Positions 1 through 64,000 of a DNA stretch of 64,000 nucleotides are shown piece after piece. The DNA comes from Caulobacter soli. GTDB lineage: Bacteria > Pseudomonadota > Alphaproteobacteria > Caulobacterales > Caulobacteraceae. Under the pieces are notes generated by a model that did no database searches, was not told where the DNA came from, and saw nothing but the letters and a program-made list of their open reading frames with translations. The position numbers and the translations under genes were made by a program. The stretch's first letter is position 1, and each line of letters starts with the position of its first letter. Location of the stretch: the NCBI RefSeq assembly GCF_011045195.1, contig NZ_CP049199.1, positions 2,046,001 through 2,110,000 on the forward strand, written 5' to 3'.

Positions 1-356
1 CCGCCGCCCTCCAGGACGACCGGATAGGGCTGCTGGTCGACGCGGGCCCGGAACGACGTCCAGTCCGGAACTCGCATGCAGATATGGTGGAAGTGCAGGC
101 CGTCGCCCTCGGGGAGGTCCCGGTCGTAGAGGTCGACCGTGCCGCTGATCGGCTGGATCAGCTCGTACTGCAGGTCGCCGACCCAGATGAAGGCCAGCTT
201 GTTGGTCTGGGTGGCCGGACCTTGCGGCGTGCTCACCGAGGTCGTGCCCTCGTAGCGCAGGAGCCGATCGATCTTGGCCCGCTGCTCGAACGCGGCCACC
301 CACTTGTCGATGTCGCGGGTGACGTAGGCGTTCTGATAGTGATGGCCTTCCAGCAT
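1..356 (-). CDS. VOC (glyoxalase-like) family protein, partial
   Basis: The reading frame starts at an ATG at 356 behind a GGAG ribosome binding site and runs off the window edge, so only about 118 N-terminal residues are visible. The pattern (HHYQNAYVTRDID near the start, then LQYELIQP and HFHHICMRV) fits the vicinal-oxygen-chelate fold of glyoxalase/dioxygenase-like enzymes, with the metal-type His and Glu spaced as in that family. It is the last visible gene of a minus-strand operon with a CoA-transferase, SDR and HIBADH-type dehydrogenase, so a role in a CoA-linked degradation route is inferred. The substrate is unknown. Confidence 0.8.
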   Translation of the reverse strand, partial: MLEGHHYQNAYVTRDIDKWVAAFEQRAKIDRLLRYEGTTSVSTPQGPATQTNKLAFIWVGDLQYELIQPISGTVDLYDRDLPEGDGLHFHHICMRVPDWTSFRARVDQQPYPVVLEGG

Positions 357-382
357 CGGGTGTCTCCTGAGGTCGGTCGAAA

Positions 383-682
383 TCAGCGCGCGACGCCGTC
401 GGCGATGACGATGCGATAGTCGGCGGCTTTCTGTCGGTGGGGCAGGGCGGCCTGATAGCCGGGACTGTCGTACCAAGCCTTGGCGGCCTCGACGGACTCG
501 AACTCCAGCACGATCACGGCGTCGGGCGCGGGACCTTCGAGCGTCGTCACCGGACCTTCGAAGACGTGCGGCTTGATTGTCCACTGGCCGTCCGGTCCCT
601 GGCGCGCCTTGGCGTTGTAGAGCGCCATTTCATCGGGATCCCGCACGGGGCTTTCGCGGAAGGCGATCAGATAGGCGGGCAT
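383..682 (-). CDS. DUF1330 family protein
   Basis: This is a 99-residue protein starting MPAYLIAFRESPV, with the central VIVLEFESVEAAKAWYDSPGYQ signature typical of DUF1330 (dimeric alpha-beta barrel, ferredoxin-like). The family is full length at about 95-100 residues. A GGAGG ribosome binding site lies just upstream. It sits between the VOC gene and the CoA-transferase in the same operon. The biochemical function of the family is not established; in this context it is probably an accessory catabolic protein. Confidence 0.85.
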   Translation of the reverse strand: MPAYLIAFRESPVRDPDEMALYNAKARQGPDGQWTIKPHVFEGPVTTLEGPAPDAVIVLEFESVEAAKAWYDSPGYQAALPHRQKAADYRIVIADGVAR

Positions 683-707
683 GGGTTCCTCCGGGCGGAT
701 GGCGGTG

Positions 708-1826
708 TCAGATCAGGTCGGCGGCGGCGAGATCGGCGATCTCGCTGTCGGTGAAGCCGGCCGAGGCCAGCACGGCGTGGGTGTCGTCGCCCACCAGGAC
801 CGGCGGGGTGACGTTGGTCTGGCCGTGGCTGCCGTCCGGACCCATCAGCCGCACCGGATTGGCGGGCGTGGGCGTGTCGGCGCATTGGACGACCGCGGCC
901 CGCGCTCGGACCTGCGGATCGTCGAGCAACTGGCTGGCGTGGTTGACCAGGGTCACCGCCGCGCCGGCCGCCGACAGGCGTTCGACCCACTCGCCCGCCG
1001 GGCGCGCCCGGAAGGCCTGCGAAAGGGCCTCGGTGGCGCGATCGGCCTCCGTGGCCTGGTGCAGGGCGGGCTTCAGATCGGGAAGGCCCAGCCCGTCGCA
1101 GAGCGCGTCCCAGGTCCGCCGCTCGGCCGAAGCGACGGCGACGAAGCGGCCGTCGGCGCATTCGTAGAGCTTGCGGTCCGGGCTGGCGGGGATAGCGTAG
1201 GGGCGATCCGACAGCGGATTGATCCCACAGGTCAGCAGCCACGTCGCCGCTTCCGACAGACTGATGTCCAGATGGCAGCCTTCGCCCGTGCGCTCCCGTT
1301 GCAGCAGCGCGCCCTGGATGCCGATCACGGCGGTCAGCGCGCCGGCCTGCAGCGACAGCGAGATCTCCGGCTGCCAGGGTAAGTCGGACTTGAGCGCGCC
1401 CAGCAGGCCCGAATGGGCCAGGTAGGACAGGTCGTGGCCCGGACGCTCGGCGTAGGGACCGGTCTGGCCGAAGCCGGTGATCGAGCACCAGATCAGCTTC
1501 GGGTTTTCGGTGCGGGCCTGGGTGTAGCCGAAACCACGGGCCTCCATGGCGCCGGGCTTGGCGGTCTCGACCACCACGTCGACCGTCCGCGCCAGGCGGC
1601 GGAGGATCTCGATGGAGGCTGGATTGCGCTGGTCCAGGGTGATGGAGCGCTTGCCCCGGCTGAGCGCGACCTGGCGGACCACCAGGCTGGGCTTGCCCTT
1701 GTCGGCCGGCGCCTCGACGCGAATGACCTCCGCGCCCTGGTCGGCCAGGCTGACGGTGCAGAACCCCCCGGGCGGCATGGCCGTGAAGTCCAGGACGCGA
1801 ACGCCCGCAAGCGGTTGGAAGCCCAT
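708..1826 (-). CDS. CaiB/BaiF family CoA-transferase (class III)
   Basis: The 372-residue protein begins with the family-typical PLAGVRVLDFTAMPPGGFCTVSLADQGAEVIRVE segment; the usual length is 370-410. Class III CoA-transferases move CoA between acyl-CoA and a free acid, and the same fold includes alpha-methylacyl-CoA racemase; the catalytic Asp should lie near residue 160-170. Its ATG overlaps the TGA of the upstream NTF2-like gene (TGATG), so translation is probably coupled. The neighbouring dehydrogenases point to activation or racemisation of an acid during degradation. Racemase and transferase cannot be told apart from sequence alone. Confidence 0.85.
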   Translation of the reverse strand: MGFQPLAGVRVLDFTAMPPGGFCTVSLADQGAEVIRVEAPADKGKPSLVVRQVALSRGKRSITLDQRNPASIEILRRLARTVDVVVETAKPGAMEARGFGYTQARTENPKLIWCSITGFGQTGPYAERPGHDLSYLAHSGLLGALKSDLPWQPEISLSLQAGALTAVIGIQGALLQRERTGEGCHLDISLSEAATWLLTCGINPLSDRPYAIPASPDRKLYECADGRFVAVASAERRTWDALCDGLGLPDLKPALHQATEADRATEALSQAFRARPAGEWVERLSAAGAAVTLVNHASQLLDDPQVRARAAVVQCADTPTPANPVRLMGPDGSHGQTNVTPPVLVGDDTHAVLASAGFTDSEIADLAAADLI

Positions 1827-2155
1827 CAGCCGCGCCGGTAGATGCTGAGACGCTCGATCCGCCCCTGGGCGTCGAGGTGGAAGAAGTTGGCCGTGCGGCG
1901 GCTGGAGCCGTCGGGCAGGTGGGTCTCGATCTCGACCGCCACGCCGTTCGGACCGGCGATGAAGGCCTGGGGCGAAGGCGAAGGAGCCGCGCCCCAGATC
2001 TGGGTGTACATGCCCCGGATCGCGTCGAGGCCGGCCAGTTCGCGGCCGTCCGGCAGAACGACGACGGCCGTTTGCGTGAACAGCGAGGCCATGCCTTCCA
2101 GGTCATGGTCGCCCATGCGGGCGTAGTAGCGATCGGCCATGTCCTGGGACGTCAT
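1826..2155 (-). CDS. NTF2-like / SnoaL-like protein
   Basis: This is a 109-residue cone-shaped alpha+beta barrel type protein: N-terminal MADRYYARMGDHDLEGMASLF helix region, then VVVLPDGRELAGLDAIRGMY, ending in the strand IERLSIYRRG. I start it at the ATG at 2155 behind GGAGCCCGCC rather than at an in-frame TTG four codons earlier. Members of this fold act as isomerases, dehydratases or binding proteins; no catalytic residue can be assigned here. The stop overlaps the CoA-transferase start. Confidence 0.75.
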   Translation of the reverse strand: MTSQDMADRYYARMGDHDLEGMASLFTQTAVVVLPDGRELAGLDAIRGMYTQIWGAAPSPSPQAFIAGPNGVAVEIETHLPDGSSRRTANFFHLDAQGRIERLSIYRRG

Positions 2156-2194
2156 GGCGGGCTCCAATTCGAGTGGGATGATGGCGAAGAGGGC

Positions 2195-3022
2195 TCAGCT
2201 GACCTTGGGGTTGGTGCTGAACAGCTTGGCCAGGTCGATCGCGCCGGTGGCCACCGCGCCGACGAAACCGCCGTCGACCGGCAGGGCCACGCCGTTGACG
2301 TAGCTGGCCGCGTCGCTGTTGAGGAACACCAGCGGCCAGGCCTGCTCGACCGGCAGAGAGCGACGGTCGATCGGCTGGGTGAAGGCGTCGATCGCCGCAT
2401 CGGGCGTGATGGTCGACTGCTGCTCCATGAACGGCGTCGAGGTCGGGCCGGGCAGGGTGCAGTTCATGCGCACGCCGCGCTTGATCAGCTTTGCCGCGTG
2501 CAACTGGGCCCAGATGATGATCGTCGCCTTGGACAGCGAATAGGCGTCGCCCGGGCCCTTCAGGCGCTCTTCGCACCAGGCCACCGCCTCCTCGTAGGAC
2601 ACGATGGCCAGCAGCGGCGTCAGGTCGGCGACCGAGCGCTGCCAGGCGAACCCGGCGGTCGAGGCGATGCAGGCGATCGCGCCGCCCTCGACGATCCGGG
2701 GAAGGAGACGATCGGTCAGCCGGCGCGGGCCGATGTAGTTGACCTTGAAGATGTCGATCGGCGCGAAGGTGGAGGGCACGCCGGCGCAGTTGAACACCGC
2801 GTCGATCTTGCCCTCGATGCGGTCGACCGCCGCGTCGATCGAGGCCGGATCGCGCAGGTCCAGGCGGTTGAACGAGGCCAGGGGCAACGTGCACTCCTGG
2901 TAGTCGAGGCCATGCACCTCGGCGCCTAGGCCGAGCAGCAGCTTGGCGGTCGCCTCGCCCATGCCGGAGAAGCAGCCGGTGATGACGACCCGCTTGTTCT
3001 TGTAGCTGAGGAATTCGGACAT
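2195..3022 (-). CDS. SDR family oxidoreductase, coniferyl-alcohol-dehydrogenase-like
   Basis: A 275-residue short-chain dehydrogenase. The cofactor motif is VVITGCFSGMG near residue 12, followed by FNCAGV (NNAG equivalent) and the catalytic Tyr-Lys as YSLSK near residue 166. The spacing before the active site (a long YEEAVAWCEERLKG insert) and the C-terminal NGVALPVDGGF resemble coniferyl-alcohol dehydrogenase-type SDRs, which oxidise aromatic alcohols with NAD. A GGGAG ribosome binding site precedes it, 10 bases after the HIBADH-like gene. The alcohol substrate is inferred, not shown. Confidence 0.85.
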   Translation of the reverse strand: MSEFLSYKNKRVVITGCFSGMGEATAKLLLGLGAEVHGLDYQECTLPLASFNRLDLRDPASIDAAVDRIEGKIDAVFNCAGVPSTFAPIDIFKVNYIGPRRLTDRLLPRIVEGGAIACIASTAGFAWQRSVADLTPLLAIVSYEEAVAWCEERLKGPGDAYSLSKATIIIWAQLHAAKLIKRGVRMNCTLPGPTSTPFMEQQSTITPDAAIDAFTQPIDRRSLPVEQAWPLVFLNSDAASYVNGVALPVDGGFVGAVATGAIDLAKLFSTNPKVS

Positions 3023-3032
3023 CGGGGTCTCC

Positions 3033-3866
3033 CTATTGCCGCGCCTGTTCGGCGGCGGCCTGGATGTTGCTGAGGCGATCGAGCATCGAGTCGGCGGCGT
3101 GCAGCAGCGCGGCCATCGACGGATCGGTGTTGGAGGCCAGCTCGCGGGCGTGGTCGACGTCCTTGCCCAGCAGCTGGCGCATGGCCGCCGCGCCTTCGGG
3201 GCGCAGCAGGCCCGGCGCCACCTTCATGGCGAAGCCCTCGGCCGACCCGGCCATCAGAGCGGCGCGCAGTTCGTCGCGGTCGAAGCCCAGCTGCTGGCCC
3301 AGGTCGAGGATTGCGGCCGCCATGCCGTAGTTGGCGATGCTGACCAGGTTGTTGAGCAGCTTGCCTTCCATGCCCCGGCCGGACGGCCCCAGGCACAGGA
3401 TCGACTTGGCGTAGGACTCCATCAGCGGACGCGCCCGCTCGATCGCCTCGGGCTCGCCGCCGACATAGACCGATAGCTCGCCACGCAGGGCGGCCGGCGA
3501 ACCGCCCGAGACGCCGGCGTCGATGACCGACACGCCGAACGCCGAGGCCGCCTTGGCCACCTCGCGCGCCAGGTCCGGCGACACCGTCGAATGGATGATG
3601 AACAGGCCGCCGTCGCCGAGCGCCTTGAACAGCGCGCCGTCGCCGACCAGGTCCTGGACGTCGGCGTCCATGCGCACGCAGACGCACAGGGCCTCGACCT
3701 TCCGCGCCACGTCGATCGCGTCGGGGGTCTTCTCGACGCCTGGCTCGTCGAAGGCCGTCATGGCCGCCGGGCTGATGTCGTAGGCGACCAGGTCGAAGCC
3801 GCTGCGGGCGATGCGCCGGGCGATGCCTTCGCCGAGGCTGCCCAGTCCGATGAAGCCGACTTTCAT
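3033..3866 (-). CDS. NAD(P)-dependent oxidoreductase, 3-hydroxyisobutyrate dehydrogenase family
   Basis: A 277-residue beta-hydroxyacid dehydrogenase. The Rossmann motif GFIGLGSLGEGIA lies at the N-terminus, a substrate-binding DAGVSGGSPAA segment sits near residue 115, and the catalytic Lys is in GRGMEGKLLNN near residue 165. I use the ATG at 3866 (MKVGFIG) because the longer frame adds residues not typical of the family. It is the promoter-proximal gene of the minus-strand operon, divergent from the AraC regulator. It probably oxidises a hydroxy-acid intermediate of the pathway encoded downstream. Confidence 0.88.
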   Translation of the reverse strand: MKVGFIGLGSLGEGIARRIARSGFDLVAYDISPAAMTAFDEPGVEKTPDAIDVARKVEALCVCVRMDADVQDLVGDGALFKALGDGGLFIIHSTVSPDLAREVAKAASAFGVSVIDAGVSGGSPAALRGELSVYVGGEPEAIERARPLMESYAKSILCLGPSGRGMEGKLLNNLVSIANYGMAAAILDLGQQLGFDRDELRAALMAGSAEGFAMKVAPGLLRPEGAAAMRQLLGKDVDHARELASNTDPSMAALLHAADSMLDRLSNIQAAAEQARQ

Positions 3867-3880
3867 GTCTGTCTCTTCCG

Positions 3881-3894
3881 CGCTCAAATGAGCG
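3881..3894. promoter_or_regulatory. Perfect palindrome in the divergent promoter region, candidate operator
   Basis: CGCTCA-AA-TGAGCG is a perfect 14-base dyad located 15 bases upstream of the HIBADH-type gene. It lies in the space shared with the AraC-family gene, so it is a candidate binding site controlling the catabolic operon. AraC proteins often bind direct repeats instead, so a different regulator is possible. Confidence 0.4.
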
Positions 3895-4154
3895 TCGTTT
3901 TATTGTCGGCCGGCCTTGAGGCGCGGCTCCGTGGTCAGTGGAATTGCATGCCTTGGGCAGGCGGGCCATCCGCGCTCGGACGGCGACGACCGTTTGGCGA
4001 AAGTTCGGCTCACTCACGCGTCTTCAGACATCGCCCCACCGTTTTGACGCTGCCGTAGCGACAAGGCGCGGGTTCCGCACGCCGCCGAGACTTGTCCGCA
4101 TGGCGTGGTCGGTGGACACTCGATCGCCCTTGTGGGGCGTGTCGAGGTCGCACA

Positions 4155-5108
4155 GTGAGCTACGCGGTCGTTACAGCCGAACCCGGATCGACGGGCTTCC
4201 TCGGCGCCCCCGGCGCGGTGGGGGCCATCGGTGATTTCAAGCTGCCGGCCCGGCGCATGGAAGTCCGACGGATCGACACCCCGACGGTCACGGCGATGAT
4301 CATCGACCTGGACCGCGACTTCAGCGTCTCGGGCAACTGGTACTCGCCCGACGTCCACTATTTCGACATGAGCCTGATCCCCCGGCCGGCGGCGTCGATG
4401 GGATGTTTCGCCGACGTCTTCGACGAGCACCTGAATTACGGCAAGGTGTTCGTGGCTCCGGCTGGCTATCGCCTGAACGGCCTGGGCGCGGACGGCCCCC
4501 AGAACAGCCTGAACGTCTTCGTGCGCGCCCATCCGCTGTTTCCCGACGAGGCGGTGCTGGGCGACGATTTGGCCCCGCTGCTGAAGGACTGCCTGCGGTT
4601 CCGCAGCGAGGCCGTGCGCCAGATCCTCGAGCGGATCGCCGCCGAGGTCCTGGCCCCGCGTTTCGCCTCCGAGGTCATGGTCGAGGGGCTGGGCCTGACC
4701 CTGCTGGCCGAGGCCGGACGCCGGCTGGAGGCCACGGCCGAAACCCTGAGCCGCAAGGGCGGGCTACCGCTGTGGCGCATCAAGCGGATCGAAGAGCGCA
4801 TCCGCGACGGCGTCGGGCCAGTGACGACGGCCGAGCTGGCCGATCTCTGCGGTCTCAGCCGTCGCCAGCTTACCCGCGCCTTCCGCGAAGAGACCGGCCG
4901 GACGATCACCGCCTTTGTCCAGGAGCTGACCGTCGAGCGGGCCAAGCGGCTGCTGTCGGAGTCCAGCCTGTCGATCGCCGAGATCGCCGGCCAGATCGGC
5001 TTCGCCACGCCCGCCGCCTTTTCGGCCGCCTTCCGCCGCGAGACCGGCGTCACGCCGCGCGCCTTCAGGGCCCGGTCGCCGATCATCCTGCCGCGTCGTC
5101 TGGCGTAG
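4155..5108 (+). CDS. AraC family transcriptional regulator
   Basis: A 317-residue regulator. The N-terminal half is an uncharacterised effector-binding region. The C-terminal ~100 residues hold the two helix-turn-helix motifs of the family: TTAELADLCGLSRRQLTRAFREETG, then LSIAEIAGQIGFATPAAFSAAFRRETGVTPRAFR. I choose the GTG at 4155, which follows a GAGG ribosome binding site; a TTG further upstream would add 21 poorly conserved residues. It is divergent from the 0-4 kb catabolic operon and is its likely local activator. Confidence 0.88.
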   Translation: MSYAVVTAEPGSTGFLGAPGAVGAIGDFKLPARRMEVRRIDTPTVTAMIIDLDRDFSVSGNWYSPDVHYFDMSLIPRPAASMGCFADVFDEHLNYGKVFVAPAGYRLNGLGADGPQNSLNVFVRAHPLFPDEAVLGDDLAPLLKDCLRFRSEAVRQILERIAAEVLAPRFASEVMVEGLGLTLLAEAGRRLEATAETLSRKGGLPLWRIKRIEERIRDGVGPVTTAELADLCGLSRRQLTRAFREETGRTITAFVQELTVERAKRLLSESSLSIAEIAGQIGFATPAAFSAAFRRETGVTPRAFRARSPIILPRRLA

Positions 5109-5311
5109 CGTCCCGGCGATGCTCCGCGCCTCGAAAATCGCACCTGAGCCAAACTATCGCCGCTGCGCCATGCCGTGTCGGCCGCCAGTAGCCTGGACAA
5201 AACCGGCGTGCTCTTCGTCGTTCACGCGACAAACGGAGCACGCGACGCGCGCGACGCGATGGACCTGGGCGATCAAGCCTGGCCGGGCGTGCGGTTAGGG
5301 TAGGAGTGAAA

Positions 5312-6115
5312 ATGATTGGTGACGATCCCCTGGATCTTGGCGGTCAGGTCGCCTTCGTGACCGGCGCGGGCCAGAGCGTGGGACGTCAGATCGCGCTCAC
5401 CCTGGCGCGTCACGGCGCCGGCGGCGTGGTGGTCAACGACTACGTCCCCGAGCGCGCCCAAGCCGTCGCCGACGAGATCGCCGCCCTGGGCGTGCCGTCG
5501 ATGGCCGCCCCGGCCGACGTCGGCGACCTGGCGGCGATCCGCGCGGCCTTCGCCCGGGCCGCCGACACCCTCGGCCCCGTTACCCTGCTGGTCAACAACG
5601 CCGGTAACGCCGGTCCCGATACGCGGATGGGCATGTCGCCGGAGTTCTGGACGACCGAGCCACGCGACTGGGACCGCTTCTTCCGGACCAACACCTTCGG
5701 CGTGATGAACTGCTCGCACGCCGCCGTTCCCGCGATGATCGAGGCGGGGAAGGGGCGGATCGTCACCATCGTCTCGGACGCCGGGCGCGTGGGCGAGGCG
5801 GGGCTGGTGGCCTATTCGGCGGCCAAGGCCGCGGCCGCCGGGTTCATGCGCGCCCTGGCCAAGGAAACCGGCCGCTACGGCGTCACCTGCAACTCCATAT
5901 CGCTGTCGACCATCATGCCGCCGATGGAGCCCGAGCAGGCCGCGGCGTTCATGGAAAGCGACCGCGTCAAGAAGCAGCTGTCGCGCTACGTCGTCCGCCG
6001 CTTTGGCCAACCCGACGATGTGGCGGCGCTGGCGCTGTTCCTGTGCTCCGACGCGGCCAGCTTCATCACCGGCCAAGTCTATCCGGTGAACGGGGGCTAC
6101 AGCTTTGCGGTGTGA
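5312..6115 (+). CDS. SDR family NAD(P)-dependent oxidoreductase
   Basis: A 267-residue classical SDR: cofactor motif TGAGQSVGRQIA near residue 16, NNAGNAG near residue 92, catalytic YSAAK near residue 170, and C-terminal FITGQVYPVNGG. The ATG at 5312 follows TAGGAG by five bases and is preferred over the GTG six bases earlier. It is first in a plus-strand set with a hotdog thioesterase and an amidohydrolase. The family reduces or oxidises hydroxyl/keto groups; the substrate is not identifiable. Confidence 0.87.
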   Translation: MIGDDPLDLGGQVAFVTGAGQSVGRQIALTLARHGAGGVVVNDYVPERAQAVADEIAALGVPSMAAPADVGDLAAIRAAFARAADTLGPVTLLVNNAGNAGPDTRMGMSPEFWTTEPRDWDRFFRTNTFGVMNCSHAAVPAMIEAGKGRIVTIVSDAGRVGEAGLVAYSAAKAAAAGFMRALAKETGRYGVTCNSISLSTIMPPMEPEQAAAFMESDRVKKQLSRYVVRRFGQPDDVAALALFLCSDAASFITGQVYPVNGGYSFAV

Positions 6116-6138
6116 AGCCAACCGCGGGCGGGGCGGCC

Positions 6139-6744
6139 ATGTCTAGCGGCGCGCCTTCGCCTCTCGGGCGCAGGCCCGGCCCCTCGGTCAGCCCGGCCTA
6201 TGTGGACATGATCGACACGTTGCGCGGCTTCCTCGATCAACTGGCCGACGCGGGACTGGACGAGGCGCAGGCCCTGGCGCTGGACCAGGATCTCCAGCAA
6301 TGGACCGAACGTCTGCGCCCGAGGCGCGTCCCGGAAAGCGAGCGAACGTTCGGCCGCGTTCAGGACGTTCCGGGGCGCGGCCAGGTGGTCAGCCCGGCCT
6401 TCATCATCGATCACCAGGACGCCTTGTCGCTACGCGCGCGCGTCACCTTCGGGGCCTTTCATCATGGCGCCAATGGCGCGGCCCACGGCGGCGTCGTGGC
6501 CCTGCTGTTCGATGAGTTGCTGGGCCTGCCGGTCAATGTCGATGTTTCGACGATCGCTCGCACGGCCTACCTGCATGTGAACTACCGCGCCATCACGCCG
6601 ATCAACAGGGAGCTGCAGGCCACGGCGACGGTCACGTCGGTCGACGGACGAAAGAAGTTCGTGCGCGGCGAACTGCGCGACGGCGACACGCTCTGCGCGG
6701 ACGCCGAAGGCCTGTTCGTCGAACTGCGCGCGGGACAACCCTAG
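6139..6744 (+). CDS. PaaI-type hotdog thioesterase
   Basis: A 201-residue protein with a C-terminal hotdog domain. The helix and its preceding loop, GANGAAHGGVVALLFDELLG near residues 110-128, match the acyl-CoA thioesterase family, followed by the strands TAYLHVNYRAITPI and the long return strands. The N-terminal ~75 residues are helical and charged and not part of the domain. It begins 23 bases after the SDR and probably hydrolyses an acyl-CoA made in the same pathway. Confidence 0.83.
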   Translation: MSSGAPSPLGRRPGPSVSPAYVDMIDTLRGFLDQLADAGLDEAQALALDQDLQQWTERLRPRRVPESERTFGRVQDVPGRGQVVSPAFIIDHQDALSLRARVTFGAFHHGANGAAHGGVVALLFDELLGLPVNVDVSTIARTAYLHVNYRAITPINRELQATATVTSVDGRKKFVRGELRDGDTLCADAEGLFVELRAGQP

Positions 6745-6801
6745 GCTGGCGACGCCAGTTCCCATCAACGACCAAGGCCGCTGGGCGGCAAGGGGACGAC
6801 C

Positions 6802-8115
6802 ATGGACATGAATGACCTCGTGATCATCAGCGTGGATGATCATATCAGCGAACCGCCGGACCTGTTCGACCGCCACCTGTCCGGCGACCTGCTGGCCAGC
6901 GCGCCCAAGCTGCGGCAGACGGCGAAGGGCACCGATTTCTGGGAATATCAGGGCCTGAAGTTCCCATCGGTGGGGCTGAACGCCGTCGTGGGCCGTCCGC
7001 CCGAGGAATACGGCATGGAGCCCAATTCGCTCCAGCAACTGCGGGCCGGCGTCTATGACGTTCATGCCCGTATCGGCGACATGGACGTCAACGGCATCGC
7101 CGCCTCGCTGAACTTCGGAAGCGTGTTCGACTTCGCCGGCGGCCGCTTGAGCAAGGCGCCTGACCGGCAATTGGCGATCCGCCACCTGCAGGCCTACAAC
7201 GACTGGCACATCGACGAATGGTGCGGCGCCTATCCGGGCCGTTTCATCCCTTGCGCCATCCTGCCGTGCTGGGACATGGACGCCACCATCGCCGAGATGA
7301 AGCGGGTCTCGGCCAAGGGCTGCCATGCGATCTCGATCAACGAGAACCCGACGGTGATCGGCCTGCCCAGCATCCACAACGCCTACTGGAAGCCGTTCTT
7401 CAAGACGGTCAACCACCTGGACATGACGATCTGCCTCCACATCGGCGGCGGCAATCCCGCGCCGCACGCCTCGATGGAGACGCCGATCGAGGCTTGGATC
7501 TCGACCATGCCGATGACCATCGCCGTGGGCGCGGCCGACTGGCTTCAGCTCGACGCATTGCAGGAATATCCCAGCCTGCGCATCGCCTTGTCCGAAGGCA
7601 GCATCGGCTGGGTGCCCTATTTCATGGAGCGCGCGGACTTCTCCAACGCCCGGCACAAGGCCTGGACCAATTCCCGCTTCCCTGGGACCATGAAGCCCAG
7701 CGACACCTTCAAGCGCCACTTCCTCAACTGCTTCATCGACGACGCGTTCGGGCTGCAGAACATCCAGCACATAGGCGAGGACAACATCGCCTACGAGTGC
7801 GACTACCCGCACTCCGACACCCTGTGGCCCGAAGTGCCGGAATATCTGTGGCCGACGGTCAAGCACCTGACGCGCGAGCAGATCGACAAGGTGACGCACA
7901 AGAACGCGATGCGGTGGTTTCGCTTCGACCCGTTCGAACACCACGATCGCAAGGATCTGACGGTTGGAGCGTTGCGCGCCAAGGCCAAGGCCGCGGGCGT
8001 GGACATCTCGCCTAAATCAAGCGGTGGGGCGCGCCCGCTTAGCGAGGGCGACAATCGCCCCGTGACCTCCGGCGACATCCTGGAAATGTTCTCCCGGCAC
8101 GACCGGGTGGCCTGA
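6802..8115 (+). CDS. Amidohydrolase family protein (amidohydrolase_2)
   Basis: A 437-residue TIM-barrel metal-dependent hydrolase. It opens with VIISVDDHISEPPDLFDRH (the D-x-H metal motif is replaced by DDH), contains the strand NEN and HIGGG segments, and ends with the family signature ECDYPHSDTLWPEV, where the Asp is a metal or catalytic residue. Relatives include ACMSD and gamma-resorcylate decarboxylases, and many uncharacterised members accompany CoA-dependent degradation genes. It lies 57 bases after the thioesterase and is followed by a strong terminator. Confidence 0.85.
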   Translation: MDMNDLVIISVDDHISEPPDLFDRHLSGDLLASAPKLRQTAKGTDFWEYQGLKFPSVGLNAVVGRPPEEYGMEPNSLQQLRAGVYDVHARIGDMDVNGIAASLNFGSVFDFAGGRLSKAPDRQLAIRHLQAYNDWHIDEWCGAYPGRFIPCAILPCWDMDATIAEMKRVSAKGCHAISINENPTVIGLPSIHNAYWKPFFKTVNHLDMTICLHIGGGNPAPHASMETPIEAWISTMPMTIAVGAADWLQLDALQEYPSLRIALSEGSIGWVPYFMERADFSNARHKAWTNSRFPGTMKPSDTFKRHFLNCFIDDAFGLQNIQHIGEDNIAYECDYPHSDTLWPEVPEYLWPTVKHLTREQIDKVTHKNAMRWFRFDPFEHHDRKDLTVGALRAKAKAAGVDISPKSSGGARPLSEGDNRPVTSGDILEMFSRHDRVA

Positions 8116-8175
8116 AGAACTTCGCCCTCCCTGGCCAAGGCCGGGGAGGGCGGTGTTTCGAAAGACGGAGCAAAA

Positions 8176-8204
8176 GGCGCGGGCCCTATCGGCCCGCGCC
8201 TTTC
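8176..8204. terminator. Bidirectional intrinsic terminator
   Basis: A perfect 10-base stem, GGCGCGGGCC / GGCCCGCGCC with loop CTATC, is flanked by AAAA on the left and TTT on the right. It lies between the convergent amidohydrolase and MFS genes and can terminate both. Confidence 0.8.
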
Positions 8205-8208
8205 GCGT

Positions 8209-9459
8209 TCAGGCGGCCTTGGGTTCCGGCGCCATGCGGGTCGGCACCACGGTCGCCGATTTCGGAAGCAGGAAGAACATCAGGCTGCCGGCCACGACGG
8301 CCGCGCCCGTGATGTAGAGGAAGGTGTCGAAGTTGCCGGTCTGGCGCTGGGTCATGGCCAGCAGCAGCGCGCCGGCCGCGACCGACATGCTGATGGCGCC
8401 GGTGACCAGTCCCATCACGCTGCTGTAGACCGCCACCCCGAAGGCGCGCGCCACTAGGACGCCGATCAGGTCGCCCTCGGCTCCGACGGCCAGGCCGATG
8501 AAGACCATCGAGATCGTCGCCGAAAGCGTTGTGTTGACCCCGGACGCCAGCAGGAAGAGGCCAATGCAGGGCATGCCCATCCCGATGGCGGCGACGACTT
8601 GGCCGGGCAGGCGGTCGATGGCCGCGCCACAGACGAACCGGCCCAACATCATGGCGATGCTGAACGCGGTGATGATCGCGCCGACGTCCACCTTGTCGAC
8701 GTTCTTGGACAGCAGCACCAGGTTGATCTGCGACTGCACCAGGGTCTGGTAGAGGTTGCACAGGATCATCGCGACGATGAGGATCCAGAAGGCGCGGGTC
8801 TTCAGGATCAGGGGATAGTCCGCCCAGGCCCGCTTGCGCGGCGGGGCGATGACCGCCGTGTCGGGTTCGGCGACGATGTTCTTGCGCGAGGAGGGCAGAA
8901 GCCACAGGGCGATCCCGCCGCACAGCAGGGTCACGGCCGCCATTACCAGGTAGCCCGCGCGCCAGCCGTGGGCCTCGACGAACGGGTTGAGGAAAAGGCC
9001 GGCCAGGACACCCGTCACCGCGGGCGCCGAAGCGGCCACGGCCAGGGCCAGGCCGCGCGCCCGCTCGAAATGGGCGACGACGACGCGGCTGAACACCGTG
9101 GCCGTGGTGGTAACGCAGAAGGCCGATTGCAGGGCGAAGATGATGTAATACTGGCGGATGTCGCCGGTCATCCGGCTGAGCGCGATCATGCACAGCGGCA
9201 GGGTGATGATGCCGATCGCGGCGGTGCGGTGCACGCCCCAGACATCGGCCAGCCGGCCGGCGATGGGAATGAAGACCGCCATCACGATGGCGACCACGCC
9301 GACCTGCGAAAAGGCCGCCGGCGTCCAATGCAGGTCCTGCAGGAAGTGCGGGGCCATGATGCTGGTGATGACGCCGGTGGTCGAAAGACCGGTCCCCAGC
9401 CCGAGCGCGGCGGCGGCCAGCGCGCGCCAGCCGGCGCGAAATTCAGACCAATAGGTCAT
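8209..9459 (-). CDS. MFS transporter
   Basis: A 416-residue major facilitator with about 12 hydrophobic segments. The first is near residues 10-32 (AGWRALAAAALGLGTGLSTTG), with the cytoplasmic loop motif GRLADVWGVHRT after helix 2. I start at the ATG at 9459 behind GAGGG; the longer frame adds 41 hydrophilic residues with no transmembrane character. The context of catabolic genes on both sides suggests import of an organic acid or an aromatic compound. Confidence 0.85.
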   Translation of the reverse strand: MTYWSEFRAGWRALAAAALGLGTGLSTTGVITSIMAPHFLQDLHWTPAAFSQVGVVAIVMAVFIPIAGRLADVWGVHRTAAIGIITLPLCMIALSRMTGDIRQYYIIFALQSAFCVTTTATVFSRVVVAHFERARGLALAVAASAPAVTGVLAGLFLNPFVEAHGWRAGYLVMAAVTLLCGGIALWLLPSSRKNIVAEPDTAVIAPPRKRAWADYPLILKTRAFWILIVAMILCNLYQTLVQSQINLVLLSKNVDKVDVGAIITAFSIAMMLGRFVCGAAIDRLPGQVVAAIGMGMPCIGLFLLASGVNTTLSATISMVFIGLAVGAEGDLIGVLVARAFGVAVYSSVMGLVTGAISMSVAAGALLLAMTQRQTGNFDTFLYITGAAVVAGSLMFFLLPKSATVVPTRMAPEPKAA

Positions 9460-9623
9460 CGACGTTCCCTCGTGGCGTCGGACGCTGAACGGCGCCCTTC
9501 TTGTTTTTCTGTCGACCGCGTCGTGGCGCCGACGATCATCTTGTGTACCGGATTTCCCGGGCTTGGACTTGGCGTCGGGCAAGGCGGCGGCGCAAAGCCG
9601 CCCCCGCGATAAACGCGTTGGGT

Positions 9624-10463
9624 TTAGGGGGCCTGGAGGTCGGCGGTCGCGCCCGCGGCGGCTTGTTGCCTGGCGCGGATGCGCTGCTCCTCGCGCTTCA
9701 AGGCCCGGGGGTTTTCGAAATCATGCTCGTACTTGGAGCGCATGGTTCCGCAGATCCGGTCCCAGATCGTCGTGAAGCCCCCGTAGTTGTACCGGAAGAA
9801 CTGATGATGCTGATCGTGGAAGGTGGCGGTGATGAACCACTTCGTCGCCCAGGACTTGTTCCACCACCTGGGCAGGAACTCGAACCCGCTGTGCACATAG
9901 ACGCCCATCAGCACGGTCGTCAGGCCGATGAAGGGGGCGGTCTGCTGGTGTATCGGCATGCCGAGCAGGAAGGGCGCGGCCGTGAACAGCGGAATGAACC
10001 CGCCGTTGATGAAGGACTCCAGCGGGGTGACCGAGAACGTGCTGAGCACGGTCGGCGTGGTCGAGAAGTGGTGCCAGCGGTGCACGATCAGATAGATGGG
10101 CTCGATGTGCATCAGGCGATGCCACCAGTAGAACCAGGTGTCGAACAGGACGAAGAAGGCGGCGTATTCGAGGGTGATGACCCACCAGGCCGCGGGCGCG
10201 GTGTTGTAGGTCAGCCAGCCCAGTGAATGCAGGTACTTCGTAAAGGCGCCCAGGAAGATCACGTTCAGCATCGTGCTGACCGTGACGCCGAAAATCTCGA
10301 TGCCCATCTGCTTCCACCGGAAGACGCCGGGCTGAACCTTGCGTCGGCGGAAGAAGCCGTTGAGGACCCCGGCGACAAAGCCGGCGACGATGAAGATCGT
10401 CACCCACAGGAGCGTGGGATTGCCCGCGATGGTCTCGAACATCGCCGCAAGCCTTCCAAGCAT
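9624..10463 (-). CDS. Sterol desaturase / fatty acid hydroxylase superfamily membrane protein
   Basis: A 279-residue integral membrane di-iron enzyme. The three histidine clusters are visible: HRLMH, HRWHH and HDQHH (the last near residue 219), separated by transmembrane segments. The family hydroxylates or desaturates lipids and sterols, using O2 and a di-iron centre facing the cytoplasm. A charged Ala-rich tail ends the protein. It is divergent from the MarR regulator, which may control it. Confidence 0.88.
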   Translation of the reverse strand: MLGRLAAMFETIAGNPTLLWVTIFIVAGFVAGVLNGFFRRRKVQPGVFRWKQMGIEIFGVTVSTMLNVIFLGAFTKYLHSLGWLTYNTAPAAWWVITLEYAAFFVLFDTWFYWWHRLMHIEPIYLIVHRWHHFSTTPTVLSTFSVTPLESFINGGFIPLFTAAPFLLGMPIHQQTAPFIGLTTVLMGVYVHSGFEFLPRWWNKSWATKWFITATFHDQHHQFFRYNYGGFTTIWDRICGTMRSKYEHDFENPRALKREEQRIRARQQAAAGATADLQAP

Positions 10464-10650
10464 CAGACCATCCCTCGCCTCAATCCCGGGCCCGTGCCGT
10501 CACAGCCACGCCGCTTATTTCATTGCAGCCGGCGCTTTGGTGGGCGCTTGGCGGAGCGGCCCGAAAAGCCGCCATCCCTTGTCCAAGCCGCCTTGCGATC
10601 GCGCCTTTGCTGTTGGCGAAAGAGTGCATGACCGTCGGAGATGGGTAAAC

Positions 10651-10687
10651 ATTTTAATTAAAATATTTTCCACACGGGGAGCGTGTG
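10651..10687. promoter_or_regulatory. AT-rich palindrome plus adjacent dyad, candidate MarR operator
   Basis: ATTTTAATTAAAAT (10651-10664) is a perfect palindrome in an otherwise GC-rich genome. It is followed by CACAC-N7-GTGTG (10671-10687). Both lie between the divergent hydroxylase and MarR genes, where MarR proteins normally bind. The assignment is from position and symmetry only. Confidence 0.45.
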
Positions 10688-10760
10688 AGATATTGGTGCG
10701 CGATACGGTATGGAGACTTGCTGCGGTCCCTCCGCGGCCGCCTGACCGGAGCCCGTTTTG

Positions 10761-11282
10761 ATGACAGCCAAGGCGCGCGCCGGCGCCCAGGACAAGGATC
10801 GTGTCGCCGAGGACGCCGCCGCCGAATTGCGCGAGTGGGCCGAACTGGGCCAACTGCTCGACGGCCTTTCTCACGCCAATGCGGCCCTGAAGGCCGCGGC
10901 CCAGGGCGTCATTCGCCAGTACGACCTGGGGCCGCGCGGCGCCTGGATGCTCAGCATGATCGCCAGCGGCGTGCGGCTGCCGATGGACCTCGCCACGGCG
11001 TTCAAGACCAGCCGCAGCCTGATCACCATTGAATTGAACCGGGTCATCAAGGCCGGCCTGGTCGAGACGAGCCCAAGCCTGGTCGACGGGCGTCGAACGG
11101 AATTGGCGCTGACGCCGCTCGGAGCGGCCGCGTGCAGAAGCCTGCGCAAGGAAACGGCCCGAATTATCCGGCGCAATCTCGCTGGCTACTCGGACGAGCA
11201 GATCCAGTTTTTCGCGCAGGCGCTCAAGGACGTTCGCCGGGTGGAGCCCGACGACGGATCACCGCCAGCGACGTTGTCCTGA
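10761..11282 (+). CDS. MarR family transcriptional regulator
   Basis: A 173-residue winged-helix protein. The DNA-binding part is MDLATAFKTSRSLITIELNRVIKAGLVE near residues 73-100, followed by the wing with the typical DGRRTELALTPLG. The N- and C-terminal helices form the dimer interface. I use the ATG at 10761, one codon after a TTG. It is divergent from the hydroxylase-type gene and probably autoregulated through the symmetric sequences between them. Confidence 0.85.
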   Translation: MTAKARAGAQDKDRVAEDAAAELREWAELGQLLDGLSHANAALKAAAQGVIRQYDLGPRGAWMLSMIASGVRLPMDLATAFKTSRSLITIELNRVIKAGLVETSPSLVDGRRTELALTPLGAAACRSLRKETARIIRRNLAGYSDEQIQFFAQALKDVRRVEPDDGSPPATLS

Positions 11283-11431
11283 GTGTCCACCTAGGGGCAA
11301 CTCGCCTGTCTCGGAGGCGGGGCGGACTCGACGTTGGCGCGCGCTGGGCAGAGCGGTGTGAGAGAGGATGTTCTCCGCCACCCGATCCGTTCGTTCGGCG
11401 CCTTTTTCGAAGATCTGCTGGTCGAGGAGAT

Positions 11432-11776
11432 CTAGACCTTCACATAGACGAAAGCGTCCTTGCCCGACGCTAGGCGCGTGGCCACGCGCTTGTAGTCGGA
11501 AACCTCGTACGCGTCGGCCGCCGCCAGTTCGGCGGCGGTGATCTCGAACACCGTGCCGTCGACTAGGTCTGTCGGGTTGTCGCTGGGCATGACGATCGGA
11601 TGGTGATCGGCGCCGCTGGTGGCGATCACCTGGGGATCGGTGATCCTGACCATCTCCCGCTTGTAGCCGGGGAGGGCGTCTGGTCCGCCTTCCAACCGGC
11701 GCCCGAAGGTCTCGACCTGCACCTTTTCCTGTTGCAGCGTGCCATATGAGAAGAGGTGAATTTTCGCCTCGGCCAT
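11432..11776 (-). CDS. Gamma-glutamylcyclotransferase family (AIG2-like) protein
   Basis: A 114-residue protein with the substrate-loop signature LFSYGTLQQ near residue 7 and a Glu (FEITAAELAAADAYE) in the position of the catalytic acid of the GGCT fold. The ATG at 11776 lies two bases after the SDR stop, so the two genes are translationally linked. Members release 5-oxoproline from gamma-glutamyl compounds, but many bacterial members have other or unknown substrates. Confidence 0.82.
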   Translation of the reverse strand: MAEAKIHLFSYGTLQQEKVQVETFGRRLEGGPDALPGYKREMVRITDPQVIATSGADHHPIVMPSDNPTDLVDGTVFEITAAELAAADAYEVSDYKRVATRLASGKDAFVYVKV

Positions 11777-11778
11777 GA

Positions 11779-12621
11779 TCAACGCGCCTGCTTGGCCTTC
11801 AGGTCGCCCTGGGCTTCGATGGAAATATCGTTCCAGGCTTCCCAGGTCTCGATCCGGCGGGCGTATTCGGCCTTGGTCATCGGCAGGCCGGCCGTGCCGA
11901 AGAAGACGCGCAGGGGCGGCTCGGCCGCGTCGACCACCTTCAGGATCGCAGGGCCGCTGGCCTCCGGATCTCCAGGGATGGCGGCGCTGCGGAACTTCGC
12001 CCGCGCGGCGCGCGCCTCGCTATAGGCGTCGATCGGCTTGGCCTGCTTGGCCGAAGGGCCGCTCCAATCGGTGGCGTAACCCGCCGGCTCGACGATCGTG
12101 ACCTTGATGCCGAGCGGCGCGACCTCGGCGGCCAGAGATTGGCTGAATCCTTCCAAGGCCCACTTGGAAGCGTGGTAGAGACCGATGGTGGCGAAGGCGT
12201 TGACGCCGCCGATCGACGACACCTGGATGATGTGCCCCGAGCCCTGCTTGCGCATCTGCGGCAGGACGGCCTGGGTCACCCACAGCGCGCCGAAGAAGTT
12301 GGTCTCCATCTGGGCGCGGGCTTCAGCCTCGCTGACCTCTTCGATCGTCCCGAACAAGCCGTAGCCGGCATTGTTGACGGCCACGTCGATGCGGCCGAAA
12401 TGCGTGATGGCCTGCGCGACCGCCGCGTCCACCGCGGCCTTGTCGTCGACATCGAGCGTGAGCGGCAAGACGAGGTCGCCATAGGTGTCGACCAGCGGCT
12501 GCAAGGTCGTGGCGTCCCGGGCCGTCGCCGCGACCTTGTCGCCTCGCGCCAGCGCCGCCTCGGTCCAGATCCGGCCAAAGCCCTTCGACGTCCCAGTGAT
12601 GAACCAGACCTTGCTTGTCAT
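11779..12621 (-). CDS. SDR family oxidoreductase
   Basis: A 280-residue SDR of the type often annotated as oxidoreductase/dehydrogenase YusZ-like: WFITGTSKGFGRIW cofactor motif, NNAGYG, and catalytic YHASK near residue 157. The ATG at 12621 follows AAGGAG. It ends two bases before the GGCT-like gene and the pair forms a small operon. The substrate is unknown. Confidence 0.87.
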   Translation of the reverse strand: MTSKVWFITGTSKGFGRIWTEAALARGDKVAATARDATTLQPLVDTYGDLVLPLTLDVDDKAAVDAAVAQAITHFGRIDVAVNNAGYGLFGTIEEVSEAEARAQMETNFFGALWVTQAVLPQMRKQGSGHIIQVSSIGGVNAFATIGLYHASKWALEGFSQSLAAEVAPLGIKVTIVEPAGYATDWSGPSAKQAKPIDAYSEARAARAKFRSAAIPGDPEASGPAILKVVDAAEPPLRVFFGTAGLPMTKAEYARRIETWEAWNDISIEAQGDLKAKQAR

Positions 12622-12849
12622 GTTCCTGCTCCTTGCGGGCGCCCGGTGGGCGCACGGCACAGATGGGTGGGGGAGGCGGCAATGTCAGGTCTTGACCGTA
12701 TGGTTTCGCCAACACGCGGGTTCGTCCCGTGCTCAGTGCGCGGGAGGTCTTCGGCTTGAGGTTCTGGAGGGTGAGGTCCGGCGGGCTGGCCAAGGCCTTC
12801 TCGTCGGCGAGGCGCGTGACCTGACGCTTGTCGCTCGGATCGGCGGGGC

Positions 12850-12973
12850 GTCCGGCGCCCGTGGCCCAACGTCGCGCGTTCTCGCGCTGACGGAAGGTCT
12901 CGCTTATATAGGCGGCCTTGCGTTGAACGGCGGCGCGCCAAGACCCGGATGGGAGCCTCACGAACGTGGCCAA
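12850..12973 (-). pseudogene. Relic N-terminus of a tyrosine integrase
   Basis: Reading leftward from a TTG at 12973, about 36 residues (ATFVRLPSGSWRAAVQRK, then AYISETFRQRENARRWA) match the N-terminal arm-binding start of phage-type site-specific recombinases (typical pattern RLPSGxWRAxVRRKGxxxSxTFxxxxDAxxWA). After this the frame continues without recognisable integrase domains, and no catalytic R-H-R-Y region exists. It sits about 100 bases from the 5' end of dusA, an established integration target. The rest of 12622-13078 shows no gene I can support. Confidence 0.6.
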
Positions 12974-13078
12974 CTTTCGCGCATGCCCTATGTGCAGTGA
13001 AGCGAGGCGCCGTGGCGAAACAGGGCGTGGCTCGTCGTGGTTCGAGCGCGTGCGTGGATTGTATAACTCTTTGAGTCT

Positions 13079-14107
13079 ATGTTAAAAGTGCAGAAATTTC
13101 AAACGCATAGGTTTTCTGTCGCTCCGATGATGGATTGGAGCGACCGCCACTGTCGGTCGCTGCACCGTGTGCTGTCGCGCCGCGCGCTGCTGTACTCCGA
13201 GATGGTGACCAGCGGCGCGGTGCTGAACGGCGATCGCGAGAAACTGCTCGGTTTCGACGCCGGCCAGCATCCTGTGGCGCTGCAATTGGGCGGGTCCGAG
13301 CCGGCCGACCTGGCCGCCGCCGCCAAGATCGGCGAGGACTACGGTTACGACGAGATCAATCTGAACGTCGGTTGCCCTTCGGACCGCGTGCAGAGCGGCC
13401 GGTTCGGGGCCTGCCTGATGCGCGAGCCGCAACTGGTGGCCGACTGCATGGCGGCCATGGCCGCGGCGGTGTCCGTGCCGGTGACGGTCAAGTGCCGGAT
13501 CGGCGTGGATGACCAGGATCCGGAGCACAGCCTGTTCGAACTGGTCGACCTGTCGGCCAAGGCCGGGGTGACCGGCTTCGTGGTCCACGCCCGTAAGGCC
13601 TGGCTGAAAGGTCTGTCGCCGAAGGAAAACCGCGACGTGCCGCCGTTGGACTATCCGCTGGTCCACCGCCTGAAGCGCGAGCGCCCGGAACTGACCATCG
13701 TGATCAACGGCGGCGTTCCCGATCTGGACGTCGCCTTGGAGCAGTTGGAGCATGTGGACGGGGTGATGCTGGGCCGGGCGGCCTATCATGAACCCGGTCT
13801 GCTGGGTCAGGTCGACCGCCGGGTGTTCGGCGAGGACGTCGCCGATATCGACGCCTTCGAGGCGGTCGAGCTCTACAAGCCCTACATGGCCGGACAACTG
13901 GCGGCCGGCGTGCATCTGGCGGCGATGAGCCGGCACATGCTGGGCCTGTTCCACGGCCTGCCGGGCGCGCGCGCCTGGCGCCGGATCCTGACCGTCGAGG
14001 GCGTGGCGGCCGGCGCGGGGCTGGACGTGGTCGATCGGGCCCTGGCGGCCGTGCGGCAGGCGGTCGACGCGCGCGAAGCCCGTTTCCTGGAAACGGTCGC
14101 CAGCTAA
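13079..14107 (+). CDS. dusA: tRNA-dihydrouridine synthase A
   Basis: A 342-residue flavoenzyme that reduces uridines in the tRNA D-loop. Diagnostic segments are SVAPMMDWSDRHCR near residue 14, the catalytic-Cys motif NVGCPSDRVQSGRFGACLM near residue 95, VKCRIGVDD, and the C-terminal helical domain MSRHMLGLFHGLPGARAWRR. The first 12 codons are unusually AT-rich (MLKVQKFQTHRF) compared with the GC-rich remainder. This suggests that an integrated element re-supplied the 5' end. The start ATG is assigned at 13079. Confidence 0.95.
   Translation: MLKVQKFQTHRFSVAPMMDWSDRHCRSLHRVLSRRALLYSEMVTSGAVLNGDREKLLGFDAGQHPVALQLGGSEPADLAAAAKIGEDYGYDEINLNVGCPSDRVQSGRFGACLMREPQLVADCMAAMAAAVSVPVTVKCRIGVDDQDPEHSLFELVDLSAKAGVTGFVVHARKAWLKGLSPKENRDVPPLDYPLVHRLKRERPELTIVINGGVPDLDVALEQLEHVDGVMLGRAAYHEPGLLGQVDRRVFGEDVADIDAFEAVELYKPYMAGQLAAGVHLAAMSRHMLGLFHGLPGARAWRRILTVEGVAAGAGLDVVDRALAAVRQAVDAREARFLETVAS
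13121..13138 (+). other. Candidate dusA integration (att) core
   Basis: The conserved coding stretch for APMMDW at the start of dusA is where dusA-targeting integrases recombine. Here it coincides with an abrupt change from AT-rich sequence (13060-13120) to GC-rich sequence, and an integrase relic lies just upstream. I did not find the second att copy in this window. Confidence 0.45.
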
Positions 14108-14182
14108 ACCCTGGGAACAAGCCGTGCGGATGCGCGGTTACGGACTTCGAAGTCGGGTAAAACCCTGATGCGAGGTCACGAA

Positions 14183-14857
14183 ATGTTACGTCCCACCCTG
14201 GCCGCCATGCTCGGCGTTACGCTCCTGGCGGGAGCCGTGTCCCAGGCCAGCGCGCAGGACGGCCGGTTCGCGGTCGGCGCCAATATCGGCACGCCCGGGG
14301 TCGGGGCGGAACTGCAATACAAGCTCAACGACCAGTTCGTCGTCCGTGGCGGCGGCGACTGGATGAACTTCGACTACGACCACACCTACAGCGGCGTCGA
14401 CTATTCGGCGAAGCTGAAGACCAGCACGGGCGGGGCCTTCATCGACTGGCACCCGGGCGGCGGCGGTTTCTTCCTGTCGGGCGGCAGCTATTTCGGTGAA
14501 CGCAAGGCGCGGCTGGACGGTCGGCCGACGGGTCCGACCCGGATCGGCGACTTGCTGTTCACGCCGGAGCAGATCGGCACGATCCGGGGCGATGTGGAGA
14601 TGTCCAAGACCCAGCCGTTCGCGGGTCTGGGCTGGGATGACACCTTTTCCCGCAACGGCCGCTGGGGTTTCCGGGTGCTGGGCGGCGTGTCGTTCAGCAA
14701 GAAGCCCAAGGTCGACCTGACCGCCACCGACGGCACGCTGGCCGGCGATCCCACCTTCCAGGCCGAGCTTCAGCGGGAGGAGGACAACGTCCGCGACGAC
14801 GCCAAGGGCTTCAAGTACTTCCCGATCGTTCAGGTCGGGCTGAATTACCGCTTCTAG
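14183..14857 (+). CDS. OmpW-like outer membrane beta-barrel protein
   Basis: A 224-residue secreted protein with a signal peptide (MLRPTLAAMLGVTLLAGAVSQASA, cleavage before QDG), alternating amphipathic strands and a terminal Phe (VGLNYRF), all typical of a small outer-membrane barrel. I prefer the ATG at 14183, seven bases after GAGG, to the one at 14168. A 12-base palindrome GACTTCGAAGTC lies at 14143-14154. Its last bases overlap the stop of the convergent aspartic-protease gene (CTAG). Confidence 0.75.
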   Translation: MLRPTLAAMLGVTLLAGAVSQASAQDGRFAVGANIGTPGVGAELQYKLNDQFVVRGGGDWMNFDYDHTYSGVDYSAKLKTSTGGAFIDWHPGGGGFFLSGGSYFGERKARLDGRPTGPTRIGDLLFTPEQIGTIRGDVEMSKTQPFAGLGWDDTFSRNGRWGFRVLGGVSFSKKPKVDLTATDGTLAGDPTFQAELQREEDNVRDDAKGFKYFPIVQVGLNYRF

Positions 14858-15354
14858 GAGCGCAGGACCAAGGCGCGGGGCGTGGCCTGGAAGCTGGACA
14901 GCCGGCCCAGATAGCTCATGCCCAGCAGCGACGTCTCCAGGCCTTTTTCGACGACCAGGGCGTCAACGTCGCTCACGCGCGCGCCGGCCACCGAAACGCT
15001 GGCCAGCTTGACCGAGGCGGCGTGGGTTTCGCCCGAGGCGGTCATGACCTTGTAGCTGTAGTCGAGGGCCTTGGTGTCGATGCCCAGTCGCTTGGCGTCG
15101 GTCTGGCTGAGGGCGACGGTCGTGGCGCCGGTGTCGATCAGGAAGCGCACGGCGCGGCCGTCAACCTTGGCTTCGGCCCAGAAGTGGCCGTCGGCGGCCT
15201 TGACGATCTGCGCGGCCCCGTCGTCGGCGGCGGCCACGGCGGGCGCTGGGCCTCGCAGGTCGGGTTGGCGCAGATCATCCAACGACACGACGGCTTTCGC
15301 CGCCCCGACCGCGGAGAGCGCGCCTACGATCGCGATGGACGCGAACTTGAACAT
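14854..15354 (-). CDS. Retropepsin-like aspartic protease family protein
   Basis: A 166-residue protein with an N-terminal signal or anchor (MFKFASIAIVGALSAVGAAKA) and one aspartic protease domain with FLIDTGATTVALS near residue 74 as the active-site Asp. The C-terminal LLGMSYLGRL matches the second conserved block of the clan AA TIGR02281-type proteins. Such enzymes work as dimers, here in the periplasm. I use the ATG at 15354, after a GCGGGGTG ribosome binding site, although a GTG lies three codons earlier. Confidence 0.85.
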   Translation of the reverse strand: MFKFASIAIVGALSAVGAAKAVVSLDDLRQPDLRGPAPAVAAADDGAAQIVKAADGHFWAEAKVDGRAVRFLIDTGATTVALSQTDAKRLGIDTKALDYSYKVMTASGETHAASVKLASVSVAGARVSDVDALVVEKGLETSLLGMSYLGRLSSFQATPRALVLRS

Positions 15355-15363
15355 CGAAGTCAC

Positions 15364-15620
15364 CCCGCCATACAGGCTTTCTGGCCGTTTCTACGACCGT
15401 TACGGGGAGAATAGTCGCAAATGGGTTTTCAACCGGTGAATCGGCGACCCATGCGATCAATCACGGTTAATTTCATAGTAATATAATGGCAAATTAAAAA
15501 GTTGTAATACTGGTCTATGATCAACGTTACTTGGATGTAATGTGCAACATGACTTCGATTTAACTTAAAAATCGACCAGTAACGGCACATACCGCTGCTC
15601 AACGGGAAGACCCGCCAGTT
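15364..15620. other. AT-rich intergenic region
   Basis: Between the aspartic-protease gene and the small secreted gene, 15440-15590 is strikingly AT-rich (TAATTTCATAGTAATATAATG, ATTTAACTTAAAAATC) for this genome. I see no convincing gene; the 68-residue minus-strand frame has unusual composition and no ribosome binding site. It may hold the promoter and an upstream element for the gene at 15634, or be acquired DNA. Confidence 0.5.
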
Positions 15621-15633
15621 GAGGGAATGCGCC

Positions 15634-15960
15634 ATGAAAAAGATCGCTATCGCCGCCGCCGTCGCCGTTTCGGCCCTGGCGTTCGCCGCTCAGGCTTCGG
15701 CCGCCGTGAGCAATTTCGAACTGCTGCAAGCCGCGCGCTGTCGCGGTCTGGCCGGCTCGGAAACGCTCGGCAAGCTGGACACCACCAAGGTCGACGCGAT
15801 GCTGAAGACCGAGTCCTCCGCCCGCGAGCTGGCTGTCCGCAACTCGCTCGTCAACAAGATGTCTTCGGCCCTGAAGGAAGCCAACGCGGCCGACGGCGCC
15901 AAGAAGGAAAAGCTGCTGGCCGAGCGTTCGAGCGCCGCCTGCGCCGCCTGGCTCAACTAG
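15634..15960 (+). CDS. Small secreted protein, paralogue of the gene at 16271
   Basis: A 108-residue protein with a clear signal peptide (MKKIAIAAAVAVSALAFAAQASA) and a short helical mature domain starting NFELLQAARCRGLAG, containing two Cys residues (near 36 and 104) that could form a disulfide. The ATG follows GAGGG. The domain pattern LLxAxRCxGLA...LDxxKxDAxxKxE is shared with the protein encoded at 16271. The function is unknown; periplasmic location is inferred. Confidence 0.8.
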   Translation: MKKIAIAAAVAVSALAFAAQASAAVSNFELLQAARCRGLAGSETLGKLDTTKVDAMLKTESSARELAVRNSLVNKMSSALKEANAADGAKKEKLLAERSSAACAAWLN

Positions 15961-15964
15961 GCGT

Positions 15965-16201
15965 CTAGCCCAGGCCGGCCGTCAGGCTGGCCATAGGGTC
16001 CGGGCGATGGGGAAGGGCGGCCATGATCGCCGCCCGTTCTTCGTCGCTCAGGCGGGCCCATCCGGCGATCTCCGGAAGGGTTCGCCGGCAGCCCAGGCAC
16101 AGGCCCGTCACGCCGTCGACCGCGCACACCTTCACGCACGGCGTGGCGATGGCGCGGGGCGGACGGGGCGCTGAAGTCACCGTGTCGAGGGGCGAGGTCA
16201 T
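15965..16201 (-). CDS. DUF1289 family protein
   Basis: A 78-residue protein with the DUF1289 core [29 protein letters not shown]. Its four Cys residues are spaced C-x3-C-x8-C-x2-C, suggesting an Fe-S or zinc site, followed by [14 protein letters not shown]. It lies between the two paralogous small secreted genes. The family function is not established. The start at 16201 has no strong ribosome binding site, so the N-terminus is uncertain. Confidence 0.85.
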
Positions 16202-16270
16202 GCCCCGAATGTCGCCGCTGGAGGCGATGCGCACAAGAGGCGCGTCGTCCCTCCGCCAGGAGAGAACGTC

Positions 16271-16612
16271 ATGCGTAATCTGAACATCGCCCTCGTCGCC
16301 GTCCTCGCCGTTTCGGCGACCGCCCCGGCCTTCGCGGCCGACCGCATCAGCGACAGCGATCTGCTGCGCGCCTCGCGCTGTCTGGGCCTGGCCAAGGCCG
16401 CCAACCTGGGCGCCGTCGACGCCAAGGCGCTGGACGCCTTCGTCAAGGCGCAGCGGAAGGGCCGCGATCCGGGCCTGCGCGACCGCTCCGACACCACCGA
16501 ACAGACCGCCAGGAGCCAGGGCGCCAGCGCCAACGGCGACCGCAAGGCGGCGCTGTTGGCCGAGCGCGACGGGGCCTGCAAGGCGCTGATCGAGAACCCG
16601 ACCGGCGCCTGA
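16271..16612 (+). CDS. Small secreted protein, paralogue of the gene at 15634
   Basis: A 113-residue protein with signal peptide [22 protein letters not shown] and a mature domain [30 protein letters not shown] that parallels its neighbour at 15634, including the paired Cys residues (near 37 and 104). The ribosome binding site AGGAGA is six bases from the ATG. The duplication is interrupted by the divergent DUF1289 gene. The role is unknown. Confidence 0.8.
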
Positions 16613-16673
16613 TCGCCTCATATCGCCCTACGGCGCTTTGCATCGGGCGCGGGCTGGCTTAAGTCCGCGCTCC

Positions 16674-17552
16674 ATGACCGCTTCTCCCTTCGATGACATC
16701 CACAAGTTGGCCGCCGACGCGCCGGCCGCTCCAGCCTCGACCTTTGAAGGCGGCGATCGCCTCGCCGAGCTCTCGGCCTGGCTGACGGACTGGACCGGCA
16801 AGACGCCGCCAGCGGTGCTGCGCCCGGTCGTCGCCCTCTATGCCGGCGCGCGCCAGGGCGTGGGGCCGCGCGGCTATGCGCGCGACCGCCTGGAGGCCGT
16901 GGCCGCCGGCGGCGCCAATGTCTGCCGCATCGCCGGCGTCCAGGGCGCGGGGCTGGAGGCCTTCGACCTGGCCATCGACCGCCCGACGCCCGACGCGGTC
17001 CAGAAGGCCGCGATGAGCGAGAAGGAATGCGCCGCCACCATGGCCTTCGGCATGGAGGCGCTGGCCAAGCAGCCCGACCTGCTGATCCCCGGCGTCATCG
17101 CCGCCGAGACCGATCGCGCGGCCGGGGCCATCGCCCTGGCCCTGCTGGGCGGCGAGGCCGGCGACTGGAGCGACGCGCCCGAGCCGATCGCCGCCGCCGT
17201 GGCTCGCGCCTCGGCCGAGGATGACCTTTCCGATCCGCTGGCGGCCCTGCGCCAACTGGGCGGACGCGAGACCGCCGCCCTGGTGGGCGCGATCCTTGCC
17301 GCCCGGGTCCAGAAGATTCCGGTGCTGCTGGACGGCTACGCCGCCTGCGCCGCCGCCGCCGTGCTGCACGCCCTCGATCCTGCCTTGATCGCCCACTGCC
17401 AGGCCGGTCATGTCGGACCCGCCAAAGGCCATGCCCGTTTGCTGGACGCGTTGGGCAAGCGGCCGTTGATCAACCTCGACATCACCGAGGAAGAGGGCGT
17501 GGGCGGGGTCACCGCCCTGGCGGTGGTCCGGCTGGCCTGCGAGGTTCGCTAG
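16674..17552 (+). CDS. CobT-like (nicotinate-nucleotide-dimethylbenzimidazole phosphoribosyltransferase family) protein
   Basis: A 292-residue protein. Recognisable family blocks are GDRLAELSAWL near the N-terminus, LRQLGGRETAALVGAILAA, IPVLLDGYAACAAAAVL, CQAGHVGPAKGHARLL and LDITEEEGVGGVTAL, the last holding the Glu that is the catalytic base in CobT. It is about 50 residues shorter than typical CobT (~350), and the usual FAGDHGV and GNTT motifs are replaced by LYAGARQGV and ETDRAAG. It may have altered substrate use or no longer act in cobamide assembly. The ATG at 16674 is chosen because residues upstream do not fit the family. Confidence 0.7.
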   Translation: MTASPFDDIHKLAADAPAAPASTFEGGDRLAELSAWLTDWTGKTPPAVLRPVVALYAGARQGVGPRGYARDRLEAVAAGGANVCRIAGVQGAGLEAFDLAIDRPTPDAVQKAAMSEKECAATMAFGMEALAKQPDLLIPGVIAAETDRAAGAIALALLGGEAGDWSDAPEPIAAAVARASAEDDLSDPLAALRQLGGRETAALVGAILAARVQKIPVLLDGYAACAAAAVLHALDPALIAHCQAGHVGPAKGHARLLDALGKRPLINLDITEEEGVGGVTALAVVRLACEVR

Positions 17553-17685
17553 GGGCGACCGGCGCAACCTGAACATTGTTTACGTTGACGCTAAGGTCAT
17601 CTTTCCAAACGCTCGTTCGAACTCTAAGGTGACTCCCGAAAGTCAAAGACGGCCCCCGAAGAGGGCCGATTTCCGGGAGTCCGCC

Positions 17686-18900
17686 ATGAACCTCGATTTC
17701 TCGCCTGAAGACGTCGCGTTCCGCGACGAGGTCCGCGCCTTCATCGCCGAGAACTACCCCGCCGGCCTGCGCGAAAAGCAGGAGGAGGGCGAGGAGATGG
17801 CGAAGGAGGACTTCCTGTCCTGGCACCGCGTCCTGGCCAAGAAGGGCTGGGTGGCCCCGGCCTGGCCGGAGAAGTACGGCGGCCCGGGCTGGACCTCGGT
17901 CCAGCGCTACATCTGGTCCGAAGAGACCGCCCGCGCCGACTGCGTGCCAATCCTGCCCTTCGGCATCAACATGGTCGGGCCGGTGATCTACACCTTCGCC
18001 ACCCCCGAGCAGAAGGAACGCTTCCTGCCGCCGACCCTGTCGGGCGACATCTGGTGGGCCCAGGGCTATTCGGAGCCCGGCGCGGGGTCTGACCTGGCCA
18101 GCCTGAAGACCAAGGCCGAGCGCTTCACCGGCGACGACGGCAAGGAATACTACCTGGTCAACGGCCAGAAGACCTGGACCACCCTGGCCCAGCACGGCGA
18201 TTGGATCTTCTGCCTGGTCCGCACCGATCCGACCGCCAAGATCCAGGAAGGCATCTCGTTCCTTCTGATCGACATGAAGTCGCCGGGCGTGACCGTGCGG
18301 CCGATCATCACCCTGGGCGGCGAGCACGAGGTCAACGAGGTCTGGCTGGAGAACGTCAAGGTGCCGGTCGAGAACCGGATCTATGACGAGAACAAGGGCT
18401 GGACCTGCGCCAAGTTCCTGCTGGCCCACGAGCGCTCGGGCATCGCCGGCGTGGCGCGTTCCAAGCGCGGCATCGAACGCATCCGCCAGATCGCCCAGAC
18501 CGAACTGGGCGACGATGGCCAGCCGCTGCTGAGCGACCCCGACTTCAAGCGCAAGGTCGCCGACCTCGAGATCGACCTTACGGCGCTGGAATATACCGAG
18601 CTGCGCACCCTGGCCGGCGAAGCCGCCGGCAAGGGCCCGGGACCGGAATCCTCCGTCCTGAAGATCAAGGGCACCGAGATCCAGCAACGGATCACCGAAC
18701 TGGTGTTGGAAGCCGCCGGCCACTACGGCGCGCCGTACTTCCGGGGCTTCCCCAAGGATGGCGACAACGCCCATCCGATCGGCCCCGACTTCGCCCATCG
18801 CGCCGCCCCGACCTATTTCAACGTCCGCAAGACGTCGATCTACGGCGGCTCCAACGAGATCCAGCGCAACATCATCGCCAAGATGGTGCTGGGGCTCTAG
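17686..18900 (+). CDS. Acyl-CoA dehydrogenase, PimC-like (large subunit type)
   Basis: A 404-residue FAD enzyme: N-terminal helical domain LDFSPEDVAFRDEVRAFI, the FAD/substrate loop WAQGYSEPGAGSDLASL near residue 125, middle beta domain, and C-terminal YGGSNEIQRNIIAKMVLG. A GGGAG site precedes the ATG at 17686. In the C-terminal loop the residue matching the catalytic Glu of medium-chain enzymes is Gly, so the base may lie elsewhere or come from the partner. It pairs with the next gene, as in pimeloyl-CoA dehydrogenase two-subunit systems. Confidence 0.87.
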   Translation: MNLDFSPEDVAFRDEVRAFIAENYPAGLREKQEEGEEMAKEDFLSWHRVLAKKGWVAPAWPEKYGGPGWTSVQRYIWSEETARADCVPILPFGINMVGPVIYTFATPEQKERFLPPTLSGDIWWAQGYSEPGAGSDLASLKTKAERFTGDDGKEYYLVNGQKTWTTLAQHGDWIFCLVRTDPTAKIQEGISFLLIDMKSPGVTVRPIITLGGEHEVNEVWLENVKVPVENRIYDENKGWTCAKFLLAHERSGIAGVARSKRGIERIRQIAQTELGDDGQPLLSDPDFKRKVADLEIDLTALEYTELRTLAGEAAGKGPGPESSVLKIKGTEIQQRITELVLEAAGHYGAPYFRGFPKDGDNAHPIGPDFAHRAAPTYFNVRKTSIYGGSNEIQRNIIAKMVLGL

Positions 18901-19008
18901 CGCCTCGACGGCGAGCGGCCGGGCCGCTCGCCGCGACTTCCGACACGAACACCGCAGCCCCGACGCCGGCCGAGCCGCGCGGGGCGAGACAAAGACGGGA
19001 AACCTGGG

Positions 19009-20166
19009 ATGGATTTCAACTTCACCGAAGAGCAGTCGATGGTTCGCGACACGGTCGCGAGCTTCCTGCAGGACAAGTACGACTTCGAGACCCGCCGCAA
19101 GATCGTGGCGTCCGAGAGCGGCTGGCGCGCCGACTACTGGAAGGCCTTCGCCGAGGAGCTGGGCATCCTGGGCGCCTCGTTCAGCGAAGAGCTGGGCGGC
19201 CTGGGCGGCGGCGCGATCGACAACATGATCATCATGGAGGAGTTCGGTAAGGCGCTCGTCATCGAACCCTATCTGGGCACCGTGGTGATCGGCGGCGGCT
19301 TCATGAAGCACTCGGGCTACGCCGGCGCGGCGTCGGTGATCGAGGGCATCGTGGCGGGTGCGACCACCATCGCCTTCGCCTATGCCGAGCCCCAGGGCCG
19401 CTACACCTGGCAGGACCTGAAGACCACGGCCAAGAAGGACGGCTCCGGCTATGTCCTGAATGGTCACAAGGCCGTGGTGGTCGGCGCGCCGTTCGCCAGC
19501 CACCTGGTGGTCACCGCCCGCACCGGCGGCGCCCAGCGCGACACCGGCGGCGTCTCGGTGTTCCTGGTCGACAAGAGCCTGCCGGGCATCGTCACCCGCG
19601 ACTATCCGACGGTCGACGGCGGTCGCGCCTCGGAGGTCTATTTCGAGAATGTCTCGATCCCCGCCGACGCCCTGATCGGTGAGGAGGGCGGTGGCTTGCC
19701 GCTGGTCAACAAGGTGCTGGACGAGGCGACCGCCGCCGTCGGCGCCGAGGCCGTGGGCGTGCTGCGCAAGCTGCACGAGGGCACGCTGGACTACGCCAAG
19801 CAGCGCAAGCAGTTCGGCACCGCCATCTCCAACTTCCAGGTGCTGCAGCACCGGATGGTCGACATGTTCATCGAGCTCGAGCAAGCCGTGTCGATGACCT
19901 ACATGGCCACCATCAAGCTGTCCGAGAGCGACGCCGAGCGCGCCAAGGCCGTCTCGGCCGCCAAGGTCCGGATCGGCCGTGCCTGCAAGTTCGTGGGCCA
20001 GAACGCCATCCAGATCCATGGCGGCATGGGCATGACCGACGAGCTGGCCATCGGCCACTACTTCAAGCGGGCCTCGATCATCGAGGGCCTGTTCGGCTCG
20101 GTCGATCACCACCTGAAGCGCTACGAATCGCTGTCGTTCGGGCCGGCTAGCGGCAAGGCGGCCTGA
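19009..20166 (+). CDS. Acyl-CoA dehydrogenase, PimD-like (small subunit type)
   Basis: A 385-residue acyl-CoA dehydrogenase: MDFNFTEEQSMVRDTVASFL, then GILGASFSEELGGLGGG, and the C-terminal QIHGGMGMTDELAIGHYFKRA. The end (GLFGSVDHHLKRY) lacks the usual GTxEIxR loop of homotetrameric enzymes. This supports a heteromeric complex with the protein encoded at 17686, 108 bases upstream. A strong terminator follows, so the two form a transcription unit. The acyl substrate is unknown. Confidence 0.87.
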   Translation: MDFNFTEEQSMVRDTVASFLQDKYDFETRRKIVASESGWRADYWKAFAEELGILGASFSEELGGLGGGAIDNMIIMEEFGKALVIEPYLGTVVIGGGFMKHSGYAGAASVIEGIVAGATTIAFAYAEPQGRYTWQDLKTTAKKDGSGYVLNGHKAVVVGAPFASHLVVTARTGGAQRDTGGVSVFLVDKSLPGIVTRDYPTVDGGRASEVYFENVSIPADALIGEEGGGLPLVNKVLDEATAAVGAEAVGVLRKLHEGTLDYAKQRKQFGTAISNFQVLQHRMVDMFIELEQAVSMTYMATIKLSESDAERAKAVSAAKVRIGRACKFVGQNAIQIHGGMGMTDELAIGHYFKRASIIEGLFGSVDHHLKRYESLSFGPASGKAA

Positions 20167-20199
20167 AGCCGTCCACGGACAAGCATCGTTCAGAGCAGA

Positions 20200-20238
20200 A
20201 GCCGCCCGCGACACGCCGTCGCGGGCGGCTTTTCTTTT
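20200..20238 (+). terminator. Intrinsic terminator of the acyl-CoA dehydrogenase pair
   Basis: A perfect 13-base stem, AGCCGCCCGCGAC / GTCGCGGGCGGCT with loop ACGCC, is followed by TTTCTTTT. It lies 33 bases after the acyl-CoA dehydrogenase stop codon. Confidence 0.9.
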
Positions 20239-20300
20239 GGGCTCCGCGCTTTTGTTCGCCCTGTTCCTGGGGGTGAGGCCGTTCAACCCAGCAGGACAAC

Positions 20301-20684
20301 TTGCTGGATCTCACCGTGACCGACGCCCGCCTCGACATCGCCGCCCAACCGCTGGCTGAAACCCTGACCGCCATGGACGCCAGCGCCCATCTGCTGTTGG
20401 AACAGGTGCGCGAGGCCAAGGCCAAGGCGGACCGGCTGGAGGTGGCGTTGTCGCTGGTCGTCGGTGTGGTCGCCAACGATCCCGACCTCGAAGAAGGCCT
20501 TGTGCTGCAACGGATCGCCGGCCAGCTGCGGCTATGCGCCGACCTGCCGGAGATGGCGGCCGAGTTGGTGGGTTGCGAGGTCGCGCGCATCGATGAAGCC
20601 ATGCTGCGCGCCGCCGCCGCGGTCATCAGCGCGGCCGGCAAGCCTGAGCCCGGCGGCGCGCTCGAATCCCGGACGATCCACTAG
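20301..20684 (+). CDS. Hypothetical protein, all-helical
   Basis: I do not recognise this 127-residue protein. The frame has the codon bias of a real gene (no low-complexity Arg/Pro bias) and predicts helices: LAETLTAMDASAHLLLEQVREAKAKADRLEVALSLVV, then EMAAELVGCEVARIDEAMLRAAAAVI. The start is a TTG with AGGA seven bases upstream; a GTG at 20316 is an alternative. It stands alone between a terminator and a small ORF. Confidence 0.55.
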   Translation: MLDLTVTDARLDIAAQPLAETLTAMDASAHLLLEQVREAKAKADRLEVALSLVVGVVANDPDLEEGLVLQRIAGQLRLCADLPEMAAELVGCEVARIDEAMLRAAAAVISAAGKPEPGGALESRTIH

Positions 20685-20920
20685 ATGCCTACGACGCCAG
20701 GTGCGGCGTTCCGTGCGCGAAGCGTTGCGCCGTCAGGGAAAATCAGGCCTTTCTAGTCATTCGTCCGTGTGCGGATTTCGTCAGGGTTCGGACGATTTTT
20801 CTTGCGTCTCGGCGACTCGAGCGCATGCTTGTCGTCGACGCGCTGACGACTAGGAGGGTGGGAGCCCCTGTAAGCCGCGCGCGTCTCCTGGTCCAACGGC
20901 CTGTCTGGGAGACGCCGCCA

Positions 20921-21043
20921 ATGAACGTATCGAGAATGAACCACGCCATGCTGTCCTTCGCCCTGATCGGCGGGATGCTGGTCGGTGGAAGACAGACGCC
21001 CAAACCCCCGGTCACGGAACCGTCGAAGGGGTCGAAGAAGTAA
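20921..21043 (+). CDS. Possible 40-residue small protein
   Basis: An ATG behind GGGAG encodes one hydrophobic segment (MLSFALIGGMLVGG) followed by a Pro/Lys-rich tail (KPPVTEPSKGSKK). This looks like a single-pass or exported micro-protein, but the support is only the ribosome binding site and the hydrophobic profile. The preceding 20685-20920 shows no gene. A hairpin follows six bases after the stop. Confidence 0.4.
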   Translation: MNVSRMNHAMLSFALIGGMLVGGRQTPKPPVTEPSKGSKK

Positions 21044-21048
21044 GCAAA

Positions 21049-21077
21049 GGGCGGACGAGGGTGTTCCTCGTCCGCCC
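21049..21077. terminator. Terminator hairpin between convergent genes
   Basis: A perfect 12-base stem, GGGCGGACGAGG / CCTCGTCCGCCC with loop GTGTT. In the leftward direction it is followed by TTTGCTT, so it best serves the minus-strand GT14 gene. Confidence 0.75.
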
Positions 21078-21086
21078 AGCTTCGTC

Positions 21087-21971
21087 CTAGGCGGTCAGGA
21101 GTTCGCCCAAGGCTGGAACCTGACCGACATTGGCGACGTCCTGAGTGCGCAGGTGAGCCTCGAGAATGTCGAGGATTTCACCATCGACCTCGGCGTCGAA
21201 CTTGCGCGCGAAGAGGTCGGTGCTGGTCGTCAGCGAAGCGGCGTCGACGGCCGTGAAGGTGCGGGGGCGCAGCTTGATGTCGCCGTCCGGGATCCAGTCG
21301 ATCATCCGCTTGTCGTCATTGACCACCTCGCCATGGGCGGCGGTGTTCATGATCACGGTCTGGAAGAAGCCTTCGTCGGCGATGAAGGTGTTGCGGTAGA
21401 AGGCCTTGTAGCGCTCGACCGACGGATCGTGGCAGACAAAGTCGCAGAAGGCGCGGCTGACGATCTTCCACTGCGTGCCGATATAGGGCGTGGCGCCGTC
21501 CAGGAAGAGGCGGGTGGCCAGCGTGTCGATGATGCGGCCGCCCAGTTCTTCGACGTATTGCAGCACCCGGCCCATGGTGTCGGGGCGAACCTTGGCCTGG
21601 TCGAGCACCCGGATGAATTCCCGGCCGCTGTTTCGGGTCAGGAAAGCCTTGATGCGCTTCTGGGTCATCAGCGGGAAATCCTGGCCGCTGAGATTGATGA
21701 AGTGGCTCCAGTCCTTGCCCATCTCCAGCAGCTTGGCCATACCGCGCAACTCGGCGTCGACCAGGCTGTAGCCGCCCCACAGGGCCTTCTTGCTCTCCAG
21801 AACGCCGGCGTTGGGATAGGCGGACAGGAAGGCGCGGATATCGGCCTCCAGAGCCGGACCAGAATTCTGATCGACGTGAACCAGATAGTGGTTGTCAGGG
21901 TCGTGGATGGCCTTGAAAAGGCGCTTGAACTGCTCGGGGTAGCGGTGGACCAGGACGAGATAGGCGATCAA
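21087..21971 (-). CDS. GT14-family (beta-1,6-N-acetylglucosaminyltransferase-like) glycosyltransferase
   Basis: A 294-residue protein resembling Core-2/I-branching enzymes of family GT14: IAYLVLVHRYPEQFKRLFKAIHDPDNHYLVHVD at the N-terminus, FINLSGQDFPL, YIGTQWKIVSR and the IADEGFFQTVIMNT block that carries the catalytic Glu region. The start is a TTG at 21971 with CAGGAG seven bases upstream, which matches where family homology begins. Bacterial members usually modify surface polysaccharide; the acceptor is unknown. Confidence 0.85.
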   Translation of the reverse strand: MIAYLVLVHRYPEQFKRLFKAIHDPDNHYLVHVDQNSGPALEADIRAFLSAYPNAGVLESKKALWGGYSLVDAELRGMAKLLEMGKDWSHFINLSGQDFPLMTQKRIKAFLTRNSGREFIRVLDQAKVRPDTMGRVLQYVEELGGRIIDTLATRLFLDGATPYIGTQWKIVSRAFCDFVCHDPSVERYKAFYRNTFIADEGFFQTVIMNTAAHGEVVNDDKRMIDWIPDGDIKLRPRTFTAVDAASLTTSTDLFARKFDAEVDGEILDILEAHLRTQDVANVGQVPALGELLTA

Positions 21972-22073
21972 GCTGACGCTCCTGAATGGCGGCCGTGGCG
22001 CGCCAAAGATGCTCTGAGATGAAGCGGCGCTTGATGCGCCGCCACGGTCTGGACGCCGCAAGGCGTCACGGAC

Positions 22074-22181
22074 CTACTTCTTGCGCGGCGCCAGGGTCGT
22101 CTGCAGGACCGGCGCTGCGGCGGCGATCACTTTGGGTTTGACGGTCTTGGGCTTGCGGATCTCACGACTGCCTTTGGACAA
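22074..22181 (-). CDS. Small basic protein, 35 residues
   Basis: A TTG start with AAGGA eight bases upstream encodes a Lys/Arg-rich protein (MSKGSREIRKPK, then TVKPKVIAAAAP, ending LAPRKK). This pattern of a basic Ser-Lys start and Pro/Ala-rich linker occurs in small conserved proteins of alphaproteobacteria with no known role. It lies about 100 bases upstream of the GT14 gene on the same strand. It is too short for most automatic callers. Confidence 0.6.
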   Translation of the reverse strand: MSKGSREIRKPKTVKPKVIAAAAPVLQTTLAPRKK

Positions 22182-22484
22182 TGATTTTCCTTTTCAGAGG
22201 TCAGGACGCACGGCGACGAGCGGCGGGAGGCAAGCGAACGCGCGCACGGGTTGGCCCGGCGATGCGTCGTGCGTCCGGCAAAGGCTTGTCGGTCGTTGTC
22301 GGTTTTAGGGTCTAAGCAGAGCGCCCGTATGTCTGGCGCGTGGCGGGCCGTTACGCCTTGAAGGCGCACGAGCCGATGGCGCGTCTGCGCGCCTTGCCGG
22401 GAGGTCTATCATGTCTTGGGCGGTGGCGCGGATAAATCGACGCGCTCGGACGGCAGGCCCAGGACGGAGGGCTCAAGTCCGGAC
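22182..22484. other. Intergenic region without a supported gene
   Basis: The short plus-strand frames here are shadows with poor composition and no ribosome binding site. The part nearest 22182 must hold the promoter for the 35-residue gene on the minus strand. I see no repeat or recognisable regulator site. Confidence 0.5.
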
Positions 22485-22513
22485 GCACGCCGTGTCGCCT
22501 CGACACGGCGTGC
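22485..22513 (-). terminator. Hairpin downstream of the small secreted gene at 22526
   Basis: A perfect 13-base stem, GCACGCCGTGTCG / CGACACGGCGTGC with a CCT loop, lies 13 bases past the stop of the minus-strand gene. There is no strong U-tract, so it may act as a stability hairpin instead of a classical terminator. Confidence 0.6.
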
Positions 22514-22525
22514 GGGGAGTTCGGT

Positions 22526-22825
22526 CTACGGCTTGGCGGCCGTGTTGCAGTCGGCGATGCCGGCGGCGTCCAGTTCTTCGCCGCGATAGTTGAAGGTGGC
22601 GATCGCGCCGAGTTCGGCGGCGACCTTGCGGCAGGCGCGGCCGACCGGCAGCGACTTCACCTGGGGCGCGGCGCAGATGTCGCCGTTGCAGCGCCACATG
22701 GCGCCGTCCTGAATGAGGGTCGGAGCCTTGGCGGGCGCCTTGAGCTTGAGAACAGCGCCTTCGGCCGCGAAAGCGCCGGTCGAAAGGGCGGAGGCCGCGA
22801 CGAGCGCGGTCACGAAGATACGCAT
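22526..22825 (-). CDS. Small secreted Cys-rich protein (CC_3452-like)
   Basis: A 99-residue exported protein with signal peptide MRIFVTALVAASALSTGAFA. The mature part contains MWRCNGDICAAP, GRACRKVAAELGAIATF and the terminal ADCNTAAKP, so four Cys residues could form two disulfides. The layout W-x-C-x-G-x-x-C ... R-x-C-x-x-V ... L-x-x-C-N resembles a family of uncharacterised Caulobacterales periplasmic proteins. The ATG follows AGGAAA. Confidence 0.78.
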   Translation of the reverse strand: MRIFVTALVAASALSTGAFAAEGAVLKLKAPAKAPTLIQDGAMWRCNGDICAAPQVKSLPVGRACRKVAAELGAIATFNYRGEELDAAGIADCNTAAKP

Positions 22826-22897
22826 GATGGTTTCCTATTATCCCCTACGGCCGACATTGGGAGGTCGGCTTCATTCAGAATGCGTTGTTTTTCGCAA

Positions 22898-23527
22898 CTA
22901 AGTCAACAAACGAACGTTTGACGTGGCGTTCTCCTGCCCGGTTTCCGCGAGCCAGGCAAGGAGGGTGGGCGTTATGTCGCTGGCTTTTTCGGCCACGCGC
23001 CAGCAGTTCGCCAGCGAAGGCGGGGTCAAACCCTGGTCGATGGTGTGCTTCAGCAAGGCGAACAGCGGATCCCAGAAGCCGCCGGGATTGTGAAAGACGA
23101 TGGGCTTGCGATGCAGGTCCAGACGTCGCCAGGACAACAGCTCGATGATCTCTTCCAGGGTGCCGATGCCGCCCGGCAGCACGACGAAGGCGTCCGAGCG
23201 TTCGAACATCATCATCTTGCGCTCGTGCATCGAGGTGACGACCACGGTCTCGACATCGTCGAACGGCTGCTCGCGACCGCGAAGGAAGTCGGGGATGATG
23301 CCAAGCACCTTGCCGCCCGCCGCGTGCGCCCCGCGCGCCGTCGCGCCCATCAGGCCCACGCCGCCGCCGCCATAGACCAGCTTGAGACCCGCCTTGGCGA
23401 AATCGCCGCCGATCTCGAAGGCGGCTTCCAGGAAGGCCGGGTCGGCCGTGTTCGACGAGCCGCAATAGACGCAGACGGCCTTGGCGGCCTCCGCGGCGGC
23501 GGCTTGGCCGCTGGACAGGTCGGACAT
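22898..23527 (-). CDS. LOG family protein (TIGR00730)
   Basis: A 209-residue Rossmann-fold protein with VCVYCGSSN at the N-terminus, LVYGGGGVGLMG near residue 51, SMHERKMMMFERSDAFVVLPGGIGTLEE near residues 99-126 and the nucleotide-binding PGGxGTxxE signature intact. LOG enzymes release free cytokinin bases from riboside 5'-monophosphates; bacterial members more generally hydrolyse nucleotide N-glycosidic bonds. The ATG at 23527 follows GGAG. It is divergent from the lipoprotein at 23645. Confidence 0.9.
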   Translation of the reverse strand: MSDLSSGQAAAAEAAKAVCVYCGSSNTADPAFLEAAFEIGGDFAKAGLKLVYGGGGVGLMGATARGAHAAGGKVLGIIPDFLRGREQPFDDVETVVVTSMHERKMMMFERSDAFVVLPGGIGTLEEIIELLSWRRLDLHRKPIVFHNPGGFWDPLFALLKHTIDQGLTPPSLANCWRVAEKASDITPTLLAWLAETGQENATSNVRLLT

Positions 23528-23644
23528 CGTCGTCCACTCCAGAAAAATAAACAGCGCGCCGGTCCTTGTCGAAAAGGTCGGCGCGCCGCACGTGAACACC
23601 CAAGCAAACGGGCCGCCGGGGCGTCGTCGGCCGTTGGATACGCC

Positions 23645-24478
23645 ATGATCAGGATTCGCGAGATCGGTTTCAAGTCGGGCGCCTACAAGTCGGCGTACGC
23701 CGTGGTCGTGCTGGCCATGCTGGCGCTGGGAGCCTGTGGTCGCGAGGACAAGGGCTGGCGGCATGACCCCACGGCGGCCAAGACCGAGCAGGTTTCGCCT
23801 CAGGCGGGCTATCTGAAGCCGCCGCGCGTGCTGTCGGCTGTCCGTCAGGCCGACGGCGTGGCGTTGTCTGGCCAGGCCGAGGCGCTGGCCAGCGTACGGC
23901 TGGGCGCCCCGACCGGCGAGGCGCTGGTCGGCAAGGCCGATGCGGCGGGGGCCTGGCGGCTGGTCGTGCCCCTGGCCGCCGAGCCTCGGCTCTACGGCCT
24001 GTCGATGACCATTGAGGACCGGACCGTGCAGGCCCAAGGCTATCTGATGGTCACGCCGAAAGGCGCCGCCGTGCTGTTGCGCGCCGGAGCCGGGGCCGAG
24101 GTGATGGGCCAGACCTCTCCGTCGCCGCGCATCCTGGCGATCGACTACGACCGGGGCGGCGGGGCCGTGGTCTCCGGCGTCGGCACACCTGGCGCGGGCT
24201 TGGGCGTGCGCGTGGATCGCACCACGCGCGGCGAGGGCAAGGTCGGCGAGGACGGCCGCTTCTCGATCTCGCTTGACCATCCTCTGGAAACCGGAACCCA
24301 CGCCGTGCAGGTGGCTGGCGAGGGCGGCGAACAGCTGGTGATCATCGATGTCAGCCCGGCCTTGCCGCCATCCGGTGGGCCGGTGCGGTCCACGCTCCTG
24401 GCGGCCGGCTGGCGGGTCGACTGGATGAACCCGGGCGGCGGCTTGCAGAGCACCCAGTTGCTGGACGGCGCGCAGTGA
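23645..24478 (+). CDS. Putative lipoprotein with Ig-like/carboxypeptidase-regulatory-like repeats
   Basis: A 277-residue protein with a lipobox LALGAC at residues 26-31 after a hydrophobic segment, so it should be lipid-anchored. The body holds two similar beta-rich units, GVALSGQAEALASVRLGAP...GKADAAGAWRL and AVVSGVGTPGAGLGVRVDR...GKVGEDGRFSI, which look like Ig-like bacterial repeats. I do not recognise a named family. Its TGA overlaps the GTG of the ABC transporter gene, linking the two. Confidence 0.75.
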   Translation: MIRIREIGFKSGAYKSAYAVVVLAMLALGACGREDKGWRHDPTAAKTEQVSPQAGYLKPPRVLSAVRQADGVALSGQAEALASVRLGAPTGEALVGKADAAGAWRLVVPLAAEPRLYGLSMTIEDRTVQAQGYLMVTPKGAAVLLRAGAGAEVMGQTSPSPRILAIDYDRGGGAVVSGVGTPGAGLGVRVDRTTRGEGKVGEDGRFSISLDHPLETGTHAVQVAGEGGEQLVIIDVSPALPPSGGPVRSTLLAAGWRVDWMNPGGGLQSTQLLDGAQ

Positions 24479-26343
24479 GGGGCATGGCGCCCCGATCCGG
24501 GGCCGTGGCCGGCGCGATCGCCGCGCCCGAGGTCAAGGCCAACGGCTGGAAGGCGATGGCCGATCTGTTCAGCTTGGTCATGCGGTCCAAGGCTCCGGGT
24601 CTGCGCTGGCGCGTGACCGTGGCCCTGGTCTTCACCTTCGCCGGCAAGTTCCTGGGCGTTATCGCGCCGTTGCTGCTGGGCAAGGCGGTTAACGCCTTGA
24701 GCGCGGGGCAGGGGGCGACGGTCCAGGTCGGCTTGAGCTTCGCGGCCCTCGCCGGCGGCTGGGCGCTGATCCGCTTCATCGCCGCCGTCGCCCCCCAGGC
24801 GCGCGACGCGGTGTTCACGCCCGTGGCGCAGGCGGCTCAGAACAAGGCGGCGGTCGAGACCTTCGCTCACGCCCTGTCGCTGTCGATCGACTTCCACCAG
24901 ACCAAGCGCACGGGCTCGCTGTCGCGGGTGATCGATCGCGGTGCGCGGTCGATGGATTTCCTGCTGCGCGGCCTGGTGTTCAACATCGCCCCCACGGCGG
25001 TGGAACTGATCATGGCCGCCATCGTGCTGGCCAAGGCCTATGACTGGCGCTTCGCTCTGACGGCGGTGGTCACGGTGGTGATCTACGGCGTGGTGACCTT
25101 CACGATCTCGGATTGGCGGATCGGCCATCGTCGGGTGATGAACGAGGCCGACGCCGAAGCGGCCGGCCGCGCCGTCGACGCCCTGCTGAACTACGAGACG
25201 GTCAAGGCCTTCGGCGCCGAGGATCGCGCGGTCGGCGGTTATGAAAACGCCCTGACGGCCTATGGCGACGCCAACATCAAGGCGACCAACTCGCTGACGC
25301 TGCTCAACACGATCCAGTCGGCGGTGATGAGCCTGGGGTTGGGCGTGATGGCCATCCTGGCCGGCAGCGAGGCGGCCTCGGGCCTGATCGGTCCGGGCGA
25401 CGTCACCGCCGCCGTGCTGATCCTGGTCAATCTGTATGGACCGTTGAACATCCTCGGCTTCGCCTATCGCGAGATCCGCCAGTCGTTCATCGACATGGAG
25501 GCCATGCTCGAGCTGCGCCGGGCCCAGCCCGATGTGGCCGACGCGGCCAACGCCATCGGCCTGCCGCCGCCCGCTGACCGGCGTGGCGGGGCGGTGGCCT
25601 TCGAAGACGTGTCGTTCCGCCACGGCGCGCGTTCCGAGGGCTTGCAGGGCGTCACCTTCAGGGCTGAGCCCGGAACGACCGTGGCCATCGTCGGTCCCTC
25701 GGGCGCGGGCAAGACCACCCTGGTGCGCCTGGCCCTGCGGATGATCGATCCCCAGGCGGGCCGCGTCACCCTGGACGGCCACGACCTGAAGGCGCTGAAG
25801 CAGGCCTCGCTGCGCCGGGCGGTGGCGCTGGTGCCGCAGGACGTGGCCCTGTTCAACGACACGGTGATGGCCAACATCGCCTTCGCCCGCCCCGAGGCTT
25901 CGGAAGCCGATGTCTGGGCTGCGGCCGAGGCGGCCGAGCTGGGCGAGTTCATCCGCAACCTGCCCGAGGGCATGGCCACCAAGGTCGGCGAACGCGGGCT
26001 GAAGTTGTCGGGCGGCGAGCGTCAGCGCGTGGGAATCGCCCGGGCCTTGCTGGCCGACCCCCGCGTGCTGATCCTGGACGAGGCCACCAGCGCGCTCGAC
26101 AGCCGCACCGAAGCGGCCATTCAGGCCACCCTGCGCAAGGCGCGGGCAGGGCGTACGACCCTGGTCGTGGCTCACCGCCTGTCGACCATCGCCGACGCCG
26201 ACGAGATCATCGTGCTGCGCCGTGGAAAGGTTGTGGAGCGCGGCCCTCACGCGGCGCTTTTGGAGGCTGGGGGCGAATACGCGGCGTTGTGGCGGCGGCA
26301 GACTCGGGAGAAACCTGTGGAGGCGGGGACGGTCGTCGATTGA
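24475..26343 (+). CDS. ATM1/HMT1-type ABC exporter (fused permease-ATPase)
   Basis: A 622-residue half-transporter. The N-terminal ~310 residues form six transmembrane helices and contain the ATM1-type substrate motif region VDALLNYETVKAFGAEDR. The ATPase domain has Walker A GPSGAGKTT, signature LSGGERQRVGIARA, Walker B VLILDEATSALD and the switch His in VAHRLSTI. ATM1-like proteins export glutathione- or sulfur-containing compounds linked to Fe-S assembly or metal detoxification. The GTG at 24475 overlaps the lipoprotein stop; an ATG at 24484 is possible. Confidence 0.92.
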   Translation: MRGMAPRSGAVAGAIAAPEVKANGWKAMADLFSLVMRSKAPGLRWRVTVALVFTFAGKFLGVIAPLLLGKAVNALSAGQGATVQVGLSFAALAGGWALIRFIAAVAPQARDAVFTPVAQAAQNKAAVETFAHALSLSIDFHQTKRTGSLSRVIDRGARSMDFLLRGLVFNIAPTAVELIMAAIVLAKAYDWRFALTAVVTVVIYGVVTFTISDWRIGHRRVMNEADAEAAGRAVDALLNYETVKAFGAEDRAVGGYENALTAYGDANIKATNSLTLLNTIQSAVMSLGLGVMAILAGSEAASGLIGPGDVTAAVLILVNLYGPLNILGFAYREIRQSFIDMEAMLELRRAQPDVADAANAIGLPPPADRRGGAVAFEDVSFRHGARSEGLQGVTFRAEPGTTVAIVGPSGAGKTTLVRLALRMIDPQAGRVTLDGHDLKALKQASLRRAVALVPQDVALFNDTVMANIAFARPEASEADVWAAAEAAELGEFIRNLPEGMATKVGERGLKLSGGERQRVGIARALLADPRVLILDEATSALDSRTEAAIQATLRKARAGRTTLVVAHRLSTIADADEIIVLRRGKVVERGPHAALLEAGGEYAALWRRQTREKPVEAGTVVD

Positions 26344-26364
26344 TATCCGAAAACCGCCCCTGTA

Positions 26365-26379
26365 GAACGAATATAGAAC
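26365..26379 (+). promoter_or_regulatory. LexA (SOS) box
   Basis: GAAC-GAATATA-GAAC is an exact GAAC-N7-GAAC direct repeat, the alphaproteobacterial LexA consensus. It lies 20 bases upstream of the 60-residue gene at 26399 and 22 bases after the ABC exporter. It implies DNA-damage control of the small gene. Confidence 0.8.
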
Positions 26380-26398
26380 ATAAGCGGCGATTACGAAG

Positions 26399-26581
26399 AT
26401 GCTGACGCGAAAGATCGATCAGGCCCTGGACGCCATGGCCGCCTGCAAGGACCGCGTGCCGGCCTTGCGCGAGATCTACCGCGCCGACAGCCCCGAGGGC
26501 CTGGCCCTGGGTCATCTGATGGAAGCCGTCGAGCGGGCCCAGCAGGCTCTGCAAGGCCAAGCCGCCCACACCGTGAAGTAG
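26399..26581 (+). CDS. Small protein, likely SOS-induced
   Basis: A 60-residue, wholly helical, soluble protein ([27 protein letters not shown], then [18 protein letters not shown]) with no signal or membrane segment. I do not recognise a family. The perfect LexA box 20 bases upstream suggests expression in the SOS response. Caulobacter is known to make small SOS-induced proteins such as SidA, which is a membrane peptide and not similar to this one. Confidence 0.72.
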
Positions 26582-26672
26582 GCCCTGGCCGTTATTTGTG
26601 GGGTGCGGGGCGGTGCGCCGCCGCTGTATCCTGCCGGCTCGACAGACCTCTCTCCGCTCCCGGGAGCCCTCC

Positions 26673-27110
26673 ATGCGCTATCTGCACACCATGGTCCGTG
26701 TGAAGGACCTCGACGCTTCGCTGCGCTTCTATTGCGAAGGCCTTGGCCTGACCGAGGCCTATCGAATGGAGAACGAGAAGGGGCGTTTCACCCTGGTGTT
26801 CCTGGCCGCGCCTGAAGACGCCGAATTGGCCAAGGAGCGCAAGGCGCCGTTGGTCGAACTGACCTATAACTGGGATCCCGAGGACTATCAGGGCGGCCGC
26901 AATTTCGGCCACCTGGCCTATCGGGTCGACGACATCTACGAGACCTGCCAGCGGTTGATGGACATGGGCGTGACGATCAACCGTCCGCCGCGCGACGGCC
27001 ACATGGCCTTCGTCCGCTCGCCCGACAACATCTCGATCGAGCTGCTGCAGGACGGCAATCTGGATCCGGCCGAGCCCTGGGCCTCGATGCCGAACACGGG
27101 CGCTTGGTAG
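26673..27110 (+). CDS. gloA: Lactoylglutathione lyase (glyoxalase I)
   Basis: A 145-residue glyoxalase I that converts the methylglyoxal-glutathione hemithioacetal to S-lactoylglutathione. All four metal ligands of the family are visible: His5 (MRYLH), Glu in PLVELTYNW, His in NFGHLAYRV and Glu in ISIELLQDG. The N-terminal [19 protein letters not shown] is canonical. The ATG at 26673 follows GGGAG; upstream in-frame residues are not conserved. Confidence 0.93.
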
Positions 27111-27120
27111 GGCGGTTGCT

Positions 27121-27555
27121 CTAGACCAGCTTCACGCGCGGTTCCGGCGGCTTGTACGTCGCCGCCAGAGACTCGAGCCGGCTCGCCGGGTCGTCGATGA
27201 TCGCCAGCCAGGTCAGGCGCACCAACTCCAGCCGGTAGTCGGCGGCGTAGCCGGTAGAGAACGGCGATTGGGCGCTGCCCGGCGGTTCGGCGGCCTTGGC
27301 GTTGACCAGCTTCTGGCGGGTCAGGACGGCCGGCCGGTCGATCAGCACGTCGCCTTCGCCCGTCATGATCCAGCTGTCGACCAGGGCGCAGGCGGCCACC
27401 GCGTGATAGACCATGACCGGCAGGGCGCGCTTCTGGGGCGCGGGCTCGGCGACCATGATCGGCTTTACGGCGTTGGCTGGGCTGGTGATCCGGAAGGCCA
27501 GGGCGTTGGCGCCGCGCTGCAGAATGGTCTTCCAGTGATCGTTGGTCTCGCTCAT
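27121..27555 (-). CDS. Hypothetical protein
   Basis: A 144-residue soluble protein starting MSETNDHWKTILQRGANALAF and ending YKPPEPRVKLV. No domain or catalytic motif is recognised, and there is no signal peptide or transmembrane segment. The middle (VMVYHAVAACALVDSWIM) is hydrophobic and probably a buried helix. It lies downstream of the ene-reductase gene on the same strand, separated by a long hairpin. Confidence 0.65.
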   Translation of the reverse strand: MSETNDHWKTILQRGANALAFRITSPANAVKPIMVAEPAPQKRALPVMVYHAVAACALVDSWIMTGEGDVLIDRPAVLTRQKLVNAKAAEPPGSAQSPFSTGYAADYRLELVRLTWLAIIDDPASRLESLAATYKPPEPRVKLV

Positions 27556-27563
27556 GGTTAAGC

Positions 27564-27624
27564 CTGTATCCGCTACGCGCCGCGTGGTGAAGACCCAACG
27601 CGGCAAAAGGCGTAGCGGATACAG
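27564..27624. repeat. Long interrupted palindrome
   Basis: Outer arms CTGTATCCGCTACGC and GCGTAGCGGATACAG (15 bases, perfect) enclose inner arms GCCGCGT and ACGCGGC (7 bases), with an AAAAG bulge on one side and a 12-base loop. The 61-base element lies between the two minus-strand genes and could be a terminator, attenuator or REP-like element. Confidence 0.7.
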
Positions 27625-27660
27625 ACTCGGGCGGAAATCCCGCCTTCGGAGCGCTTTAGT

Positions 27661-28737
27661 TTATTCGGCCGTCGCGGCGACGGGCGTCTTCAGGGTGGGG
27701 TAGTCGGTGTAGCCGCGACCATCGCCGCCGTAGAAGGTGGTCGGGTCCGGGGCGTTGAGCGGCGCGTTCGCCTTCAGGCGCTCCACCAGGTCCGGATTGG
27801 CGATATAGGCCTTGCCGAAGGCGATGGCGTCGTACTTGCCGGCGTCCAGCGCCGCCTGAGCGGTTTCGCGGGTGAACTTCTCGTTGGCGATATAGACGCC
27901 GCCGAAGGCCTTCTTGAGGTCCACGCCCAGGCTGTCGGGGCCCTCGTATTCGCGGGCGGCGATGAAGGCGATGCCGCGCTTGCCCAGTTCCTTGGCGACG
28001 TAGCCGAAGGTGGCGGCCAGGTCGCTGTCGCCCATCGAGTGGCTGTCGGCGCGCGGGGCCAGGTGCATGCCGACCCGGCCGGGGCCGAACACCGAGATGG
28101 TGGCGTCGGCGACCTCCAGCATCAGGCGGGCGCGGTTCTCGATCGAGCCGCCGTACTGGTCGGTGCGCTGGTTGGAGCCGTCCTGCAGGAATTGGTCGAG
28201 CAGATAGCCATTGGCGCCATGGATCTCGACGCCGTCGAAGCCGGCGGCCTTGGCGTTCTCGGCGCCCTTGCGGAAGGCCTCGACCACGCCGGCGACTTCC
28301 TCGGTCGTCAAGGCGCGGGGCGTGGGGTAGTCGCGCTCGGGGCGCAGCAGGCTGACATGGCCCTTGGCCGGAATGGCGCTGGGGCCGACCGGCGCTTCGC
28401 CGCCGTGGAACGATGGGTCGGAAACCCGGCCCACGTGCCAGATCTGCATGAAGATGCGGCCGCCCTTGTCGTGCACGGCCTTGGTGACCTGCTTCCAGCC
28501 CTCGACCTGCTCCTGGGACCAGATGCCGGGCACGCCTTGGTAGCCCACGCCTTGCGGAACGACCGGCACGCCTTCGCTGATCAGCAGGCCGGCCGACGCG
28601 CGCTGGGCGTAGTAGTCGGCCATTAGGGCGTTGGGGATCTGGGTCGGCCCGGCGCGCAGGCGGGTCAGGGGCGCCATGACGACGCGGTTGGGCAGCTCGA
28701 GATCGCCGAGGCGAAGCGGATCGAACAAGGTGGGCAT
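27661..28737 (-). CDS. Old yellow enzyme family alkene reductase (NemA-like)
   Basis: A 358-residue FMN-dependent ene-reductase that uses NAD(P)H to reduce activated C=C bonds or nitro compounds. Characteristic pieces are LFDPLRLGDLELPNRVVMAPLTR at the N-terminus, MQIWHVGRVSDPSFHGG, EIHGANGYLLDQFLQDGSNQRTD near residue 185 (substrate and FMN contacts) and the C-terminal AFGKAYIANPDLVERL. The ATG at 28737 is where family similarity begins. It probably has a detoxification role. Confidence 0.93.
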   Translation of the reverse strand: MPTLFDPLRLGDLELPNRVVMAPLTRLRAGPTQIPNALMADYYAQRASAGLLISEGVPVVPQGVGYQGVPGIWSQEQVEGWKQVTKAVHDKGGRIFMQIWHVGRVSDPSFHGGEAPVGPSAIPAKGHVSLLRPERDYPTPRALTTEEVAGVVEAFRKGAENAKAAGFDGVEIHGANGYLLDQFLQDGSNQRTDQYGGSIENRARLMLEVADATISVFGPGRVGMHLAPRADSHSMGDSDLAATFGYVAKELGKRGIAFIAAREYEGPDSLGVDLKKAFGGVYIANEKFTRETAQAALDAGKYDAIAFGKAYIANPDLVERLKANAPLNAPDPTTFYGGDGRGYTDYPTLKTPVAATAE

Positions 28738-28870
28738 GAGAAGTCTCTGAAGGTTCGCCGACCCCGCGCCGGCGTGTCGAATATCTGGCGTGTCTCCGGC
28801 GGACCGCAACTGTCACTGAGGCTGATTTTATTCTGACGACCGCCACAGGGAATCTGAGAGGGCATTGAAG

Positions 28871-28896
28871 GGAACGTCCGCGCCTCGCCGGTCGTT
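28871..28896 (+). promoter_or_regulatory. EcfG (SigT)-type general stress promoter
   Basis: GGAAC-N17-CGTT matches exactly the consensus of the alphaproteobacterial general stress sigma factor. The -10 ends 27 bases before the ATG of the small acidic protein at 28924. Confidence 0.75.
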
Positions 28897-28923
28897 GGCT
28901 TGGAGCGAAACCGGAGAATTCCC

Positions 28924-29139
28924 ATGGCCGACCTAGACGTGACCAACGGCGACGAAGCCGACGACAGCTACGACCCCTCGACGGTCGAGGCCAATCGCAA
29001 CATCCAGCAGGGCGGCGGCGTGGGCGCGCGGGATCTGGCGCGGCAGGACGAACCGGCCGAGATCGTCACCCCCGACGGCGACGATAGCGATGACGACGCC
29101 CCCGTCGAGGCGCTGGGAACGGCTCATCCGAAGGAGTAG
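28924..29139 (+). CDS. Small acidic protein, likely general-stress
   Basis: A 71-residue, highly acidic, probably disordered protein (DVTNGDEADDSYDPSTVEANRNIQQ, then TPDGDDSDDDAPVEALG). No domain is recognised. It follows a perfect EcfG-type promoter and lies six bases before another small charged gene, so both are probably induced by general stress. Confidence 0.7.
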   Translation: MADLDVTNGDEADDSYDPSTVEANRNIQQGGGVGARDLARQDEPAEIVTPDGDDSDDDAPVEALGTAHPKE

Positions 29140-29144
29140 CCACA

Positions 29145-29351
29145 GTGGCCGAACTCAACACCGAAAAGCGCGACAAGTTGCCCGACAAGGCCTTCGCCGA
29201 ACCGGACAAGCGCGCCTATCCGATCGAGGACAAGGCTCACGCCCGCAACGCCAAGGCGCGCGCCAGCCAAGCCGTGAAGGCGGGGCGGATGTCCAAGGCT
29301 GAGGAAAAGCGGATCGGCAAGAAGGCCGACGCCGTCCTCAAGAAGGGTTAG
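29145..29351 (+). CDS. Small basic Lys/Ala-rich protein (DUF6582-like)
   Basis: A 68-residue protein from a GTG start with AAGGAG upstream. The pattern RDKLPDKAFAEPDKRAYPIEDKAHARNAKARASQAVKAG is seen in small proteins of the DUF6582 type, where the segment 'K-L-P-x-x-x-F-A-x-P-x-x-R-x-Y-P-I-x-D-x-x-H-A-R-N-A' is the core. The C-terminus is strongly basic. It is probably cotranscribed with the acidic protein from the EcfG promoter. Confidence 0.75.
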   Translation: MAELNTEKRDKLPDKAFAEPDKRAYPIEDKAHARNAKARASQAVKAGRMSKAEEKRIGKKADAVLKKG

Positions 29352-29419
29352 GGCTCGACCTGAGCGAGAGGTCCGGTCTATTCGCGTAGGCTAGACTCCA
29401 GCGTTCCAAGAGAATCCTC

Positions 29420-30361
29420 ATGCCTTCCGGCCTCGCCGCGCTCCTCGACGACATCGCCGGCATCACCAAGCTGGCCGCCGCCTCGCTGGACGACGTGGGC
29501 GCGGCGGCCGGCAAGGCGGGGACCAAGGCGATCGGCGTTGTGGTCGACGACACCGCCGTGACCCCCGGCTACGCCATGGGCTTTACGCCCGACCGCGAAC
29601 TGCCGATCGTCTGGAAGATCGCGGTCGGCTCGTTCCGCAACAAGCTGCTGTTCCTGCTGCCGGGCGCGCTGATCCTCAGCGCGTTCGCGCCGTGGGCGGT
29701 GACGCCGATCCTGATGGTCGGCGGGTCGTATCTGGCGTTCGAGGCCACCGAGAAGATCCTCGAAGCCTTTGCTCACCATGAGGTGGCGGGCGAGGAGATC
29801 GACGACCTGGCTCAGAGCAGCGCTGAACTCGAGGCCGAAAAGGTGGGCGGCGCGATCCGCACCGACCTGATCCTGTCGGGCGAGATCATGGCCATCGCCC
29901 TGGCCGACGTCGCCGACAAGCCCCTGGCTATCCAGGCCGCCGCCCTGGCCCTGGTGGGGGTGCTGCTGACCATCGCGGTCTATGGCGTGGTCGGGCTGAT
30001 CGTGAAGATGGACGACATCGGCCTGCACCTGGCCAAGGGGCGCAATGCGGGACTTCGTGGCCTGGGACGCGGCCTGGTCAAGGCCATGCCGGTGACCATG
30101 GAGGCTTTGACCGTGATCGGCGCGGCGGCGATGTTGTGGGTCGGAGGCGGGATCATCGTCCACGGCCTGGAGCACTTCCACCTGACCCCCGTGCCGCAGT
30201 GGGTTCATGCCGCGTCGCACTGGGCGGGCGCCGCGCCGGGCGTCGGGGCGCTGACGGGTTGGCTGGCCACGGTGGCCTGCTCGGCGGTGGTCGGACTGGT
30301 CGTCGGCGGCGTGATCGTCGGCGTCGTGCACTTGATCCCACGCAAAAAGGCGGCGCACTAG
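29420..30361 (+). CDS. DUF808 (YedI) family inner membrane protein
   Basis: A 313-residue protein with the family opening MPSGLAALLDDIAGITKLAAASLDDVGAAAGKAGTKAIGVVVDDTAVTPGY and several transmembrane helices (near 70-100, 165-190, 225-245 and 270-300). The central segment SGEIMAIALADVADKPL is typical. The function of the family is not known. It ends inside a terminator hairpin that also serves the sigma factor gene opposite. Confidence 0.9.
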   Translation: MPSGLAALLDDIAGITKLAAASLDDVGAAAGKAGTKAIGVVVDDTAVTPGYAMGFTPDRELPIVWKIAVGSFRNKLLFLLPGALILSAFAPWAVTPILMVGGSYLAFEATEKILEAFAHHEVAGEEIDDLAQSSAELEAEKVGGAIRTDLILSGEIMAIALADVADKPLAIQAAALALVGVLLTIAVYGVVGLIVKMDDIGLHLAKGRNAGLRGLGRGLVKAMPVTMEALTVIGAAAMLWVGGGIIVHGLEHFHLTPVPQWVHAASHWAGAAPGVGALTGWLATVACSAVVGLVVGGVIVGVVHLIPRKKAAH

Positions 30362-30374
30362 GCGCCGCCTTTCG
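30347..30374. terminator. Bidirectional terminator overlapping the DUF808 stop codon
   Basis: Stem AAGGCGGCGC / GCGCCGCCTT (10 bases, perfect) with loop ACTAG that contains the TAG stop. It is flanked by AAA on the left and T on the right and lies between two convergent genes. Confidence 0.75.
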
Positions 30375-30392
30375 CGGTCGTGACGTCGTAGA

Positions 30393-30980
30393 CTAGGCGG
30401 CGCGCGAGGTGCGGTAGTCGTCGATCTGACGGAAGATCGACGCCATGGCCGCGTGGGCCGGCTTGTTGTCTTCGTCGATCTGACCCTCGGCGAAGATCAG
30501 GGCCAGTCGGTCGCGAGCGCGGCTGACGCGGCTCTTGATGGTGCCCAGCGCCGCGCCGGTGACTTCGCTGACTTCCTCGTAGGACATGCCCGCGGCGCCG
30601 ATCAGGATCAGGGCCTCGCGCTGGTCGGGCGGCAACATGTCCAGCGCCCGGCGCATCTCATCCAGCTCCAGGGCCGCCGTCGGGTTGGACGTCGAAACCA
30701 GGGTCCGCTCGGCGACCTCGGGATCAAGGGCGCACGAACGCCACGAGCGGCGCTTTTCCGAATAGAAGACATTGCGCAGGATCATGAAGGTCCAGGCCTT
30801 CATGTTGGTGCCCGGCTGGTAGGAGTTCCGCGAGGCCAGGGCCTTGGCCAGGGCGTCTTGGGCCAGATCGTCGCCGTGGCTGGCGTTGCCGGTCAGCGAG
30901 CGGCCGAAAGCTCGCAGGTGCGGGATCAGGCTGACGAGCTCGCGCTCGAACGTCGTCTGGTTGGAAGTCGGATTGGTCAT
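30393..30980 (-). CDS. ECF sigma factor of the EcfG family (SigT/SigU-like)
   Basis: A 195-residue sigma factor. Region 2 is DDLAQDALAKALASRNSYQPGTNMKAWTFMILRNVFYS near residues 35-75, with the YQPGTNMKAW variant typical of EcfG proteins. Region 4 is LPPDQREALILIGAAGMSYEEVSEVTGAALGTIKSRVSRARDRL. No nepR or phyR gene is adjacent, which fits a secondary EcfG paralogue such as SigU. The ATG at 30980 has GGGGA upstream, and an EcfG-like promoter lies just before it. Confidence 0.87.
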   Translation of the reverse strand: MTNPTSNQTTFERELVSLIPHLRAFGRSLTGNASHGDDLAQDALAKALASRNSYQPGTNMKAWTFMILRNVFYSEKRRSWRSCALDPEVAERTLVSTSNPTAALELDEMRRALDMLPPDQREALILIGAAGMSYEEVSEVTGAALGTIKSRVSRARDRLALIFAEGQIDEDNKPAHAAMASIFRQIDDYRTSRAA

Positions 30981-31005
30981 GCGATGATCCCCGTTCGGAG
31001 GGTTA

Positions 31006-31030
31006 AACGCGCCCGACCCACTAAGGCTCC
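31006..31030 (-). promoter_or_regulatory. EcfG-like promoter of the sigma factor gene
   Basis: On the minus strand GGAGC-N16-CGTT (31030 to 31006) differs by one base from GGAAC-N16/17-CGTT. The -10 ends 26 bases before the ATG, so the gene may be under SigT control or autoregulated. Confidence 0.5.
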
Positions 31031-31216
31031 GCTTCGACTGAAATTTTCTCGCGACACCTTCGGGGTGGCACGCCGGATGACGGGTCCGTAGAGGCCATGC
31101 CAACGGCTTCGCGTTGACATCACGGACAGCGCCCGAGGATCGCATCGCTGGAGCGATGTTGTCAAAAACACGCATGTATTTGATCTTTAGGTGGCGTGAT
31201 TGGTCATGGTGTCGGA

Positions 31217-31246
31217 TTGACGCGTTTATTACGCGCACATTAGATC
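31217..31246 (+). promoter_or_regulatory. Promoter with embedded operator for the ALDH operon
   Basis: TTGACG (31217-31222) and ATTAGATC (31239-31246, six of eight matches to the Caulobacter -10 GCTANAWC) are 16 bases apart. The dyad CGCGT-TTATT-ACGCG (31221-31235) fills the space between them, which is ideal for repression. The GntR protein encoded at the end of the operon is the natural candidate. Confidence 0.45.
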
Positions 31247-31302
31247 GCGACATCGAACGAAGACGGGCGGGAAAACCGGCCCGCGCCGCGCGGAGGAAGA
31301 CC

Positions 31303-32787
31303 ATGACCTATCAGGCCCCCGACCTGACGATCCTGCCACGGCATCCGGTGATCGCCGGCGGCAAGGCTGGCGAGGGCGGCGGCGAGACGGTCCCGCACAT
31401 CTATCCGGCCACAGGCCAGGTCACCCGCGAGGTTCGATTGGCGTCGGTCGCCGACGTCGACACCGCTGTCGCGGCGGCGCGCAAGGCCTTCCCAGCGTGG
31501 CGCGCGCTGCCCGGCGACCAGCGCCGCAACCTGATGTTCAAGCTGGCCGCGCTGATCGAGCAGAACAGCCAGCAACTGGCGCTGTTGTCGACGATCGAGA
31601 ATGGCTCGGTGGTCGCCGCGACGGCCTATCTCGGCTGGGATGGCGCGCAGAAGTTCCGCTACTTCGGCGGCTGGGCCGACAAGATCGAGGGGCGCACGGT
31701 CAGCACCTGGACCGGTCCCGCCCACGACTATGTCTCGTACGAGCCCTACGGCGTGGTCGGGGCGATCATCCCTTGGAACGGTCCGATGTTCGCCGCGACC
31801 ATGGTCGCCGCGCCCGTGCTGGCGGCGGGCAACTGCATCGTCGTCAAGGCGCCCGACATCGCGCCCTGGTCGATCATGCGGCTGGGCGAGCTGTTCATCG
31901 AGGCGGGCTTTCCAGAGGGCGTCTTCAATATCGTCACCGGCGGGGCCGACATCGGCGCGGCCATGGTCGCCCATCCCGATATCGACAAGATCCAGTTCGT
32001 CGGCAGCGGGCCGACCGCCAAGAAGGTGCTGCGCAGCGCCGCCGAGACCCTCAAGCCTTGTGGCCTGGAGCTGGGCGGCAAGTCGGCCGTGATCGTCTTC
32101 GCCGACGCCGACCTGCAGGACGCGGCCAAGCGCGGCTTGTCCGGCGCGATCAGCGCCAATGGCCAGGGCTGCGTCAACGGCACGCGCCTGTTGGTCGAAC
32201 GGCCGATCTACGACCAGTATCTGCAGATGCTGGGCGCGATGGCGGGACACATCCCGGTCGGCGATCCGCTGGACAAGGGCACCGTGCTCGGCCCGGTGAT
32301 CTCGCAAGCGGCCCTGACCCGCATTCAGGGCGTTGTCGACACCGCCGTGCGGCAGGGCGGTCGTCTGATCGCGGGCGGCGAACGGCTAGGCGGCGAGCGG
32401 GCCGAGGGCTTCTTCCTGCCGGTCACCATCGTCGCCGATGTGGGCAATGACGCCGAGATCGCCCAGCACGAGGTGTTCGGCCCGGTGCTGACGGTCACGC
32501 CGTTCGACAGCGAGGACGAGGTGGTGGCCCTGGCCAACGGCACCGAATATGGACTCGGCGGCTATATCCACACTCAGAACCTGCGCCGCGCGCACAGCGT
32601 GGCCAGCCGGCTCGACGCGGGCATGATCCACGTCAACGGGGCGGGGGAGGGCATGACCCCCTGCGCGCCGTTCGGCGGCGTCAAGCAGAGCGGCTATGGC
32701 CGGCTGGGCGGCGAGGACGGCCTGAAGGAGTTCCTGCGCGTCAAGAACGTCTGGGTGAACCTGGCCAATCCGGCGGCGGCGCGATGA
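31303..32787 (+). CDS. Aldehyde dehydrogenase (NAD(P)-dependent)
   Basis: A 494-residue ALDH: YGVVGAIIPWNGPMF (cofactor region), FVGSGPTAKKVL, catalytic Glu in LELGGKSAVIV near residue 260 and catalytic Cys in NGQGCVNGTRL near residue 290, then HEVFGPVLTV and GGVKQSGYGRLGG. The ATG follows GGAGGA. It is the first gene of a six-gene plus-strand operon, and its stop overlaps the next start. It oxidises an aldehyde intermediate; the identity is unknown. Confidence 0.92.
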   Translation: MTYQAPDLTILPRHPVIAGGKAGEGGGETVPHIYPATGQVTREVRLASVADVDTAVAAARKAFPAWRALPGDQRRNLMFKLAALIEQNSQQLALLSTIENGSVVAATAYLGWDGAQKFRYFGGWADKIEGRTVSTWTGPAHDYVSYEPYGVVGAIIPWNGPMFAATMVAAPVLAAGNCIVVKAPDIAPWSIMRLGELFIEAGFPEGVFNIVTGGADIGAAMVAHPDIDKIQFVGSGPTAKKVLRSAAETLKPCGLELGGKSAVIVFADADLQDAAKRGLSGAISANGQGCVNGTRLLVERPIYDQYLQMLGAMAGHIPVGDPLDKGTVLGPVISQAALTRIQGVVDTAVRQGGRLIAGGERLGGERAEGFFLPVTIVADVGNDAEIAQHEVFGPVLTVTPFDSEDEVVALANGTEYGLGGYIHTQNLRRAHSVASRLDAGMIHVNGAGEGMTPCAPFGGVKQSGYGRLGGEDGLKEFLRVKNVWVNLANPAAAR

Positions 32788-33566
32788 GCCTGCTCGATCC
32801 GGCCGACCGCACGGCGTGCGGCGCGCGGTTGCAGGCCGAACTGACGGGCGAGGTCGCCCGCGAGCCGGCGACGCCCGTCGAGGCCTCCTGGCGCGACTAC
32901 ATCTATGCCGAGATCTGGTCACGCCCCGCGCTGGACCTGCGCTCCCGGTTCCTGATCGCCATGAGCAGCGCAGCGAACGCCAGCGATGCGTCCGCGACCG
33001 AGCGCTACGTGCGCGGCGCCTTGGCGAACGAGACGATCACCCTGGCCGAGCTGCGTGAGGCGGCCCTGCATGTCGCGGTCTATTCAGGCTGGACGACCGG
33101 CGGGATCCTCGACGCTGCGATCACGGCCGCGGCTGACGCCTTGGACCTGCCACCGGCGCCGTTCGCGCTGATCCGGGCCGAGCCTTGGGATCCGTCGGTG
33201 CGTCACGCCGAGGGCGCGGCATCGTTCCAGGAGCACATGCTGTTCGGCGGTCCGCCGCCCCAGACCGCCTATTTCGAGGGCGGCATCATCAACTTCGTGT
33301 TCGGTGAGATGTGGAACCGCCCCGGCCTGGACGAGCGTTCGCGCCGCTGGCTGACCCTGGTCGGGGTCGGCTTCTCCGGCGCCAGCACACCGATCCGCAG
33401 CCACGTCTGGTCGGCCATGGCCAGTCGCAACGCCTCCCGCGAGGAGATGTTGGAATTTGTCCTGCAGTACGCCGTTCACGCCGGATGGCCGCGTGGCTCG
33501 GTGATGCAGAGCGCGGTGCTCGAGCAGGCAGCGCGGGTCGAAAAAGGGCTGCCCTTCGAGGCGTGA
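32784..33566 (+). CDS. Carboxymuconolactone decarboxylase family protein, tandem domains
   Basis: A 260-residue protein holding two CMD/AhpD-like helical domains: LDLRSRFLIAMSSAANASD...LREAALHVAVYSGWTTGGILDAAI and LDERSRRWLTLVGVGFSGASTPIRSHVWSAM...EMLEFVLQYAVHAGWPRGSVMQ. Single-domain members are about 120 residues, so this is an internal duplication or fusion. The AhpD CxxC is absent. The start overlaps the ALDH stop (ATGA). It probably acts as a decarboxylase or lactonase-like enzyme in the pathway. Confidence 0.85.
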   Translation: MSLLDPADRTACGARLQAELTGEVAREPATPVEASWRDYIYAEIWSRPALDLRSRFLIAMSSAANASDASATERYVRGALANETITLAELREAALHVAVYSGWTTGGILDAAITAAADALDLPPAPFALIRAEPWDPSVRHAEGAASFQEHMLFGGPPPQTAYFEGGIINFVFGEMWNRPGLDERSRRWLTLVGVGFSGASTPIRSHVWSAMASRNASREEMLEFVLQYAVHAGWPRGSVMQSAVLEQAARVEKGLPFEA

Positions 33567-33576
33567 GGAGAACGCG

Positions 33577-34338
33577 ATGCCGATCAGAACGGACATGACG
33601 GGGAAGTCGGCGGTCGTCACGGGCGCGGCGTCGGGGCTTGGACGCGGAACCGCCCTGGCGCTGGCGCGGGCCGGAGCGAACGTCCTTCTCGTCGACGTGA
33701 ACGCCACGGGCCTGGAAGAGACCGCCGACCAGGTTCGGGCGCTAGGCCGGCAAGCCCAGGTCCGCGTCACCGACCTGGCCCAGGCCGACAATTGCGCCGC
33801 CGCGATCGCCGCCGCCGTCGAGGCGTTCGGCGGCCTGGACGCCCTGTGCAACGTCGCCGGCCTGATCATCTTCAGCAATTCGGCCGACATGGCGACGGCG
33901 GACTGGGACAAGACCCTGGCCGTCAATCTCAGCGCGCCGTTCCACCTCAGCAAGGCGGCGATCCCGCACCTGCTGGCTCGTGACGGGGCGATCGTCAACG
34001 TCACCTCGTCGGCGGCCTTCATCGGCGAGGCCTACGCCGCCGCCTATTGCGCGACCAAGGCCGGGCTCAACGCCATGACCAAGGCGATGGCCATGGAATA
34101 TATGAAGCAGCCGATCCGCATCAACGCGGTCGCGCCAGGCGGCATGATGACCAACATCGCCGCCAACCTGAAGATGCCCGAGGGCGTCGACTACGAGCTG
34201 ATCAAGCGTTTCTCCGGCATGCGCGGCCTGGTCGAGGTCGACGACGTAGCCGAGATGATCGCCTATCTGGCCTCCGACGCGGGCAAGGGCTTCCATGGCG
34301 CGTGCGTGACCATGGACCGCGGGATCACCGCCGGATGA
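33577..34338 (+). CDS. SDR family oxidoreductase
   Basis: A 253-residue classical SDR with VVTGAASGLGRGTA, CNVAGL (NNAG position), catalytic YCATK near residue 155 and a C-terminal GACVTMDRGITAG. GAGGAG precedes the ATG by six bases. It lies between the CMD protein and a HIBADH-type dehydrogenase and overlaps the latter by four bases. Confidence 0.87.
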   Translation: MPIRTDMTGKSAVVTGAASGLGRGTALALARAGANVLLVDVNATGLEETADQVRALGRQAQVRVTDLAQADNCAAAIAAAVEAFGGLDALCNVAGLIIFSNSADMATADWDKTLAVNLSAPFHLSKAAIPHLLARDGAIVNVTSSAAFIGEAYAAAYCATKAGLNAMTKAMAMEYMKQPIRINAVAPGGMMTNIAANLKMPEGVDYELIKRFSGMRGLVEVDDVAEMIAYLASDAGKGFHGACVTMDRGITAG

Positions 34339-35183
34339 GCCCCGCGATCAAACCGACGGTCGGTTTCGTCGGCCTGGGCAGCCAGGGCGGGCCTATGGCG
34401 CGCCGGATCGTCGAGGCGGGCTTCCCGCTGGTGCTCTGGGCGCGACGTCCGCAGGCGCTCGAACCCTATGCCGACACCGCCGCGCAAGCCGCGCTCGATC
34501 TCGACGACCTGGGCGCGCGATGCGACATCGTGGCGATCTGCGTGGTCGACGACGCCGGCGTGCGCCAAGTCTTCGACGCGGTGCTGCCGGCGATGCGCGG
34601 CGGCACGCGGATCGTGATCCATTCGACGATCCATCCCGACACTTGCGTGGCCCTGGCGGCCGAGGCGGCCGCCGTCGGCGTGGCCGTGGTCGACGCCCCG
34701 GTCAGCGGCGGCGGTCCAGGCGCGGCGGCGGGAACCCTGACGGTGATGGTCGGCGGCGAGGCGGCGGACGTGGCGGCGGTGCGCCCGATCTTCGAGACCT
34801 TCAGCGGATTGATCGCCCACCTGGGCGGAGTCGGCGCCGGCCAGCTGGCCAAGCTGGTCAACAACGCCCAGATGGCCGCCAACATGGCCATCGCCGACTC
34901 CGGGTTGGGCGCGGCCGCCGCGCTGGGCCTGGATCGCGCCGCCTATGTCGAGCTGGTCAAGGCCAGCAGCGGTCGCAGCTTCGGCTTCGAGGTCCGCGCG
35001 CGGCTGCCCGACGTGGCGCTGTTCGGCCACGGCGCCAGGCTCCTCGAAAAGGATGTCGGCCTGCTATCAGCGGTCCTCAAAGACAATCCCGCCACCGCCT
35101 TCCTGCGGGATACGGCGCAGCCCTTCCTCGAACGGATCGCCCACCTCCAAGCCGGGGCGCAGGTCCAAGGAGACAAGTCATGA
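34335..35183 (+). CDS. NAD(P)-dependent oxidoreductase, 3-hydroxyisobutyrate dehydrogenase family
   Basis: A 282-residue dehydrogenase: Rossmann motif VGFVGLGSQGGPMARR, substrate loop DAPVSGGGPGAAAGTL near residue 120, and catalytic Lys in GAGQLAKLVNNAQMA near residue 170. It is paralogous to the protein at 3033-3866, and both sit with SDR genes. It starts at ATG 34335 inside the preceding stop and overlaps the next start by four bases. Confidence 0.9.
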   Translation: MSPAIKPTVGFVGLGSQGGPMARRIVEAGFPLVLWARRPQALEPYADTAAQAALDLDDLGARCDIVAICVVDDAGVRQVFDAVLPAMRGGTRIVIHSTIHPDTCVALAAEAAAVGVAVVDAPVSGGGPGAAAGTLTVMVGGEAADVAAVRPIFETFSGLIAHLGGVGAGQLAKLVNNAQMAANMAIADSGLGAAAALGLDRAAYVELVKASSGRSFGFEVRARLPDVALFGHGARLLEKDVGLLSAVLKDNPATAFLRDTAQPFLERIAHLQAGAQVQGDKS

Positions 35184-35965
35184 CCTTCTCGATCGATCAG
35201 TTCCGCCTCGACGGCAAGGTGGCCATCGTCACCGGCGCGGGGGGGCGCGGCAACAGCATCGGCCGCGCCTATGCCCTGGGCCTGGCCGGGGCGGGGGCCT
35301 CGGTCGTGGTCGCCGACCTCAATGGCGAGGGCGCCAAGGCGGTCGCCGACGAGATCGTGGCGACCGGCGGCAAGGCGATCGCGGCCCAGGTCGACATCGT
35401 CGATCCGGCCTCGGTGGCGGGCATGGTCAAGGCCGCGACCGACGCGTTCGGCGGCGTCGACATCCTGGTCAACAACGCCGCCCTGATGGCCGAACTGGGT
35501 CAACTGTCCGCCGCCGACGTGGCGCTGGACGAGTGGAACAGGATCATGACCGTCAATGTCACCGGCGCGCTGTTGTGCGCCCAAGGGGTGATCCCGGAGA
35601 TGCGCAAGCGTGGCGGCGGGCGGATCATCAACCAGGTGTCGGGCGGCGCCTTTCCGGCGATCTCGATCTACGGGATCAGCAAGCTGGCCCTGCTGGGCCT
35701 GACCACCACCCTGGCCCGCCAACTGGGGCGCGAGGGGATCGCGGTCAACGCCATCGCGCCGGGCAATGTGACCAGCGACGCGGGCAAGCTGCTGACCCCC
35801 GACGAGTCGCCGTTCATCAAGTTCCTGGAAATGAACGTCGCCATGCGGGTGCGCGGCATGCCCGACGAACTGGTCGGCAGCCTGCTGCTGCTCTGCTCGC
35901 AGGCTGGCGCCTGGATCACCGGCCAGGTCCTTCACGTCGACGGCGGCTGGGTGTTGCGGCCCTGA
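35180..35965 (+). CDS. SDR family oxidoreductase
   Basis: A 261-residue SDR: VAIVTGAGGRGNSIGRAYA cofactor motif (slightly expanded Gly-rich loop), NNAALMAE, catalytic YGISK near residue 160, and the C-terminal WITGQVLHVDGGWVL. AAGGAG precedes the ATG, which overlaps the HIBADH stop. Last enzyme gene of the operon. Confidence 0.87.
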   Translation: MTFSIDQFRLDGKVAIVTGAGGRGNSIGRAYALGLAGAGASVVVADLNGEGAKAVADEIVATGGKAIAAQVDIVDPASVAGMVKAATDAFGGVDILVNNAALMAELGQLSAADVALDEWNRIMTVNVTGALLCAQGVIPEMRKRGGGRIINQVSGGAFPAISIYGISKLALLGLTTTLARQLGREGIAVNAIAPGNVTSDAGKLLTPDESPFIKFLEMNVAMRVRGMPDELVGSLLLLCSQAGAWITGQVLHVDGGWVLRP

Positions 35966-36062
35966 CCGACACGCCCGCTTTGCCGCCCCTTGTGTCTTCC
36001 GCGGATTTCGTCGATGGCCGGATGGACGAGTATCGCGCGCCCGTCGGAAGGATCGACTCCTG

Positions 36063-36800
36063 ATGCCCAAGGGCAAGCCAGCCACGACCTCGCAATCGCA
36101 GCGCCTGGTGGCGGCGACCGCCGAGAAGATGCGCGACCTGATCCTGCGTCAGGACCCGGACGCGATGATCGGCTCGCTGCCCGATCTGGCCGCCTCGATG
36201 GGGGTGGGGATCGCGACGGTGCAGCAGGCCGCCCGCATCCTCGAGCACGAAGGTTTGCTGTCGGTGCGACGCGGGCCCGGCGGCGGCTACTTCGGCCGGC
36301 GTCCCGATCCGGCCGCGCTCGAACGCGCTCTGGCCGCCTATATGCGGGTGCGCGGCGCCGACGATTACGAAGCGCTGGAGATGATGACGCTTCTGGACTG
36401 CGAGCTGATCCCTGCGGCGGCGCGGCTGGCCACGCCACCAGCGCTGGTCGAGATGCGCGCGCTCAGGGATCGGATTGATGTCTGCGTGACCCCGGAGCAG
36501 CGGATCACGTTCGAGGATGATTTCCACGCCATCCTGTTCCGGATCGTCAACCGATCCCTGATCGAGTTGCTGGCCCAGGTCGCCATGCGCTTCTACCGCA
36601 GCGCGCCGATCCCGATGATCTTCGACGGCGACGAGGGGCGGGCGGCGTGGCGCGCCTGGCGTCACCAGGTCATCGACGCGATCATCGCCCAGGACCCCGA
36701 ACGCGCCCGCTTCGAGGCCGAACGGCACCGGCGGCTGCTCCTGCAAAAGCTGGAGCGGGATCGGGACGCCGCCGGGCCGTCGATTCCTTCTGACGTCTAG
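36063..36800 (+). CDS. GntR family regulator with FadR-type C-terminal domain
   Basis: A 245-residue regulator. The N-terminal winged helix is IGSLPDLAASMGVGIATVQQAARILEHEGLLSVRRGPGGGYF near residues 38-80. The C-terminal FCD-type helical domain includes FHAILFRIVNRSLIELLAQ with His residues that could bind metal or effector. It lies 97 bases after the last SDR in the same orientation and probably regulates this operon, perhaps through the dyad between -35 and -10 at 31221. Confidence 0.85.
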   Translation: MPKGKPATTSQSQRLVAATAEKMRDLILRQDPDAMIGSLPDLAASMGVGIATVQQAARILEHEGLLSVRRGPGGGYFGRRPDPAALERALAAYMRVRGADDYEALEMMTLLDCELIPAAARLATPPALVEMRALRDRIDVCVTPEQRITFEDDFHAILFRIVNRSLIELLAQVAMRFYRSAPIPMIFDGDEGRAAWRAWRHQVIDAIIAQDPERARFEAERHRRLLLQKLERDRDAAGPSIPSDV

Positions 36801-36838
36801 GCGTTCTCGGCGAGCCGCTGTGGTCGCCAAGACGGCGT

Positions 36839-36870
36839 CGGGCCGCCAAGCGCTGACGCTCGGCGGCCCG
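36839..36870 (+). terminator. Hairpin after the catabolic operon
   Basis: Stem CGGGCCGCC / GGCGGCCCG extended inward by AGCG / CGCT, 39 bases after the GntR stop codon. No T-run follows, so it is a probable Rho-assisted or stability hairpin. Confidence 0.6.
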
Positions 36871-36882
36871 ATCTCGTGTGGT

Positions 36883-36916
36883 CTGGCGGGCGAACCTTGA
36901 ACGAGCCGCCCGCCAG
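36883..36916 (-). terminator. Hairpin after the siderophore receptor gene
   Basis: Stem CTGGCGGGC / GCCCGCCAG with a 16-base loop, just beyond the stop of the minus-strand TonB receptor. It is a plausible transcription end without a U-tract. Confidence 0.5.
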
Positions 36917-36920
36917 GCGG

Positions 36921-39134
36921 TCAGAACTTCGCGGTCAGGCCGACCTTGAAGGCGGTCGGTGATCCCGGGGTGATGTTGGTGTTGCTGTTGGCGAACAGGA
37001 AGTAGCGCTCGTTCAGCAGGTTCTCGGCGTTGACCTGCACGGCCACCTTTTCGTTAATCGTGTAGTACAGCGCCGCATCCACCCGGGTGAAGCCGGGCAT
37101 GTAGACGGTGTTGTCGGTCGCCGCGTAGCGCTCGCCTTGGTGGATGACGCCGACCGCGCCGCCCAGCTTGGGGTTGATGTCGTAGCGCGTCCACAGCGAA
37201 GCGCTGTTCTTGGGCATGTTGGGCAGGATGTTGCCGGCCTTCACCGTGCCCGAGACGTTGTCGAGGAACGTGCCGTCCAGGTAGGTGTAGGCGCCGATCA
37301 CGTTGAGTTGGTCGGTGATCTTGCCGGTCGCGGCCAGTTCGACGCCCTTGGTGCGCTGACGGCCGACCGGCACGGAGGCGGAGGTCGGGTCGTTGGGATT
37401 GGCCAGGGCCAGGACGTTGTCACGATCCAGTTGGAACACCGCCACCGACAGGTTGATATCCGGGGTAACGTCCCACTTGGCGCCGATTTCGTAGTTCTGG
37501 AACTTCTCGGGCGCCAGGTTCTGGTTGGTGAGGCTCAGCGAGGTCAGTTGGTCGCCGCCGCGCGGCTGGTAGGTCTTGGAATAGCCCGCGTAGATCGAGG
37601 CGCTGGCCACCGGCTTGTAGATCACCCCGACCCGGGGCGACCAAAGTTTGTCGGTGACGTCGAAGTCGCGCTGCTGTCCGGCGGGAAAACCCACCGTGCG
37701 CAGGTCGTGCACGACGGTCTCGAAGTTCTCGTAACGCACCCCCGCGACGATCTGCAGGGCCGAGGTCAGCTCGATCTGATCCTGCACATAGCCGGCGGCG
37801 ACCTTGGCCACGCCCTTGTTCCTGGCGCTGCTGGCGATCTGCACCCAGGTGATCGGCGCGCGGATGTTGGGTTGGTTGATCGGCGCGATCAGCGTGGCCG
37901 CGCCGCCGGCGAAGCGGCCTTCCTGGCGCAAGTTGTCGGTGGTCTGACGGCTGAACTCGGCGCCGGCTAGCAGGGTGTGCTCGATCGACCCCGTGGAGAA
38001 CTTGGCGTTCAGGTCCGTCTGGTTGATGAAGTTCCGGCGCTGGGTGGCGTTGTTGTAGGCCGAAATCTCGACGGTGGTCTCGGCGGCGTTGACCGCTCCC
38101 GCGAAGACGTTCTGGTAGAACTTGTCGTAGTCGGCGTAGCGCGTGCGGTTGCGGATCGAGACGGTGTCGCTGATCTGGTGCTCGATGAACAGCGTGGCCG
38201 CGTCGGTGTTGGTCCAGGTCGGGCTTTGGGTCGGGTCGCCGAAGAACTGGCCGCGCGGGGTGCGCAGCGGCTGCACGCGCGCCACGTTGGCGGGGCGGAA
38301 GTGCGAGGAGACGCCCCGGTCGGCGACGCGCTCGTCCTCGAAGTGCTCATAGCTCAACTGAACGACCGTATCGGGATTCGCCTTGAACGCGGCGGTCGGG
38401 TTCAGGCCCCAGCGCTCGTAGTCGACGTCGTCGCGATAGCTGCCGCTGTTCTCGTAGACGCCGGTCAGGCGAAGGGCGCCGATGTCGTTGGTCGGGCCGC
38501 CGACGTCGAAGCTGCCGCGATAGTGGTCGTAGCTGCCGGTCTCCAACTTGATCTCGCGAACGGGGGTCCAGCCGGCCATCTTGGTCACCCGGTTGGCGAC
38601 GCCGCCGATCCCGCCGCGGCCGAAGATCATGGCGTTGGGACCCCGGAAGATCTCCAGGCGGTCGATGTTGTAGAGGTCGCGATAGGTCTGAACGTCGTCG
38701 CGCACGCCGTCGACGAAGAAGTCGCCGGTGGTCTGATTGCCGCGGAACACCAGGGTCTCGCGATTGCCTTCGCCCTGGGCCGAGGACACGCCGGGCACGT
38801 AGCGGACCGCGTCGCCGATGCTGCTGGCCGCCTGGTCGGAGATCTGCTTGAGCGAGATCACGCTCACCGACTGGGGCACGTTGATCAGGGGGGTGTCTGT
38901 CTTGGTGGCGGTGAGGCTGCGGTCGACCTTATAGCGCTCACGCGACTCCGCTTCGGCCTTGGCGCCGGCCGTCACGGTCACGCCGCTGACGTTGGTGCTT
39001 TCCTGGTCGATCGCCGGGGCGCCGGAGGCAGGCGCGTCGGCGGCGAAGGCCGCGCCGGCCAGCAGGCTAGCGGCGCTGGTGGCGAGCAGAAGTACGCGGC
39101 GCGAACGCGCCACGGCGAAGGTGGACATAGTCAT
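36921..39134 (-). CDS. TonB-dependent siderophore receptor (catecholate, Fiu-like)
   Basis: A 737-residue outer-membrane receptor: signal peptide ending LLAGAAFA, plug domain with NVPQSVSVISLKQISDQ, FRGNQTTGDFFVDGVRDD and RLEIFRGPNAMIFGRGGIGGVAN, and a 22-strand barrel ending in VGLTAKF. There is no FecA-type STN signalling domain. The plug signatures match catecholate-type siderophore receptors. An upstream Fur-box-like palindrome (39161-39183) indicates iron repression. Confidence 0.92.
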   Translation of the reverse strand: MTMSTFAVARSRRVLLLATSAASLLAGAAFAADAPASGAPAIDQESTNVSGVTVTAGAKAEAESRERYKVDRSLTATKTDTPLINVPQSVSVISLKQISDQAASSIGDAVRYVPGVSSAQGEGNRETLVFRGNQTTGDFFVDGVRDDVQTYRDLYNIDRLEIFRGPNAMIFGRGGIGGVANRVTKMAGWTPVREIKLETGSYDHYRGSFDVGGPTNDIGALRLTGVYENSGSYRDDVDYERWGLNPTAAFKANPDTVVQLSYEHFEDERVADRGVSSHFRPANVARVQPLRTPRGQFFGDPTQSPTWTNTDAATLFIEHQISDTVSIRNRTRYADYDKFYQNVFAGAVNAAETTVEISAYNNATQRRNFINQTDLNAKFSTGSIEHTLLAGAEFSRQTTDNLRQEGRFAGGAATLIAPINQPNIRAPITWVQIASSARNKGVAKVAAGYVQDQIELTSALQIVAGVRYENFETVVHDLRTVGFPAGQQRDFDVTDKLWSPRVGVIYKPVASASIYAGYSKTYQPRGGDQLTSLSLTNQNLAPEKFQNYEIGAKWDVTPDINLSVAVFQLDRDNVLALANPNDPTSASVPVGRQRTKGVELAATGKITDQLNVIGAYTYLDGTFLDNVSGTVKAGNILPNMPKNSASLWTRYDINPKLGGAVGVIHQGERYAATDNTVYMPGFTRVDAALYYTINEKVAVQVNAENLLNERYFLFANSNTNITPGSPTAFKVGLTAKF

Positions 39135-39160
39135 GGAAAACCCCAGCGGATTGTTCTTCC

Positions 39161-39183
39161 GTGATAATGCGAACGATTATCAC
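39161..39183. promoter_or_regulatory. Fur-box-like operator of the siderophore receptor
   Basis: GTGATAAT-GCGAACG-ATTATCAC has perfect 8-base arms. The core GATAATGCGAACGATTATC matches the 19-base Fur consensus at about 15 positions. It lies 27 bases upstream of the receptor start. Its left 13 bases CGTGATAATGCGA recur at 39847. Confidence 0.8.
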
Positions 39184-39313
39184 TGCTGGGCGCTGATAAC
39201 GGCCACGTCCGTGAAGCTCCATGACAAAGTCACGACATTGAGCATTTGTGTGACGCGCCCAATGTAACGGTAATGTTGGGAATGTTATGGGCGCCGCGTT
39301 ATTGAGCGGACGC

Positions 39314-39829
39314 TCAATCGATCACCGAGATCATGATCCGACGACCCGCCAGGGATTGGCCAAGATCCCCCAGAACCTCCACCAGAAGCTCGCCCAGGGC
39401 CGGCGAATGCACGGAACGGGCGACGTCCAGACCTGGAGCGTGGATCTCGATCGGCAACGACAGCGGAGTCGCGAAACGGTCGCGTCGGTCGTCGTGGCCG
39501 AGTGGCTCGAGGACGCCGAACTTTACCAGGTCGGCGGCCAACCTGAACAGCATGGAGCGATTGACGTCCAGGCCAAGCTCTCGGCTCTTGAGCCACACCT
39601 GTTCCACGACGATCGGCATGTCCACCTGGTCGAACAGCGGCAAGACCGCGCGGCGCTTGTCCGTCAGCCTGACGCCTCGCGCCACGCATTGTTGGGCCAC
39701 CGTGGGGCGGATCGCGAGGCGGGGATCGTAAAGCGGCGCGGCCTCCGCGGCGGGGGCTCGTCCCAAGGACCGTCGAGCGGCGGAAGGCCGGCCGCGGCGA
39801 GGCTTGGGCATGGAAGAGAGGCCGGACAT
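39314..39829 (-). CDS. Divergent Fur-like transcriptional regulator
   Basis: A 171-residue protein. After a basic ~40-residue N-terminal extension (PKPRRGRPSAARR), it has a Fur-type winged helix, GVRLTDKRRAVLPLF...NRSMLFRLAADLVKFGVLEPL. The C-terminal domain lacks the HHDH and CxxC metal sites that define true Fur. It may sense something else or act as an auxiliary repressor. It is transcribed in the same direction as the siderophore receptor and lies upstream of it; both promoters share a half-site. Confidence 0.72.
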   Translation of the reverse strand: MSGLSSMPKPRRGRPSAARRSLGRAPAAEAAPLYDPRLAIRPTVAQQCVARGVRLTDKRRAVLPLFDQVDMPIVVEQVWLKSRELGLDVNRSMLFRLAADLVKFGVLEPLGHDDRRDRFATPLSLPIEIHAPGLDVARSVHSPALGELLVEVLGDLGQSLAGRRIMISVID

Positions 39830-39846
39830 GGCGACTTTTGAATGCT

Positions 39847-39873
39847 CGTGATAATGCGAGGAATTCGCGTCAC
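39847..39873. promoter_or_regulatory. Imperfect dyad with the receptor operator half-site
   Basis: CGTGATAATGCGA is identical to the left half of the Fur box at 39160-39172 and is followed by TTCGCGTCAC, giving imperfect symmetry GTGA-taat-GCGA / TCGC-g-TCAC. It lies 18 bases upstream of the Fur-like gene and suggests autoregulation or Fur control. Confidence 0.65.
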
Positions 39874-39922
39874 GTAACGGGATAGCGCAGGGCGTCTGTC
39901 TGTCGATGGCTCAGACGCAAGG

Positions 39923-39938
39923 TTGGGAAATTGTATAG
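39923..39938 (+). promoter_or_regulatory. Shared 16-mer upstream of the response regulator
   Basis: TTGGGAAATTGTATAG recurs with one change (TTGGGAAACTGTATAG) at 42091-42106, upstream of the PAP2 gene. It is probably the binding site of the adjacent response regulator or a common promoter. Confidence 0.6.
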
Positions 39939-39995
39939 TAACGTCAATATTCCTGTATTTTCCGAGTGTCGCGCCGTCGGGCGACGAGGCCGCGC

Positions 39996-40676
39996 GTGAA
40001 CGTTTTTTTGCTTGAAGACGACGCGGAAGCCTCGGACTTCATCGCGCGGGGCCTTCGCGAGCGGGGCCATCACGTCGAGACGGAGACCGATGGGCGCGCC
40101 GCGATCCTCAAGCTCGGCGCCAGTGAATTCGACGTGCTGATCCTGGACCGCATGGTGCCGGGGCTGGACGGCCTGGCGGTCCTGCGATCGTTGCGGGCTA
40201 TGGGACGGACGACGCCGACGTTGCTGCTGACGGCGATGGCCCAGATCGTGGACCGGGTCGACGGACTGGAGGCCGGCGCCGACGACTATCTGGTCAAGCC
40301 GTTCGCTTTCGCGGAACTGGCCGCCCGGGTGGCGGCGCTGGGGCGTCGCGCACCGGTGGGCGAGGTTCCGGCGCTGCTGCGGGTGGCTGATGTCGAGATG
40401 AACCTGCTGCGACGCGAGGTTCGACGCGGCGGGCGCCTGGTGGAGCTGCAGCCGCGGGAGTTCGCCCTGCTCGAGCAACTCCTGCGCAACGCCGGGCGCG
40501 TGGTGACCCGCACCATGCTGCTCGATCGGGTGTGGAACTTCGGTTTCGATCCCAAGACCAACATCGTCGAAACGCACATGAGTCGACTGCGCGGTAAGCT
40601 GAATCAGGGCTTCACGCGAAGCGCCATCCGCACGGTTCGCGGCTCGGGCTACATGATGGAAGACGATGGCTGCTAA
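39996..40676 (+). CDS. OmpR/PhoB family response regulator
   Basis: A 226-residue two-domain regulator. The receiver has acidic residues at 7-9 (LLEDD), phospho-acceptor Asp51 (VLILDRMVPG) and Lys in YLVKPFAFAEL. The winged-helix domain ends TNIVETHMSRLRGKL...IRTVRGSGYMM. I use the GTG at 39996 with GAGG upstream. The following kinase gene overlaps its end by 11 bases. It closely resembles the regulator at 63049. Confidence 0.92.
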   Translation: MNVFLLEDDAEASDFIARGLRERGHHVETETDGRAAILKLGASEFDVLILDRMVPGLDGLAVLRSLRAMGRTTPTLLLTAMAQIVDRVDGLEAGADDYLVKPFAFAELAARVAALGRRAPVGEVPALLRVADVEMNLLRREVRRGGRLVELQPREFALLEQLLRNAGRVVTRTMLLDRVWNFGFDPKTNIVETHMSRLRGKLNQGFTRSAIRTVRGSGYMMEDDGC

Positions 40677-42063
40677 GCGCGGGCCGCGGACCATCCGGGG
40701 CATGGTGGCGGTCGTCGCCGGCGTATCGGGCGCGCTCAATATCCTGGTGGGCCTGCTGACCTACAGCCTGGTGCACGAGGAGATCGAACGCCAGCTGGAT
40801 CACCGGATCGAGCTTGAGACCCGCTCGCTGCTGTACATCCACGAGCACGGCGGCATGGCCGCCATGGTCCAGGCCGTTCAGGTGCGGGATCGCGCGCCGA
40901 CGCGGGCGGCCATCGGCTATCTCGCCGACAGCGCCGGAGTCGACGCGGGCATGGGCTACATGGTGCTCGACGCCCAGGGGCGGCGCCTGGCCGGTCGGTT
41001 GGCCGCCGCGGTTCCGCCGCCGGGTTGGAGCGAGTTTGTACATTTCACCAGGCCGGATGGCACGACGGGCATAGCCCAGGCCATGAACGGTCCGGTGTCT
41101 GGTGGCGGACGGCTGATCGTGGCCGCCGACCGAGCCGGCCTGGCCCAGATCGATCTTTCCCTGCTGAAGCTGTTCCTGATCAATTTCAGCCTGGTGCTGG
41201 CGATCGGCGTGGCGGCGGCGATCGGCTTCGGCCGGATCGTCCGACGCCGCCTGGGCGCGATCAAGGGCGCGGCCGAGATGATCATGGCCGGCGATTTTTC
41301 CCGACGCATGACGTTGGATGGATCGGACGGCGAGTTTGATCAATTGGCCCAGGTCCTCAACCGCATGCTCGACCGCATCGGCGCGCTGATGGACAATCTA
41401 CGGCAGGTCTCCGGCGACATCGCCCATGACCTGCGCACGCCGCTCGGCCGTCTGCGTTCGCGGCTGGATGAGCTGGAGGAAGCCAAGACCGCCTCGGCGC
41501 GGCGACAAGGCTTGCGCGTGGCCGTTGGCGAGGTCGAGGCCTTGCAGGATCTGCTGTCGGGCATCCTGGCCTTGTCGGAGATCGAGGGGCAGACGGTGCG
41601 CGAGCGTTTCGGTGTCGTGGCCCTGGACGGCGCGATCACCGAACTCGCCGAAGCCTACGGTCCGGCTCTCGACGCCGCAGGCCTGACCCTGAGGCTCGAT
41701 CTGGAGCCATCATGGCTGACAGGGGACGAGCGCCTGTTGCAACGGGCCATCGCCAACCTGCTCGACAACAGCTTGACCCATGCCCGCGGCGCCACCGCCA
41801 TCGACATTCGCCTCCAACGAGCGGGCGAACGGATCACCTTGAGCTTCGCTGACGATGGCCCCGGCGTGGCGATCGAGGCTCGGGGCCGGATCTTCGAACG
41901 TTTCGTGCGTCTGGATCCAGCGCGCTCGGAACCCGGCCACGGCTTGGGCCTGAGCATCGTCTCAGCGATAATCGCCGCCCATGGCGGGACGATTACGACC
42001 GCGCCAACGTCGCGCGGCTTGACGCTGGAGATCGATCTCCTCACGACGTCACCCCTCGGCTGA
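40666..42063 (+). CDS. Sensor histidine kinase
   Basis: A 465-residue membrane kinase. Transmembrane helices lie near residues 12-34 and 166-188 with a ~130-residue periplasmic sensor between them, then a HAMP linker. The H-box is SGDIAHDLRTPLGRL with His254, the N-box NLLDNSLTHA, G-boxes DDGPGV and GHGLGLSI. It forms a two-component pair with the overlapping regulator and may control the PAP2 phosphatase gene downstream. Confidence 0.92.
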   Translation: MAAKRGPRTIRGMVAVVAGVSGALNILVGLLTYSLVHEEIERQLDHRIELETRSLLYIHEHGGMAAMVQAVQVRDRAPTRAAIGYLADSAGVDAGMGYMVLDAQGRRLAGRLAAAVPPPGWSEFVHFTRPDGTTGIAQAMNGPVSGGGRLIVAADRAGLAQIDLSLLKLFLINFSLVLAIGVAAAIGFGRIVRRRLGAIKGAAEMIMAGDFSRRMTLDGSDGEFDQLAQVLNRMLDRIGALMDNLRQVSGDIAHDLRTPLGRLRSRLDELEEAKTASARRQGLRVAVGEVEALQDLLSGILALSEIEGQTVRERFGVVALDGAITELAEAYGPALDAAGLTLRLDLEPSWLTGDERLLQRAIANLLDNSLTHARGATAIDIRLQRAGERITLSFADDGPGVAIEARGRIFERFVRLDPARSEPGHGLGLSIVSAIIAAHGGTITTAPTSRGLTLEIDLLTTSPLG

Positions 42064-42090
42064 CGCTTCGCCCAAGAACCTCTGCCAGGA

Positions 42091-42106
42091 TTGGGAAACT
42101 GTATAG
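42091..42106 (+). promoter_or_regulatory. Shared 16-mer upstream of the PAP2 phosphatase
   Basis: TTGGGAAACTGTATAG is a 15/16 copy of the sequence before the response regulator gene at 39923. It lies 115 bases before the PAP2 start, consistent with control by the neighbouring two-component system. Confidence 0.6.
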
Positions 42107-42221
42107 GTCCGGCCATGCGGCGCGAACTTGCCGTCGCCTAGGCTCACCACGAGTCGGCCATCCCTTTGCGGCCGAGACGTCGTGAGAGCTTCATGGTCGA
42201 CCCCCACGGGGCGCGCGTCGC

Positions 42222-43142
42222 GTGATCCCCCTGCTGCTTCCGTGCCAAGTCGGTGTTGGACTGTGCTTGCTCACGGCCGCGGGATTGGCCTCCGCGGTGT
42301 TTTATCGCCAGCGCCACGATCCGGCAAAGGGCGCCGCCGCCTGGGCCGTGTGGAGTTTGGCCGGTGCGCTTGTGCTGGTCGCGACCATCCTGGTCCTGGC
42401 CATCGGCGTCCTGACCCACGGCTCCATCATCAACGCGGACGCCAGCACCTCCCGGGTGCTTTTCACCCACCGAAGCCCGTGGCTGGACCGGCTGATGATC
42501 GCTCTGTCAGCGATGGGCGACGGTTCGGAGCGCACCACCGCGACCGTGCTGATCGTCGCGTTTCTGCTGTGGTGTCGCCGTTGGCGCGCGGGCCTGGGCC
42601 TGGCCCTGGTGATGACCGCTTCGGCGATCCTCGTGCCGAGCCTGAAGACCGCCTTCCATTTCGCGCGTCCGTCATTGCTCTATTCCGGCGCCGACGCCTT
42701 CAGCTTTCCCAGCGGCCACGCCACGTCGGCGATGGCCCTGTTTGTCATGCTGGCCTTCATCACCGGCCGTGGCGCCTCGGCGGGCGTCCGGTGGTTGATC
42801 GCCGGCTTGGCCGCGCTGATCATCACGCTGACCGGGCTGTCGCGGATCTATGTCGGTGCGCACTGGCTGTCTGACGTCCTGGCCGCCTTCGCCTTGGGTG
42901 GCGCGCTGGCGCTGACCGGGATCGCGCTGGCCGCGCGCGAGACGTCCGACGCCGCCAGGTCGTGGCATGGCGGGGTCGTTCTGACGATCCTGATCCTCGT
43001 GGCCGCGGTCCTGCTGCCCAGGGCCTATTCCAAGGGGGAACGCCTCTATGGGCCTTACCTGGCGCGATCGGTCGGGCGCGTCGTGGATCCTGGCCGTCTT
43101 GGTGGCCCAGGAGGTCCGATCATGTCGCCGCCGGGCGGCTAG
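42222..43142 (+). CDS. PAP2 family membrane phosphatase
   Basis: A 306-residue membrane protein with the three PAP2 motifs: KTAFHFARP, FPSGHAT and SRIYVGAHWLSD. About six transmembrane helices are predicted, and the C-terminal ~60 residues are hydrophilic. Relatives dephosphorylate undecaprenyl pyrophosphate, phosphatidate or lipid A on the periplasmic side. The start is a GTG at 42222. The shared 16-mer suggests regulation by the upstream two-component system. Its stop overlaps that of the EamA gene. Confidence 0.87.
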   Translation: MIPLLLPCQVGVGLCLLTAAGLASAVFYRQRHDPAKGAAAWAVWSLAGALVLVATILVLAIGVLTHGSIINADASTSRVLFTHRSPWLDRLMIALSAMGDGSERTTATVLIVAFLLWCRRWRAGLGLALVMTASAILVPSLKTAFHFARPSLLYSGADAFSFPSGHATSAMALFVMLAFITGRGASAGVRWLIAGLAALIITLTGLSRIYVGAHWLSDVLAAFALGGALALTGIALAARETSDAARSWHGGVVLTILILVAAVLLPRAYSKGERLYGPYLARSVGRVVDPGRLGGPGGPIMSPPGG

Positions 43143-43573
43143 GCCCTCAGGGTGACCAACAACACTCCCGCGGCGATCAACGCGACGCCCGCCCAGTTGG
43201 CCGGGCTGAGGCGCTCGCCGAGGAAGGCCGCGCCGAACACGGCGACCAGAACCACGCTGAGTTTGTCGACCGGCGCGACCCGCGCCGCGTCGCCGATCTT
43301 CAAGGCGCGGAAGTAGCACACCCACGACGCTCCGGTCGCCAAGCCCGAGAGCCCCAGGAACAGCCAGCTTCGACGCGTGACCTCGCTTGGAGCCTGCCAC
43401 TGGCCAGTCGCGGTGACGAAAATGGCCAGCGCGATCAGGATCACCACGGTGCGTACAAAGGTCGCCAGATCGGAATTGATCTGGGAAACCCCGACCTTGG
43501 CCAGGATCGCCGTCAACGCCGCGAAGGCCGCCGACATCAGGGCCCACATCGGCCAAGCCAGGTTCGCCTTCAT
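43139..43573 (-). CDS. EamA family (DMT) small transporter
   Basis: A 144-residue protein with one EamA domain of four to five helices: WALMSAAFAALTAILAKVGV, then LATFVRTVVILIALAIFV, ALKIGDAARVAPVDKLSVVLVAVFGAAFLGERLSPANWAGVALIAAGVLLV. Two such units normally make one transporter, so it must dimerise. GGAGA precedes the ATG, 18 bases after the receptor stop, making it the last gene of the fecIR-receptor unit. Confidence 0.82.
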   Translation of the reverse strand: MKANLAWPMWALMSAAFAALTAILAKVGVSQINSDLATFVRTVVILIALAIFVTATGQWQAPSEVTRRSWLFLGLSGLATGASWVCYFRALKIGDAARVAPVDKLSVVLVAVFGAAFLGERLSPANWAGVALIAAGVLLVTLRA

Positions 43574-43591
43574 CGCGGTCTCCTCAATGGT

Positions 43592-46018
43592 CTAGAAGCG
43601 GGCCGACAGTCGCAGCGCCAGGGTTCGCGGCCTGGGTGGGGTGATGATCTGGTCTCGGGTGATCAGGAACGGGTTTCCAAACGAGAAGCTGTTGGGATGG
43701 GCGCCGAAGGGATTGTCCACCGTGGCGGCCAGGGTCCAGGCGCCGGCTTCCAGGCTGACGACGCCGCGCAGGCCCAGATACTCACCCATCTCGTGCATGT
43801 TGTCGGCGTCGAAGGTCAGGTACGACGACCCGACATAGGTCGCCTGGCCCTGCAGGCGCAGGATCAGGTCGCGGGGCAGGGGGCGGTGATAGTCGACGCC
43901 GAAGCTGGCCGAGACTCGCGCCACCCCCGGCAGGCTGGCGTCGTGGCGCGAGCTGAAGTCGAGATTTTGACGGGTGATCTCGGGATCGTTCAGCAGGGCG
44001 GCGGCGCGCAGGTCGACCCGGTCGTTCAGGCGCAGCGCCGCCTCGGCCTCGACGCCCCGGTTGTCGCCGTTGCCGATATTGGCCGTGTAGGCCGTGCCGT
44101 CGGCGAGGTACTGGTCGCTCTGAACCGACTCCCAGGTGGCGTAGAAAAGGGCGACCCGCGCCTGCAGGCGCTCGTCCCAGCCGCGCAGCTTGGCGCCGAC
44201 TTCGTAGTTCCACAGTTCGTCGGCTTCGTAACGACGGGCCGGAGAGCCGGCGATGTCGAAGGTCTGGCCGATCCGACCGGCGGTGTTGTAGCCGCCAGGC
44301 CGGTAACCCTCGGCGGCCTGGGCGTAGAACAGCAGCCCGGGCCGCGCGTCGTAGCTGACCAGGATCTTCGGCGACAGGCCGTTGGCGTCGTCCGCGCCGC
44401 TGAACACCCGCTGCCCTGCGGCCTGGGTGACCCGCGAGTCGGTGTCGAACCGGAAATCGAACCAGCGCAGGCCGGCGGTCGCGGACAGCCGCGACGTGGC
44501 GTCGAAGGTGACCTCGCCGTAGACCGCCGTTTCGTTGATCTTGTCGCGCCTCTGCTCGGCGTAGCTGGTCAAGCCGGTGGGCTTGAGATCGTGCAGCAGG
44601 CTATGCAGTTGCGTCGTGCCCGTCGAACCGAACGCGCCGACCAGGCCATGCAGGCGCCGATCGCTGGGGCTGGCGTAGGTGACCTCGGCCACCGTCAGGT
44701 CGATGGCCTTTTCCTCGTCGAAGGCCGCTGGCCCGCTTGGCAAGCCGTACAACGTCGCGGCCGAGGTGGCGTCGTACCGACTGTCGAACTGGTGCGAGAG
44801 GCGCGACACCGAGCCGGTCAGTCGTCCCCAGTCGCCATCGCCCGCCAGGGTCAGTGAAACGTGGTGGAAATCGTTGTCGTGCGGTTCGCGCACGGCGTTG
44901 TCGCGCAGATGCGCGCCCAGGCGGCGCAGGCCGTACTGGGTGTCGTTGTTATTGATCGATTGGGCGGTCAGACCCAGCGTGGCCGTCCAGTGGGGCGAAA
45001 GCGCCGCCCGCAAGCTGGCCCGCGCGCCTTCGCGCCGGGAGCCGTTCACGTGCTTGAGGTCCAGTGTCGGGTTGGCGATGTAGCCGCTCTGGGTGTCGCG
45101 ATAGGCTGTCGCGCGCAGGGCCAAGCGACCCGGGACGATTGGCAGGTTGGCCGTCGCCTCCAACTCGTCGCCCAGCCCGGCGTCCCAGGTATAGGCCAGG
45201 CCGGCCAGGACATTGGCCTGGTAGCGATCCAGGTCGGGTTTGCGGGTGGCGATGCGCAGGACGCCGCCCAGCGACCCGCCGCCATAGAGCGTTCCTTGGG
45301 GGCCTCGCATGACCTCGACCCGCTCGATGTCGGCCAGACGCAGGTCCGGGTCGGGCGCGCTGTAGGTGATCGGCACGTCGTCGAGATAGAGCGCCACCAT
45401 CGACTGGGTCTGGCCGGTGAAAGCGCCGTCCGACAGGCCGCGAAGCAGGATCTTGTCACGACCGGGGCCGAGGTTGGTCACGGTCATGCCGGCGACCTGG
45501 CCGGTCAGGTCGGCCAGACTGGTCAGGGTCTCGCGAGCCAGCGCCGAGCCCGAGACCACGGAGATGGCGTAGGGCGTGCGGCCGGGCAGGTTGGGATAGC
45601 GCTGGGCCGTCACCACCACTTCGCCAAGACCCAGGCTGGCGGGCGGAGCGGCGACGGCGGCGTGCCGGGGGCGGGCCGTGCTGGCCTTGCGGATCAACAC
45701 CGTGCGTGGATCGGGCAGGCTGTAACCGCAGCCGCTGTGGGCCAGGATCCTGTCTAGCGCCATCTGCGGCGTCATCCGGCCGTAGAGGGCGGGGGACGAC
45801 CCGGCGCAGGCCTCCAGATCGCCGCCTAGCGAGAGGTCGGCCTGCAGGGCGAAGTCGATCAACGCCGCGTGGACGGGCTTGGCCGGGATCTGCAGACGCA
45901 CCGAGGCCCCCGCGCCTTGGGCGTGGGCGGCGTGCGCCGCGCCGGCGGCCAGGCCGGCCATCAGCGCCGCGGGCCAGATGCGGGCCCTGCGGCGCTCATT
46001 CGACGACTTGCGCCGCAT
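43592..46018 (-). CDS. TonB-dependent receptor with N-terminal STN signalling domain (FecA-like)
   Basis: An 808-residue receptor. After the signal peptide comes an STN (secretin/TonB short N-terminal) domain, RLQIPAKPVHAALIDFALQADLSL...YGRMTPQMALDRILAHSGCGYSL, the feature of receptors that signal to FecR. The plug includes VVVTAQRYPNLPGRTPYAISVVSG, LLRGLSDGAFTGQ and VEVMRGPQGTLYGGGSLGGVLR. The barrel ends LALRLSARF. It starts two bases after fecR. The ligand is unknown, and the neighbouring cluster product is a candidate. Confidence 0.92.
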   Translation of the reverse strand: MRRKSSNERRRARIWPAALMAGLAAGAAHAAHAQGAGASVRLQIPAKPVHAALIDFALQADLSLGGDLEACAGSSPALYGRMTPQMALDRILAHSGCGYSLPDPRTVLIRKASTARPRHAAVAAPPASLGLGEVVVTAQRYPNLPGRTPYAISVVSGSALARETLTSLADLTGQVAGMTVTNLGPGRDKILLRGLSDGAFTGQTQSMVALYLDDVPITYSAPDPDLRLADIERVEVMRGPQGTLYGGGSLGGVLRIATRKPDLDRYQANVLAGLAYTWDAGLGDELEATANLPIVPGRLALRATAYRDTQSGYIANPTLDLKHVNGSRREGARASLRAALSPHWTATLGLTAQSINNNDTQYGLRRLGAHLRDNAVREPHDNDFHHVSLTLAGDGDWGRLTGSVSRLSHQFDSRYDATSAATLYGLPSGPAAFDEEKAIDLTVAEVTYASPSDRRLHGLVGAFGSTGTTQLHSLLHDLKPTGLTSYAEQRRDKINETAVYGEVTFDATSRLSATAGLRWFDFRFDTDSRVTQAAGQRVFSGADDANGLSPKILVSYDARPGLLFYAQAAEGYRPGGYNTAGRIGQTFDIAGSPARRYEADELWNYEVGAKLRGWDERLQARVALFYATWESVQSDQYLADGTAYTANIGNGDNRGVEAEAALRLNDRVDLRAAALLNDPEITRQNLDFSSRHDASLPGVARVSASFGVDYHRPLPRDLILRLQGQATYVGSSYLTFDADNMHEMGEYLGLRGVVSLEAGAWTLAATVDNPFGAHPNSFSFGNPFLITRDQIITPPRPRTLALRLSARF

Positions 46019-46020
46019 GG

Positions 46021-47013
46021 TCAGGGTCGGGTCGCTTTGGCCTTGAGAACGATCTCCCCGCCACTCTGCTGGCTGATGATCGGTGCGAACAGTTCCAGAC
46101 GCCGGATCATCGCCGCTTCCTTGTCGACCAACAGCACGCCGGACACCTTGACCGAGGCGGCGCTGGGATCAACCCGTATTGGCGTGGCGACATAGCGGTT
46201 CAGGTCGGCCACGACCTCGGTCAGGGGCGTCTCGCGATAGACCAGCTTCCCGGATTTCCAGGCGAAGGCCGCGTCGGGATCGGTCGTGCGCACCAGCGAT
46301 GTCGTCGCGTTCCCGACGTGGATCAACTGCTGACCCTTGGCCAGGCGCACCGCGCCGTCCGACCCGCCGGATACCGAAACCAGACCTCGACGCACGGTGA
46401 CGGCCAGGCGGTCGTCATGGCTCAGGATATTGAACTCGGTGCCCAGCACGCGGACCTCTCGATCGGCCACGGCGACCACGAAGGGACGGTTTTCCAGGTG
46501 GGCGACATCGAAGCTGGCCTCGCCGTCTACGAGGGTGACATCGCGCTGGGCGCGGGACAGGCGTACGCGCAGGGTCGTGGCCCCGCCCAAGGTCAGGCGC
46601 GAGCCGTCGGCCAGGGCCACCTCGCGGGTCTCGCCGCGCTGGGTCGCGTAGTCGGTGAAGGTCGGGCGAGTCAGTTGCGGCAGAACGGCGACGACAACGG
46701 CGGCCGCGGCGGCGGCTGTCGCGAGGCCGGTCCAGACCCAGCGCCTCGCGGGCGGCTTGGAGCGCCGGGCGAACGGCACGACGGTGTCGGCCGTGACAGC
46801 GCTCACGGCGGGGGCGGGAAGCTCGCTGGCCGGCAGGTCTTCCAACTCGATCCACAGCGCCTCGACCTCGTCATAGGCGGCCGCGTGCGCGGGGTCGGCT
46901 TCCAGCCAAGCCTGGAACGCGGTCCAGTCCTCCAGACCGGCGTCACCCTGCAGGCGCGCGAACCAATCGCTCGCCGCTTGCTGGATGGGATCGGTGGTGA
47001 CGGACTGTGTCAT
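46021..47013 (-). CDS. FecR family anti-sigma regulator
   Basis: A 330-residue inner-membrane protein. The cytoplasmic N-terminal DUF4880 region (AASDWFARLQGD...WTAFQAWLEADPAHAAAYDEVEALW) is followed by one transmembrane helix near residues 90-112, and a periplasmic FecR domain (TQRGETREVALADGSRLTLGGATTLRV...VLGTEFNIL) with a C-terminal STN-like segment. It transmits the receptor signal to the sigma factor. The ATG at 47013 follows GGAAG. A candidate ECF promoter lies about 50 bases upstream. Confidence 0.9.
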   Translation of the reverse strand: MTQSVTTDPIQQAASDWFARLQGDAGLEDWTAFQAWLEADPAHAAAYDEVEALWIELEDLPASELPAPAVSAVTADTVVPFARRSKPPARRWVWTGLATAAAAAAVVVAVLPQLTRPTFTDYATQRGETREVALADGSRLTLGGATTLRVRLSRAQRDVTLVDGEASFDVAHLENRPFVVAVADREVRVLGTEFNILSHDDRLAVTVRRGLVSVSGGSDGAVRLAKGQQLIHVGNATTSLVRTTDPDAAFAWKSGKLVYRETPLTEVVADLNRYVATPIRVDPSAASVKVSGVLLVDKEAAMIRRLELFAPIISQQSGGEIVLKAKATRP

Positions 47014-47060
47014 CGACGGGTCGTGCTTCCTTGACGCCGGGCGGGGAAGGGCGCTTGCCA

Positions 47061-47095
47061 CAATGACGCCATGACCGAGAAAGTCCCTCCTCGGT
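47061..47095 (-). promoter_or_regulatory. ECF-type promoter copy 4, before fecR
   Basis: On the minus strand, ACCGAGGAGGGA-N13-GGCGTCATTG matches the three cluster promoters with the same spacing: GAGGG-N16-CGTC is intact, with 8 of 12 and 10 of 10 block positions conserved. It would drive fecR, the receptor and the EamA gene. Confidence 0.65.
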
Positions 47096-47125
47096 TCTTC
47101 ATGGGGTGTTGCGGAAAGGACACAG

Positions 47126-47650
47126 TCATCGCCCGACCCTTTTGACCAGATGGCCTAGCGCCAGGCTGACATGCTTCTCGACCGAACTTCGAGATATGCC
47201 CAGGCGGGCGGCGGTCTCGACGTGGGTCAGGCCTTCGAACTTGTGCAACCGGAACACCTGTTGGGTGACGGGCGACAGGGTTTTCAGCGCCTCGGTGATC
47301 TTTTCAAGCCGCTGGCGGGCGATGACCGCGCTCTCGGCGTCGGGTTCCTCGGCCACGTCGAGCGCGCCGATCGTGGTGTGGTTGGTTCGTCGCCATTCGG
47401 TTTCGCGTGCGCCGGCCCGCTTGGCGCGGCGTAGGCGGTCGAGCATCAGGTTCGAGGCCAGGCGGTAGAGATAGGCGGGCGGATTGTCGATCGCCTCGTC
47501 CGTCACCGCCTGGACCTTCAGATACAGCTCCTGGACCAGATCCTCGACATCTCCCCGGCCGCCCAGGCGCGCCAGGAAGAACCGGCGCATGTCCTCGCGC
47601 CGCTCCAGATAGGCGGCCGCCAGCGGGGAGAGGTCCTGCAGGTCTTCCAT
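47126..47650 (-). CDS. FecI-like ECF sigma factor
   Basis: A 174-residue sigma factor: region 2 is AAYLERREDMRRFFLARLGGRGDVEDLVQELYLKVQ...PPAYLYRLASNLMLDRLRRAKRA and region 4 is LKTLSPVTQQVFRLHKFEGLTHVETAARLGISRSSVEKHVSLALGHL, both typical of iron/cell-surface-signalling FecI types. I start at the ATG at 47650; residues before it do not fit the family. The anti-sigma gene follows after 112 bases. It is divergent from the 16-gene cluster it may control. Confidence 0.88.
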   Translation of the reverse strand: MEDLQDLSPLAAAYLERREDMRRFFLARLGGRGDVEDLVQELYLKVQAVTDEAIDNPPAYLYRLASNLMLDRLRRAKRAGARETEWRRTNHTTIGALDVAEEPDAESAVIARQRLEKITEALKTLSPVTQQVFRLHKFEGLTHVETAARLGISRSSVEKHVSLALGHLVKRVGR

Positions 47651-47833
47651 GGTCAGCCGCGCGTCCGCGCCGATCGTCGAACAGACGGGACGCGGGAAGA
47701 CGGACTGGACGCTTCGGTGGTCATCACAAGGACGATCGGCCCGGGTTTGAGAGACTCGACGGAGGCAGGAAGACATCGCGCGACGGCGCCTTGAAGGCAA
47801 GGCTCGCCGACGCTGGCCGACGACCTCGGAAAA

Positions 47834-47869
47834 ATCGGTGAGGGGGCGAAACACACACGGCGTCATTGG
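47834..47869 (+). promoter_or_regulatory. ECF-type promoter copy 1, before the biosynthetic cluster
   Basis: ATCGGTGAGGGG-N13-GGCGTCATTGG. The TGAGGG-N16-CGTC layout has the spacing of ECF sigma promoters. The predicted transcript start is about 40 bases before the HAD phosphatase ATG. Confidence 0.75.
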
Positions 47870-47909
47870 CTCGAACGGCGCGGGGGCGTCTGGAGCCAAG
47901 TCGGGTACG

Positions 47910-48599
47910 ATGCGGATATTTTGCGATTTCGACGGGACGATAGCCAAGGTCGACACCACCGACCTGGTCCTGACCCGTCTGGCCGACCCGGCTTGGGAAG
48001 ACCTGGAGGAGCGCTGGACCCGGGGCGAGATCACCGCCGCCGAGTGCATGCGAGGCCAGGTCGCCTTGATCGGCGGCGACGACGCGGCGCTGGACGCGGT
48101 GCTGGACAGCGTCGAGCTGGCCGACGGCTTTTCCGAGTTCGTCGCCTGGTGTCGCGCCAACGCGGTGCCCTTGACGGTCGTCAGCGACGGGGTCGACCAC
48201 TTCATCGCCCGCATCCTGGATCGGCACGGGCTGGGTCACCTGCCGGTGATCGCCAACCACCTGGTCGGCAACGCCGAACTGGGGCGCCGGCTGGAGCAAC
48301 CCTGGTCGCGCGCCGGCTGCGCGGCGGGCTCCGGCGTGTGCAAATGCCAGGTGGCCACCAAGTCCGCGGAAGCCTCCCAAGGGCGCGTCAACGACCCTGG
48401 CGACCTGATGGTCTTCATCGGTGACGGCCGCTCGGACTTCTGCGTCTCCAACCGCGCCGACCTGCTGTTCGCTCGCGACAAGCTGGCGGCCTACGCCCGC
48501 TCGCGGGCCGTGCCGCACCACGCGTTTTCCGACTTTCACACCATCACGACGACGCTCGCGGCCGCCCACGGCCGCCTGGCGCGTCGCGCCGCCATCTGA
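47910..48599 (+). CDS. HAD-IB / MtnX-like phosphatase
   Basis: A 229-residue HAD phosphatase. Motif I is FCDFDGTIAKVDTTD with the nucleophile Asp6, motif II is VVSDGVDHFI, and motif IV is FIGDGRSDFCVS near residue 171. The cap insert resembles MtnX/SerB-type enzymes that act on small phosphorylated metabolites. Three or four Cys residues (CAAGSGVCKCQ) sit in the middle. It is the first gene of the cluster, 40 bases after ECF-type promoter copy 1. Confidence 0.85.
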   Translation: MRIFCDFDGTIAKVDTTDLVLTRLADPAWEDLEERWTRGEITAAECMRGQVALIGGDDAALDAVLDSVELADGFSEFVAWCRANAVPLTVVSDGVDHFIARILDRHGLGHLPVIANHLVGNAELGRRLEQPWSRAGCAAGSGVCKCQVATKSAEASQGRVNDPGDLMVFIGDGRSDFCVSNRADLLFARDKLAAYARSRAVPHHAFSDFHTITTTLAAAHGRLARRAAI

Positions 48600-48616
48600 C
48601 TGGAGTTCCCCCTCAA

Positions 48617-50008
48617 ATGTACGACGCTGAACATCCCGTCCTCGACGAAGCGACCCTGCGCGCGCTCGAGGCCCAGTATTGCTCCTACGGCGACACCGTC
48701 CACTATCTGCCCGAACCGAAGTTCTTCGACGGCTGCGAAGGCTCGTTCATGTACGACGCCCAGGGACGCCAGTTCCTGGATCTGCAGATGTGGTACTCGG
48801 CCGTCAATTTCGGCTATCGCAACCCTCGCCTGAACGCCGTCGCCCACCGCCAGCTCGATACCCTGCCGCAGGTGGCCAGCCAGTACCTGCACCGCGAGAA
48901 GGTCGAGCTGGCGGCGATGATCGCCCAGGACGCCGAGAAGAAGTGGGGCCGCAAGGGTCGCGTCCACTTCAACGTCGGCGGCGCCCAGGCAGTCGAGGAC
49001 TCGCTGAAGCTGGTCCGTAACGCCTCGGGCGGCAAGCAACTGATGTTCGCCTTCGAGGGCGGCTATCACGGTCGCACCCTGGGCGCTTCGGCGATCACCT
49101 CGTCCTATCGCTATCGCCGCCGCTTTGGTCACTTCAGCGACCGGGCGCAGTTCATTGAATTCCCGTACCATTTCCGTGGCCCCAAGGGCATGAGCAAGGA
49201 AGAGTACGGCCACTACTGCGTGCAGAAGTTCGCGCGCCTGTTCGAGACCGAATACAACGGCGTGCTCGACACCAAGACCGGCCAGGCCGAATACGCCGCC
49301 TTCTATATCGAGCCCATCCAGGGCACCGGCGGTTACGTGATCCCGCCGCCCAACTTCTTCATCGAGCTGAAGAAGATCCTCGACCAGCACGGCATTCTGC
49401 TGGTGGTCGACGAGATCCAGATGGGCATGTGGCGGACTGGAAAGCTGTGGTCGATCGAGCACTTCGGCGTGCAACCTGATGTTCTGGTGTTCGGCAAGGC
49501 CCTGACCAACGGCCTCAACCCGCTGTCGGGCGTGTGGGCGCGCGAGGAACTGATCAACCCGGAAGTCTTCCCGCCCGGCTCGACCCATTCGACCTTCAAC
49601 TCCAACCCGATGGGCACGGCCGTGGCGCTGGAGACCCTGCGCATGACGCACGAGGTCGACTACGGCGCCCAGGTGCTGGAGAAGGGCGCCTATTTCCTGG
49701 AGGGCCTGAAGGCGCTCCAGAAGCGCTGGCCGCAGATCGGCGATGTCGATGGCCTGGGTCTGGCCCTGCGCGCCGAGATCTGCGAGGCCGACGGCTTCAC
49801 TCCCAACAAGGCCCTGCTGAACCGCATGGAAGCCGAGGGAATGAAGGGCGACATCGAGATCGACGGCAAGCGCTACGGCCTGATCCTCGACGTGGGCGGC
49901 TACTACAAGAACGTCATCACGCTGGCCCCCTCGCTGGAGATCAGCAAGGACGAGATCGACCTGGCGCTGAAGCTGCTCGACGCCGTGCTGCGTCGCTGCG
50001 TCGACTGA
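48617..50008 (+). CDS. Class III (PLP-dependent) aminotransferase
   Basis: A 463-residue aminotransferase of the ornithine/GABA/diaminobutyrate group. It shows FEGGYHGRTLGASAIT near residue 147, LLVVDEIQMGMWRTGK with Asp265 binding PLP, and the Schiff-base Lys294 in VFGKALTNG. Pairing with a phosphatase and an arginase-like gene suggests formation of an amino-bearing building block. The gap to the HAD gene is 17 bases. The amino donor and acceptor are not predictable. Confidence 0.9.
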   Translation: MYDAEHPVLDEATLRALEAQYCSYGDTVHYLPEPKFFDGCEGSFMYDAQGRQFLDLQMWYSAVNFGYRNPRLNAVAHRQLDTLPQVASQYLHREKVELAAMIAQDAEKKWGRKGRVHFNVGGAQAVEDSLKLVRNASGGKQLMFAFEGGYHGRTLGASAITSSYRYRRRFGHFSDRAQFIEFPYHFRGPKGMSKEEYGHYCVQKFARLFETEYNGVLDTKTGQAEYAAFYIEPIQGTGGYVIPPPNFFIELKKILDQHGILLVVDEIQMGMWRTGKLWSIEHFGVQPDVLVFGKALTNGLNPLSGVWAREELINPEVFPPGSTHSTFNSNPMGTAVALETLRMTHEVDYGAQVLEKGAYFLEGLKALQKRWPQIGDVDGLGLALRAEICEADGFTPNKALLNRMEAEGMKGDIEIDGKRYGLILDVGGYYKNVITLAPSLEISKDEIDLALKLLDAVLRRCVD

Positions 50009-50016
50009 TACGTTCG

Positions 50017-50925
50017 ATGCGACCGGTTTTCCTCAGTCTGGACAACGCATTGGACGCGCAACCTGTGTTGCGCGACCGGGACGCCCTGACGATCGAAGCC
50101 CGGGACCTGGGACCGGCGCTGCGGCTGTGGAGCCGGCCGCCGGCCCTGGCCGCGCTGACCGCCCGCCTGCGCGACCGCGCGCCGGCGGGCGCGGCCCCCG
50201 ACCTGGTGTTCGCCGGCTCCGGCGACTTCCACCATGTCACCCCCTTGCTCATCGAGCGGGCCATCGCAGCGTCCGACGCCGGACCGGTGACGGTCGTCCA
50301 TTTCGACAATCACCCCGACTGGGTGCGGTTCGAGAACGGCATGCACTGCGGCTCTTGGGTCGGGCGCGCTGCCCGATTGCCAGGCGTGGCCAAGGTGATC
50401 ACGGTCGGCGTCTGCAGCGGCGACATCGATCGTCCGGAAGCCAAGCGGGCGGACCTAGACCTCGTCGCCGAGGGACGGGTCGAGCTCTATCCCTGGCGGG
50501 CGCCGGACGGTGGTCCAGTGCTGCGCGTCGGCGAGCAGGGTTGGCCGTCGATGCAGGCGATGGGCGAGGGCGGTTTCGCCGACCTGCTGGCGTCGCGGAT
50601 CGTCACCCCGACGGTCTATGTCACCATCGACAAGGACGTTCTCCATGTCGATGACGCGGTCACCAACTGGGACCAGGGCCAGCTCAGCCTGGACGGGCTG
50701 GAACGCTTGATCCGGACCGTGGCCGGCAGGGCGCGGCTGATCGGCGCCGACGTGGTCGGCGACTGGTCGCCGCCGCGCTATGGACCGGATCTGCTCTCGA
50801 AGCTGCTCAAGCGCGGCGAGGCCTTCCTGGATCAGCCTCGTGGCGGCGTGCCGGGCGACCTTGCGCGCACCAACGAGGCGACCAACCTGCGCCTGCTGTC
50901 GCTGTTCGCGGAGGTGGCGTCGTGA
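50017..50925 (+). CDS. Arginase/agmatinase superfamily (ureohydrolase-like) protein
   Basis: A 302-residue protein with manganese-type ligands: GSGDFHHV near residue 69, HFDNHPDW (equivalent to DxHxD) near residue 93 and TIDKDVLHVD near residue 207. These replace the usual SFDVDALDP, so the dinuclear metal site may be kept but the substrate pocket changed. Family members cleave guanidino C-N bonds, releasing urea. It starts eight bases after the aminotransferase and overlaps the next start (GTGA). Confidence 0.8.
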   Translation: MRPVFLSLDNALDAQPVLRDRDALTIEARDLGPALRLWSRPPALAALTARLRDRAPAGAAPDLVFAGSGDFHHVTPLLIERAIAASDAGPVTVVHFDNHPDWVRFENGMHCGSWVGRAARLPGVAKVITVGVCSGDIDRPEAKRADLDLVAEGRVELYPWRAPDGGPVLRVGEQGWPSMQAMGEGGFADLLASRIVTPTVYVTIDKDVLHVDDAVTNWDQGQLSLDGLERLIRTVAGRARLIGADVVGDWSPPRYGPDLLSKLLKRGEAFLDQPRGGVPGDLARTNEATNLRLLSLFAEVAS

Positions 50926-51290
50926 GCGCGACCCTGACCGCCACCAGCGGAGGTCTGCTGGCCTTTTGCATCGCCACCGAAATCGGCCGCGAGCTGAGCT
51001 TCAAGGCCGCCTCCGACGGGGCCGACGGCAAGCCGGTCTATCTGGCGGCGCTGGCCGGCCAGCCCGTGCTGTGGGCCGGGATCGCCTTCTGGTTCGTCGA
51101 GATGGTGGCCTGGGTGCTGGTGCTGGAGACCACGCCGCTCAGCCTGGCCTTTCCGATCATGACCCTGACCTACGCCGGCGTGCCCCTGGCCGGGACCCTG
51201 ATCCTCAAGGAGCGCCTAACCCCCATCCAGATCGCGGGCGCGGCCCTGGTCGCCGCCGGCGTCACCTGCGTGGGGCTGTCGGGCCTGTGA
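50922..51290 (+). CDS. Small DMT/EmrE-like membrane protein (ArnE/ArnF-like)
   Basis: A 122-residue protein with four predicted helices, ending FPIMTLTYAGVPLAGTLILKERLTPIQIAGAALVAAGVTCVGL. The helix 3-4 region matches the EamA/SMR superfamily, including subunits that flip lipid-linked sugars. It starts with GTG inside the arginase-like stop. A second member lies at 54160, so the two could form a heterodimeric flippase. Confidence 0.8.
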   Translation: MSATLTATSGGLLAFCIATEIGRELSFKAASDGADGKPVYLAALAGQPVLWAGIAFWFVEMVAWVLVLETTPLSLAFPIMTLTYAGVPLAGTLILKERLTPIQIAGAALVAAGVTCVGLSGL

Positions 51291-51316
51291 TCTCTTCGAA
51301 CCGTGGAGCGAGCGTC

Positions 51317-52225
51317 ATGACGCCGCGAGATTTCCGTCTTCCAAAGCGCGCCAAGGGCTTGATGGCCTGGACCTGGTGGGACCTGATCCCGGTCGCCGCC
51401 GCCGTGGCGCACCTGGCCTTCGTGGTCTGGATCGTGGTCGGCTCGGCCAACCGGCCCTGGTGGGGACAGCTGTTGTGCGGCTTCGGCTACGCCCTGGCGA
51501 TCAGCTGGAACGTCAACGGCGTCTCGCACAACTTCCTGCACACCCCGTACTTCCGGTCCAAGGCCCTGAACCGCGCCTTCTCGCTGCTGGAGTCGGTGGC
51601 CATCGGCTTTTCCCAGACCTTCTACACCTGGGTTCACCTGCGCCATCACGAGGGCAACAGCGACCGGCCGGGGCCGGACGGCGAGACCCGCGACTGGCTG
51701 TCGATCTATCGTCACGGCAAGGACGGGCAGCCCGAGAATGTGTGGTCCTACGTGTTCCTGGGCTTCTTCCGCGACAGCGGCGGCTCGGTCTACCAGGCGC
51801 TGAAGGCACGGGGCCGGGACGCCGACGCCCGCTGGGGTCGCATCGAGCTGAGCGCGGTGGCGGCCTTCGCGATCGGCATGGCCGTGATCGACTGGCGCGC
51901 GGTGCTGTTCCTGCTGCCGTTCTACTATCTGGGCGAATGCCTGTCGCAGCTGAACGGCTACTATGAGCACTTCAACGGTGACCCCGAAACTCCCATCGCC
52001 TGGGGCGTTTCCAGCTACGATCCGATCTACAACGTCACCTGGTTCAACAACGGCCACCACGCCGAGCATCACTACCGCCCGGCGGTGCATTGGACCCGGC
52101 TGCCGGCCCTGCGCAGGGCGCTGGTCGAGCAGCAGCAGGCCCACGGCGTCCACGTCATTGGCCCCGCGCACGCCCTCGGCTTTCTGGCCCGCGCCAATCG
52201 TCGGGAACGGGCGGTGCGCCCATGA
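51317..52225 (+). CDS. Fatty acid desaturase family membrane protein
   Basis: A 302-residue di-iron enzyme with His clusters HNFLH near residue 74, HLRHHEGN near residue 110 and GHHAEHH near residue 252. Four helices flank them. It introduces a double bond or hydroxyl group into a lipid chain. It lies 26 bases after the DMT gene, with GGAGCG upstream, and overlaps the alpha/beta hydrolase gene. It suggests that the cluster makes a lipid with a modified acyl chain. Confidence 0.9.
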   Translation: MTPRDFRLPKRAKGLMAWTWWDLIPVAAAVAHLAFVVWIVVGSANRPWWGQLLCGFGYALAISWNVNGVSHNFLHTPYFRSKALNRAFSLLESVAIGFSQTFYTWVHLRHHEGNSDRPGPDGETRDWLSIYRHGKDGQPENVWSYVFLGFFRDSGGSVYQALKARGRDADARWGRIELSAVAAFAIGMAVIDWRAVLFLLPFYYLGECLSQLNGYYEHFNGDPETPIAWGVSSYDPIYNVTWFNNGHHAEHHYRPAVHWTRLPALRRALVEQQQAHGVHVIGPAHALGFLARANRRERAVRP

Positions 52226-53058
52226 GCGCTCGGCCCCTGCGACTGGCGGGCCGTTCGGGTCACGGCGTCATGTTGATCCACGGCCTGACGGGCGCGCCGG
52301 CCGAGATGAAGCCCCTGGCCAAGCGCCTGGCGCGTCGTGGCTTCGAAGTCCACGCGCCGCTGTTGCCCGGCCACGGCGCCGACGAGGCGACTCTGTTGCG
52401 GACCACCTGGCGCGACTGGCTGGACGGCCTGATCGAAACCTACGACCGGTTCGCGGCGGAGGTCGACACCGTGTCGGTGGCCGGGATCTGCGTGGGCGGG
52501 GCGCTGGGCCTGATGCTGGCCGCCGAGCGGCCCGACATCCACTCGGCCGCGGTCTATTCGATGACTTTCGAATACGACGGCTGGAACATGCCGCGTTTCG
52601 CGGTCGCCGCGCCGGTGATCCAGCTGTTCGCCAATTTGCCGGGCGTGCGCCGACTGGCCTGGGCCGAGACCCATCCGTTCGGCCTGAAGGATGCGAGGCT
52701 GCGCGGCCTGGCCGAGCGCGCGCCGGGCGGACTGATCGAGGGAGCCATCGACCGCCTGCCGCTGGGGGCGCTGTACCAGATGTACCGGATGGGGCGTCGA
52801 CTTGAGCGGATCGGCAGGGCGATCGAGACGCCGACCCTGATCCTTCACGCTCGCGACGACGACATGAGCCATCCGCGCAACGCCTATCGCCTGGAGAAGG
52901 CGCTGGGCGGACCCACGCGCCTGCATCTGCTCGACGACAGCTATCACATGATCCACGTCGATCAGGAGCGCGACCGGGTCGCGGCCATGACCGCGGCCTT
53001 CTTCGGAGCGGAGACGCCATACGCGGTCGAGAGCCGGGAACTGAGGTCCCATGTTTGA
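52222..53058 (+). CDS. Alpha/beta hydrolase (esterase/lipase-like) with Cys nucleophile
   Basis: A 278-residue hydrolase fold protein: HGLTGAPAEMKPLA oxyanion region, GLPGHG-like PLLPGHGAD, and nucleophile elbow GICVG with Cys90 where esterases have Ser. Acid (ARDDD, near 213) and base (YHMIHVD, near 242-245) are present, so a Cys-Asp-His triad is expected. Cys triads occur in dienelactone hydrolases and some acyl-transferring enzymes. The start overlaps the desaturase stop. Confidence 0.85.
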   Translation: MSARPLRLAGRSGHGVMLIHGLTGAPAEMKPLAKRLARRGFEVHAPLLPGHGADEATLLRTTWRDWLDGLIETYDRFAAEVDTVSVAGICVGGALGLMLAAERPDIHSAAVYSMTFEYDGWNMPRFAVAAPVIQLFANLPGVRRLAWAETHPFGLKDARLRGLAERAPGGLIEGAIDRLPLGALYQMYRMGRRLERIGRAIETPTLILHARDDDMSHPRNAYRLEKALGGPTRLHLLDDSYHMIHVDQERDRVAAMTAAFFGAETPYAVESRELRSHV

Positions 53059-54163
53059 GACCCGGGTCCTGACCACGCTCGATGACCTGCCGCGCGGCCA
53101 GTGGGACGCCTTGTTCGGCGACGCCTTGGAAGGGTTCGACTATCTGCGCGCCATCGAGAGCGCTGGGCTGGCCGGCTTCGCCTGGCGCTATGTGCTGGCG
53201 CATCGCGACGGCCGCCTGGTCGGCGCGGCGCCGGCCTTCATCACCGACTATCGCCTTGAGACCACGTTCGAAGGCCCCGGCCGCCGGATCGCCGAGCAGG
53301 TTCGCCGCCTGGCGCCGGGCGTGATGACGCCCAAGCTGGCCTGTCTGGGCTCGCCCTGCGCCGAGACCGCCACGGTCGGCTTCGCGCCCGAGCTGCCGGA
53401 GGCGGAGCGTCCTGCCGTCCTGGCCGCTCTGATGCGGGCCTTCGAAGGCGAGGCGGCGCGGTCAGGCTGCGTCCTGACCGGGGTGAAAGACGCCGACCAC
53501 GACCAAGGCGACCTGTGGTCGCGAGCGGCGGCCGCCGCCGGCTACAGCCCCGTGCCAGGCCAGGCGATCGCCGACCTGCCCGTCGATTTCTCGAGCATCG
53601 AAACCTACCTCGCGGGCCTTTCGAGCGGCGTGCGGCGCGACATGCGACGCAAGCTGCGCGCGCGGTCGGCCGTGCGCGTGGAACTGCGGTCCGAACTCGG
53701 CGCCGATTTGCCCAGAGCCATGGCGCTTTACCACCAGACCCTGGCGCGGGCGTCGGCTCAACTGGAAACCCTGACCCCCGCCTTCTTCACCGAGGTGGCC
53801 GCGCGCCTGTCTGGCCGGGCGGTCTTCGCCTTGTATTACGTCGGTGATGACTTGCTAGCCTTCAACCTGCTGCTGGAAGACGGCGAGGTCCTGCTCGACA
53901 AGTTCTTCTGCATGGAGGCCGAGCGCGGCCGGGCCCATAATCTCTATTTCCTCAGCTGGTTCTACAATCTCGAACGCTGTTTGGAGCGTGGCCTGAAGCG
54001 TTATCGCAGCGGCCAGGCCAATCTCGGCGACAAGGTGCGGCTGGGCAGCCGGCTGACCCCGTCGACGATGTATTTCCGCCATCGCAACGGCCTGCTGAAC
54101 GGCGCCCTGCGGGCCTTGGCGCCGATGGTGATGGGCGATCCGACCGAGGGGCTGGCCGCATGA
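53051..54163 (+). CDS. GNAT-like / BioF2-type acyltransferase domain protein
   Basis: A 370-residue protein with a two-lobed GNAT arrangement. An N-terminal lobe (FETRVLTTLDDLPRGQWDALFG...GFDYLRAIE) precedes a C-terminal lobe with the LSSGVRRDMRRKLR segment, FALYYVGDDLLAFNLLL and DKFFCMEAERGRAHNLYFLSWFYNLE. This resembles FemAB/BioF2 peptidoglycan-type acyltransferases. It may add an amino acid or acyl group to the cluster product. It overlaps the hydrolase by eight bases. Confidence 0.75.
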   Translation: MFETRVLTTLDDLPRGQWDALFGDALEGFDYLRAIESAGLAGFAWRYVLAHRDGRLVGAAPAFITDYRLETTFEGPGRRIAEQVRRLAPGVMTPKLACLGSPCAETATVGFAPELPEAERPAVLAALMRAFEGEAARSGCVLTGVKDADHDQGDLWSRAAAAAGYSPVPGQAIADLPVDFSSIETYLAGLSSGVRRDMRRKLRARSAVRVELRSELGADLPRAMALYHQTLARASAQLETLTPAFFTEVAARLSGRAVFALYYVGDDLLAFNLLLEDGEVLLDKFFCMEAERGRAHNLYFLSWFYNLERCLERGLKRYRSGQANLGDKVRLGSRLTPSTMYFRHRNGLLNGALRALAPMVMGDPTEGLAA

Positions 54164-54576
54164 CCGCCGTCATCCCCAAGCCTCGTCGTCGCCTGGCGCC
54201 CATGGTGCTGTTCGCCATCCTGCCGCTGCTGACCCTGGGTTACCAGATCGCGGCCAAGGCCTCGGCCGCCCATCTGGCCGAGATGCATTTCGACGCCGCC
54301 TGGCTGGTGGCGGCCGCTCGCCTGCCCAGCGTGCAGATCCTGCTGGTCTGCGAAGTCGCCAGCTTCGTGGCCTGGATGACGGTTCTGTCAGAGATGCCCC
54401 TGAGCGCGGCCTTCCCGTTGTCGGCGGTCAGCTATGTGCTGATCATCGCCGCCAGCGCCCTGGTCTTCCACGAGCCCGTGGGCCTGCTGCAGGTCGTCGG
54501 CAGCCTGGCCATCCTGGCCGGCGTCTGGCTGATCGGGCGGGGCGGACGCGAGACGCCTCCGGGACCTGTCGCATGA
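54160..54576 (+). CDS. Small DMT/EamA-like membrane protein
   Basis: A 138-residue protein with four helices: MVLFAILPLLTLGYQIAAKASA, PSVQILLVCEVASFVAWMTVLSEMPLSAAFPLSAVSYVLIIAASALVF and VVGSLAILAGVWLIG. It resembles the gene at 50922 in the position of helices 2-4. The start and stop overlap both neighbours by four bases. A likely subunit of a lipid or sugar-lipid flippase. Confidence 0.78.
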   Translation: MTAVIPKPRRRLAPMVLFAILPLLTLGYQIAAKASAAHLAEMHFDAAWLVAAARLPSVQILLVCEVASFVAWMTVLSEMPLSAAFPLSAVSYVLIIAASALVFHEPVGLLQVVGSLAILAGVWLIGRGGRETPPGPVA

Positions 54577-55703
54577 CCGGCGTCGCGCTCAAGACCCTGC
54601 TGTTCGACTGGCGCCGGTTCGCGCCGGCCGCCGTGGCCGTCGGCTTTTCGGGCCTGCTGGTCCTGCTGCAGGCCGGCCTGATCCTCGGCGTGTTCTCGCT
54701 GGCCAGCGTCTATGTGACCAAGTCCTCGGCCGATCTCTGGGTCGGGTTTCCGGGCGTGCAGAGCATCGATCTGGGCCGGCCGATCGGTGGGGCCACCGAG
54801 TTGTTCCTGCGCGCCGACCCGCGCATCGCCCAGGTCGAACCCTTCTACTGGGGCTCGGGTGAATGGCGCACCAGCCGGCACGGCATGGTCAATGTCTACA
54901 TCGTCGGCCTGGATCCGACGCCCGGCGCCATGGTGCTGTCCGACGTCCTGCCGACCGACCTGCGCGTCGCCCTGGCCGAACCGGATGCGGTGCTGGTCGA
55001 TCGGGCGGATCTGGGCAAGCTGGAAACAAACGTCGGCGGCCTGGCCGAGATCAACAGCCGGCGAGTGCGGATCGTCGGCGTGACCGAGGGCCTGCGCGCC
55101 CTGGGCGGGGTCAATGTGATCGCTTCGGCCGCCACGGCCCGGCGGCTGGATCCGACGATCGGCAGCGCGGAGGGAGCGGCCTATTTCACCGCCCGGCTCA
55201 ACGACCCGGCTCAAGCTCGCGCCGCCGTCGCCGACCTGCGCGAGGTCGGCCGCCAGCGCGGCTTCGAGCCGATGACCAGCAAGACCTTCGCCGACCGCAG
55301 TGTCCGCTATTGGCTGGCCGAGTCCGGCGCGGGCGTGGCCTTCGTGTTCGGCAGCGCCGTGGCGATCCTGGTGGCGGTGATCGTCACCAGCCAGACCCTG
55401 GCGGCCGCCGTCGCCGCCTCGCTCAAGGACTACGCGGCCTTGCGGGCCTTGGGCTTCACCATCGGGGCCCTGCGCGCCATCGTTTTGGCCCAGACCGCCT
55501 GGATCGCGGCGGCGGGCGTGCTTCTGGCCGGCGTGCTGGCGGCGATCCTGGCGGTGGTGGCGCGGCTGGGGGCCACGCCGCTGATCATGACCGCGCCGAT
55601 GGTCGTCGGCGCCATCGGCCTGGTGGCGCTGGTCGCCTTCGGCTCGGGCCTGTGGGCGCTGCGCCGTGTCGCGCGGGCCGATCCGGCCGCGCTGCTTTTG
55701 TGA
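54573..55703 (+). CDS. ABC transporter permease, DevC/MacB-FtsX type
   Basis: A 376-residue permease with one N-terminal helix near residues 20-45, a ~220-residue periplasmic domain and three C-terminal helices near 258-285, 300-330 and 342-365, which is the FtsX/MacB fold. It is encoded apart from its ATPase. DevC in heterocyst glycolipid export has the same arrangement. It is flanked by the adaptor, outer-membrane and ATPase genes, all needed for a tripartite exporter. Confidence 0.88.
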   Translation: MTGVALKTLLFDWRRFAPAAVAVGFSGLLVLLQAGLILGVFSLASVYVTKSSADLWVGFPGVQSIDLGRPIGGATELFLRADPRIAQVEPFYWGSGEWRTSRHGMVNVYIVGLDPTPGAMVLSDVLPTDLRVALAEPDAVLVDRADLGKLETNVGGLAEINSRRVRIVGVTEGLRALGGVNVIASAATARRLDPTIGSAEGAAYFTARLNDPAQARAAVADLREVGRQRGFEPMTSKTFADRSVRYWLAESGAGVAFVFGSAVAILVAVIVTSQTLAAAVAASLKDYAALRALGFTIGALRAIVLAQTAWIAAAGVLLAGVLAAILAVVARLGATPLIMTAPMVVGAIGLVALVAFGSGLWALRRVARADPAALLL

Positions 55704-55711
55704 GGTTCTCG

Positions 55712-56617
55712 ATGATGCCCCGCCACGCGCCGAACGGCCGCGTCCTGATCTCCGTCCTGCTGGCGACTAGCGCGATGCTGGCCGCCTGCCAGAAGGGATC
55801 CGGCGCCGCCGACGCCCAGAACCGTCCCCCGCCGGCCGCCGTCGCCCGGGGCGTGGTCGCCGCCGACGGGGGGCTGATCCCGGTCGCCGCGCCGCGCGAT
55901 GGCCTGATCGCTCAGGTCAGCGTGGAGGAGGGCGCGCACGTCGATCGCGGCGCCGTCCTGGCCCAACTCGACGCCGATCGCAGCGCCTTGCTGACGGTTC
56001 AGGCCGCGGCCGAGACGGCTCAGCAGGAGGCCGCCTGGCGCGGCGCCCAGGCGCGGTCGTCGGCCGCTCAGGCCGAAGCCTCGCGCCTGGGCCGTCTGGC
56101 CTCGGCCGACGCCGCCACCCGGCGCGAAGCCGAGCAGGCCCGGCAAGCGGTGACTTTGGCGGCGGCCCAGAGCGACGAGGCGGCGCGCGCCGTCGACGTG
56201 GCGCGAGCCCGCCAGCGCCTGGCCGAACTGGAACAGACCGCTCGCACGGTCCGCGCGCCGGTGTCGGGGCTGGTCCTGCGCCGTACTGCGGCCGTGGGCG
56301 CGGCGGCGGTGTCCGCTTCGGGCACGCCGCTGTTCATTCTCGCGCCGGACGGTCCCCGGATCATCCGCGCGGAACTGGACGAGGCCTTCGTCGGTCGGGT
56401 CATGCCCGGCGCCGTCGCCTGGGTCACCGACGCCAGCGGAGGCGGGCGCGTGATGAAGGCGCGAGTGCTGCGGATTTCGCCGTCCTTCGAGGCGGCGGCT
56501 CTGGATGACCAGCCGGGCGGCCGCGCCGACGGTCGGGTCCTGCGTCTGGTGCTGGCCTTCGAGGAGCCCAACAATCTACGTCTTGGCCAGCGCGTGCTGG
56601 CGAGGATCGGCGGATGA
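55712..56617 (+). CDS. HlyD/DevB-type periplasmic adaptor, lipoprotein
   Basis: A 301-residue adaptor. Signal peptide with lipobox MLAAC near residues 22-26, then a lipoyl half (VAAPRDGLIAQVSVEEGAHVDRGAVLAQLD), a short coiled hairpin (AQQEAAWRGAQARSSAAQAE...REAEQARQAV), the second lipoyl half RAPVSGLVLRRTAAVGAA and a beta-barrel domain. Such adaptors bridge the ABC permease and TolC. It is eight bases after the permease. Confidence 0.88.
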   Translation: MMPRHAPNGRVLISVLLATSAMLAACQKGSGAADAQNRPPPAAVARGVVAADGGLIPVAAPRDGLIAQVSVEEGAHVDRGAVLAQLDADRSALLTVQAAAETAQQEAAWRGAQARSSAAQAEASRLGRLASADAATRREAEQARQAVTLAAAQSDEAARAVDVARARQRLAELEQTARTVRAPVSGLVLRRTAAVGAAAVSASGTPLFILAPDGPRIIRAELDEAFVGRVMPGAVAWVTDASGGGRVMKARVLRISPSFEAAALDDQPGGRADGRVLRLVLAFEEPNNLRLGQRVLARIGG

Positions 56618-57921
56618 TCGCGCGTGTTCTGGCCGCCGTCCTGGCGATGAGTCCGACGATCACGGGCGCGATGGCGGCGCCGATCACCCCCCCGCAAACC
56701 ACTGACGCCTGGTCGCCGACCCTGGACGATCCAGTCCTGGCGGATCTGCTGAGCCGAGCGGAAACGGGTTCGCTGGACATCCGGAGCGCCCTGGCTCGGC
56801 TGGAAAAGGCGCGGGCGGACGTCGACCTGGCCCGCGCCGGCCGTCGGCCGCACCTGAGCGTTGGGGCCGAGGCCGCCGTCGGCGGCGCGGACTTCTCGTC
56901 GACTGCGTCCGGCGCCGGCGCGCCGGTGCTGGGCAGTTACGAGGTGGATCTGTTTCATCGTCTCAAGCACGGTGTGGACGCGGCCAAGTCCGACGCAGCC
57001 GCCGCTTCGCAGGACGTCGTGGCCGCGCGCCAACTGGTGCTGGTCGAGGTCGCTCGCACCTATGTGACCTTGCGGGCCGACCAGGAGCATCGGGCGGCGG
57101 CGGAGGTCCGGGTCGGCTTGGCGCGGCAGGTGGAGGCGCTGATCCGCCGCCGCGCCCTGGAGGGTTCAGCGAGGGACGAGGACCTGGCGGCCGCGCGCTC
57201 CGCGGAAGCCCTGGCCAGCGCCGAGGTTCAGCGGACCGCGCACGCGGTGGAAGCCGACCGGATGCGGTTGGGCCTCCTGCTGGGACAGAATGAGCCGGTG
57301 GACGAGCCGGCCTATGCCGGCGACGAGATCCCGGTCACGCCATCGACGCTCACGGTTTCGTCCGAGGCGGTCCAGGGGCGCCCCGACATCCAGGCCGCGT
57401 TCGCCCGACTGCAAGCCGCCGACGCTCGCCGAGCGGAAGCCATGGCGGCGTCGCGACCTCGGTTCATGCTGACCGCCGGCATCGGGTCCGGCGAGACCGA
57501 TCTGCTCTATTTGCTGGATGTTCGGGCCTTGGCCTGGGCGATCGCCGGCGGCCTTACCCACGAACTGCTGGACGGCGGCGCGGCCAAGGCCCGCAAACGC
57601 GGTGCGGCGGCCGAGGCGGACCTGACCGAGTTGGCCTACCGCAAGGCGGTTGGCGAGGCCTGGGGGCAGGCGCGGTTGCAACTGGCGGCTCTGCAGGACG
57701 CTGGCGCGACCGAGAAGTTGGCGGGCAGGGCGTGGAACCAGGCCGTCGCGGCGTTTGGCGCGGGTCAGGCGCGGCATCAGGACGGCGACATCGACGGCGT
57801 CGCGTTGGCCGCCTTGGAGGCCAAGGCCGCCGACGCCGACGTGGCCCTGACCAACGCCCAGGCCGCCCGGGCCGAGGCCTATGTCGATCTGCTGCTGGCC
57901 CTGGGCGGGCGGGCCACGTGA
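56614..57921 (+). CDS. TolC-family outer membrane efflux protein
   Basis: A 435-residue protein with signal peptide MIARVLAAVLAMSPTITGAMA and two internally similar OEP halves. Each has long helices: SLDIRSALARLEKARADVDLARAGRRPHLS and, in the second half, GRPDIQAAFARLQAADARRAEAMAASRPRF. It forms the trimeric exit duct for the adjacent ABC exporter. Starts and stops overlap the neighbouring genes by four bases. Confidence 0.88.
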   Translation: MIARVLAAVLAMSPTITGAMAAPITPPQTTDAWSPTLDDPVLADLLSRAETGSLDIRSALARLEKARADVDLARAGRRPHLSVGAEAAVGGADFSSTASGAGAPVLGSYEVDLFHRLKHGVDAAKSDAAAASQDVVAARQLVLVEVARTYVTLRADQEHRAAAEVRVGLARQVEALIRRRALEGSARDEDLAAARSAEALASAEVQRTAHAVEADRMRLGLLLGQNEPVDEPAYAGDEIPVTPSTLTVSSEAVQGRPDIQAAFARLQAADARRAEAMAASRPRFMLTAGIGSGETDLLYLLDVRALAWAIAGGLTHELLDGGAAKARKRGAAAEADLTELAYRKAVGEAWGQARLQLAALQDAGATEKLAGRAWNQAVAAFGAGQARHQDGDIDGVALAALEAKAADADVALTNAQAARAEAYVDLLLALGGRAT

Positions 57922-58592
57922 CGGTGTCGTTGCGCGCCGAGGCGGTGCGAAAACACTACGGCGAAGGTGTCCAGAGGATCGAGGCCCTCCATCCGGTCAG
58001 CTTGAGCCTGCGGCCTGGCGAGCTGGTGATGATCACCGGCCCGTCGGGTTCGGGGAAATCGACCCTGCTGGCCATCCTGTCCGGCCTGTTGAGCCCGGAC
58101 GCGGGGTCGGTCGAGGCCCTGGGCAGCGCCTTGGCTCCAATGACCTCCGATCAGCGCGACCGCTTCCGGCTGGCCCATTCCGGCTTCATCTTTCAGGGCT
58201 TCCACCTGTTGCCGGCCCTGACCGCCAGCGAACAGGTCGAGATCGTGCTGCGGCGGCTGGGCGCTTCGGCGCGGGAGGCCAAGGCGCGCGCCGCCCAGGC
58301 CCTGGCGGCGGTTGGGCTGGAACGGCGGATGTCGAGCCGTCCCGGTGAGATGTCGGGTGGCGAGAAACAGCGGGTCGCCATCGCTCGCGCCCTGGCCAAG
58401 CGACCCGCCCTGATCTTCGCCGACGAGCCCACCTCGGCCCTGGATTCCGGGAACGGGCGGCAGATCGCGGCCCTGCTGCGCGCCGAAGCGCACGCCAGCG
58501 GCGCCACCGTCGTCTGCGTGACCCATGACGCCCGGCTGGCCGATCAGGCCGACCAGGTGCTGCGGATGGAAGACGGCCGAATGCTGGTCTGA
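57918..58592 (+). CDS. ABC transporter ATP-binding protein, DevA/LolD/MacB type
   Basis: A 224-residue ATPase with Walker A GPSGSGKST, Q-loop FIFQGFHLLPALTASEQVE, signature MSGGEKQRVAIARALA, Walker B ALIFADEPTSALD and the H-loop VTHDARLADQ. The spacing matches the subfamily that energises DevC/MacB permeases. GTG start inside the TolC stop. It completes a four-part exporter with the preceding three genes. Confidence 0.92.
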   Translation: MTVSLRAEAVRKHYGEGVQRIEALHPVSLSLRPGELVMITGPSGSGKSTLLAILSGLLSPDAGSVEALGSALAPMTSDQRDRFRLAHSGFIFQGFHLLPALTASEQVEIVLRRLGASAREAKARAAQALAAVGLERRMSSRPGEMSGGEKQRVAIARALAKRPALIFADEPTSALDSGNGRQIAALLRAEAHASGATVVCVTHDARLADQADQVLRMEDGRMLV

Positions 58593-58616
58593 CCCCAGAC
58601 GTCTGTTCGAGGGCAA

Positions 58617-58652
58617 ATCGGTGAGGGGATGGCGAGCACGCGGCGTCATTGG
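58617..58652 (+). promoter_or_regulatory. ECF-type promoter copy 2, before the acyl-carrier-like gene
   Basis: ATCGGTGAGGGG-N13-GGCGTCATTGG, identical in both blocks to copy 1 at 47834. It lies in the 87-base gap after the exporter ATPase and 27 bases before the next ATG. Confidence 0.75.
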
Positions 58653-58679
58653 ACCAGACCCCCACGGGAGCATCGCGCC

Positions 58680-58967
58680 ATGACCGACGCCCTTTTCGCC
58701 CACGCTTTTCTGACCGACGACGACGTCGCCAATCTAATCGCCAGCAAGGCGGGACTGGCCCGTTACATGTTGCAGCGCCCGGCTCGGCTCTGCGATCTGA
58801 ACTTGCGGCTGGACGCCTACATGGCGGTGTTGGTCGAGATCGAAGATCATTTTCACATCGAGATCGACGACCTGGTCGGGGCCGATTGCGCCACGCTGGG
58901 GGCGTTGATGGATCGCCTGAAGGCTCGTGTCGCCCATCCCGCCGTCTTGCCACGCCAGGCGGCCTGA
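58680..58967 (+). CDS. Acyl-carrier-protein-like, lacking the phosphopantetheine serine
   Basis: A 95-residue protein. Its last half aligns with ACP helices II-III (VEIEDHFHIEIDDLVGADCATLGALMDRL, compare the ACP pattern EExFxxEIxxxxxxxxxTxxxAxxxL). Where ACPs have the D-S-L attachment site, this protein has R-L-D, so it cannot be modified in the usual way unless I have misaligned it. It may be a structural or regulatory relic, or a carrier-like partner. It has its own ECF-type promoter. Confidence 0.55.
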   Translation: MTDALFAHAFLTDDDVANLIASKAGLARYMLQRPARLCDLNLRLDAYMAVLVEIEDHFHIEIDDLVGADCATLGALMDRLKARVAHPAVLPRQAA

Positions 58968-58992
58968 ACGCTTTCCGCCCTCCGGTTGAGAA

Positions 58993-59028
58993 ATCGATGA
59001 GGGGCCTTGCCGGGCTTGGCGTCGTTGG
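58993..59028 (+). promoter_or_regulatory. ECF-type promoter copy 3, before the CDP-glycerol transferase-like gene
   Basis: ATCGATGAGGGG-N13-GGCGTCGTTGG differs from copies 1 and 2 by one base in each block, with the same spacing. It ends only three bases before the ATG at 59032, so the transcript is predicted to be leaderless or nearly so. Confidence 0.7.
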
Positions 59029-59031
59029 GCC

Positions 59032-60255
59032 ATGCGCATCGGATTTCTCTTCAATCACGACCAGGTCCATCAGGTGGCGCACAGCCTGCCGATCGCCCTG
59101 GCCCTGGCCCGCGGCGGCCGCGATCTCGAGATCGTGGTCGCCACCACCAATCGACGCTTGACCGCCGAGGTGATCCGGCTGGGCGGCGGCCTGATCGGCC
59201 ACGGCGTCAGCCTGATCGAACTGGGTCTGACCAAGCGCTCGTCCAAGCTTCTCGCCGCCACCGCCGAAGCCGTGCTGCCGGCCACCAAGCTGCTGGTCTA
59301 CAGCGATAACCTCGACTTCTTTCGGTCGCTGGACATCCTGGTGGTCGCCGAGAAGACCTCGCTGATCCTCAAGACCCGCTACGGGCTGAAGGATCTGAAG
59401 ATCGTCCACACCCGCCACGGCGCCGGCGATCGTGCGATCGGCTTCGACAAGGCCAGCGCCGGCTTCGACCATGTGCTGGTCTCCGGCCGCAAGATCCGCG
59501 ACCGTCTGGTCCACGAGACCGGCGTCGCCCCGGAAAAGATCTCGATCGTCGGCTATCCCAAGTTCGACCTGCTGCCGGGGAAGGCGACGACCCATCCGCT
59601 GCTCGACGACGGCCGGCCGGTGGTGTTGTACAACCCGCACGTCTCGCCGCACTTATCGTCGTGGTACGAGGCGGGGCGTCAGGTGCTGGACTGGTTCGTC
59701 GAGCATGACGACCACAACCTGATCTTCGCGCCCCACGTCATGCTGTTCGAGCGACCGTTCGTGGCGACGATCGACAAGCTGCGGCTGGATCGCGCCGGGC
59801 GGATCGAGGAGCGCTATCTGCGCGCCCCCAACATCCACATCGACCTGGGCAGTCGGGCCTCGACGACCATGGCCTACACCCAGCGCGCCGATCTCTATCT
59901 CGGCGACGTCAGCAGCCAGGTCTACGAGTTCCTGCTCAAGCCACGGCCATGCGTGTTCCTCAACAGTCATCGCTTCGCCTGGACCGGCGATCCCAATTTC
60001 GGTCACTGGCGTACGGGTCCGGTGATCGAGGACGTCGCCGACCTGGGCGCGGCTATGTCGCGTTCGCGTCAGGAGCATGAGGCCGTCTGGCGGCCGGTGC
60101 AGGAGGCTCTGTTCGACGAGAGCTTCGACCTGACGGACGAGCCTTCGGCCGAACGCGCGGCTCGGGCCGTGGCCAAGTTCGCGGGCCAGGCTTGGCCCGA
60201 TCCGCCAGCCGCCGTTGTCCGCGACGCGGCGCGGACCGGAACGGGGGCGTTCTGA
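59032..60255 (+). CDS. CDP-glycerol glycerophosphotransferase-like (TagF-related) protein
   Basis: A 407-residue GT-B-fold protein. It opens IGFLFNHDQVHQVAHSLPIALALARGG; the second domain has VVLYNPHVSPHLSSW, NLIFAPHVMLFER and the family-type GDVSSQVYEFLLKPRPCVFLNSHRF (cf. DxSSxxxEFxxxxxPxxFxx). TagF-type enzymes transfer phosphoglycerol from CDP-glycerol to a lipid-linked acceptor. It overlaps the next gene by one base (TGATG). The donor is inferred. Confidence 0.8.
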   Translation: MRIGFLFNHDQVHQVAHSLPIALALARGGRDLEIVVATTNRRLTAEVIRLGGGLIGHGVSLIELGLTKRSSKLLAATAEAVLPATKLLVYSDNLDFFRSLDILVVAEKTSLILKTRYGLKDLKIVHTRHGAGDRAIGFDKASAGFDHVLVSGRKIRDRLVHETGVAPEKISIVGYPKFDLLPGKATTHPLLDDGRPVVLYNPHVSPHLSSWYEAGRQVLDWFVEHDDHNLIFAPHVMLFERPFVATIDKLRLDRAGRIEERYLRAPNIHIDLGSRASTTMAYTQRADLYLGDVSSQVYEFLLKPRPCVFLNSHRFAWTGDPNFGHWRTGPVIEDVADLGAAMSRSRQEHEAVWRPVQEALFDESFDLTDEPSAERAARAVAKFAGQAWPDPPAAVVRDAARTGTGAF

Positions 60256-61376
60256 TGCGCATCTTCTATGTGATCAATTCGGTCGAGGGCGGCGGGGCGG
60301 CCTTGCCGGTTCCCGCCGTGGCCAAGGTCCTGGCCGACCAGGGCGCGAAGGTCGAGATCCTGGCCCTGACCCGGCGCGACGGCCGGGCTTTGCCGCCGAT
60401 GACTCGCCAGGGGCTCAAGGTTCACGTCCGCGAGGGCGGCGAAAAGGACCATGCCGCCGCCCTGGCCTGGCTGGACAGGATGGTCGTCGAGCACCGGCCG
60501 GACCTGCTGTGGACATCCCTGACCCGCGCCACCCTGTTGGGTCAGATCGTCGGCCTGCGTCGCGGCGTACCGGTCGTCAGCTGGCAGCACAGCGCTTATC
60601 TGAAGACCGCCAATCGCCTGCTGCTACGCGCGACCCAGGGGCTGTCGGATTTGTGGATCGGCGACTCCCACAGCGTCACCGCCCTGACCGCTTCGCGCCT
60701 GAAGGTGAAGCCCGACCGCCTGACCACCTGGCCGTTGTTCGCCGCTGACGAGGTCGCGCCCCAGGCCACCCCTTGGCGACCGGGGCAGACCCTGCGATTG
60801 GGCGCTCTGGGGCGCCTGCATACCGCCAAGGGCTATGACGTTCTGATCAAGGCCCTGGCGCAACTACGCGCCGAAGGCTTCACCCCATCCACCCCATTCG
60901 AGGTCGAAATCGCCGGGGAAGGGGCTCAGCGCGAACACCTGCAGGCCATGATCCATCAGGCGGGCCTCGACAACGTCCTGCTCAGCGGGTTCTGCGATAC
61001 GCCACGCGAATTCCTGGCCGGGTTGCACCTCTATCTCCAACCGTCACGGCGCGAGGGCCTGTGCATCGCGGTGCACGAGGCCATGCAGGCGGGGCTTCCA
61101 GCCGTGGTCAGCGCGGTGGGCGAGATGCCCTACAGCGTGGTTGACGGCGTCACGGGACGGGTCGTTCCGCCGTGTGACGCCGAAGAACTGGCCAAGACCC
61201 TGAAGCGGTTGCTGCTGGCGCCCGACAAGCTGGAGAGAATGGGCGACGCCTCGCGGACGCGCGTTCTGGAGCGCTTTGGCCAGGCTCGCTTCGCCGCCAC
61301 GGGCGCGGAAATCTTCGCTCGTCTGCCGGTTGGTCGGCAGACACTGGAGCCGGCGATCGCGAGCCCGGCCTCGTGA
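60255..61376 (+). CDS. Glycosyltransferase, GT4/group 1 family
   Basis: A 373-residue GT-B transferase: N-terminal FYVINSVEGGGAALPV, C-terminal nucleotide-sugar domain with RLGALGRLHTAKGYDVLIKAL, VEIAGEGAQREHLQAM and the donor-binding SRREGLCIAVHEAMQAGLPAVVS containing the conserved E-x7-E. It probably adds a sugar to the cluster lipid at the membrane. The GTG of the next gene lies inside its stop codon. Confidence 0.9.
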   Translation: MRIFYVINSVEGGGAALPVPAVAKVLADQGAKVEILALTRRDGRALPPMTRQGLKVHVREGGEKDHAAALAWLDRMVVEHRPDLLWTSLTRATLLGQIVGLRRGVPVVSWQHSAYLKTANRLLLRATQGLSDLWIGDSHSVTALTASRLKVKPDRLTTWPLFAADEVAPQATPWRPGQTLRLGALGRLHTAKGYDVLIKALAQLRAEGFTPSTPFEVEIAGEGAQREHLQAMIHQAGLDNVLLSGFCDTPREFLAGLHLYLQPSRREGLCIAVHEAMQAGLPAVVSAVGEMPYSVVDGVTGRVVPPCDAEELAKTLKRLLLAPDKLERMGDASRTRVLERFGQARFAATGAEIFARLPVGRQTLEPAIASPAS

Positions 61377-62629
61377 GCCTGGCGGTCTGGGCGCTGAACA
61401 AGGCGCTGACGCCGCTGATCCAGCGCGGCGCCTTGACCTTGATCCTGCCGTCTGGTCAGCGCCTGAGTTTCGGCCCCGGTGAAAGCGGGATCGTCATCGC
61501 CCGCCTGACCGACAACGCCGCCGTCTGGGCTTTGCTGCTGGACCCGGACCTGAAGACTGGCGAGTTGTTCACCGACGGCCGATTGGTGATGGAGCGGGGG
61601 ACGATCTACGATTTCCTGAGCCTGATCCTCGACAACGACGGCGAGGAAAACCCGTCGCCGATCGTCCGAGCCTTTGATCGTTTTCGCACGGCGACCCAGC
61701 TCTGGCGCCAGCGCAACGATCCCGGCCGGTCGCGTCGGAATGTCGCCCACCACTACGACCTGGGCGATGACCTCTACGCTTTGTTCCTGGATCCGGACTG
61801 GCAATATTCCTGCGCCTATTTCGAATATCCCGGTCAGAGCCTGGCCGACGCACAGCTCGCCAAGAAACGACACATCGCCGCCAAGCTGCTGCTGGAGCCG
61901 CATCACCGGGTGTTGGATATCGGCTGCGGCTGGGGCGGGTTGGCGCTCTATCTGGTCGGGGTGGCCGACGTCGCCAAGGTGCTGGGCGTCACCCTGTCCG
62001 AAGAGCAGATCGCCCGGGCCCAGGACCGAGCGCGGGCGGCCGGGCTGGCCGATCGCGCGCGGTTCGCGCTGACCGACTATCGCGCGGTCGAGGGCCAATT
62101 CGATCGCATCGTTTCGGTCGGGATGTTCGAGCATGTCGGCCTGGGCAACTATGAGACCTTCTTCCAAACCTGTCGCGAGCGCCTGGCCGACGACGGCGTG
62201 ATGCTGCTGCACACCATCGGCTGTTCCGACGAGCCCAGCGTCACCAACCCCTGGATCACCCGCTACATCTTTCCCGGCGGCCACCTGCCGTCGCTGTCCG
62301 ACATTCTCAAGGCGGTCGAACGGTCGGGTCTGATCGTCGCCGACATCGAGGTGCTGCGGCTGCACTACGCCGACACCCTGCGAGCTTGGCGCACGGCCTT
62401 CATGGCCCGCCGCGCCGAGGCGGTCGCGATGTTCGACGAGCGGTTTTGTCGGATGTGGGAATTCTACCTGGCCATGTCGGAGACGGCCTTCCGCTACGAG
62501 CAGGTCGTCGTTTTCCAGCTGCAGTTGATGCGACGGCAGGACAGCGCGCCACGGACTCGCGACTACCTCGCCGCCGCCGAGGCTGATCTGCGGGCGAGGG
62601 AAAACGCCATTTCGATTGGCGATCGGTAA
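61373..62629 (+). CDS. Cyclopropane-fatty-acyl-phospholipid synthase family methyltransferase
   Basis: A 418-residue SAM-dependent enzyme. After an N-terminal domain the core has RSRRNVAHHYDLGDDLYALFLDPDWQYSCAYF, SAM motif LDIGCGWGGLAL near residue 183, GVTLSEEQIARAQ and VGMFEHVGLGNYETFF, with FPGGHLPSLSDI near the end. These enzymes add a methylene across, or methylate, an acyl-chain double bond, in keeping with the desaturase earlier in the cluster. GTG start overlapping the glycosyltransferase. Last gene of the cluster. Confidence 0.9.
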   Translation: MSLAVWALNKALTPLIQRGALTLILPSGQRLSFGPGESGIVIARLTDNAAVWALLLDPDLKTGELFTDGRLVMERGTIYDFLSLILDNDGEENPSPIVRAFDRFRTATQLWRQRNDPGRSRRNVAHHYDLGDDLYALFLDPDWQYSCAYFEYPGQSLADAQLAKKRHIAAKLLLEPHHRVLDIGCGWGGLALYLVGVADVAKVLGVTLSEEQIARAQDRARAAGLADRARFALTDYRAVEGQFDRIVSVGMFEHVGLGNYETFFQTCRERLADDGVMLLHTIGCSDEPSVTNPWITRYIFPGGHLPSLSDILKAVERSGLIVADIEVLRLHYADTLRAWRTAFMARRAEAVAMFDERFCRMWEFYLAMSETAFRYEQVVVFQLQLMRRQDSAPRTRDYLAAAEADLRARENAISIGDR

Positions 62630-62700
62630 TCCAGCGGCCATCGCCCGCAAAGGTGGCGACAGGCAGGGTGTTTCGGTGGGGCGCTAACTGGAGACCCGCC

Positions 62701-63009
62701 ATGAAACGTCTGATCATCACCGTCGCCCTGATGGCCGCCGCGCCCGTCGCCGTCCTGGCCGCGGCCAAGCCCTATACGGGTCACGAACTGGCCAAGTCCG
62801 CGCACATCACGGTCGAGCAGGCTCAGGTCCTCGCCCTTAAGGCGCGGCCCGGCAAGGTCACGGACAAGGAACTGGAAAAGGAGCCCGGCGGCAGCGGCCT
62901 GCGCTACAGTTTCGACATCGTCGCCGGCGGCAAGACCTATGAGGTCGGGATCGACGCGTCGGACGGCAAGGTGCTGGAGAACGCCGCCGAGGGCGGTCAT
63001 CCCGACTAG
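62701..63009 (+). CDS. PepSY domain protein, periplasmic
   Basis: A 102-residue secreted protein: signal peptide MKRLIITVALMAAAPVAVLAAA, then a PepSY domain (HITVEQAQVLALKARPGKVTDKELEKEPGGSGLRYSFDIVAGGKTYEVGIDASDGKVLE). Genes for such proteins often sit beside response regulator/kinase pairs and are thought to modulate signalling at the membrane. It lies 39 bases before the regulator gene, so these are probably one transcription unit. Confidence 0.87.
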   Translation: MKRLIITVALMAAAPVAVLAAAKPYTGHELAKSAHITVEQAQVLALKARPGKVTDKELEKEPGGSGLRYSFDIVAGGKTYEVGIDASDGKVLENAAEGGHPD

Positions 63010-63048
63010 ACGATTTCTTCTCACGACAAATCGAGGCAGGTTGGCCGC

Positions 63049-63726
63049 ATGAAACTGTTGCTGGTCGAAGACGACAAGGAAGCCGCGGCCTATCTGAAGC
63101 GGGCCCTGTCCGAGGCCGGTCATACGGTCGACTACGCCGCGACCGGCCGCGAGGGGCTGATGCTGGCGGCCGCCGAGCCCTACGACGTGATCGTGCTGGA
63201 TCGCATGCTGCCGCAGGTCGACGGCCTGGCGATCCTGCGGACGATCCGCGCATCCGGGGTCAAGACGCCGGTGCTGTTGTTGACCGCCCTGGGCGGCATC
63301 GACGACCGGGTCGAGGGCCTGGAGGCGGGTGGTGACGACTATCTGGTCAAGCCGTTCGCCTTCGCCGAGCTGCAGGCTCGGGTCAACGCCCTGGCGCGGC
63401 GGCCCCCGCCGCAGGACGCGCCCACCACCTTGCAAGTGTTTGACCTGACGCTGAACCTTCTCAAGCGCACCGTCATGCGAGGCGGCGTGCGGATCGAGCT
63501 GCAGCCACGCGAATTCCAGCTGTTGGAATATCTGATGCGCCATGCCGGCCGCGTGGTGACCCGGACCATGCTGCTGGAAAGCGTCTGGGACTTCCACTTC
63601 GACCCGAAGACCAACATCGTCGAGACCCACATGAGCCGGCTACGGGCCAAGGTCGATCGTGGTCAACGGCACGAGTTGATCCACACGGTGCGCGGCGCGG
63701 GCTATTGCCTGCGCGAGCCGGACTAG
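63049..63726 (+). CDS. OmpR/PhoB family response regulator
   Basis: A 225-residue regulator with acidic pocket LLVEDD, phospho-acceptor Asp51 (VIVLDRMLPQ), Lys in YLVKPFAFAEL, and a winged helix ending TNIVETHMSRLRAKV...LIHTVRGAGYCL. It is closely related to the regulator at 39996, as if the two systems arose by duplication. The kinase ATG begins directly after its TAG. Confidence 0.92.
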   Translation: MKLLLVEDDKEAAAYLKRALSEAGHTVDYAATGREGLMLAAAEPYDVIVLDRMLPQVDGLAILRTIRASGVKTPVLLLTALGGIDDRVEGLEAGGDDYLVKPFAFAELQARVNALARRPPPQDAPTTLQVFDLTLNLLKRTVMRGGVRIELQPREFQLLEYLMRHAGRVVTRTMLLESVWDFHFDPKTNIVETHMSRLRAKVDRGQRHELIHTVRGAGYCLREPD

Positions 63727-64000
63727 ATGTTCCGCTCCACCAGTCTGCGCCTGGCGGCCCTCTATACCGCCGCCTTCGCGCTGTCGGTGGTGGCGTTGGG
63801 GGTGATCACCCTATTCACGACGCGCAGCGCGCTGTCCGAACAGTTCAACGCCCGCATACAGTCGGAATCCGTCGCCCTGACCCAGGAGTTCTATAGCGAA
63901 GGCCTGGACGGTGTGGTGCAGGCGGTCCGCGAGCGGGATCGCACGCCCGGCGCGCTCGACTATGGCCTGGTGGGTCCTGACAAAAAGCCGATGGCCGGCC
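63727..64000 (+). CDS. Sensor histidine kinase, partial (N-terminal)
   Basis: About 91 residues are visible before the window ends. There is one transmembrane helix near residues 8-30 (LAALYTAAFALSVVALGVITL) and the beginning of a periplasmic region (ALSEQFNARIQSESVALTQEFYSEGLDGVVQAVRERD). The same layout begins the kinase at 40666, including the VQAVxxRDRxP segment. Its role as the partner of the preceding regulator is inferred from adjacency. Confidence 0.85.
   Translation, partial: MFRSTSLRLAALYTAAFALSVVALGVITLFTTRSALSEQFNARIQSESVALTQEFYSEGLDGVVQAVRERDRTPGALDYGLVGPDKKPMAG

Follow-up and report, generated by a model that had tools for sequence, protein, structure and literature searches.

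A candidate GAGG-N17-CGTC promoter element shared by a FecI-type surface-signalling locus and a biosynthesis and export cluster in Caulobacter soli

According to the available text of PMC9249621, FecI of E. coli serves a single promoter, located before fecA, and the available part of PMC4256889 describes the pyoverdine synthesis genes as dependent on PvdS under the control of FpvR. In the accessible portion of a study on FecI of S. meliloti (PMC6180224), no promoter motif is reported. Typical ECF promoters are characterized, in the part of PMC8103513 that is available, by AAC at -35 and CGT at -10.

The window analysed here is the whole stretch of 64,000 nt from Caulobacter soli (GCF_011045195.1, NZ_CP049199.1, 2,046,001-2,110,000), and all coordinates below refer to it. 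The features by which surface signalling is recognized, namely an ECF sigma factor with regions 2 and 4, an adjoining FecR and a TonB receptor with a signalling domain, are all present at one locus:

47126..47650, minus strand: FecI-like ECF sigma factor, with Pfam sigma-70 regions 2 and 4 above cut-off
46021..47013, minus strand: FecR-like sigma regulator, with Pfam FecR (69 bits, cut-off 24) and DUF4880
43592..46018, minus strand: TonB-dependent receptor, with Pfam barrel and plug and an N-terminal STN-type signalling domain

The sigma factor exceeds the cut-off of the NCBIfam sigma70-ECF superfamily model, and its score against the NCBI FecI (ferric citrate) equivalog, 50.6 bits, falls below the cut-off of 260. 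The STN domain scored 18.5 bits in the window receptor alone, below the Pfam cut-off of 28.4; a profile built from the window receptor and nine relatives, all ten of which gave an STN match (E values up to 1), matched the solved HasR signalling domain with an E value of 1.4e-6 and the corresponding domain of the ferric-pseudobactin 358 receptor with an E value of 0.0066. The proposal made in the original prediction, that a surface signal acts through this locus, fits the predicted signalling domain of the FecA/HasR kind in the receptor.

The neighbouring genes on the plus strand form a cluster that, judging from its domain content, probably builds and exports a compound:

47910..48599, plus strand: MtnX-like HAD-IB phosphatase, the first cluster gene (family models)
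48617..50008, plus strand: class III aminotransferase (domain match)
50017..50925, plus strand: arginase-family protein (domain match)
50922..51290, plus strand: EamA/ArnE-like half transporter (below curated cut-offs)
51317..52225, plus strand: fatty acid desaturase-like protein (domain match)
52222..53058, plus strand: alpha/beta hydrolase (domain match)
53051..54163, plus strand: FemAB-like acyltransferase (domain match)
54160..54576, plus strand: EamA/ArnF-like half transporter (Pfam at cut-off, NCBIfam below)
54573..55703, plus strand: FtsX/DevC-like ABC permease (Pfam FtsX; DevC model 83.6 bits, cut-off 290.35)
55712..56617, plus strand: probable HlyD-type adaptor (from position and the look of the translation only)
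56614..57921, plus strand: TolC-like outer membrane efflux protein (domain match)
57918..58592, plus strand: ABC transporter ATPase (domain match)
58680..58967, plus strand: small ACP-like protein (PP-binding E 0.05, below cut-off; alignment with relatives)
59032..60255, plus strand: weak glycosyltransferase / CDP-glycerol transferase-like protein (no family above cut-off), hereafter the 59032 gene
60255..61376, plus strand: GT4-type glycosyltransferase (family models)
61373..62629, plus strand: cyclopropane fatty acid synthase-like methyltransferase (family models)

Exporters of the DevBCA-TolC type combine a DevC permease, an ATPase, an adaptor and a TolC channel. The cluster has a DevC-like permease, an ATPase, a probable adaptor and a TolC-like channel, although the permease stays below the DevC cut-off. 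No NRPS or NIS synthetase domain was found among the cluster genes scanned, which were all but the probable HlyD gene. A relative of the FemAB-like protein occurs in 46 of the 390 family genomes, and only generic names appear among the matches listed for it (120 of 394). The ACP-like protein is without the usual serine. Given the desaturase, cyclopropane-synthase, ACP-like and DevC-like genes, our guess is that the product is lipid-like.

Four copies of a two-block motif, all of them in gene gaps of the window, lie in front of these genes. Sequence check and genome scan bear out the positions that had been predicted for them:

47061..47095, minus strand: site 1, ACCGAGGAGGGA-N13-GGCGTCATTG, upstream of fecR (core 47089-47061)
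47834..47869, plus strand: site 2, ATCGGTGAGGGG-N13-GGCGTCATTGG, upstream of the HAD gene (core 47840-47868)
58617..58652, plus strand: site 3, ATCGGTGAGGGG-N13-GGCGTCATTGG, upstream of the ACP-like gene (core 58623-58651)
58993..59028, plus strand: site 4, ATCGATGAGGGG-N13-GGCGTCGTTGG, upstream of the 59032 gene (core 58999-59027)

Each site fronts a different transcription unit: fecR and the receptor, the genes from HAD to the ABC transporter, the ACP-like gene and the glyco-gene operon. At site 4, only 8 nt separate the end of CGTC from the ATG at 59032, so a message starting from this site would be nearly leaderless. All four sites have the spacing GAGG-N17-CGTC. This spacing, as had been claimed, and the CGTC of the -10 block, found in four of four sites, fit ECF promoters, and the AAC typical of the -35 is replaced by GAGGG in all four. 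A simple sigma-70 scan found no promoter-like site in either region, in agreement with the claim that the sites do not match sigma-70.

The short consensus GAGGG-N16-CGTC proposed in the original prediction is indeed present at all four sites, but taken alone it is not clearly above chance: its four matches in the window compare with a mean of 1.79 in shuffled sequence, and at least four were reached in 10 of 100 shuffles. Likewise, TGAGGG-N16-CGTC occurs 17 times in the genome (five times for the reversed pattern). The signal therefore sits in the longer blocks. GAGGG-N14-GGCGTCRTTG has four exact matches in the genome of 5,676,814 bases, which are the four sites, where 0.08 would be expected from the base composition of the window with independent bases. 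Allowing up to two mismatches gives 66 matches (four exact, one with one mismatch and 61 with two); the reversed-pattern control gives 11. The long form ATCGRTGAGGGG-N13-GGCGTCRTTGG, searched with up to three mismatches, returned three matches, all without any mismatch, and these are the three plus-strand sites.

In relatives, the motif is kept upstream of the same genes. A search of 75 genomes of the genus returned 25 exact matches, spread over 14 genomes, and no match to the reversed pattern; 24 of the 25 sit upstream of fecR or of the HAD, ACP-like or 59032 genes, and the remaining one (G202, L175) has no query genes nearby. The blocks are kept while the spacers drift, most clearly at the HAD, ACP-like and 59032 sites. 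Mean column identities for the -35 block, spacer and -10 block, respectively, were 0.92, 0.66 and 0.99 at HAD sites (n=8), 0.87, 0.69 and 1.00 at ACP-like sites (n=5), 0.85, 0.62 and 0.97 at 59032-gene sites (n=9) and 0.77, 0.73 and 0.99 at fecR sites (n=11), with the contrast between blocks and spacers inflated because the sites were chosen by GAG[GA]-N17-CGTC, a pattern that fixes about eight columns and so raises the identity of both blocks. In these alignments, the upstream block corresponds to columns 0-4 and the -10 block to columns 31-40; the fecR set is without L135, L136 and L137, and the 59032-gene set without L142 and L146. In close relatives, the fecR sites show a -35 block that is scarcely more conserved than the spacer, and one FecI-linked relative (L151) is without the relaxed motif, defined below, upstream of fecR.

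We compared 15 copies of the 59032 gene with at least 60% identity, each duplicate entering once. G[AT]GG-N17-CGTC precedes 12 of them and GAGA-N17-CGTC two (L135 and L137); the remaining copy (L142) has neither form. In L133, L135 and L137, the site is still found upstream of the 59032 gene even though the genes from HAD to ACP are absent from the fetched stretch.

The element extends beyond this locus. A search for FecI across the family gave a match in 176 of 390 genomes, and we hand-picked 40 further homologues (46-57% identity) for variety before their downstream regions were seen. GAGG-N17-CGTC follows fecI, in the fecI-fecR region, in 28 of the 40, whereas dinucleotide shuffles reached 0.32 on average and 3 at most, and every other spacing from 10 to 24 was met by at most three homologues. 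A relaxed pattern was present in 31 of the 40 regions and its reverse complement in none, and the consensus of 29 fecI-fecR sites is TKGAGGMG-N11-GTGGCGTCWT. In a set of 24 distant homologues (31-39% identity) that have FecR a short way downstream, 20 of them with a fecR start no more than about 50 nt away, a single relaxed match was detected, and it lies far downstream. This indicates that the element belongs to a FecI subfamily. The predicted ECF-type promoter class is thus not peculiar to this locus. No earlier account of a GAGG-N17-CGTC promoter was found in titles and abstracts of the openly licensed literature, and it may have been described elsewhere.

The gene fecI itself is preceded by a conserved CTTGCCTT block in the alignment of relatives. 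By eye, GAGG-N17-CGTC was not seen on the fecI strand upstream of fecI in this alignment, and fecI is thus probably under another promoter.

The distribution of the cluster in the family provides a natural contrast. We compared 31 copies, consisting of the window and fetched relatives (part of the FemAB-bearing genomes), each with a HAD gene (at least 38% identity) and an aminotransferase in the stretch. Second copies of counted genomes (L021-L027, L030 and L031) were excluded, as were stretches missing HAD or the aminotransferase, such as L133, L135, L137, L158, L171-L177, L181 and L182. When FecI/FecR lie within 13 kb, a relaxed form of the motif (G[AT]GG with a spacing of 15-17) occurs within 120 nt upstream of HAD in 15 of 15 copies, 14 of them in the form GAGG-N17-CGTC, and TCAG-N6-8-TCAG in none. 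Of the 11 copies that have a response regulator no more than 4 kb upstream, one (L170) has the motif and 10 have the TCAG repeat, L170 included. The relaxed motif and the repeat were defined after the sequences were viewed. The remaining response-regulator-linked copy, L183, has neither element. In the one such case that was examined (L160), the regulator is of the OmpR type with an adjacent kinase. Two genomes (G211 and G239) carry a FecI orthologue and, elsewhere, a repeat-type copy of the cluster. Where neither system is present in the fetched stretch (n=5), four copies have the motif and one (L163) the repeat; the genomes of these four may hold a FecI elsewhere. When mapped on trees built for two cluster proteins, linkage to FecI or to a response regulator requires four or five changes, and six when all three groups are distinguished. 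Only one supported independent contrast was obtained on the FemAB tree and two on the aminotransferase tree, so that the association, although clean, is not significant by the tree-based test.

Because the cluster adjoins a two-component system in other genomes, it appears to be a facultative member of the regulon. The earlier suggestion that receptor, anti-sigma factor and cluster form one regulon thus agrees with the FecI-linked copies, all of which have the motif, but would not extend to the cluster wherever it occurs. It is conceivable, though we regard it as doubtful, that one conserved cluster has been wired, in different lineages, to two unrelated sensing systems, the FecI-type sigma factor or an OmpR-type two-component system, by exchange of the promoter element in front of it. 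In the FecI version, the ligand of the receptor might then be the compound that the cluster itself makes and exports, which would not be a siderophore, and the circuit would be self-sensing.

The sites, their conservation, the encoded domains and the synteny can be read directly from the DNA. On this basis, we consider it very probable that a surface-signalling regulon has been extended to a biosynthesis and export cluster, with the adjacent FecI reading the four sites. An outside ligand would bind the TonB-dependent receptor, whose periplasmic signalling domain would pass the signal to FecR and on to the FecI-like sigma factor encoded alongside. RNA polymerase bearing FecI would then read four promoters of the form TGAGGGG-N13-GGCGTCRTTGG (GAGG-N17-CGTC), of which the one before fecR and the receptor would provide feedback and the other three would drive the HAD-to-ABC operon, the ACP-like gene and the glycosyltransferase/cyclopropane-synthase operon. 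It is our inference that the four sites act as promoters, that their reader is this FecI and not a paralogue, and that the signal switches on biosynthesis. The original assignment of all four sites to the adjacent sigma factor is supported by comparative evidence, since the motif is kept upstream of the same genes, the element recurs between fecI and fecR and FecI-linked and response-regulator-linked copies differ as described (15 of 15 against one of 11). Several observations speak against it: the -35 block has no AAC, that block is little conserved at the fecR sites of close relatives, four of the five copies without FecI in the fetched stretch still carry the motif, L151 (before fecR) and L142 (before the 59032 gene) are without it, the independent contrasts are few, and the genome has two further FecI-like paralogues.

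The sites could instead be ECF promoters read by a paralogous FecI-like sigma factor, or by several sigma factors together, a reading that we consider improbable. A search of the genome with this sigma factor gave three matches at an E value of 1e-25 or better, with two further FecI-like paralogues, and in front of its own fecR one of these paralogues (C1:557023) carries GGGG-N17-CGTC, which shares the GGCGTCATTG block. However, that site differs from the four by one base in the -35 block, and by synteny the motif tracks the adjacent sigma factor. A smaller chance still is given to the blocks being the binding site of an unrelated DNA-binding regulator rather than a promoter; the fixed spacing of two blocks would suit a dimeric regulator, but neither block repeats the other, their spacing and CGTC fit ECF promoters, one site lies 8 nt upstream of an ATG and the element is found again in the fecI-fecR region across the sigma subfamily. 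That chance or a recent local duplication of one stretch produced the sites is hardly credible and was rejected because the spacers differ and only the blocks are common, and although TGAGGG-N16-CGTC is frequent (17 in the genome) and window shuffles reach four short matches in 10 of 100 cases, there are four exact long matches against 0.08 expected and the motif is conserved across genomes.

With the adjacent FecI as the likely reader of the sites, GAGG-N17-CGTC offers a testable promoter consensus for a FecI-type sigma subfamily in Caulobacteraceae, from which regulon members can be predicted from sequence. Moreover, surface signalling would here be linked to a biosynthesis cluster without recognized siderophore synthetases among the genes scanned, and, since one cluster exists in two regulatory versions, pathway rewiring would become directly testable.

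Compared with described systems, the locus resembles the FecA-FecR-FecI system of E. coli in uniting a receptor with a signalling domain, FecR and an ECF sigma factor, but whereas FecI of E. coli has the single promoter given in the available text, four sites are found here, one upstream of fecR and three upstream of other units. It shares with S. meliloti an alphaproteobacterial FecI-FecR-receptor locus, here with a motif conserved across a FecI subfamily, in contrast to the portion of that study that is accessible. The pyoverdine system (FpvA-FpvR, FpvI and PvdS), in which surface signalling through an anti-sigma factor governs both receptor and biosynthesis genes, is by analogy the precedent for the proposed extension to biosynthesis. 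As far as the available source describes it, that system employs two sigma factors and yields a siderophore, while the C. soli locus differs in its promoter class, its single linked sigma factor, its separate fecR site and a cluster with no siderophore synthetase among the genes scanned.

Upstream of fecI, the gene for the FecI-like ECF sigma factor, most of the eleven relatives aligned keep the block CTTGCCTT, read on the same strand as fecI (47651-47837); it is perhaps part of fecI's own promoter. Response regulators are encoded on both sides of the locus:

39966-42063, response regulator with kinase, on one side
63049-63726, further response regulator, on the opposite side

In the fetched locus of one relative (L160:4574-6785), an OmpR-type regulator and kinase are followed by the same biosynthesis/export cluster as in the window, and a cyclopropane-synthase gene lies upstream of the regulator gene. 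The cluster is likewise placed behind a response regulator in the regulator-linked copies of other genomes, the OmpR type and the kinase having been read in L160. TCAG repeats spaced by 11 bp precede HAD, the first cluster gene, in such copies; 10 of the 11 regulator-linked copies have TCAG-N6-8-TCAG there.

Alignment with relatives also covered the small ACP-like protein:

58680-58967, plus strand, ACP-like gene

The cofactor-carrying serine of acyl carrier proteins is absent from this protein and from its Caulobacter-clade relatives, while the copies of L152, L155, L157, L158 and L168 have LGIASLDV at that place.
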